Positions 1 to 64,000 of a stretch of DNA of 64,000 nt are shown here, in pieces. Below the pieces are notes generated by a model. It did not search any database, had not been told where the DNA came from, and saw nothing but the letters and a program-made list of their open reading frames with translations. A program made the position numbers and the translations under genes. Numbering within the stretch: the first letter of the stretch is position 1; every line of letters begins with the position of its first letter. The stretch comes from Eleginops maclovinus (lineage: Eukaryota; Chordata; Actinopteri; Perciformes; Eleginopidae), in contig NC_086368.1 in the NCBI RefSeq assembly GCF_036324505.1, forward strand, positions 16,452,378 to 16,516,377. Direction: 5' to 3'.

Positions 1-111
1 AGGGTTACGCTTGTCTCTTTGGTGAAATGAGAGTTTAGTAAACATGACTATTACATCACAGGGTCTGTGGTCATGAGTTTAGGTATGTGCTCAGGGTTTC
101 AACTCTTGTGT
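1..111 (+). repeat. Direct repeat, copy 1 (cut by window edge)
   Basis: About 110 bases beginning GGGTTACGC and running through CTCAGGGTTTCA recur at 1851-1975 in the same orientation with small insertions and substitutions. The window edge truncates this copy, so its left limit is unknown. It may be a dispersed repeat or an old local duplication; the family is not recognised. Confidence 0.7.
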
Positions 112-523
112 TCCCATGTGAAAGTGTAGTTACACATTGTAACAAGTACACTTTTTTTTACCCTGCCTGTGTCTGTAACAGCAGGCCCAAAAAGTCACAT
201 TTGAAACTTAAATGTGTTTGCATGTTTAACTTCAGTGTCATAAAAGCATGGGAGATCTGAGTATTCAGTTACACACACGGTGGTCTGGCTTGGATCTTTA
301 AACAGATTTTCACAAAACATTTGCTTTTGTTACATAACTGTTGTTTTTATCAAGTTGAAACATCCAGCTAATCTCGACAAAGTAAACATGATCTCACATT
401 TACTTTACATAGGGTTGCAGTAAATGACCAAAACAATATAGTTTATATATTTCAATGATCTCTAAATCTTCAAATTTGTGAATAAAAAGCTTGTCAAATA
501 AAACTTGGAGACTCTCAAATTAC
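1..523 (-). other. ninj1: ninj1 intron 2 (partial), no coding exon seen
   Basis: This stretch lies downstream of the ninj1 exon 2 splice donor on the minus strand, so it is the start of the intron leading to the last ninj1 exon, which is off the left edge. I searched both strands for the family's second membrane segment and found nothing. Positions 1-111 match a second copy at 1851-1975. Confidence 0.7.
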
Positions 524-3500
524 CTATGAAGAGGAGCAAAACACCCACTATTATTTGTAGGATGAGGGAGATGCTAATGAGAGTAATAAGGGGGGCATAG
601 AAGGTGAAGACGGGTCCTTGCTCCAGCACAGCCTTCAGCTGTGAGGCGTTAGCCATCAGTAGAGCTACATCCAGCATGCTCTCTGCCGCGCTCTTCTTAT
701 TGGCATAATGGTTCATGTTCAGAGGCCCCTGTAGCCTCCTCCCTTGGTCTCGCAGCGGGACCTAAAGGCAAACATAAACCATGACATCAGTATCACACCA
801 TAATGACGGTTAGAAAAGTGGTAGTAATATTCTTCAATGAATGACTCAATTATGGTAGATTTCATGAACATAAAATATATTGTCATCAGGTGACAGTTAG
901 TTACTTACTTACCCCCCCCGGTCTAAGTTCATTTCCCCCCTCTGCATAATTACAAAATATTCTAATAAGTGGGAAAGAGGCCGAAAAAGCGGGAAATAGA
1001 TTGGAAACATACGTAGATAAGTTCTAACAGGTGCACTCTGTCAGCCTATTAAGGTTAAGGGCTGATTAAAAACACGTTAGATGACATTTATCGAGCTATT
1101 TTCAACTCGAGATAATGCATATTTTATACAATTGGTAAGAAATGTCAATAATAACACCAGCATTGATGAGTTTATATCATTAGTCTTACAGCTTGAAAAT
1201 GTGTGCGTGCACAAACTCTTTAAACTAAATGATCTAACTCACTACATCTGTAAATGAACCCACTGTTAGTGTACTGATGTAATGGAAATTAACTTTGAGT
1301 ATTTTCACTTTCACCACAGTAACACTAATGCTGGAAAGCACCTGCTTTCTTTTCCTAAATTGCATAAAGAAGGTTTTTAAATGAACAGTACAAAATAACA
1401 ACACACTGCTGCAGTGTTGAATTTGATTTAAACATGTGAGGGCTGACAGGAAAAAATGATGTCATCTGCACAGGAAATTCAGAGCTGGATAGGTGGGAGT
1501 GGTTTTTCAGCCTAAATCTTCCACTTACAAATATTTGTGTTAACTCAAACAGGGAACTATTTACCAAAGCTAGTCCAGCATATGTTTGACAATTAAAATG
1601 ACATTTCTTTAGTTTTCTATGAAAAAAAAATGAGTGAAAGTGTTTCAGTGGCTAAAATGAAACAGGAACAATGACTTAGTTTTAGTGTTACCAGGTCACC
1701 AAAGTGACACACAAAAATGACCTCGATCTGGTTGTAGTGGAAAAAAATAGATAATAAATACACCATACATAAAACAACATATCCAGTGTGGAAGACCAAC
1801 AATTAACCATGATTAATTTTCCATCCTTTTTTGTTGAACAGTAAATAAATGGGTTACGCTAGTCTCTTTGATGAAATGTGAAATGAGAGTGTAGTAAACT
1901 AAAAACAAAACTATTACATCACAGCAAACCAGGGTCTGTGGTCATGAGGTTAGGTCTGTGCTCAGGGTTTCATCTCGGTGGAGAGTTGTTCAGAGAGTGC
2001 AACCCCCTTGTCCAAAGGTTGACAACGTCGCACACTGAGGCTCAATTAAGCGTTTCTGTTTCTTAACCTCTAAGAAATGACCAAGCCAAAGAGGAAAACG
2101 GATGAGGATTGAGATGAGTGTCAGAGTCAATAGCTGTTCCCCACTAAATGTCTTCATACTGTTACAGCTTGATTTTCAGTTTCTGTCCTCTGACAAGGTA
2201 TGGTTTCCTATGAATATGGTGCTTTCTAGGGATGGGAGAGCTTTCTTTAAAAGTTGGTTATAATGTTTTCCTTATGTGCTGTGGTTTTTTGGGAGAGGTT
2301 TTTATGTTGTCTTCTCAGAGCATCTGGATTCTTGCTAGTTGTGGGCTTGTGAAGCTATAGGCATTATTTACAATATTGGGTTCTAAAAGTGAAATTGATT
2401 TGATGACTTGATACGGCTTGCTGCCCAAAACAAACACTTTAAATTGTAGAACTTAAGTTATGTGAGCGCAGAACAAGAAGACATTTCATATTGTGTTTCT
2501 AAAATCAATATACCTGTCTCAATTATATTTTATTTTCAGAATCAATAGGTTATATTATAACACAGTCATAGATGAGATAGTATGCATTGAGGTTATTATT
2601 AGTTATACACGGTACCAGTGGTGAAAAAGGTATTCATATTCTTTAATTAAGAAAAGGTTACAATACCAAACTGTAGAAATATTAAATGTACTGCATTGAG
2701 AATGGCACTCGTAAAAGTAAAAGTATCATTAGGAAACTATACTCAAATTATTAGGACTATGAGTACTCATGGCAGAAAAAATTCAAAAGAATATTTAACT
2801 ATTTAAAAAATATTTCAAGTATAAGCAGCAAATCCTTATATTTAAGAAGCTGGAGCTGTGCAATTATTCCGGACAAAAAAAGTATGGGCAAAATTACTGC
2901 CAATTAATTTCCTGTCAACCCACTTTTGGTTTTGGCTACATAAATATAATGTTGGATTGCTCAATCTATACCAATAATCATATTTTAAAGGTTTTTCCGA
3001 AGTATTGTGTGTCAGAATCTGAAAACTCTTTAACATAAATGTAGTGGAGTAAAAAGTACAACATGTGCTTCCAAATTTAGTAGAGTAGTAGAAAGTAGTA
3101 GAGTACAAAATACTCAATGATGATAAAAATGAGAATTGCTCAAATACAGTTCTTGAGTAAATGAACTTTCCACCACTGCACAGTACCATATATATGAAGG
3201 GGGAACAGTTTAGCCTTCGGACCGGCTTATACCAAACAGCTATGTTGCCTATTGCTTTTACATGACTGAATGTAACCACTTTTTAACAAGCACAGTTTAA
3301 AGCTTAGCGTCAGTTCAGATGATCATATTCCTGGTTCAAACCTCAACAGGATTCCATTACAGAGCAATCTAACCTGCACCCACACGGTCTGCTGTATCAT
3401 CATTAAGTGCAAACTGAGCCCCTGTAGATGAGAGCAGGGAGACAAAGGCAAACTCTGCACACAATACAAACACACGTTACTCTGTTGGATAGTGATGCTA

Positions 3501-3832
3501 ATCTGCTAACCGGTCACATTGGGTTAATGACCTCAAACCCAGACACTGAATGACCCTTTACCAATGGTCAATACATACAAATTATAATAATAACAAAACA
3601 CCGTTAGGATGTGTGGAAAACAACAGCAGTTTCAACATTAGATATCCGCTGTACCCGAAAAATATCTCTGAATTGTTTGCTTTTGAGGAGATTTTGCCGC
3701 GCCTGAGTTGCCCTGTATGTCAGTGGACGCTTTACATTACGCTATCTTTTGTCGCGGACACCAGTGTTAACTTACCTCCGCCTCTCCGTTTCGATCGGCA
3801 TCACCGTTCATTTCATAGTTATCCGTAGCCAT
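524..3832 (-). CDS. ninj1: Ninjurin-1, first two coding exons (3' end outside window)
   Basis: Ninjurin-1 is a small two-pass plasma membrane protein that oligomerises to rupture the membrane in lytic cell death and was first described as a nerve-injury adhesion molecule. Exon 1 is 3776-3832 (19 codons, starting MATDNYEMNG, donor GGAG|gtaagt). Exon 2 is 524-761 (phase 0 in, phase 1 out, donor ATAG|gtaatt). Exon 2 carries the family signature NHYANKKSAAESMLD, then the amphipathic helix and first membrane segment (ALLMANASQLKAVLEQGP, then the LISISLILQ region). MANASQLKAV and the neighbourhood of a WNK2 gene favour NINJ1 over NINJ2. The remaining exon, with the second membrane segment, is beyond position 1. 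The gene is head-to-head with wnk2, with 2.9 kb between start codons. The tiny first exon is inferred from position, phase and its weak likeness to the acidic NINJ1 N terminus. Confidence 0.88.
1851..1975 (+). repeat. Direct repeat, copy 2
   Basis: Second copy of the repeat at 1-111, same orientation, about 1.85 kb away, inside ninj1 intron 1. It differs by a 7-base duplication of TGAAATG, an extra block after AGTAAACT and a GCAAACCA insertion. Confidence 0.7.
2616..3178. mobile_element. Non-autonomous hAT element (MITE)
   Basis: The left end is CAGTGGTGAAAAAGGTA and the right end TTTCCACCACTG, inverted copies of the CAGTGGTGGAAA terminus common in fish hAT elements. It is flanked by 8-bp duplications CACGGTAC (2608-2615) and CACAGTAC (3179-3186), which match at 7 of 8 positions. 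The body is AT-rich with many AGTA/TACT runs and no coding capacity. It lies in ninj1 intron 1. Confidence 0.85.
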
Positions 3833-6727
3833 TTTCTTAATAACCCACTTATATCCACAAAAGCTTGGTTTATATTTAGTGTAGGCTTCAAGGGAGTCGG
3901 TGCTCCAGTCGGCTGGTACGGAGTGTATAAAGGATAGCGTGACGACAAGAGGGCAGAAAAACTCCAGACTACCGCCCCTCCTACACGGGGGAGACCGTCC
4001 TGAGAAAGGGGGCTGTTAGTGGAAGTATAAACACGGCAGGCTGCTCACTGGAAATTATGGGGTTATTTCCCACAGTTGAAGTGAAACCATAATTTCATTA
4101 GAAATAGCAGTGTTAACGACTGTTACGTTATTTAGCCTTGGCTCACGGAGAGACAGTGAAGGCACCATGAGGTTTCATTGCCATCTCGTGTAATAATGTG
4201 GTATTGCATGCTCAACTCTGGGAGGAGATGCAATGAACGGGTGCTGTATTTTTATCATAATGTTCAAGGAAAACATGAATATGAAAAACTAGATGTTGTT
4301 TCAGAGCCTTTTACAACAACTTCTACACAAGTGACACCATAAGCAAATTACATTTTTTTATTTTCTTTGGTGCTGGATTTGACAAATTAAGTAAACAAAC
4401 AAATTATTAACAAGAATGAATTGGTTAATTAACCGAGACCACTAATGGGCCCCTGTGGTTTCTTTTTTATTCCGGCTCATCCTCTTTGTTCTGTGCTAGA
4501 TACTTACAATAAAACATTTGCATTTTTGTTGAAGTTGAACACAGCAAAAGAAAGATAACAAAAAAGAATAGAAGTTGCCCACTCGCCGAACCTCTCAATC
4601 TAAACTTGAGTGCCACCTACATCCAGTGATTTTAGTGTAAGAAGTTAATAAATAATTTACAATTGGGGAAAAGTGTAAAATCATTATTAGTGAAAACTGG
4701 CATGATTATTATTTTACACCAATGGCAATTCAGTACTTCTTAAACTAGGTATTATTACAGATTAAGCATAATACCATATAAATGAATACTGTTTGAACCT
4801 CGCAGGAGTACATTGTAATGGGATTATAACCATTAACATTTTTGCATCGCTACCCCACGAGTCAGATCATGTAAGTGTATATCTATTTTAAGAAGATTTG
4901 GCAAAGTAAGATAAAAGCAACAAGTGAAAGTGTAAATGAAAGTCTTATCCAATGAAACACATGCAGTCATGTGTCTTCCGGAAACAAGACAATGAACGGG
5001 ATGGCCATATACTTTTGTTTGTCACATTCAAGGCTTCACATTGTAAACCGGCCCCCACACATTGACCGCACCCACCAACACGGTTCCTATTATTTCCTCT
5101 GTTACCCTGGTGATCCAGGCGGGTTTGACCACAAGACTGACCTATAACATTTTAGAAAGATCCTTTAAGTTGATTGTTGATTAAAAAAAAATTAATATAA
5201 TGTAAACCTTAAGTGAGCATTTTGACCTATACATTCATGTCCTAAGTACAATGTTTTCCCCTTTTCATGACTTTTTGGTATAAAAAAAAACTTTAGGCTA
5301 TGTCAAGCATACTAGCATGACAATGTGCATCTCAGCATATGGATGCAAAATATGACTTAAAGCACAAATCAACACATTTTTGTTGACAGTAAAACATAAT
5401 TTAGTTGAGACCCTAGCCATTAGCTGCTGGTAATAATATTCTAACATACATTTTGCCAGAGAAATACAGCAGAGCGTGAAAAGTGTGCCAACAAACCCTG
5501 GTCAGGGTTTTATAACATATAAGACTCACATAATATACTATAATAGTACACAAAAGTATTTGAAAAGCCATTTTAAAACAATAATACAATTATAAAATCA
5601 TTCAGATTCAAAAGGTAAAATTACTGTTTGTTTAATAGAAACCTACAGAAAGCACTTTATTTATTACTACCGTATGTAGCCTAATGTGTCGTATTCATCG
5701 GCCCCTCTGCACAGGCTCAGTACTGCATTAAAATGAGCTCCGGTGCGTTTTACAAGGCAGCCCATAATCCCTTGCAGCGTCCCTTTCGGTTGTTACGTTT
5801 AGAAAGACATCTCCCCACAGAAAGCTTACCGCGTCACGCCAGGGCGGACATGTGGTCCATGCAGCCTCTGTCACGGGAGGCTGAGGGTGCCGCCTAAAAG
5901 CGTGCGGAGTTATTGGATACGTGTTGTTGCTAGGGGCGTGGGCTGTGCCGTGAAATATTTTAGTTTTCCTAAACCTGGATGAGATTAAATACAGGAAGAC
6001 AGCAGTCATATAAACTGGACGACAGATGAGCAGATTTATTTGACCTGAGAGAAACTGTGCCGCAGTGAGACATATCTAAGCGCTTCTGTCCATCCTGCAC
6101 TCTCCGGTACTGTAAGGAGAGGGGGAGAGTACGGAGGACAGCTGAAGGAGCGACGCAAAGAAGCTGAGGTCACACTTCTCGGAACTCATTTTCACCCGGA
6201 ACACCTGCTATTTATTTGCATCAAAAGATGGATGAGTGTTTACAGGGGATGACAGCTGCGCTCTTGGTCTTCCCGTGATGTGACTTTGCAGGGATTACTG
6301 AGCGAATAAGACATCCTGGTCTGTTAACACAGGCCAGCGGTTTGTCTGCGGGAAAATAAATCAGATTTTATAGTTTGCGCTGGAGCCGGGACCTTATGCA
6401 ATGTGGAGGGAAGTGTGTTCGTGAGCTCATATAGCTTTACCTGGCAATGACATCAGGCTTAACTTGAATGGCTCCGTGCTGTATTGCAGCAAGGTGGACC
6501 GGGGCGTGAGGTGGCAATGCGCGCATCCTCCGAGTTGGACGTTTTGTGGGGGTGTTATGTTTCCTAAACGAAATTCAAAGCATAAGGCCATACATCCATC
6601 CTGAGCTGGCGAACTGCGTCACTGCATGCGAGTCTTGCAGGTAGGCAGTATACTCTCCAACCGCCGGGAGAGGAGCATCATCCTCTCTGCACTATGTCTC
6701 CGATAAACGCTTAACAGTTCAGCAGGG
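3833..6727. promoter_or_regulatory. Divergent intergenic region between ninj1 and wnk2
   Basis: The region holds both 5' flanks: ninj1 starts leftwards at 3832 and wnk2 rightwards at 6728. Roughly 5700-6727 is richer in G+C than the rest and probably contains the wnk2 promoter and 5' UTR. No clear TATA box, coding exon or RNA gene was seen. Open frames here have no family resemblance. The true start sites cannot be placed from sequence alone. Confidence 0.5.
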
Positions 6728-26290
<19,563 letters not shown>

Positions 26291-28554
26291 CTTAAGTAGC
26301 ATTGTGTCTTCCAACTCCGTTACCAAAAATAAATCCCACTATAGTTCTAGTCAATCTTCTTCTTCTTATTATTATTATTATTATTATACTGTATATATAT
26401 GTATATATATATTTAACCAGCATGTATCTAATCACATGTACATATTTAAATCCATTCTTGAGTTTAATGTTACTTTGTTATCTTGCATCAACATACCTCA
26501 TGTCCATATTAGAGTACATAATCCTTCAGTGCAGTGTGATGGTAGTAGTACATGTAAAGAAGTATAATAAACCCAATCAGGCTAAAAGAATACATTTTTG
26601 TCATAGCTTGTAAATGTATCTTACCACTCATTAAAAGTGAACTGTTCATTAATAGTAGGTTTATATAAATAGTTCATGTTTGTTTGCTCATACCACTTCT
26701 ATGGTTGTGTGTATATATGAATTATTGTGAGTCTGTACATAGCCTCTGTGTTTGTACAGATAACATGAGATAATCCATTGCTCGGTGCTGCAGATATGCG
26801 TCTTAATGCAACACCTCATTAGCCACCATCATGCCGTCACTGTGAAGACTTGACATCCTGGTCAGTAGGACCGGTTGCTTAACTTTGCTCTCAGTCCAAG
26901 GATAGGTTTCATTCTTCATCGATGAAATGCTTCCAGCACAAGCGCTAGAAATATCTTTAAGAGATTTGAATGAACTTGAATTTTATCTTCAGGTGTTAAA
27001 AACACCTGTGAGAGTGCCTTGAAATGAAGTTTCAGTTTTATGAAGAGAAACATTACAGATACCAGATATTCTGCATTCAACTCACACGGTAAATGATGTG
27101 ATTTGAATAATGAATGTGGAATTACACATTTAACTTAGCAACACAACATAATTAAACACTTGAATCTGGTCATGTTGATAGACATGAAATATCAGAGATT
27201 GTAAAACAAAACCTTGTTCACTGAATTCATTTTCTTGTGGGATTTGTTCTAAAACCTGCATCATCTCCTGCATGAATACACTGATATTCTGAATGTGCAC
27301 AGGTTGATGTGATTTGCTTCTAGGGGATATTATTAAGAGAAAATAGCATTGAAACACAACAACATGGAAGGCTGAAGGACTCAACCTCGAGCCAAAACCA
27401 TTGTCATGCCATACCTCTAATGCCGTCTGTAGCTTTACATATGGTTGCCTTTGTGGTTTTTAAGAGATTACTGTGTGGGTGGTTGTTGTTTGAGACATAT
27501 TGATGATATGATTATGTGAGAGGTCCATGAAGAATGTGAATAGATGAGAAGCCACAACTGTTTGACATGTTATTACTACAATGCATTTCTAGATTATGTT
27601 TATTCAACGCTGGCCTCACATGATCATCCGGCTTATGAAGCTAATTACACGTATTATGGCAGACTCAATTCAAAGATCTCCAACAAACATTACACTGTAA
27701 TGCTATAGGTTATTTCAATAGTGCAGCCTCTAAACCACCATTTTCACTTCCAATACTTATAGCTCTTGTAAAACTTTAAAATATAGTTCATTAATGTTTT
27801 GATGTGTTATGGTAAAACAAAGCAGAGACAAAAATCGATATAGTCAAGAAGTAGGCTGGACTTAATAATTTTAGACAGTGTATGGATCAAGCTTGAGAAA
27901 TACTGAAAGCTCAATTTCCCAGAATGCTATTTAGTAGGACATTTGACATCATAATGGTTATTTTGTAACTTTTGGACCTTTCCAGAGCCACAGAATACAA
28001 GAGTACAAGCAGTTCTCTTTATGATGAAAAAACTGCGCGACTGCAGTGCCGCTTTAAAAAACCTTTCATGTTAGCACAGTGTGACGATATTTTGTTTGAA
28101 AATCAATACATTTTCTTAAAGGTAGAATTTCTTCCATAATGGTTTATGGATTATTATGTTTTTCATGAAAACTTCTCCTATGCAGATTTTTCTTTGTGCT
28201 TTTCACAGTTACTTCTGTATTTGATTTTCTTTAATGCTTTCAAAGCAAGCTAGATGTATGGTTCCTTTCGTCCACTGTATCACCTGTTTTCAAACATGGA
28301 TACTATTCCACAAAAGCTGTATATACTTGAAGACAGAAATAATAAATTCATATTTGCTTGACATCATACAATATTACTCTTGTACTTGTTTCATTATCAG
28401 TGCATTGTGAACATATTATCCTACATTGTCTTTCTGTATTTCATTTTGAGTTTTTAAAAACTGCTTAGATAAGTAGTCGAAATTCCAATTGATTTCTGCA
28501 ATGTTATCAGATTTTTGTCTCCCATTCCCAGCAGTATGCAAATGTGGGAGGTGA

Positions 28555-28644
<90 letters not shown>

Positions 28645-28775
28645 ATGTTGATACAAGAGAGAGAAAGAGGAGTTTGACCTTTTAAACAAATGAGTATACA
28701 CATCATGTTGTCCTTGTCTGTTTAAGTTTATAACACAGTTTGAACTGCAAGCATTGCATTCTGGAGGGAGCCATC
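26291..28775 (+). other. wnk2 3' UTR and intergenic sequence
   Basis: No coding exon is visible here. AATAAA hexamers occur at 26566-26571 and 28341-28346; the second would give a long 3' UTR typical of WNK genes. A short (TTA)n run lies near 26366-26388. The ITIH promoter must lie in the last few hundred bases, next to a long (GT)n tract. Confidence 0.6.
28557..28642. repeat. (TG)n microsatellite upstream of the ITIH gene
   Basis: About 86 bases of uninterrupted TG repeat ending roughly 130 bases before the ITIH start codon. Reverse-strand open frames of poly-Thr/His here are artefacts of the repeat. Confidence 0.97.
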
Positions 28776-31700
28776 ATGGAGAGAGCTGTGCTGCAAATCA
28801 CCCTCTTTGGGCTGCTGCTGGCTTTGGCTGCGACACAACCGAAAAACGTGAGGACACTTAACTTAATATAACTGAGCATGCTGCTGCAATGAAACTGAAT
28901 CTATTGAATACATCAGTTTAGTAGGACCATCTAGGGATTTTTTGTAATTTAACAATGCAATGCACAGTCAAAATCATGTTATTCTATGTGTGTGAATCAG
29001 TGGCAGCAGGGGCATCTTTCTCCAGGGGGGAGGGCAATACCGAAATTTAAGCAAATATATGCACAAAGTAACAACATATGTCATATTACAACGCAGGGCT
29101 AGCTCAAATGCACTGCAGAACTTGATACAGTCTAGTATTTTAGAAAGGATGTGCCTGTTTTTGTCAACCTCATTATTATGCTTACTGATCCCTATCCTGT
29201 AGCTTTCAATGAGTTGGACAGCTATTTTTTATTTCCCAAACATGGCTAGTCCCATAGCATTTTCCATGTGGACTCTAGTTTGTTCCTGCTTTTAGTTTTT
29301 TCTGATATGCGCTTAAACCCTTATGTTGTGTTCGGGTCTGCCAAAACCCGTTTCAAGTTAAAATGATATAATACAACAAGTTTGAATCAACAACAAATTT
29401 GACGTAATCGCTCTCAACACCTCCCCCTGTTCGCTGATTGGACCGATAGAATTCTGAGTTTCAGTAATCGTACGTAATGAGTTCTTGCTATAGTAATATA
29501 ACGCATTACTTCTGAAATTTGTCGTACGATCGCTTGCCAGTTCACACTTCACAACTCGCTCGGGAGTCTTGAAGTCGTTGTGGTGTGCACGCTACGCGAT
29601 TGAACGGCGACAGAGGGTCACACACTACACGATTTGTCACCAGTTGAAATCCCCGAGGAGTCTGTCTGGTCTCCAAACTACATTTTGTCACGAATACACG
29701 CGAGATGTTTTACCTAGAAACTGTCAATAAGTTACTTTGCTTAAGCTTGTTAGCACATCAGCTAACGTTAACTTCAGTGAATTGTTTAGCCTAGCTACAA
29801 CTTTACAGTTCAAAATCAGGTTTCAAACAGCTGTGTCGACTTGTTGTGTTGGACAACGCTTCTTTTTCTTTTTAGAAAGTTGTGCAGCTCCTCCCGGGCT
29901 TTTCCTCACCCCGTGTCTTGCGCTCTCATTGGCTGTAGCTCGTGGGCGCACCCATTACCAGGCACAACCCTTTTCACACTACAGGATTTGGACTCTCCGA
30001 CAGGTCCAGATATTTAGCTTGCTAGAGATCTGTCGGGCGTCGAGGACGAATCGGGGAGGCGTCGGGGAGTCTCTTGAGCAGTTCACACGACGATCCGACG
30101 CCGACTGCCGAGCGGCGATTTAACGCCGATTTAGTGCCGACTCGTCCCGGAGCTCCAAAATCCGTCTGGGAGCGGCCGATTGGGCTAAAAATCGTGTAGT
30201 GTGAACTTGACATAACTGGCCCTAGTTGAATTTTAGTTGAATACCCCTGCCATAGAGACTCGTTCATATACAGAAGGTTACAGGGCCGTGCAGAGGCCCC
30301 ACTAACATATTATTAATAACAAACAGCGATGTCATGTTACCGGTATCAAATATTATTTACCCCACTTAAACGGAGCATGAGTTTAATTTCTAGCTCTTTT
30401 CCTAATTTTCAGCATACTGTCAGATAAATAGATAGCTTTAATTACTGAGCTGCAATAAACTACATTTTTGCATTTAAAGCCATACTTTTTCGGTTATGTT
30501 GGTGAAAGTAACAAAAGTAACGCAACAGTAGTGTAATGCATTACAGTTCAGAGACAGTATTAATGTAATGTAACTTATTACTTTAAAAAGACAGTAATAA
30601 GTAATATACTGTATAACATTTTGGAGATAAGTTGCCCATCACTGGTAATATAATGAGTGAATTTATGTTAAATATGGTGTGCCTAAACTATGTATTTACT
30701 CAAATGTACTTACTGGCAATGCCACACCAAAATGGAAAGATAATGTTCAGAGGAGCTGAGCTGACATGTGACCTTCACCTTGAACAACTGAAAAATGACC
30801 ATTCCCAGAACAGGAAGTGACATCATACCCCAATCTGAGAAATTACTCTGTCAAAATAAAAGTCACTATCAAAAATATATTCCCCGTGACATCACAATAG
30901 TCATTACTTTTGAGTGTTTAGGTTAAATCATGGGTCAAAATTGACCCGCGAACACCATGAACGGAAACGACTTTCGAACACAACACAAGGGTTTAGTCAC
31001 TCAAACCTGTCTGGGTCCCTGCTGGGTTTGATCCTGACATTTGAAAACGGAGGCAGGGGAAGCAAAATTCAGCACTGGCGTGGCTACAGGTAGTTAGCCA
31101 AGCCTTCTTTCTAAACCAGCTCCTTGAAAAAGAGCACGTATACAGCCTTCCTCTGTCTGTCTTCCCTTTTCTCCGACAGAAACAGGAATCCCATAATTTT
31201 TATTTTATAACAACACTCTCAAATCAGCATTTCTTGGACAAATGATAAATAAAATAAAACTTTCAAAAATATTTTTTGTAAACTTTTTTTTGAAAATTCA
31301 CATTGGGGGGGGTCACATTTTGAGCATAAAAGAATAGGACCCCATGATATTGTTTATCAAACTTTAGGCTTAAGACTTGGTGATGTTGCGGTCATGGAGT
31401 AATGGGAGTCATTGTGACATCAAAACTAAATAACAAGAGGGGTGTTTCTGCAGTTCGCCATCCACTATTAGTTTTTCACGTGATCTTTGGTCAGCTTATC
31501 TCCAGCCAGCGTGATTAACCAAACCATTTACTTGTGAAATGTTCCTCCTGCTGTATTTGTTTAGGAGGACTGGGACATCTACAGCTTTCACATCAACTCC
31601 ACAGTGAGCAGTCGTTATGCAACCACTGTCATCACGAGCCGCATGGCCAATCGTATGGACGAGTCAAAGGAAATAGAGTTCCACGTCCGGATTCCCAAGA

Positions 31701-33330
31701 ACGCCTTCATCAGCAAATTCAGAATGTGTGTTAAGCAAACATATTTACAGGAATTTGCACAGAAATGATTTGACATCACATAATCATAAAGAAAATATCT
31801 GGCATACGCATACACGGCAGAATACGTATATAAAAACACATTTACCTTTTTCTTCTTCAGGTTTATTGATGGCCAAGTGTACGATGGCGTTGTGAAAGGT
31901 AAAGAGAAAGCTCAGCAGCAGTACACTGAGGCTGTGTCCCGTGGACAAAGCGCCGGACTTGTCAGGTACAACAGATCCCTTTTTTGCCACGTCTTTTATT
32001 TTGTATTTGGTATAAGAGCTGTGTGTTTCCTCTGTAGAACAAAGGAAAATACATTTCTGTATTACCTAAATGTTTGCATTTATGTGGAAAAGTATGGCAA
32101 GTTAAACATAATTTCGGTAAGATCTTTCAAATGAAACAATCTGAGAAGGACATATTCCCCTTTGGTTGAACTAATGTAACACATACCCAGTGATTAGAGT
32201 TTATAAACACAGGTAATACTTTTTTTAAATGGTCACAAGACAGAGGGGGTAACCACTGTTTTAATGCAAGGTTGATCTTATAGTTCTGTAGGGAGGACCC
32301 TGGAGGAATTTAAGACCTCTGTGACTGTGGCTGGTCACAAAAAGGTCACCTTTGAACTCACATATGAGGAGCTGCTGAAACGCAGGCTTGGAAAGTACGA
32401 GCTGCAAATCCACGCTCGACCAATGCAGCCTGTGAAAAACTTTAAAGTGAGTCTTGAGTGATGTATTCAGGCAAACATTGCAGCGGGAAAACATGTTCCA
32501 TGTTCAGTACTTCTAACTATTTTAATGTATTTCATTCTGCCAGGTTGATGTGTACATTCATGAGAAATCTGGCCTCAATTTTGTTGAGGTTAAAGGAGGA
32601 CTAGCCCTGGCTGATGCCATCAACAAAACACATGCAGACCATGAGGTACATCATGCAGTGATTAGAACTTTTGTATTTAATTATGAATTATATTTAACCA
32701 TTTAGCTACATATACAGCTCCGGAAGACCACTCCAAATGTTTCTTAAATCTTAATCTCTACATATGTGGCATACCCTTCTAGTGTTTGTTGAATTTCAAC
32801 ACAGAGAAAAATTGTCAGTAGTTTATAGAATACAATAAAAAATAAAAAATCATTCAACTCAAAGACATACCTATAAATAATAAAACAAGAGAAAATGATT
32901 ATGCTGAAGTGGTCTCTTAATTTTTTCCGGGCTGTATAATGGCATTGTAAATGATACATTCTGTCATTGGCTCATGCTTTTACATTTTTATATATCTATT
33001 GTTAACGCACTTTTTCAACAGTTTTCGCTTTCTGGTGTGATGTTAAACTGCATGTTGTTGTTCCAGTATTGTGAAGCAGAGAATCATTTTCAATCATATC
33101 AAATTTGACAAAAGGCAGAGGACTTTTGAAGAATAAAACATGTTCAATCAACTTCTGTGTCAATAAAAAGTCTGTAAAAATCTTCTTCATCCTGTTTCCA
33201 GGCATGGGTGAACTTTTACCCAACAGAGGACCAACAGAAAACGTGTGACAGCTGTGGAAAGCAGGGTATGAATGGAGATCTGGTTATTGTTTACGATGTC
33301 AATAGGGACAGCGGACTGGGAGACATTAAG
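28776..33330 (+). CDS. ITIH exons 1-6: signal peptide and VIT domain
   Basis: Exon 1 encodes a signal peptide ([19 protein letters not shown]) with context CCATCATGG. Exons 2-5 make the VIT domain: [20 protein letters not shown], the [15 protein letters not shown] block, [16 protein letters not shown] and [18 protein letters not shown]. All these match ITIH heavy chains. Exon 6 ([11 protein letters not shown] to [11 protein letters not shown]) leads into the vWA domain; CDSCGKQG within it is a local cysteine pair. Confidence 0.9.
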
Positions 33331-36300
33331 GTACAGCAATAGTTATTTTTATGGAATCATTTAAATGGTCTATTGTTTTTTATTAAAACAATACCAAACA
33401 TACAACAAACAAATATTTAACCATCACCTGTTGGTTCAACAATATTTTGTAACAATCAAACTCTCTTTTTTCTTCCCCCAAGACTTCAGCAGGGTACTTT
33501 GTTCATCACTTTGCCCCAACTAGTCTTACCCGCATGTCAAAAAATGTTGTCTTCTTGATCGATCAAAGTGGCTCAATGTACGGCAAAAAAATTCAACAGG
33601 TACAGTAATTGAAGAGTGTGAGTGTGTGACATATTGTTCATTTCAGTAAGACTGAACTCTTTATTATATACACGGACACAAATTAAACACAACACATTAC
33701 ATTATTTTATGCTTGAATTAAACTTTTGATTTGTTAATGATATTTTTTGCACAGACCCGGATTGCCTTAATCCACATCTTGAACGACCTGGCAGAGGATG
33801 ACCACTTTGGTCTTATCACCTTTGATGGCAGCGTTTTTTACTGGAAACGAGAACTCGTTCAAGCCAACAAGCAAAACTTGGAGAGTGCCAAGACATTTGC
33901 AAGGAATATTCAAGAAAATGGAGGTAAAGTTTTTAATTAAAATGTTATGAAGGGATGAAAACAGAACGGTGATAATGACATGTTTTATTTATTTTTAGCC
34001 ACAAACATCAACAGTGCAGTGTTGGAAGGAGCCCGTATGCTCAACGTACATCACAGAGAAGATTCAGCGTCCATCCTCATTCTTCTCACTGATGGAGACC
34101 CAACAACAGGTTACAATAAAACACTCTTGTACATAAACACAAACCAACACTTCAACAAAATGTCACAAGGACCCCTTGGGACACAGTCCATCATTTAAAA
34201 AATAATCTCATGCAGTTTTTTTCTCAATATCTCCTCTGCAGCTAGTCACAGGATAGTTGTTGGATTGGAAAGTCTGAGTGGAATGGTTTTATTTAATGAC
34301 ATTTCATTTGTCTTTGCAGGGGTGACAAATCTTGAACAAATCCAGTCAAATGTCAGAGCGGCTATAATGGACAAATTCCCACTCTACTGTCTCGGTTTTG
34401 GTTTTGATGTAAACTTTGAGTTCCTTGAGAAGATGTCGCTACAGAACAATGGTGTGGCACGACGGATTTATGAAGACTCTGATGCTGATTTACAGCTGAA
34501 GGTATTTACGATTAGTTGCTCTAGTTGTAAATGTTATTTGATGCATTTCCATACAAAATGATAATGGTTGGAAGTGAACATTTATACGTTGTCAACAGGG
34601 TTTCTATGAAGAGGTGGCCACTCCTCTTTTGCTCAATGTGACTATGAGCTATAATGGTGGCACCAATCTGACGCAGACTGACTTCAGTCAGTATTATAAA
34701 GGATCTGAGATTGTGGTGGCCGGTCAGATTACTGACAACGACATTGAGACCTTCACTCCACAAGTCGTGGCAATTTCGGTAAGAATTGCTCTGCACTGCA
34801 CACCATCTATAATCTTCTGAAAGGTTAGTGAAAGTTCCTGTGTATGTGCTGACACAACACTTCATTTGGGCTTTGACAGAGCACTAAAAAGTTGACGTTT
34901 TCTAACTCCAACGGCACCGTGGAGTCCACTGGAAGAGAGTCTGCCGACCACATCCAGAGGGTTTGGGCCTACCTCACAGTCAAACAGCTTCTGGAGAAAG
35001 AGTGAGTGTCATGTCGACCATCATTTTTCTTCCTTTCTCTTCGTTAGATTCAGACACAAGTATTTATCTATTTGGAATGAATTTACAGCTCTTCCCAGTC
35101 CATACAGCTTCAAAACTCAAAGGCAGGCCTATGTCAGGAAGACAAGATCACTCCCTACCTGTTCATAGTTTTTGTCTCCTTTTTGTTTTTCTTTCTCTTT
35201 TTAAATATATGTATCTTTTATAAAAAAAAACTGTTCTGACATTTGTAGCAAACATAGATATACGGGATACTGTATTTGAAGTGTATTGAATTGGTAATTT
35301 GATGCTGAATGTTTTTTATTTTTTGCAATTAAAAAAACAAGACATTTTCCTTTAGGTAATATAAAATATCCAAACTGGAAACATTAATGTAGTCAGTATT
35401 TGTACATATAAAGTTGGCCACAAAGAGTAGGCAAACTTCAAAATACACAGTATATTAATTATTGAAACAACAGGTATTTTATTTGACAGAAGTAAACAAA
35501 GAATACTTCTCATTTCTAGTCGATTACAGTGGACAGAAATGACGATAATTGTATCAGTTATAGCAGGGGTGCCCAACCTTTTTTGAACCAAGATCTACTT
35601 TTAAAGTTGATAGTGTGTTGAGATCTACCAAGCCATATCGAAAGCCATAGCGTAGCTCCACAATTAATTGTGCACCTATATAATAACACACTTTTCTGAC
35701 ACAAAGATCAAGTTTTAACAATAATAATACATTGAAGTAAATTTACGCCGTGCAAAGAATAAGCACAAGTAGGCCTAGGACTGGCCCGTAACAACACAAC
35801 AACATACAACCCAATTAACACAATGCCTAATTTAAGTTGGAAAAGTGGTTCTCTACCTTAGTGGGACTTCTGGCACTGAGAGGAAGAAGCTAGTGTCTCA
35901 TAGTACAGACAGTAGGAGCTGAGTGCCAGCCGTAAGCAGGCAGCAATGTGGTCATCAGTCATGGTGGATCTGTATTTTGACTTAATGATTTTCATATGTG
36001 AAAAGGCAGACTCACACAAATATGTTGATCCAAAAAGTGCAGTCAAATTCTTTGCAGTTTGTCTGAGGTTGGGGCACTTCTCTTTCTGCATTAGATACCA
36101 GAATTGGACATTTGTGTCAGGTGTAGCTCTTGATTTGAGCTCAATGTCATTATTTGGTGTGAGGATCTCTTTCTCAATAGCACCGCTATCCAGGTTGAAG
36201 AGTGAGGCCACTTTGGACGTTATACAATTCACATCTATATTTCCCCAAATGGAAAACTGAGAAAACTGACAACAGGCTCAATGGATGCAAAGTCAGCAAA

Positions 36301-39300
36301 GCGCCTGTCAAATTCTGACAAGATGCTTTGCACTTGATCATCATAATGTGCACTCTCAAGCTCCGCACAGTCTTTGCCCTGACGCTTAGGTTCTGTGTCC
36401 ATGTGTGGAAAGTTCCGCATATCACACTGTTGCAACCTGCTTGATAGCAGCTGCAACTTGCTTTTAAAAGGTGTTCACGGAGCTGATCATGTTGATGATG
36501 TGTTTGTTCTTACCCTGCAGCTCTAGATTCAAGTTATTGAGCTTGTCAGTCAGATCGGTAAGAAAGGCTAAATCCAAGAGCCACTGACTATCTTCTAGCT
36601 GTGCATATTCAGCATGGTTTGAACATTTCAGAAATTCTTTAATTTCGGGCAACAATTCAGAAAACCGTTCCAGAAATGTACCTCTGCTGAGCCACCTTAC
36701 GTCTGTGTGCAGCAGCAGATCTGTGTGTTCTGCACCGGTCTCCTCCAGTTGCGCACGGAATAATCACCTCTGCAGACTCCTGGCCCGAACAGAACAGGCA
36801 ATCTTGTTAGCCACATCCATCACGTCTTTCATGTTTAAAATCTTCCCGCACAACCCTTGCTGGTGAATTATACAATAGTAATTCAGGAAATCCGGGAAAG
36901 ATTCAGACTCTACTGCACAATCCAATGAACCCAGCAGTACGTCCAATCATTGCTAGAGCCCCATCGGTTGTAATGGAGATGAGTTTGAAGAGGGGCAACT
37001 TGCTCTTACTAACGAATTCCATAAAAACCTGAAAAATATCTGTGCCTCTTGTGTGCCCTTTCAAAGGCAAAATGGTCAGCAGCTCTTCTTTTACACTCAT
37101 ATTGTCGAAAACCATTCTAATGAACACACATAGCTGAGCCACATTCATTGAATTGCAGAGAAAAACACTCACGTGTCAATATCAGTCCTCAATTGCTGTT
37201 CAACATCCTCCGCCATTCCCTCGCATCGCTGAGTAATAATTTCTTGATAGCTGCACATCCTGAATAGCAGACACAATCTCCTTTCGATTTTTAAAATCGG
37301 CAAAAAGCGCATCTGCGGCTTCCATGAACGCTTCTTTCACAATCTCACCCTCCTTGAAAGATTTCTTTCCTTTTGCAAGAACACGACAGACACGATAAGA
37401 AGCTATGGTTGCAGCCTTACTCGTGGGAATTGGGCCTGGTAAAAATGGTGCTGCTAGCTGACTTTTCAATTCCTTGACTTTTCGGGCGCGCAGTGGTGAT
37501 TTAGCTGGGAAGTTTGTATCGTCTTGTGGACCGTCTTCAAATGCCGCTCCAAATTCCCTTTCTTTGGTAATGCCCATTTGCATTGCAGATAAGACAGATG
37601 GACTTGGCATTCGAATACACGAAAAAATAATCCTCCTCCCACTGAATGAAAATGATAAGTTTTAGATTTTTTAGCTTCTGCCGCCATGGTAGTATCCACT
37701 CGCTCTAGTCAAGCTTCTCGCGCCCTTCCGAGTCCTTAGTTAGAACCTAGCAACCATACCATGCGCGCGCAGATAGAAAGAAGCGCGTGTTTTTTGATTA
37801 TGCCTGATCTACCTTACTACAGCTGTACAAATCTACACACTGCTTCTCGCGATCAGCAGTTCATTGTGCTTATTTAAGATGTTTTAAGTTGGAAGTTTTA
37901 ATGTAGGCCTATTTTACACAACAGTAGGAGGATAGCCTACACACAACATTTTCTCGCGATCGACTGGAACTCAGCCCGCGATCGACTGGTAGACCGCGAT
38001 CGACTGGTTGGGCACCCCTGAGTTATAGCCATACTTTACGTTAATTTTAACACTGACACAATTGATCAACTATCATCAAACACCTTTTCAGCACTTGTTG
38101 CCGACAGCAAAGAGTTGACAGTAACTGGGGTAAAATGTGTTGGGGAACATTACTTGTAGGTGAAGCCAAAAAACCACAACAATGGCAAAACGTAAAGTAA
38201 TAATAATCATACTGTCATGTCAACTCACATGTGTAAACACAATTTGTGACACAGGCTGCTGTTATCTGGAGCTGAGAAGGAGAACGTGAAGAAAGAGGCC
38301 TTGGAGCTGTCGCTGAAGTACAGCTTTGTAACTCCACTCACATCCATGGTGGTCACCAAGCCTGTAGGAGAGGACACCGATGTGCTCCATAAACCCAAGG
38401 AAGGAGAAGTTTCACAGAAACACTCATGGCATAAACTTGTTGGTTCTGGTAAGCAACACAAATGTGAACAAAGCAAAGCCGATGCTAAATCCTGTGTCAA
38501 GATTTGTCTTTCAGAGCAATTTAATATATCTGGTCAGTCTAAACAGCATGAATTGATAAATGTTGGTGTAGTCACTATGTATGAATACCGTTAATAGATT
38601 TGATAAGGACAATGGATTCCTTATTGACAGGTTGTTGGTGTGATTGCATGCATTTTTTGTGAAAATAATCCACCATAATCTATTTATTTGAATAACGTAA
38701 TGGTTGGTACATTTGTTTCTTATTCAGGTAATTTAGCATAACCATCAACTCCTAATACTAGTGTATTGCAACAGGTGAGATGATTTAGGTCAGGGGTGTC
38801 CATCTTTTTTCACCGAGGGCCACATACAGAAAAATATACGGAGAGCTGGGCCACTTATAGAGGTGAATATTGCCTCATAAGTAAAATTATAAGCTAGCAA
38901 AATCAATAAAATGTAGGTGAATAATGCGTGGTACTTTAAAATGCATTAAAGAAAAAACAGCCTACATCCCATCTCTCTTTAGGGTTTCATTAATTTTGTT
39001 GGCAGCTCATTCCTTAAAACAGAAGCCTCAGATTGCTTATAATAAGAGTAAATGTGAAGGTTCAATTTCAAGCTTGTTATAGAAATAAGTTATTCGGCTT
39101 TTTTTTATCAACTAAGATTTGTTAGAAAAGGTTTTCAATTGTAAATGACTGAATTTATTTGAAAATTGGGCTCATTAATATATTTTAACATATATACTGT
39201 ATTTGAGAAGTACAATATATGACAAGCAAAAGTTTAATTTGTGGGCCATATTCCATTATACTTTTAGAATTTGCTGAGGGCCGATTCAAAATGGCCTGCG

Positions 39301-42300
39301 GGCCGCATTTGGCCCCCGGGTCGTAGTTTGGACACCAATGATTTAGGTTATTTAAGATGGTTTGGATATGAGAATCCTGACATGACTATTTTCCAGCAAT
39401 GCGACCTAATTTGAAAACATCCAAAACATATTTCTAAGTAAATAATTGTGAGCTTTTGCCAATGTTTTTTTGTCTTGACAGCGGGCAGTGCGAGACTTTC
39501 CCCAGGTAAGACATAAATCTGGACTGGACATAACAGAAACAATATTGATTTATGATTTATATGACGTATTTTAATGAACAACATACATTTATTATTTGCT
39601 GACCAAATGTAATTTACTGTATATTAAAAACTGACAAAGCAGGAAGTTGAAAACGTATCTACAAAGAAGAGTATTTCAAATTTAATTAACAAGTGTTTTT
39701 GTGAATTTATATGATCATCTTTTTCTTTTTAACACTAGCAAAAGGGTTAGCAGGTAAGTTGGACTTATTAATAATAGACTGTCCTTTATTCTCTTTTGCA
39801 TTGTTATTGCAAGCTAACATTAATTTCCTGAGTTTTTCAAACTAACTGCATATTTAATTCACTTTATCACCTTTTCATTCTAGCACTATTAATTAGTTTT
39901 CAATACAATAAGGAATAAATTACACAACATGCACACAGCATACATTTAAATCAGGACTAAATGTTATTTTTTTACATTATGTAAGAAATTATAAGAAACA
40001 CTGTAGTTCATTGGATATCAAGGACTGTGGGGGAGGACGGTTCATGCTTTAGTATTTCAAGTAAATTAAAGCTGCAAGCAGCAATGAACGGGCCTTTGCA
40101 AATCAGCGCACGCCGGGGTACTTCAAGGATCCAGGAACGCGTCTCATAGAACTGCCATCGTCACTGACCGCTACATATCCTCAACCTGATTTGTTCCGAG
40201 CACCACTTTTGTTTTGCAGCAGCGATGAAATGTTTTCCTCACTACATTTCCCTAAACACACACACACAAAATCTCAGACAGACAGACAGACAGACACACA
40301 CACACACAAACAAAACAACACACACAGAAAAACACACAAACACACACACCCACATACACACAGACACAAAAAATAACACAAAAACACACACACACACACA
40401 CACATATATGCATTAAGATTAGTCTAGGGCGGTGGTGGCAAAGTCTATAGGGACTTGGCCTGGGAACTGGAAGGTCACCATTTCAAGTCCTCAAAAGACC
40501 AAGTGCTACCGTGGTGTGAAGGCACCGTTCCCTACACTGCTCCCCGGGTGCCATACATATGGCAGCCCACTGCTCCTAACACTAGGATGGGTCAAATGCA
40601 GAATATAAAATGTCCCCTCTGTGGGACGATTAAGGGTTCCTTCTTCTAAAGACCACAACACACTCTGCATGGCAGAGCTGGACAGACCTGTCACCAGGCT
40701 TGTAATTTCGTAATTTTAGGGGCGAAGCCATTTGGCCTTTTGTGTCACAAATTGTTTTAGGGCACAAAGGCCATTTAGGGAAAAAATTGGATTTGGAGCT
40801 TACAAATAAACAACTTCACTTTCTGATAATAAAAACACACGAATGACATGGAAAACAAATCACTTTTTACTACACTGCACATTGAATAGAGTAGTTTTTC
40901 ATTCAATGTGTGCGGCAAAAAATAAATCCCAACTGGAGCAAAGCGCTCACAGCCCCACTAAAACGTCGTATCATCAGAGCTGATTGACTTTAGTGTGTGC
41001 GAAAAGTGTAGTTATGAAGAGGAGACGAGAGGGCTTAGAGCATAGGCGCCAAATCCGGCCCGCAAACTAATTGTATGTGGCCCGCGAGAGTTTTCAAAGA
41101 ATATAATACGTTTATTATACAGCTATACGCCGCTTTACAGAAGCTCGTTGCCCATAAACTACATGTCCCACAATTCATCTCATTTTGTGACATGCGCATT
41201 GAAGCGACTTCAGTCACTGTCGCGTGAGGCAGTAGTGAGTCACAGAGCTTAATTACAGCCGCACAGCGACACCAAACACGGAGCAAAGTCTGCTTCAGCA
41301 ACCGAGAAAAGAAACACCGGAACCAGAACCGACAGTCGGCTGCTTCCTCACAGAATGTGCTGCTCTGTCAGTCGGCTGTCGCTACGGCTCATTCAGAGAC
41401 ACACATTTAAAAAAAAACTTGCATTACGGTTATTTCCACTTAGGCTATATGATATGAGAAAGATGTGTGGTCTTGACTTGCAGCTTATGAATTAGTTTTC
41501 TCTATATTCAGACGATGAATACTTCTAAGTACGTGTGTAAAGTTTGTGATGGCAGTAGGAAAACTCCCGCGATCGCCGTCTCCTCTCTGTTCCTCCTCAC
41601 CGCCCCCTCCTTATCCCTGAAAACAATGAATGACAGGTGATACACACCAGGGTCTGGAACAGGGGGTTTCAGACTATTCAAATATTGCAAAATTCAAATC
41701 ATAAATACTTAAATAGTGCTTGATCTAAAAAATAATAAAAAATAAGGCTAACTTAATCTCATAAATTCATGGGATTTATTTAACAGACAGAGAAATGTAT
41801 AGGCTAAGTGTACACCCACATACAGTATTTCTGTGTCTACCTGCACCATATGTCAGTGCACAACTATGTGTTAATACTTCCAAACTCATCTTTTGAATAA
41901 ATCGTACAATTGTTGTAATTGTTTGGGTAGGCTAATAACTTAATCTTTACCATCTTTTATTTCACAACATCCCCATGTCAGTCATATAAGAACTCATTAG
42001 CACCGTTCTGATATGATGTTATTATTAATAATCAAATGATGTATACATAAATTAACAGCTGTATGTTATTTGTATCATAACTTTTTCCTTATCATCTTTT
42101 TCTTTTTAACAGATGCCTATGACACGGGAAGCTGTAAGGAAACATTTACACTACTCTGCCCTGATTTTATTTTATTATTTATATTATTATATAACAAACA
42201 TAAAGCATACATTATTTGTCATTAGTAAAAAGTTAAACTAAAACCTAAAAAAAACTGAGCAGAAAAATTCTGGTTTATTTAATGATTATTAGAAAACTGC

Positions 42301-45300
42301 GTGGGAGGTATGTGCTTGAGTATTTCAAAGTGAATTAACAGCTGTTTTGCCATTTGGGTAATAACTTAATCTTTACCATCTTTTATTTCACAGCATCCCC
42401 ATGTCAGTCATATAAGAACTCATTAGCACCGTTCTGATATGATGTTATTATTAATATAATCAAATGATGTATACATAAATTAACAGCTGTATGTTATTTG
42501 TATCATAACTTTTTCCTTATCATCTTTTTCTTTTTAACAGATGCCTATGACACGGGAAGCTGTAAGGAAACATTTACACTACTCTGCCCTGATTTTATTT
42601 TATTATTTATATTATTATATAACAAACATAAAGCATACATTATTTGTCATTAGTAAAAAGTTAAACTAAAACCTAAAAAAAACTGAGCAGAAAAATTCTG
42701 GTTTATTTAATGATTATTAGAAAACTGCGTGGGAGGTATGTGCTTGAGTATTTCAAAGTGAATTAACAGCTGTTTTGCCATTTGGGTAATAACTTAATCT
42801 TTACCATCTTTTATTTCACAGCATCCCCATGTCAGTCATATAAGAACTCATTAGCACCGTTCTGATATGATGTTATTATTAATATAATCAAATGATGTAT
42901 ACATAAATTAACAGCTGTATGTTATTTGTATCATAACTTTTTCCTTATCATCTTTTTCTTTTTAACAGATGCCTATGACACGGGAAGCTGTAAGGAAACA
43001 TTTACACTACTCTGACCTGATTTTATTTGATTATTTATATTACTATATAACAAACATAAAGCATACATTATTTTTCATTAGTAAAAAGTTAAACTAAAAC
43101 CTAAAAAAACTGAGCAGAACAACTCTGGTTTATTTGATGATTATAAGAAAACTGTGTGGGAGGTATGTGCTTGAGTATTTCAAAGTGAATCAACAGCTGT
43201 TTTGCCATTTATGTAATAACTGAATCTTTACCATATTTTCCTTTTGAACAGATGCGCTAGGTAAGACATAAACAACTGCACAGTTCTCACATGACAGATA
43301 CACTATTACCTTACATTTGTTTTAATTATTAACAGTTGTCATTGTATAACATGAATCAATTCTCAATCATGATTATTTCTTGAATTATGTTAAGTAAAAC
43401 AACTAGTGAATGTTTTGTATTACAAAAACTAAAGGTGGAGAGGGACTATTTCAAAGTTAATTAACAGCTGTTTTGAATTTGTATAATGACTTTATCTTTA
43501 TTATCTTTTTCTTTTAACATGCCTTACAGTGCCAGGTAAGATATAATTCCACAACTGCTCACTTCTGACATGAAAGATACATTATTTACTATAATTATAA
43601 ATAGCTGTTATTGTATAACATTAATTGATTCTCAATAATGATTATTTCTTTAAAATTATGTAAAAGAAACAGAAACTAGAAATACTAGTTCATGTTTTAT
43701 AAAACAAAAACTGAAGATGAAGGGAAATGCGTGATTGACTATTTCTTGGTTAATTAACAGCTGTTTTGAATTTTTATAATAACTTTATCAAAATCATCTT
43801 TTCCTTTTCAACAGCTGGTCGTGGTAAGACATAAACATGTGCACTTTATTGACATGACAGATACACTTTATTTACATATTGACTATTTCAAAGTGAATTA
43901 ACAGCTTCATTGAATTTGTATAATAACTTTATTTTTATTATCTTTTTCTTTTAACAGGCCTTATAGTGCCAGGTAAGATATAATTACACAACTGCTCACT
44001 TCTGACATGAAAGATACATTATTTCCTATAATTATAAATAGCTGTTATTGTATAACATTAATCGATTCTCAATAATGATTATTTCTTTAAAATTATGTAA
44101 AAGAAACAGAAACTAGAAACACTAGTTCATGTTTTATCAAACAAAAACTGAAGATGAAGGGAAATGCGTGATTGACTATTTCTTGGTTAATTAACAGCTG
44201 TTTTGAATTTGTATAATAACTTTATCTTTATTATCTTTTTCTTTTAACAGGCCTTATAGTGCCAGGTAAGATATAATTACACAACTGCTCACTTCTGACA
44301 TGAAAGATACATTATTTCCTATAATTATAAATAGCTGTTATTGTATAACATTAATCGATTCTCAATAATGATTATTTCTTTAAAATTATGTAAAAGAAAC
44401 AGAAACTAGAAACACTAGTTCATGTTTTATCAAACAAAAACTGAAGATGAAGGGAAATGCGTGATTGACTATTTCTTGGTTAATTAACAGCTGTTTTGAA
44501 TTTTTATAATAACTTTATCATTATCATCTTTTCCTTTTCAACAGCTGGTCATGGTAAGACATAAACATGTGCACTTTATTGACATGACAGATACACTTTA
44601 CTTACATATTGACTATTTCAAAGTGAATTAACAGCTTCATTGAATTTGTATAATAACTTTATTTTTATTATCTTTTTCTTTTAACAGGCCTTTCTTTACA
44701 GGGTAAGATTTAAATGCACATCTGCATCAAGTATCTCTATATGCAATTATTCAGATTCTTGCTTAACAATACATGTTTTGCATTAAGGAAAAAATGGTTT
44801 ATTTGATGAATATTAAAAACTGAGGGTGGAGGGAGATGAATGCTTGATTTTTTTTCTAAGTAAATTAATAGTTGAATCGTGATTTGTATTGATTATTTAA
44901 TAATGTTATATATTTTATACTCTTTTTCACACATTTGGAGTGACATCCCAAAAATTACATGAGAAGTATTTGCTAAACATTTGAATTGTTCTGCTTGTAA
45001 AGTCAAGCCACAATAAATGAACATCTTTTTTTATTTTCAATTCATCTAAATGTACTGTTTAAGACACACTTGGGGGGATGCAAGCTTATTTACAAAAAAT
45101 TATCATTTCAAAATATTTTACCAACTGTATCTTAAATTAGTGTAATCATCCTTTTCCTTTCAACAGGGTAATGGTACACATCTTCAGCGTTGTCACACAC
45201 AATTGTTTATAATAAAGAATTTCACATACTGTATTTTATGTATCTCACCTGGTCTTGATGAATGTGTTCTACTATTAGCATGAACCTTTTTTTTTTATGT

Positions 45301-48300
45301 ACTGAGCTATAAGCCAACCGAATATGTTCAATTCTAAAATGTTGACTGTTCCTTCTTCAGCTCCAACACATAAAACACCCACAAATGTTGGTCTTTCTCA
45401 AGGTAAACTTATTTTTTGTTCCAAACTTATCCATCATTTGCATTTTGTACAACCACCCTAAAATTCCTTCGAGCTGAGCATTACCAGAGTTTTTCTGCTA
45501 ATTTTGGTTAAACACAAGCACAGAATGAGACAATTTTCTCAGAATGTATGCTTTATGTATATTGTTACACATCAGCTTCACACAGGCTGGACAATGTGTT
45601 TATTCAGTGGTTTGTTTTCAGTTTGGGTGTCTGTATGTGTCAGCTGTGTCAATTAAGGCTTTGTTTAAATGTAATTTACAGATTAGGAAGAGGAATTATC
45701 TACTGAATTTCCTGCCAGCCTTGGGCCGGTAATGATTAACAGTTGAGTTTCTCATCGATGTTAATCATAATCATTTACATAAATACCAAACAATCAACTA
45801 AGATAATTTGGTTTATGCTCACATTTTTCAATAGGTGTGACTCTAAGAGCAAAATAAGAGCTAAAAGTCATTGCTTAACAGTCACAGCTGTATTTGCTTT
45901 GTAAATTAAATATCCAAATGCCATATTAGGACAATCGTTATGAATTAGTTTATAATTCATGGTATCATCATTACCCTAGCGAATAGTGTTTCCTTCAACT
46001 GTGTGAATCTCTGTATTCTTCTCTAGCTCCCGTTTCCAATCGGTTTTTGCTTAAAACTGAGAATCAGTCCCTTCCACTCTGCTTTGATGTCAACGGAGAC
46101 GTACGCCTTAAACTATTACACCATCCCAACAGTGGTGAGTAAAGTTCCTCGTTGTGTCTTCACCGTTTTATTTACATATCTATAAATGCCTAATCGTAAA
46201 GTCCTGTTACAAAAGTGCTGATTATGTTACTGTAGTTGTAAATGGAAATAAGCTGCTTCCTGCCCCCGCTCCTTTAGGGCGTCGCCACGGTAGCGGTGAG
46301 CCAGGGCCGGCCCTGGGCATAGGCAGTATAGGCGAATGCTAAGGGCGCATCCATCCATCGGGGGCGCGGTAAATTGGGGAGAATAAAAAAAAGTAAACTA
46401 TTAATGCTGTTAATACGCCTGCATTGCGTATAGCGCCCATTAGTGCTGCGTACCGGTATGCCGAAAGGGTACTGGACTTGTAAAAAGTTTCGGTTCAAGT
46501 CCGGTTAAAACCGGAACGTCGGGAACTGGTACTTGGACTCGCAAAAACACTAGCACTTACGTATATTTTCCTTTTTATTCTAAACCATCTAAAACCTTCC
46601 ATAGATCGAGAAATTTGCGCTGGGAAAAGACGAAAAACATTGTGTCGGCTTCTGATATGGCGGCCATTACTAAACTCACAAAGTCCCGCAAAATATCGCA
46701 ACTGCTCGCGAGATCTGTGTGACGTCAAGGGAAGAAAGCGATGTGATTGGCTTAGACATAGTGGACAGCGTGGACTGCTGTGGTCGCCATATTGGATATT
46801 TGGTAGTGTAGCTAACTCCTTTGTTTGGTCTACGGCGTCACGGGTCATGTAAACACAATGCCGCGGGGCTTTGAATCCAGTAAGGTGTGGGATCATGTGA
46901 CGAAACTGCTTCTAGATACTGCGAAGTGTAAGGGGCCTTTCATAGTCTAAGCAAGCTACGCGGACGCGAACGCATCGAGCTACGCTTGGAGGGTTTGACG
47001 CGTACTTGCGTAGCAAAACGTGTAGTCCAGATTTTTGTAACGCGACGCAAGCGCAACTACCATTTCACGCCTTTCCGATAGGGGCGCTGATGAGAATTAC
47101 TGTACTTGTGAAAAAGGCCCTCTCACTTGGACTGTTCCGTTTCCCCCCCTTTAGTTTGGATTAGTCCATGTAATGGTTTGGCCCAATATCTAACGTCTCC
47201 GTAGTTGGTGACGAGAGCTGTGAGTTCCTGCTGCTGTATTTCCAGTTTACCTGTGTTAGTGTGCGTCCATTAAGATAAACCACACACACACACACACAAG
47301 CAAATGCATGTAAAGAAAGTTTAATAAAGAAAGAAAGAAGATAACAACGTGATTTACTGTCACTCAATGGTGGATTGGCATCTGGAACATTAGTTTATAA
47401 TAGACGACGGACAAAGTCATCCAGTCTATTTTTCATGGTCCTTCGAGCCGGATCTGATTCATCATTGATAAAGATGTATGCGATGTCAGAAGACCCGAAC
47501 AGTGCGCGTGTCAGGAGGAAGACTACCCTCCCCGCGTACCTGGAAAGCTACGATCTCACAGCCCTCAGGAGAACATCCAGACCTCCACTTCATTCACTAT
47601 ACGGCCACAGGCATGAGGATGAAGAAGCAGAGGAGCATGAAGGAGCAGTGGGTGGTAGGCGTTCACCATCGCCCATCAGTCAGTGCAGCCTTCAAGACCT
47701 TCATACAAGGGATGAATGGAATCCCAAGGATGATGAGTCCACTGAGAAGGTTAAGAAGCCTAGCAAGGAAGGAAAGAGAGCCTTATTCAGTGAGTTAGAG
47801 CTGATACAGATGGAGAACGAAAATCTTCGCAAAGAAAATAAGAACAACGAGTTCAAGATGGAACAGCTGAGTCGCAAGAGTGCCTTTGAAACAGAGCAGC
47901 TACAGCGTCAAGTTTCACATCTGAGTAGTCTGATTCAGACATTACACACAGGCGATTCCCCTGCAAAAGACAGATCAGCCCCTACTCTCCAATCAGAGGT
48001 AAAGGAACAGACCAGAAGAGGAGCATCACCATCACCCCCCAGGATGGAGTCAAGCAGGGAATCACGCCTGAGAGAACCATCACCAGCACTGTCTAGGATG
48101 TCAGAGGCATGGAAGGAATCACATCAGAGGGAACGCTTTCCAGCTCGGCATAGGATGTCAAGGGCAAGTAGACAATCAGATACAAGAGAAACATCTGAAA
48201 GCGAAGATGAAGAGGCATACTGGAGGCGGCCTGCTAGAACTCCACAATCCCGTGGTTATAGCCAGAGGCCCTATAGGCACAGCCAGACACCAAAGTCTCG

Positions 48301-51300
48301 TCACTCTCCGTCTCGATCGCCAAGCCCTATCGGTGGACGGGAGCAGACTTACCGTGGGCCGAAGCCTACTATTCCAGATATGACACAGCCCAGTCCAAGA
48401 GAATTCAGTCGTCTTCGAATAGCTCTTGAAAATCTTCTGCCCAGGCACTCATCAGAAAGGTTCAGATACCAGATCTTAGTTGATCATCTGAAGAACGAAG
48501 AGGCACTCCTGATTGCTGATTCATATAGTAATTCAAGACATCCATATACAGACACAATGGGTGCACTCGACCTCCAATATGGGCAGCCCCACCAACTTGC
48601 CTTGCAGAGGATAGCAGAAGTTATGGATGGGCCCAATATAGCGAGCGCCGACATCAAAGCCTTCAGGATGTTTGCTCTCCGGGTGCGTTCTCTGGTGGGC
48701 ATGCTGGAGCAGCTAGGAAGAAAAGGCAAAGTAGAGTTGGAGTGTGGCTCACATGTCTCCCGGCTGCTATCCAAACTCCCACATGATCTCCGCTCTCATT
48801 TCCGGCGACATACCCATCCACATGTGGTACCCATACCCACTCTCCTTGATCTGGCTGACTGGTTAGAGTTCGAACTCCAGGTACAAGAGGACAACTCTAG
48901 ATTCAGTATCAAGAGCACGATAGAGAAGGAAAATAAGAGCAAAGATCAACAGAGGACCTTCAAGTCAAGAAAGGAGTCCTCCACCGTCCTCCTAAGCACA
49001 GGTGTGTCGCCTACACAGGTGAAGACAACACCGCCTTCTTCTGACACCAGTAAGAAATATTGCCCATACTGTGACAATGATAAGCATTCCTTTAACAACT
49101 GTGCAAATTTCAAGCTGCTTAGCACCACTCAGAAGCAGACCTGGATAAAGAGCAATAACGGCTGTTGGCGTTGCGGCAGGGCACATCGTGCATCTGAATG
49201 TGACCTGAAGATGCGATGCAAGACATGCAACAACCGACACCTCCTTGTTCTGCATGACCTCAATGAGCGGTCTAAAGAGAAATCAGGGAAGGAGGGCAAA
49301 GACTGGATCCAATCCAAGTCAGAGACACATAAGAGCAACACAGAGGAGGTTTTGTATATAGACAGGCCACTGGAAGGACGGAAAGTGCTACTTAAACTGA
49401 TCAAAGTTGTGCTGCGGAACGGAAACAGGGCCATCGAGGCCTATGCCATCTTAGATGATGGTTCCGAACGAACCATCCTCCTCCATGCAGCTGCCCATCA
49501 GCTGGGTCTCGAAGGCCAACCTGAGGAGCTCCACCTGAGAACTGTCCGGCAAGAGCTACAGACTGTTCATGGTGCTGTTGTGTCCTTCACTATATCTACA
49601 GCAGCAGAGCCTCAGCAAACATTCCGGATCACCAGAGCCTTCACTGCTAAGCGTCTGGGTCTAGCCGAACATACTTACCCCGTGCAGAGCCTTCAGAAGA
49701 GATATCGGCACCTACAAGATCTGCCTCTAAAGCCCTTTCAAGGTGTGCGTCCACTGCTGCTGATAGGCTCCGACCACCCGCACCTAATCACCCCGGTTGA
49801 ACCTGTGCGTCTGGGGCCACCAGGAAGTCCAGCAGCTGTGAGGACTCGACTGGGATGGACGCTCCAGGGTCCAGCCCATGGAATGAAGCACTACCTCAAT
49901 GAGCAGCAGTGTTTGTTCACTGCCACCACATCCACTCCACCAGACATCTACAGCCATGTAGAGAGGTTGTGGCAGATGGACACACTGCCCTGGCATAACG
50001 AGAAGCTCAGCACGCGCTCTCGTCAGGATACAGAAGCCATCGCCATCCTTGAGAGCCAAACCACAAGGGTGGAAATAGCCGGAGTATGCCGCTATGCTAC
50101 TCCTCTTCTTCGGATGAAGGACATGCCTCCACTTCGAGCCCCGAAGGAAGCCGTTCTTCCCCAGCTACGGAGCACAGAGAGAAGACTGGCCCGAGAGCCA
50201 GAGAAAGCAGCAGCATACATTGCTGAAGTCAAGAGATTGGTGGAAGCTGGTTACGTCCGTAAGCTACCAGCGGAGGAGGAAGACAACCACACCCGCTGGT
50301 ACATTCCACACCATATGGTGTTCCATAATGGCAAGAATCGGGTGGTCTTCAACTGTTCATTTGAGTATGGAGGTAAGAATCTCAACAAACTCTTGCTTCC
50401 TGGTCCAACACTGGGACCCTCTTTACTCGCAGTGCTGCTACGGTTCAGAGAACACGCTGTGGGTATCAGCAGTGATATTCGTGGCATGTTTCACCAGGTC
50501 AGACTTCAACCACAGGACCAACCCCTACTCCGTTTCCTGTGGAGGGACTTGAAGCGTGAAGAGCCACCAGACATCTATGAGTGGAGAGTGCTTCCCTTCG
50601 GCACAACGTGTTCACCCTGCTGTGCGGTATTTGCCCTCCAAAAACACATCGTGGACCACAGCAGGGAGGGAGATGCCATCAGGGACGCTGTGCTGCAGTC
50701 CTTCTACGTGGACAATTGTCTGAGGAGCATACCTGCTGAGGTGGATGGCAAGGCCTTGGTGGATCAGCTACAAGCTACTTTGATTAGTGGAGGCTTTGAA
50801 CTGAGACAGTGGGCAAGTAATAAAACCTCTGTCATTGCTCATCTCCCACGAGAGATCAGGTCAGACAGTGCAGAAATGTGGATAGCCCAAGGCCAGCTGG
50901 ATGCCCATGAGTCTGCCCTGGGACTGCACTGGCATTGCCCTTCAGATACACTGTCATACAAGTCTCGCCCCTTGGAGCACTCTACTATGACCATGCGCAC
51001 CATTTATCAGGTGCTTGCGAGCCAGTATGACCCTTTGGGTTTTATCGTGCCATATACCACCAGGGCTAAGATGATAGTTCAGCGGCTGTGGGACAAAAGA
51101 CGGGACTGGGACGATCCATCGTTGCCTGATGATCTGTTACGCACCTGGCAGGAGTGGGAGAGCGAGCTTCCAGTCCTACAGACCATCAAGTTGGCAAGAT
51201 GCTACACCAGCCCTGGTATGGATTCCTCAGCCATTCAGAGGGAGATACACGTCTTCTGCGACGCTTCCGAAAGGGCCTATGGCTCTGTTGCTTACCTGAG

Positions 51301-54300
51301 GAGCGAGGCGTCCGGGGGTGATGTTGAAATAGCCTTCCTCAGTGCCAGATCGCGTGTAGCCCCAAAGAAACAACAGTCCATCCCTCGTCTGGAGCTCTGT
51401 GCAGCGCTGTCCGGAGCGCAGCTGTCTAAGGTGCTGAAAGAAGAGCTGACACTCCCTATACATCGAGTGACCCTGTGGACGGATTCTACCACCGTCCTCG
51501 CTTGGCTGCAGTCAGACTCCTGTAGGTATAAGGTGTTTGTGGGAACACGCATTGCCGAAATTCAGGATCTGACCGACAGAGAGGCGTGGCGGTATGTAGA
51601 CACAGCAAGCAATTCGGCTGATGACATCACCCGAGGGAAACTCCTTTCAGAACTCACCGCAGAAAGCCGCTGGCTTCGAGGACCTGCCTTCTTATGGGAG
51701 AAACCAGACCAGTGGCCTCAAGCGCCCATGCAGCCAGCAATCATTGCAGACAGCGAGGAACAAAGGAAAACCATTTTCTGTGGTCTCACCTCTACGGCAG
51801 TCATTCCTCCAGTCCCTGATGCTGATCAGTACCAGACTTTTCATGATCTAGTCAAAGCCACTGCTTTGTCTTTACATGGGCAGGACAGCGCACAGCTTAC
51901 AGCTGACAGTTACAGAGAGGCTAAGAATATTCTTCTTCAGCAAGTCCAACAAGACTGCTTTGAGGCAGACCGTCAGCAGCTCGTGGCGGGTAAGCCTCTG
52001 TCCAGTACCAGTCGCCTCCTCTCTCTCGCACCTGAATTTGATAGCACCTCACAGCTAATACGGGTCGGCGGACGCCTGCGTCAAGCTACTACACTGGAGG
52101 CTGGGGCAATACACCCAATTGTGCTGGATCCTAAGCACAGAATCACCCAGCTCCTCATCCAGGAGTACGATGACCAGCTTCATCACCCAGGCAGTGAGCG
52201 TGTGTTCGCAGAAATGAGGAGGAAATATTGGATTCTAAGAGGAAGAGAAGCCATTCGTCGGCATCAACACCGCTGTGTTCAATGCAGGAAGTGGCGCGGC
52301 CAGCCCGCCATCCCAAGAATGGCGGATCTACCTCCAGCTCGACTCCGCTTACATCAGCCTGCCTTTTACTCCACTGGAGTCGATTGCTTTGGCCCGTACA
52401 GCGTTAAGATTGGTAGGAGAACTGAGAAGAGATGGGGTATTATATTCAAGTGCATGACAACCCGAGCTGTACATTTGGATATTCTCTCTAGCATGGATTG
52501 TGATGCCTTCTTAATGGCTTTGAGGCGGTTCGTGGCACGTCGAGGCAAGCCCTTCGAACTACTCTCAGACCACGGAACCAATTTTAAAGCAGGTGAACGT
52601 GAACTTAGAGAGACCTTCAACTCACTCAGCTCAGACCTACAAGCCCAGCTTGCCACTCAGCAAATTCAGTTCACCTTTAATCCCCCAAGTGCTCCTCACT
52701 TTGGGGGTTGTTGGGAGAGGGAGATAAGGTCACTGAAGCAAGCCCTACAGGTGACTGTCGGCTCTCAATCCCTCTCTGAAGAGGTCTTGCGCACGCTGTT
52801 AATAGAAGTAGAGGGGATCTTGAATGCCAAGCCCCTGGGCTACACTTCATCTGACGTGGCTGACCCTGACCCAGTTACACCCAACACTTTGCTGATGGGG
52901 CGGCCTGACGCGTCCCTTCCTCAGGTGGTGTACCCTGAGTCAGAACTCCTCAGCCGACGGAGATGGCGTCATAGCCAGTTGCTTGCAGATCACTTCTGGA
53001 AGCACTTCATCAGGAGCTACCTGCCAGGTCTACAGGCTCGTCAGAAATGGCACTCAGACCCACCAAGCCTGAGTGTTGGGGACACCGTGATGGTGGTTGA
53101 CCCTCAGCTACCTAGAGCGTTGTGGCCAGTGGGGAAGATCACCCGGACCATGCCTGGACTTGATGGTCGGATCAGAGTCATCGAGGTGAAGGTGGGAGAT
53201 CGCTCCCACACACGTCCAGTGGCAAGAATCATCAGCCTACCCAGCATACCGGATTAGATCGTGTAGACTAAGTAGGTTAGATAGGCCCTTTAACAGGTAC
53301 AGATTTCCTACAGAAATCTGGGGGCGGCTGTGAAAAAGGCCCTCTCACTTGGACTGTTCCGTTTCCCCCCCTTTAGTTTGGATTAGTCCATGTAATGGTT
53401 TGGCCCAATATCTAACGTCTCCGTAGTTGGTGACGAGAGCTGTGAGTTCCTGCTGCTGTATTTCCAGTTTACCTGTGTTAGTGTGCGTCCATTAAGATAA
53501 ACCACACACACACACACACAAGCAAATGCATGTAAAGAAAGTTTAATAAAGAAAGAAAGAAGATAACAACGTGATTTACTGTCACTCAATGGTGGATTGG
53601 CATCTGGAACATTAGTTTATAATAGACGACGGACAAAGTCATCCAGTCTATTTTTCAGTACTGTACTGTACTGCACTGTACTGTACTGTACTAACTCGCT
53701 ATTAACAGATGAAGTACTATAGCAACCATGGCTGACAACAATGCGCGTCTCTGTGAATTAGTTTGTGTGCACCAGCATCTTTATGACACTGCGAGCGCTT
53801 CACATTCAGATAGAAACGCAGTTGAAAATGCACGGCGAGAAATAGCGCTGGACCTAGATATCGATGTTGATACCATAAAAAAAAATGTGGAAGCAGATGA
53901 GGGACTGGTTCGTGCGAGCCCAGAAAAAATGGAAACAGGCAGCAAAAAGTGGCGTGGGGCAGCTGAGTTTCGGCTACCCCGCAATACTTTCTCGTCTGGG
54001 TTGGCTAGCTTAGTTAGGGTGACCAGATTTGAGGTGGCGAAAAAGAGGACACCAGATTTGAGGTGGCGAAAAAGAGGACACTTGCGATTGTTGGGGGGTT
54101 GGGGGAAGCGCCAGTCAATTTAAGTACACGCTTAATGGTCCCAACAGTGAAAACCGGACGTTTTCATGAATTTATAAACCCCCCCCGGACGCTCCGGACA
54201 GGACGTAAAAAGAGGACATGTCCGGGCAAAAGAGGACGTCTGGTCACCCTAGCTTAGTACATCAAGCTGTCGGCGATTCAGAAGAAGCAAAATAAGCACT

Positions 54301-57089
54301 CCTCTTCTGTAGCCATTTTCCTTTTTTTCTACCAGACAGACAAGTCACCGGAGACTCTGCTACCCCCTGTTGGACGAGCGGTGTATTGCGTCTGACGAGG
54401 CACAGCGCAGCAACTGACGCGCTTTCTGTATGTACTAAAAATACGCGTGAACCTTGCGTATACAACTGCGTCCGCGTACCTTGCGTAGACTATGAAAGGG
54501 CCCTAACCTGTGCGGGAAAGTGATCAAGTGCGCTGGGGGAACATCGAACATAGCGAAGCACTTGCGGCGAAACCACAAAATAGAAACTACTCCACATGCA
54601 GCCTCAGCCACATTGGCGGCGATGTTTGGCGAGCGAAATAACAACGATCGAGGTAAGCTGAACAATACTTTTTGGAAATTAGGCTTTAACTTTAAATAGG
54701 CTTGAAAAAAATAGGCATTCTTAGCATTATATTATAAGATATACTAGTAGTAGCATCGGGACTAGCCGACTAGCTAGGGCATTTATTCAGCGTCATCTTT
54801 TCTTGTGCGGGGAGCTTTTGGTTTGTTTACTTTAGTTTGGTAAGTGAAATTAATGTTTGAACTTTGTAATAGACTAGTAGTTTACTGTAGTTGATGTCAT
54901 AAGTCATTTGTAGACTAAGTGGCAAAAAGTGTATGTAACTTTTTTTAACATTTGTACTTTGTAGAGAAATGTAGACACAAGTTGGAAGGACAGTAACAGG
55001 GGACACAATAAACCGGATGAGTTTGAATTTGAGTTGATTATGAGTTTATTTTCAATTGATAATTAGCTTACAATAAGTTCACTTTAGTTACTCACACAAG
55101 CCATGGGTTAAGGTTCGGACCTGAACCTGAACCTCTGGACTTGAGTCCGGACCTGAACCTGAATGTGAGTCCAGGTACGCAGCACTAGCGCCCATAAACG
55201 TAACATACGTAAACGGATGACGTATTTTTGTAGGCCGACCCAGAAGTAAACTGCGCATGGGTTCACTTGACAAAAAAGCAATGCGATTTCTCCATAGGAT
55301 TTCGGAATATTGTAAAAAAAATAAGATCTGTTGAAAACGAACCTGTTTGATAAATGCACGTTTTGGTCAGCCGGATAATCTCCACATGTCTACCCTACTT
55401 TTATAATTTTCGAATCATAAATGTAATCGCCAGAAACAAAATGCTAACGTTATGCTATAAACGAACTACAGACGGGTACAGCAGTGTCGCAGGACTTTAA
55501 CGCCACGCCAACTTAAGATGGTTTCAACTGACTTTCGCACACTTGCATATTTTAACCAAACTTTTTTTTTTAGCCACACTGAATTTAACTAGAAGTCATG
55601 GCTGTTTCAATTACCAGTCAGATAACGTTTTACAAAGAAAAGAAAACACAACAAAACAAATTTAGCGTGAGTTTTTACGTGTTCGGCGTAATGACGTACA
55701 ACTTCTGTAGTCCTATTCAGCCACTTGTTAACAACCATCGTTTTTCAGACACGTAAACTTTTCAAAAATCTCCAGTGGGGTCACTGGAGGTTTGACACAG
55801 CCACGAGTGCAGCTGACGCAGTGCACTCAAGGACCTTTCACCCGAGCAGCTGCTTACAGGCACTGTTAGGGGATTCGTCGGCTTCAGCCCCCGTAAAACA
55901 GGTCTAACGACGCCACTGAACAGAGTATTTCTACATTGTGGTATTTTTACTTTACAGGAACAATAAAGGCATAACATTGGAAGATCTGAGTACTTCTTCC
56001 ATCACTGCAATTTTGTTACAATTCCACCGTGCTTCCACTTCAGATGGATGTTTAAACATTTACGTAGATACTGTAGGTGTACAGTATGGTAAAAGTGTGA
56101 TATTGAGTTGAGTTAAATTTTTTCTCTTTTGCATCAGAGCTGTCCGTAAATGGTGAGCTTGATTCAGTAATGCATGGAGGCTTCAAAAGGATTGTCATCC
56201 AGGTCAATGCTGACCTGTATGTTGATTTTGTCATCAACAATATCATCGTGAGAGAGGGAACGAAAGTGACAAATCACACTGGACGGGATCCCATCAAAGC
56301 TGGAAGGTGACTGCGTTGTAATGGCAGGAATCTTGCCATCTTGTTTTTCATATTTGGCCATAGGTCATCTCAGAGCAACAGAAGGATCAAATTCACCCCA
56401 GTGGCCCTAGTGCTACTAATGTTATTGTCTAACTCTCTGCAAAAAAAAGCTAACACATACCTTTGAATATTAAACTTTTCCATGCAAAACAAGTCTGAAA
56501 GAAAATTAAAACAAGCTGCGTGTTTTTTTCTAGTTTGACAATTATTAGGCGGGACAAGGAAATTGATGTTGCTGGGACACACACACACTTGGTCATCTTA
56601 ATTCATGGGAAGGACAGTCAAGAATTCCTCTGGCCCGTTTTAAGAAAGCAGTCATTGGACAGTGCTGAAGGAATTTTAGGTGGGTAAAAATTATGAAATT
56701 GTTTGTATGCTTATATATCAGGTCAACAATACATTGCAATATCAATATTTGCTGCAATGTGTCCTTAAAAGCCAGCTTTCTCCTTTTAATTGTTTGCGCT
56801 CTGTGTGTCCAGCCCTGAATCCAGCAGTTTATGAGGAGGTGCCACAATCTGCCTACACAAAACTTAGGATCAAAGACCAGGAGATTGACGTTACCAGGTA
56901 TATTTTAGTTAGTTTTAATGAAAAGCTGGAGAAAGCTTTCCAGCGTATTCAAGTGTGTGACTATTTGTGTCTTTGTTTTCTAGAGCCAATGCTGTTGACT
57001 ACAGTATTATCCCTCCCCTGACACTGGACTGCTGGCTCATGACGGCCGAGTCTGCCCTGCAGAGACGCCTGGATGACTTCATCGTTTGA
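28776..57089 (+). CDS. Inter-alpha-trypsin inhibitor heavy chain, ITIH4-like, complete gene
   Basis: ITIH proteins are secreted plasma and matrix proteins with a VIT domain, a vWA domain and a C-terminal domain. Main exons: 28776-28847 (signal peptide), 31565-31725, 31861-31965, 32284-32446, 32544-32645, 33202-33330, 33483-33599, 33755-33923, 33999-34109, 34320-34501, 34599-34778, 34880-35001, 38255-38448, a microexon series 39482-44702, 45361-45402, 46027-46134, 56138-56306, 56534-56679, 56813-56897, 56984-57089. All phases agree; the full chain gives about 880 residues. The vWA metal site is [11 protein letters not shown] (Asp near 271). The DPHF motif, where ITIH1-3 carry the chondroitin sulfate link to bikunin, is absent; [10 protein letters not shown] stands there. 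That and the variable linker suggest ITIH4-like, but orthology is not proven. AATAAA lies at 57155-57160, 66 bases past the stop. Introns are loaded with transposons. Confidence 0.87.
29317..30992. mobile_element. TTAA-flanked non-autonomous element with inner insertions
   Basis: The left end is TTAA|ACCCTTATGTTGTGTTCG and the right end CGAACACAACACAAGGGT|TTAG, an inverted pair of about 18 bases. TTAA target sites point to a piggyBac-type or similar family. Inside are several copies, in both orientations, of a TTCACACTACACGATTT-like motif (near 29541, 29618, 29966, 30190). A second termination-like sequence TTGCCCATCACTG (about 30630-30642) suggests one or more nested hAT-type MITEs. No transposase frame is seen. 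It lies in ITIH intron 1. Confidence 0.6.
32713..32936. mobile_element. Tc1/mariner-type MITE
   Basis: Ends TACAGCTCCGGAA and TTTTCCGGGCTGTA are inverted, flanked by TA on both sides (32711-32712, 32937-32938). Within the ends, GACCACTC and GAAGTGGTCTCTTAA are also near-inverted, a pattern common in fish. No coding capacity. It sits in the ITIH intron between exons 5 and 6. Confidence 0.8.
33483..34501 (+). CDS. ITIH exons 7-10: vWA domain
   Basis: The metal-ion-dependent adhesion site is complete: DQSGS in exon 7, a threonine/serine region in exon 9 ([15 protein letters not shown]) and [10 protein letters not shown] in exon 9. Exon 10 contains [20 protein letters not shown] and [16 protein letters not shown], diagnostic for ITIH heavy chains. 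All exon phases are consistent (0-0, 0-1, 1-1, 1-0). Confidence 0.93.
34599..38448 (+). CDS. ITIH exons 11-13: post-vWA region
   Basis: Exons 34599-34778, 34880-35001 and 38255-38448 encode [43 protein letters not shown] and [17 protein letters not shown], blocks shared by all ITIH heavy chains. Exon 13 ends in phase 1 (TCTG|gtaagc), setting the phase kept by every microexon that follows. The 3.2-kb intron before exon 13 contains a decayed hAT element. Confidence 0.92.
35564..38020 (-). mobile_element. hAT element with decayed transposase
   Basis: Termini CAGGGGTGCCCAACC and GGTTGGGCACCCCTG are perfect 15-base inverted repeats. Identical 8-bp target duplications AGTTATAG flank them (35556-35563 and 38021-38028). 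The 2.46-kb body carries a reverse-strand transposase-like gene that is now broken (separate entry). The exact flanks show a genuine transposition event into the ITIH intron. Confidence 0.95.
35858..37699 (-). pseudogene. Broken hAT transposase (GTF2IRD2/SCAND3-like family)
   Basis: Read leftwards, fragments in different frames give a zinc-finger-like N terminus ([10 protein letters not shown]), the family block [20 protein letters not shown], and a C-terminal dimerisation region with [18 protein letters not shown]. These match hAT transposases related to the domesticated GTF2IRD2/ZBED5 group. The frame is interrupted several times (fragments at 37466-37699, 37200-37610, 36903-37172, 36464-36655, 35858-36232), so it cannot make a full transposase. 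Confidence 0.85.
38791..39340. mobile_element. Small hAT MITE
   Basis: The left end is CAGGGGTGTCCATC and the right end TTTGGACACCAATG (expected CCCTG, two changes). Identical 8-bp duplications ATTTAGGT lie at 38783-38790 and 39341-39348. Subterminal GAGGGCCACAT and GGGCCATATTCC/GGCCGCATTTGGCCC are typical of this fish and mammalian Charlie-like group. It is non-coding and lies in an ITIH intron next to the first microexon. Confidence 0.9.
39482..39505 (+). CDS. ITIH microexon 1 (24 nt)
   Basis: Acceptor TGTCTTGACAG, donor CCCAG|gtaagacataaa, phase 1-1. It adds AGSARLSP to the linker. The donor-side intron start GTAAGACATAAA recurs after later microexons, hinting at common descent. Confidence 0.7.
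39739..39753 (+). CDS. ITIH microexon 2 (15 nt)
   Basis: Acceptor TTTCTTTTTAACACTAG, donor GCAG|gtaagt, phase 1-1, adding AKGLA. Confidence 0.65.
39754..41932. other. ITIH intron with low-complexity and repeat-like sequence
   Basis: No exon found. Positions 40075-40180 (AAAGCTGCAAGCAGCAATGA, then ACGGGCC) resemble a fish interspersed repeat. 40256-40404 is CA/GA-rich microsatellite-like sequence giving spurious Thr/His frames. 41035-41120 (GGCGCCAAATCCGGCCCGC) looks like one end of a hAT-type repeat, but no matching other end was found. Confidence 0.45.
41933..43213 (+). repeat. Three tandem 426-428 bp units, each with the same 21-nt ITIH exon
   Basis: Units start at 41933, 42359 and 42787 with TAATAACTTAATCTTTACC and are nearly identical; the third has a handful of substitutions. 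Each carries acceptor TTCTTTTTAACAG, a 21-nt exon (42113-42133, 42541-42561, 42969-42989; ATGCCTATGAC...GGAAGCT) and donor gtaagg. All three exons are identical and phase 1-1. The first codes DAYDTGS after a preceding G; the next two code YAYDTGS because the previous copy ends in T. The units look like a recent tandem triplication of exon plus flanking intron. Confidence 0.85.
43252..43260 (+). CDS. ITIH microexon 6 (9 nt)
   Basis: Acceptor TTCCTTTTGAACAG, exon ATGCGCTAG, donor gtaagacataaac, phase 1-1. In frame it reads (T)AT GCG CTA G, so the apparent TAG is not a stop. It probably descends from the same ancestral exon as its neighbours. Confidence 0.6.
   Translation: MR
43530..44702 (+). 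CDS. ITIH microexons 7-12 in alternating duplicated intron units
   Basis: Six tiny exons: 43530-43535 (6 nt, TGCCAG), 43815-43823 (9 nt, CTGGTCGTG), 43958-43972 and 44251-44265 (15 nt, GCCTTATAGTGCCAG), 44545-44553 (9 nt, CTGGTCATG), 44688-44702 (15 nt, GCCTTTCTTTACAGG). Two intron types alternate as X Y X X Y X. The 9-nt exons are 730 bp apart and the flanking 15-nt exons also repeat at 730 bp, so a block was duplicated. In the first X copy the normal acceptor reads AACATG instead of AACAGG, leaving TTACAG nine bases on as the likely site and shrinking the exon to 6 nt. All are phase 1-1. Coded pieces are VP, AGR, GLIVP, GLIVP, AGH, GLSLQ. Confidence 0.65.
45167..45173 (+). pseudogene. Degenerate microexon remnant
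   Basis: A familiar acceptor CCTTTCAACAG is followed by GGTAATG and gtacac. The exon would be 7 nt, or 1 nt if the first GT is used; neither keeps the frame, so it is probably no longer spliced. Confidence 0.35.
45361..46134 (+). CDS. ITIH exons 45361-45402 and 46027-46134
   Basis: The 42-nt exon encodes [14 protein letters not shown] (phase 1-1). The next exon encodes [20 protein letters not shown] and then [14 protein letters not shown], the start of the C-terminal ITIH domain. In ITIH1-3 this point has the DPHF motif; here NRFLLKT takes its place, so the glycosaminoglycan-linked aspartate is missing. Confidence 0.85.
46135..46440. other. Intron sequence left of the nested transposons
   Basis: Includes CAGGGCCGGCCCTGGGCATA (about 46301) and GGCGAATGCTAAGGGCGC, which resemble the end of a fish hAT-type repeat; its partner end is not clear. 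The last 8 bases (46433-46440, GCGCCCAT) are the target duplication of the hAT element that follows. Confidence 0.5.
47107..47435 (+). repeat. 5' LTR of the BEL/Pao element
   Basis: 329 bases from TGTGAAAAAGGCCC to CTATTTTTCA. It includes a (CA)9 tract and AATAAA-containing sequence (TTTAATAAAGAAAGAAAG). By eye it shows no difference from the 3' LTR. The short antisense frame in it is not considered a gene. Confidence 0.97.
47436..47452 (+). promoter_or_regulatory. Primer binding site complementary to tRNA-Tyr
   Basis: TGGTCCTTCGAGCCGGA directly abuts the 5' LTR. It is the reverse complement of the CCGGCTCGAAGGA 3' end of eukaryotic tRNA-Tyr plus the added CCA, 17 bases in a row, as I recall that tRNA. 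This would prime minus-strand synthesis. Confidence 0.8.
47474..53257 (+). CDS. BEL/Pao gag-pol polyprotein, intact
   Basis: The frame is about 1927 residues from the ATG at 47474 (47483 is an alternative). Translation could not start earlier, since the frame upstream lies in the LTR and primer site. Order: a coiled-coil gag N terminus, an arginine/serine-rich stretch, a DUF1759-type gag domain, cysteine knuckles ([27 protein letters not shown]), an aspartic protease with [10 protein letters not shown], and a reverse transcriptase ([12 protein letters not shown]; catalytic box FYVDNCL). An RNase H ([22 protein letters not shown]), an H2C2 plus DDE integrase ([19 protein letters not shown]) and a DUF5641-type tail follow. 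The YVDN box has Asn where YxDD is usual; from memory this occurs in related fish BEL/Pao copies. There is no stop or frameshift. Confidence 0.95.
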   Translation: MYAMSEDPNSARVRRKTTLPAYLESYDLTALRRTSRPPLHSLYGHRHEDEEAEEHEGAVGGRRSPSPISQCSLQDLHTRDEWNPKDDESTEKVKKPSKEGKRALFSELELIQMENENLRKENKNNEFKMEQLSRKSAFETEQLQRQVSHLSSLIQTLHTGDSPAKDRSAPTLQSEVKEQTRRGASPSPPRMESSRESRLREPSPALSRMSEAWKESHQRERFPARHRMSRASRQSDTRETSESEDEEAYWRRPARTPQSRGYSQRPYRHSQTPKSRHSPSRSPSPIGGREQTYRGPKPTIPDMTQPSPREFSRLRIALENLLPRHSSERFRYQILVDHLKNEEALLIADSYSNSRHPYTDTMGALDLQYGQPHQLALQRIAEVMDGPNIASADIKAFRMFALRVRSLVGMLEQLGRKGKVELECGSHVSRLLSKLPHDLRSHFRRHTHPHVVPIPTLLDLADWLEFELQVQEDNSRFSIKSTIEKENKSKDQQRTFKSRKESSTVLLSTGVSPTQVKTTPPSSDTSKKYCPYCDNDKHSFNNCANFKLLSTTQKQTWIKSNNGCWRCGRAHRASECDLKMRCKTCNNRHLLVLHDLNERSKEKSGKEGKDWIQSKSETHKSNTEEVLYIDRPLEGRKVLLKLIKVVLRNGNRAIEAYAILDDGSERTILLHAAAHQLGLEGQPEELHLRTVRQELQTVHGAVVSFTISTAAEPQQTFRITRAFTAKRLGLAEHTYPVQSLQKRYRHLQDLPLKPFQGVRPLLLIGSDHPHLITPVEPVRLGPPGSPAAVRTRLGWTLQGPAHGMKHYLNEQQCLFTATTSTPPDIYSHVERLWQMDTLPWHNEKLSTRSRQDTEAIAILESQTTRVEIAGVCRYATPLLRMKDMPPLRAPKEAVLPQLRSTERRLAREPEKAAAYIAEVKRLVEAGYVRKLPAEEEDNHTRWYIPHHMVFHNGKNRVVFNCSFEYGGKNLNKLLLPGPTLGPSLLAVLLRFREHAVGISSDIRGMFHQVRLQPQDQPLLRFLWRDLKREEPPDIYEWRVLPFGTTCSPCCAVFALQKHIVDHSREGDAIRDAVLQSFYVDNCLRSIPAEVDGKALVDQLQATLISGGFELRQWASNKTSVIAHLPREIRSDSAEMWIAQGQLDAHESALGLHWHCPSDTLSYKSRPLEHSTMTMRTIYQVLASQYDPLGFIVPYTTRAKMIVQRLWDKRRDWDDPSLPDDLLRTWQEWESELPVLQTIKLARCYTSPGMDSSAIQREIHVFCDASERAYGSVAYLRSEASGGDVEIAFLSARSRVAPKKQQSIPRLELCAALSGAQLSKVLKEELTLPIHRVTLWTDSTTVLAWLQSDSCRYKVFVGTRIAEIQDLTDREAWRYVDTASNSADDITRGKLLSELTAESRWLRGPAFLWEKPDQWPQAPMQPAIIADSEEQRKTIFCGLTSTAVIPPVPDADQYQTFHDLVKATALSLHGQDSAQLTADSYREAKNILLQQVQQDCFEADRQQLVAGKPLSSTSRLLSLAPEFDSTSQLIRVGGRLRQATTLEAGAIHPIVLDPKHRITQLLIQEYDDQLHHPGSERVFAEMRRKYWILRGREAIRRHQHRCVQCRKWRGQPAIPRMADLPPARLRLHQPAFYSTGVDCFGPYSVKIGRRTEKRWGIIFKCMTTRAVHLDILSSMDCDAFLMALRRFVARRGKPFELLSDHGTNFKAGERELRETFNSLSSDLQAQLATQQIQFTFNPPSAPHFGGCWEREIRSLKQALQVTVGSQSLSEEVLRTLLIEVEGILNAKPLGYTSSDVADPDPVTPNTLLMGRPDASLPQVVYPESELLSRRRWRHSQLLADHFWKHFIRSYLPGLQARQKWHSDPPSLSVGDTVMVVDPQLPRALWPVGKITRTMPGLDGRIRVIEVKVGDRSHTRPVARIISLPSIPD
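53316..53328 (+). promoter_or_regulatory. Polypurine tract of BEL/Pao element
   Basis: The G-rich stretch GGGGGCGG just before the 3' LTR is the expected position of the plus-strand primer, although it is short and not purely purine. Confidence 0.5.
53329..53657 (+). repeat. 3' LTR of the BEL/Pao element
   Basis: 329 bases identical by eye to the 5' LTR, ending CTATTTTTCA and followed by the target duplication GTACT. Confidence 0.97.
53658..53695. repeat. (GTACT)n short repeat at the insertion site
   Basis: GTACTGTACTGTACTGCACT and further copies follow the 3' LTR; TTACTGTACT precedes the 5' LTR. The retrotransposon therefore inserted inside a short pentanucleotide repeat, and the GTACT duplication is partly shared with it. 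Confidence 0.8.
53728..54123 (+). pseudogene. MADF/Myb-like Harbinger accessory ORF (truncated)
   Basis: The frame starts [20 protein letters not shown] and continues with [16 protein letters not shown], a MADF-type DNA-binding domain as in the second protein of Harbinger transposons. After about 80 residues it runs into a MITE (54015-54249), so the natural C terminus is lost. Confidence 0.65.
54015..54249. mobile_element. Small MITE with TAGGGTGACCAG ends inside the Harbinger element
   Basis: Inverted ends TAGGGTGACCAGA and TCTGGTCACCC, flanked by TAGCTTAGT on both sides (54006-54014 and 54250-54258). Near its left end a 29-base piece (ACCAGATTTGAGGTGGCGAA and beyond) is repeated in tandem. 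Non-coding. Confidence 0.75.
55196..56137. other. Remainder of the ITIH intron after the transposon nest
   Basis: No exon seen. GGTCTAACGACGCCACTG, ending at 55918, resembles one end of a hAT-type repeat (CAGTGGCG... when inverted), but the matching end was not found. Confidence 0.5.
56138..57089 (+). CDS. ITIH last four exons: C-terminal domain
   Basis: Exons 56138-56306, 56534-56679, 56813-56897 and 56984-57089 encode [48 protein letters not shown] and [19 protein letters not shown], ending RLDDFIV before TGA. The domain is shorter and more divergent than in ITIH1-3. Phases (1-2, 2-1, 1-2, 2-stop) match throughout. Confidence 0.85.
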
Positions 57090-59969
57090 AAGGAAAATGT
57101 ATCAAACACAAACCAACTAATCATGGAAAAATACTTTCCAGCTGTACCTAACATAATAAAATAAATATTTTCGAAGATCATTAGTTGTCTGGTATGAACT
57201 TAATAAGATAATATTTCCCTGAAGGAAGAATTGATCAGATAGTATACATTTTTGGACGAAATATTTAATATTACAACGTATTTCTTAAAACATTTAAGCT
57301 AACATTGTAAATCAGGAATATATACGGACATTTCTCTGGCAGCACGATATCCCTCAATTAATCTTCCAAAGTGTTATGCCTTTATTATTCTTTAAGGATT
57401 ACAACATTACCATCATGTAATTAATAAACAACAACTTATACAGATCTTATTCTATCCTATGATTATTGTTTGGAGCAAAATGCATTTTTGAGTGCTTATG
57501 CATATGAAATATAATCTGAAACGTATTTGTATATGTATAATATACAGTATAATGGACATTTTGGAAAGTTTTTGCCCAAACTTTTCATTCAAATTACATT
57601 GTGTTGTGGAAATTCCACGATTAATCACCTTCTGGTAAGAAAATAACAAATCCTCAAGCTTCAAATCAAAGTTGTGTTATTTAATAAAAAGTAGAGTATG
57701 TAACAGAATCAATTCCAGCTGGAGAACAGATAACCTGCACAACCAAGTATTACAAGGATCTGACCCCAATCAAACATTAAACCAGATGTTTAAAGGGAAG
57801 GAAGAAGGGGAACAGCCAATCAAATTCTACATTACAGGGTATTGGAAAACATCTGGTCAGAGGGACAAACTGCATACAACTAAGTAATTTACACTACAGT
57901 GGTGTAAATGTTGGCCACAGAGGCAAACATGGTAATTACAAGCTAAACATAACAAAATGGGACTATTATATATTTCCACATTACATTGTATTACTTAAAT
58001 GTAACTATTTAAACACACTATCTGTGATTTAATTACTTAAAGAGTAAATCATACCATAACCAGCTTATAGAATAACTGTTTCATGCTCAAACATTGTTAC
58101 TAAAGGATTTGATCAAGCCCATTAGCAGCAGAGCAGGTCCTAAAACGTATTTAAAGTTTAGACTGAGAGGTTCCACTACTGTTAACACTCTGTACTATTT
58201 GTTAATATCTTTCTATTAACAGTTTTACATAAATGTTAAGGCGTATTCAAATGTAGCCTCTGAACAATAAATAATATTTTAATTGACATTATAACATAAT
58301 GTCACCGAACACCTTAAGAAGCAGTGGAGAACGCAACTATTTGAATCCTGCATTCGCCATACAACAATATTAAAAACATGCTAATACGAATATAATTTCT
58401 TGCACTCAGAGCTCAACTTAAAAAATAAGGATAGTATATTTGATGCATTACATGCTGACTCAGCAGCAGTGCAGTCAAATATGTGATGCGAGTTCTGCTT
58501 TACTTACTGTTTATTCACAGTTTAAACAGATACGATCTCTTTATCAGGAAGCTACATACTACAGCAATCAGTTAAATGTTTAGGAGTAAAATATATATTT
58601 CTGAAAAGTAAAGAGCATATTAAATGTATAAATCCTTGTCTTCAAAATGCAAAAATTCATGATAGTTCCTCACAGTGAAACACAGAACTTGAATTAACAT
58701 GCCTTTTCTTATTTGAAGTAGCAAAGTAACTTCCTGAATTTACAGAGTGAACCGTAGTTTTTGTATTTTCCTGCTGGTTTGAAAACATTTCTAAAGTTAT
58801 AAGCCACCACGTTTTTTTCATTTCATTCAACATTATATGATCAAACCAGTCGAGCAGCTGTGGGAGGCGTGTTATAGTGATACTTTGGATTGTCCTCTCG
58901 CAGTGCGCTTGAGTGCAAAGGTATGTGGGTTATTATGAGCGGAGTTGGTAAACTTGTTTATCAAGGCACAGTCTACTGAGAGCTACATTACACAATCAAG
59001 GATCTCTGCCAAACCCGCAAAACAAAGCAATTTGACAGGAAAATGTAACAAATTGTTGCCAACACTCCACCTATGAAGTGTCAACTGTGGTTATAATGCA
59101 GCTCTTGTTTATCAAGCCTCGTTAACTCAGTGTTCAAGGTGGAGTCTGAATTTTAAATCCCAGTATTTGAGGACTTTGACCTGTCTATGTTGTTCTGGTT
59201 ATATTGTAATGAGGAGTTCAGAGCAGGAAGTCTCAGTATAACATGCTTTTTAACAAGGTAGAGGATTGTGCTGGGACTTAACAAGAGTGATAGAGAAAGA
59301 GGGAGGGAAAGAAAAAAGGGAGGGAGGAAGGGAGGGACGTACCTCCAGGAAAGATTGTGACGTGCTTCATGATTACATTTTACAGTGACTCAAACAACAC
59401 AAGGTGTCCAGGTAATCCAAGGAAAGGAACGTGCTTTCGGTTCGGATTATTAAACTAAGTAAGTAACCCAGAAGATGTTTCTTGTGTTATTTCATACTGC
59501 TGATGTTACATCTATATACCGTTTACAGCCCTGTTTGCTTAAAGGTGTTTTAAAAGGACTATCGAGTTCCCAGTAACTTTGTTTGTTGAGGGATTTGTGA
59601 ACATGACTGATCAAGTTAATTGTAAAACACAAACAAGTGGAGCCCATTTGTCAGTTATTCAAAGAGAAGAATGTGATGAAGTTTTATATCACTGCAAACA
59701 TGTAAGGAAACATCTGCCCATACCTGGATTGTTTCTTCCTTTTCAGGCTAGGACTAAAGGTGAAACCAGTCAAACTCAGATAACCTCGTCTCGTTTTCCT
59801 CCATGCCAATGAGCAGTTTCATCAAGAACATGACCAGGTTAAATGCCAACCTAAAGTCACAATGAGGAAGAAGACACTGAGCTCGTTTGAAAAGGTTGTG
59901 ATGTTGCGTGTGGACAGAGATGTTTGGAGAAAAATACTGTAGGACTCTATTGGAGTGTCCTCAGTCAAA
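57090..59969. other. ITIH 3' UTR and intergenic region
   Basis: The ITIH poly(A) signal AATAAAATAAAT lies at 57155. Beyond it the sequence is AT-rich without recognised coding exons. A purine-rich patch (AGGGAGGGAAAGAAAAAAGG, near 59305) lies in the presumed 5' flank of the receptor gene. Upstream untranslated exons of the receptor may lie here but cannot be placed. Confidence 0.55.
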
Positions 59970-63947
<3,978 letters not shown>

Positions 63948-64000
63948 GTAAGTTCAAACTTTTTTTCTTTTTGCAATTTTTTTTTTTTGAATATGGATGA

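Follow-up and report, generated by a model that had tools for sequence, protein, structure and literature searches.

An ITIH3-like gene of Eleginops maclovinus lies at 28776-57089 on the forward strand of the window, i.e., the whole 64,000-nt stretch of DNA that was analyzed. The gene was intact at the sequence level according to the exon model, and P0063 is the NCBI protein model of it. The sequence-only reading of this DNA had called it an ITIH gene. This was borne out by the intact exon model and by Pfam, which detected VIT (6.8e-33, 113.6 bits) followed by VWA (3.5e-23, 83.2 bits) in the protein, both above the cut-off. The parts of the gene around the linker array are as follows.

28776..28847, + strand: exon with start codon and signal peptide; agrees with the N-terminus of P0063
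31565..35001, + strand: 11 exons with the VIT and VWA domains (Pfam and exon model)
38255..38448, + strand: final exon ahead of the linker array, ending in phase 1 (exon model; in P0063)
45361..45402, + strand: 42-nt linker exon, phase 1-1
46027..46134, + strand: first exon after the linker, without the DPHF motif of the paralogs (exon model and motif check)
56138-56306, 56534-56679, 56813-56897, 56984-57089, + strand: four C-terminal exons to the stop codon (exon model and Trematomus comparison)

AATAAA occurred at 57155 and 57160, after the last exon, which ends at 57089. The C-terminal exons were open, and the C part was 81% identical to Trematomus P0003. A pseudogene was ruled out as far as sequence can tell, since every exon was open and the C-terminal half conserved. 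PF06668 (ITI_HC_C) scored 12 bits (E 0.16) against the predicted C-terminus, where the cut-off is 27, and a genome search with it gave no match inside the 64,000-nt window; this profile reached E ≤0.01 in 11 of 24 fish relatives. In classical ITIH1, ITIH2, and ITIH3, the heavy chains transferred to hyaluronan, the DPHF motif carries the chondroitin sulfate ester. The motif was present in all five Eleginops ITIH paralogs and absent from the gene model here and from all 238 retrieved relatives (best 120 per search).

Ahead of the 42-nt exon, the earlier reading had described twelve short candidate exons, 6-24 nt long. All twelve were present at their positions, each with a pyrimidine-rich tract and AG in front, GTAAG behind, and the start and end letters that had been claimed. 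Microexons 1-5 are also in P0063; the evidence for microexons 6-12 and the 42-nt exon is the genomic sequence alone.

39482..39505, + strand: microexon 1, 24 nt, (A)GSARLSP
39739..39753, + strand: microexon 2, 15 nt, (A)KGLA
42113..42133, + strand: microexon 3, 21 nt, (D)AYDTGS
42541..42561, + strand: microexon 4, 21 nt, identical to 3
42969..42989, + strand: microexon 5, 21 nt, identical to 3 and 4
43252..43260, + strand: microexon 6, 9 nt
43530..43535, + strand: microexon 7, 6 nt, with AT where its copy, microexon 10, has the upstream AG
43815..43823, + strand: microexon 8, 9 nt
43958..43972, + strand: microexon 9, 15 nt, or 6 nt from an internal acceptor (43967)
44251..44265, + strand: microexon 10, 15 nt, identical to 9, or 6 nt from an internal acceptor (44260)
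44545..44553, + strand: microexon 11, 9 nt, one base different from microexon 8
44688..44702, + strand: microexon 12, 15 nt

The claimed frame neutrality likewise held for every microexon, all being multiples of 3 and of phase 1-1. As for the claim that no join makes a stop, all 8,192 subsets of the twelve microexons plus the 42-nt exon (45361-45402) were free of stops; together they specify 3,072 different segments. Exons 9 and 10, the identical 15-nt pair, each allow a 6-nt reading as well.

The region 38449-45360 was then scanned for a [CT]AG acceptor, 6-30 nt, and GTAAG. This gave 14 matches, i.e., the twelve microexons plus the internal 6-nt acceptor in each identical 15-nt exon, and all 14 were multiples of 3. 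In 300 dinucleotide shuffles, matches averaged 0.31 and never exceeded 3; for multiples of 3, the average was 0.10 and the highest count 2. These values indicate that a chance origin is excluded. The identical scan of 1-29000, 46135-56137, and 57500-64000 on both strands showed four matches, none a multiple of 3, and the reverse strand of the array showed one (19 nt). With looser settings, admitting 3-60 nt and either GTAAG or GTGAG as the donor, the linkers of the five Eleginops paralogs gave 0, 0, 2, 0, and 6 matches, including 0, 0, 1, 0, and 3 multiples of 3, compared with 15 matches and 14 multiples of 3 for the array in the window. Comparable arrays in the paralogs were thus rejected, with at most 6 matches per linker. 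A genome search with a guessed acceptor-donor pattern gave no match.

Sequence comparison indicated that most array units arose by tandem duplication, some of them recently, through the following repeats.

41933..43239, + strand: 428-bp tandem repeat, 3.1 copies, holding microexons 3-5 (repeat alignment)
43437..44695, + strand: duplicated block, two copies at a 730-bp offset (sequence alignment)

Neighboring copies of the 428-bp repeat were 99.8% and 97.2% identical; the alignment of copies 1 and 2 showed 4 gap columns and one mismatch in 426 aligned bases, and the third copy differed at 12 of 427 positions. Copy one of the other block comprises microexons 7, 8, and the start of 9, and copy two comprises 10, 11, and the start of 12, with differences at 22 of 529 positions. 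Because this block ends within the exon, microexon 12 differs from 9. Twelve independent microexons were therefore rejected: there are about 8 distinct sequences, and the twelve are not twelve independent coincidences because most are related by tandem duplication. A mobile element carrying the microexon was unsupported, since a 319-nt microexon unit matched this locus only (12 of 12 genome matches, at 42050-44725 of the window; very common words skipped). Among the array copies, no clean case was found of exons outpacing their flanking introns in divergence, which would be a sign of selection.

P0063, the only retrieved model of the Eleginops gene, contains microexons 1-5 with joins exactly as predicted, which is evidence for inclusion of five microexons and not for skipping. 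The model runs past microexon 5 into intron 5, to a TGA at 43013-43015, and is without microexons 6-12 and the C-terminal half. In intron 5, CATAAA and AGTAAA occurred as weak variants of the poly(A) signal, and AATAAA and ATTAAA were absent. None of the 238 retrieved proteins (best 120 per search) contained the peptides encoded by microexons 8-12 or the junction peptides spanning 6 and 7, with the sole exception of the 5-mer PAGHG, which P0106 carries in a different sequence context.

In other teleosts, protein models with the same flanks often differed by whole in-frame linker blocks, down to 1-2 residues. A first survey covered 82 of the 120 listed proteins from 18 species with at least two rows, species being assigned from names, and 10 of these species yielded one or more same-flank groups, defined by no more than 4 differences across a maximum of 450 flank residues. 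Close isoforms are hidden here because the listed proteins are 90% cluster representatives, best 120 per search. Exactly one block difference was then counted in 39 of 73 pairs, spread over 14 of 17 chosen same-flank groups (13 species, 53 proteins); the other 34 pairs were not single clean blocks. T. bernacchii P0003/P0008 and P0006/P0011 and Centropristis P0057/P0069 were dropped as too different (possible gene copies), as were S. fasciatus P0029 and Acanthochromis P0108, along with three Sander rows with identical linkers. For cyprinids, the Danio, Onychostoma, and Chanodichthys groups were kept; those of carp, Megalobrama, Ctenopharyngodon, Sinocyclocheilus, and Phoxinus were omitted, some resembling retained introns and others for no special reason, and parsing read no Pseudorasbora or Pimephales rows and 1 of 4 Leuciscus rows. 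Block differences recurred in percomorphs and cyprinids. Recent gene copying may account for some of the same-flank groups.

Mean pairwise identity was 22% in the linker, compared with 86% and 73% in the flanks, for 24 proteins chosen from the best 120. Gly and Pro made up 11.3% and 11.1% of the 115 parsed linkers, compared with 6.4% and 2.3% before the linker, and exact internal repeats of at least 6 residues were present in 14 of the 115 (5 of 120 were unparsed). Isoforms in other fishes mostly bear Xn names, the convention for automatic gene models, and the numbering of a zebrafish relative in the database reaches "isoform 16". These database isoforms suggest that linker pieces of this kind are included in some transcripts and skipped in others. 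In liver RNA-seq of Acanthochromis polyacanthus, itih3 was alternatively spliced at all three heatwave stages, the exons being unnamed (PMC8933327, section 3.3), and was among three genes, of 69 differentially spliced, with splicing at every stage (PMC8933327).

These results indicate that the locus is probably an ITIH3-like gene with a splice-variable linker made from a tandem-grown array of symmetric microexons. The proposal of a combinatorially variable linker thus stands in part: the frame-neutral exons, the joins of microexons 1-5 in P0063, the block differences of relatives, and the splicing of A. polyacanthus itih3 argue for it, and microexon skipping in Eleginops is what we infer. The claim that the system was undescribed needs qualifying, since isoforms of relatives are already in databases, as for the zebrafish relative; no account of such a splice-variable linker was recognized in the literature among the matches listed.

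Alternatively, the linker could be a neutral spacer, disordered and unconstrained, that tolerates frame-neutral duplications, its splicing being constitutive or noisy and its variety without benefit. The hypervariability and Gly- and Pro-richness of the 115 parsed linkers, the 14 that repeat themselves, and the three identical 21-nt exons, which contribute no sequence variety, give this explanation a chance only somewhat short of even. However, the splicing of itih3 at every stage, shared by three of 69 genes (PMC8933327), hints at regulation, and both percomorphs and cyprinids show the block differences. A dead or partly dead array, in which most microexons go unrecognized and 6-12 are splice-site-like relics of duplication, would leave transcripts that terminate within intron 5 or join 38448 directly to 45361 or 46027. 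The end of P0063 within intron 5, the weak poly(A) variants there, the peptides of microexons 8-12 and junctions over 6 and 7 that were missing apart from PAGHG, and decayed-looking units near 42393, 42821, and 45165 point in that direction. Nevertheless, donors, acceptors, frame, and absence of stops are kept in all twelve microexons, the C-terminal exons are open and conserved, and intron 5 is without AATAAA or ATTAAA, and we regard a dead array as unlikely. A wrong copy number of the 428-bp or 730-bp repeats in the assembly, whether in excess or in deficit, is very improbable: the near identity of 428-bp copies 1 and 2 would fit such an error, but the differences in the third copy and between the 730-bp copies would hardly be invented by an assembler, and the distinct microexons 1, 2, 6, 8, 9, and 12 are independent of copy number.

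In the splice-variable linker that we favor, an array of phase 1-1 microexons would encode the segment that separates the VIT/VWA half from the C-terminal one, having grown as intron-microexon units were duplicated in tandem again and again. With every unit frame-neutral and all joins free of stops, the array could gain or lose units, extend them by shifting an acceptor, and splice them in or leave them out with the protein unbroken. Since such changes leave the protein unbroken, the linker would change fast between species and, via splicing, between isoforms. One plasma gene might thereby supply many linker variants, each with different cleavage sites, and the variation might lead to different proteases cutting the linker and being captured. 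A bait role as in ITIH4 is possible, although we hold it tentatively. The points counted for it are a score of 548 bits to ITIH4 vs 473 to ITIH1 over nearly the same region (in a list without ITIH2 or ITIH3 chains), a family profile alignment to ITIH4 that runs through the linker, DPHF absence, and the ITIH4 mechanism as reviewed in section 5.1 of PMC10855846 (citing Pihl et al. 2021), where a protease-sensitive linker is cleaved and the protease is then held non-covalently. The fish protein resembles ITIH4 as a VIT and VWA heavy chain with the same linker place in the alignment and no DPHF, whereas cleavage and inhibition belong to ITIH4, to which it is likened from sequence. We know of no microexon array in ITIH4. 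That teleosts possess a self-expanding microexon array serving as a splice-diversified protease bait, its repertoire rebuilt per lineage by tandem duplication, is a more doubtful proposal.

Vertebrate microexons have mostly been discussed as single, conserved, and often neuronal. Tropoelastin- or collagen-type genes resemble the array in their repeated frame-neutral exons; they encode structural proteins by many symmetric exons that are larger and mostly constitutive. Splice isoforms and a bait region are also reported for alpha-2-macroglobulin and thioester-containing proteins, which are protease-trapping or immune proteins of the plasma type (PMC6650032; see also PMC7016707). Unlike the present gene, these are not ITIH. 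Known bait variants of this group use whole alternative exons and are not known to use microexon arrays. The Schistosoma micro-exon genes (MEGs), as passages of PMC8293314 describe them, have many symmetric exons of ≤36 bp that are droppable in frame, giving protein variation, and undergo micro-exon duplication. The fish array is alike in its short, symmetric, droppable, duplicated exons, and all twelve (6-24 nt, phase 1-1) fall under a MEG-like definition of several symmetric frame-neutral exons of ≤36 nt. In contrast, such exons make up most of a schistosome MEG, in a different phylum, whereas the fish array fills just one linker of a conserved vertebrate plasma protein.

The Eleginops gene is therefore a plasma-protein gene with a tandem-grown array, whose linker sequence is replaced between species, and the database isoforms of relatives suggest that the array is combinatorial. 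Annotation may truncate such genes, as P0063 ends inside the array. If combinatorial, the array would diversify a secreted protein by simple means, with neither receptors nor gene clusters needed, and would allow a direct test of whether the linker of the ITIH4 type is tuned as a bait for proteases. If the bait reading is true, it would be a vertebrate counterpart of the schistosome micro-exon genes in an innate protease inhibitor.

The gene carrying the array was modelled between 31565 and its stop codon at 57089, and its start exon (28776-28847) was located through the N-terminus of P0063. This NCBI protein model of the same genome, named ITIH H3-like isoform X1, Eleginops maclovinus, aligned to 71% of the query at 100% identity. 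The encoded protein contains VIT and VWA domains, by which the predicted gene is an ITIH family member. The last four exons lie past a long intron (46135-56137) and have open frames, the C part that they encode shows 81% identity to Trematomus P0003, and an AATAAA stands downstream of the stop codon; together, these features indicate that the ITIH3-like gene is intact on sequence. The long intron also contains a 1,970-codon open frame (47345-53257, + strand), taken for a putative retroelement. Features flanking the gene were as follows.

28557-28642: perfect TG dinucleotide run of 43 repeats, just 5′ of the start exon
59980-63960, + strand: next downstream gene, read from the sequence; by eye we take it to resemble an IL-17 receptor, and one of its exons gave no match against Pfam
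62646-62750: perfect TG dinucleotide run of 52.5 repeats

The sequence-only reading had claimed twelve microexon-like stretches in the linker, and all were present at the positions given and with the lengths, phase and splice signals ascribed to them. A fixed-rule scan of 38449-45360 gave 14 matches, every one a multiple of 3. The same scan returned a mean of 0.31 matches (maximum 3) in 300 dinucleotide shuffles of the array, and 4 matches, none a multiple of 3, in three other parts of the window, both strands included. The claim that no join makes a stop also held, as all 8,192 subsets of the twelve microexons plus the 42-nt exon 45361-45402 remained open, encoding 3,072 distinct segments. 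Because the microexon copies are related, the twelve comprise about 8 distinct exon sequences. An interspersed repeat occupies 38779-39343, between exon 38255 and microexon 1, and also occurs next to an ITIH paralog on C20 (24.25 Mb) and close to a locus with a VIT domain on C7. A paralogous ITIH linker (L032, C1:23630500-23632220) has three small candidate exons of 18, 48 and 30 nt, all multiples of 3, which are possibly real linker exons.

Tandem Repeats Finder (TRF) detected a 428-bp unit with 3.1 copies and a 293-bp unit with 2.3 copies. In the 428-bp repeat, the first and second copies show a single difference in 426 aligned bases, with 4 gap columns besides, and the second and third show 12 differences in 427 positions. 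With an offset of 730 bp, microexons 7 and 8 and the first part of 9 reappear as 10, 11 and the first part of 12 (22 differences in 529 positions compared). At microexon 7, AT stands where copy 10 has its acceptor AG; the next AG shortens the exon from 15 nt to 6 nt, and the frame is kept. A 319-nt unit had 12 matches in the genome, all within 42050-44725, which, with the near-identical copies, indicates that the array is local and partly young. The 80 bases 5′ of the exons in units 2-12 showed 71-100% mutual identity in gapped alignment. Since two unrelated acceptors within this gene (45361 and 46027) reach 68-79% by this measure, upstream identity alone points to homology only at its higher values, above all among units 7-12 and 3-5. 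Neither the upstream alignment nor the 319-nt-unit search made a common origin evident for microexons 1 and 2. Decayed-looking units were seen at 42329-42384 and 42757-42812 (the acceptor-like module again, then CATCCCC... without GTAAG) and near 45165 (tract plus AG leaving a 1-nt remnant).

P0063, the representative of a cluster with 8 member sequences, joins microexons 1-5 at exactly the predicted junctions, then continues into intron 5 and ends at the TGA at 43013-43015. This TGA is unique to the third 428-bp copy, copies 1 and 2 having TGC there. Intron 5 contains no AATAAA or ATTAAA, and two weaker poly(A)-signal variants (CATAAA and AGTAAA). P0063 may end here because the transcript truly does, or because automatic annotation failed within the repeat.

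Relatives were retrieved as the best 120 of 2,983 passing candidates (7,999 scored) and the best 120 of 2,170 (8,000 scored), with 2 in common. In these 238 proteins, junction peptides over microexons 6 and 7 were absent, as were peptides of microexons 8-12 and the 42-nt exon, except for PAGHG in P0106 in a context different from the array. A linker-only protein search matched P0063 alone. The proposed comparison with other teleosts revealed variable linkers: in 10 of the 18 species examined with at least two entries among the matches listed, proteins with near-identical flanks had different linkers, the differences being mostly whole in-frame pieces. The remaining 8 had no same-flank group among the matches listed. 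In 17 selected groups, a single block accounted for the whole difference in 39 of 73 pairs, in some cases with a hybrid residue, and at least one such pair occurred in 14 groups; the smallest blocks were 1-2 residues. In zebrafish, a protein entered as LOC100003906 isoform 1, which represents a cluster of 35, and one labelled isoform 16 showed no differences in the compared 300 residues before and 150 after the linker; their linkers differed by 13- and 34-residue blocks. Mean pairwise identity among 24 aligned proteins was 22% in the linker, 86% before and 73% after it. These models of relatives suggest cassette-like inclusion of linker pieces. Against this reading, most of the relatives are automatic models by their names, recent gene copies may underlie some of the groups with matching flanks, and several carp models resemble retained introns. 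Exact internal repeats of 14-20 residues were observed in the linkers of P0069 and P0076 (Centropristis), P0058 (Siniperca) and P0012 (Gymnodraco), as would be expected if linker exons were tandemly duplicated in other fishes too.

According to section 3.3 of PMC8933327, 69 genes were differentially spliced in Acanthochromis polyacanthus liver under heatwave, and itih3 was one of three spliced at every stage, its spliced part not being specified there. Linker-variant models of this species were also found here (P0094 and P0100). In Atlantic salmon, itih3 was among the liver transcripts with the highest expression, according to PMC8110904. Among the papers listed by the literature searches, which covered the top of long result lists in two cases and few subscription papers, none was recognisable as an account of an ITIH microexon array.

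We infer that the linker may act as a protease bait, because the protein is nearer to ITIH4 than to ITIH1 over almost the same region, the alignment of the family profile to ITIH4 extends across the linker, and DPHF is absent, whereas all five Eleginops paralogs keep it. The analogy draws on the ITIH4 mechanism as reviewed in section 5.1 of PMC10855846. The main rival, a neutral disordered spacer, accounts for most of the same data. By motif, the predicted protein falls outside the classical hyaluronan-transferred heavy chains.

The locus shows a frame-neutral array able to gain or lose units without a frame break. The ITIH3-like gene appears to behave like a microexon cassette gene, and regulated inclusion in Eleginops maclovinus is a candidate feature.
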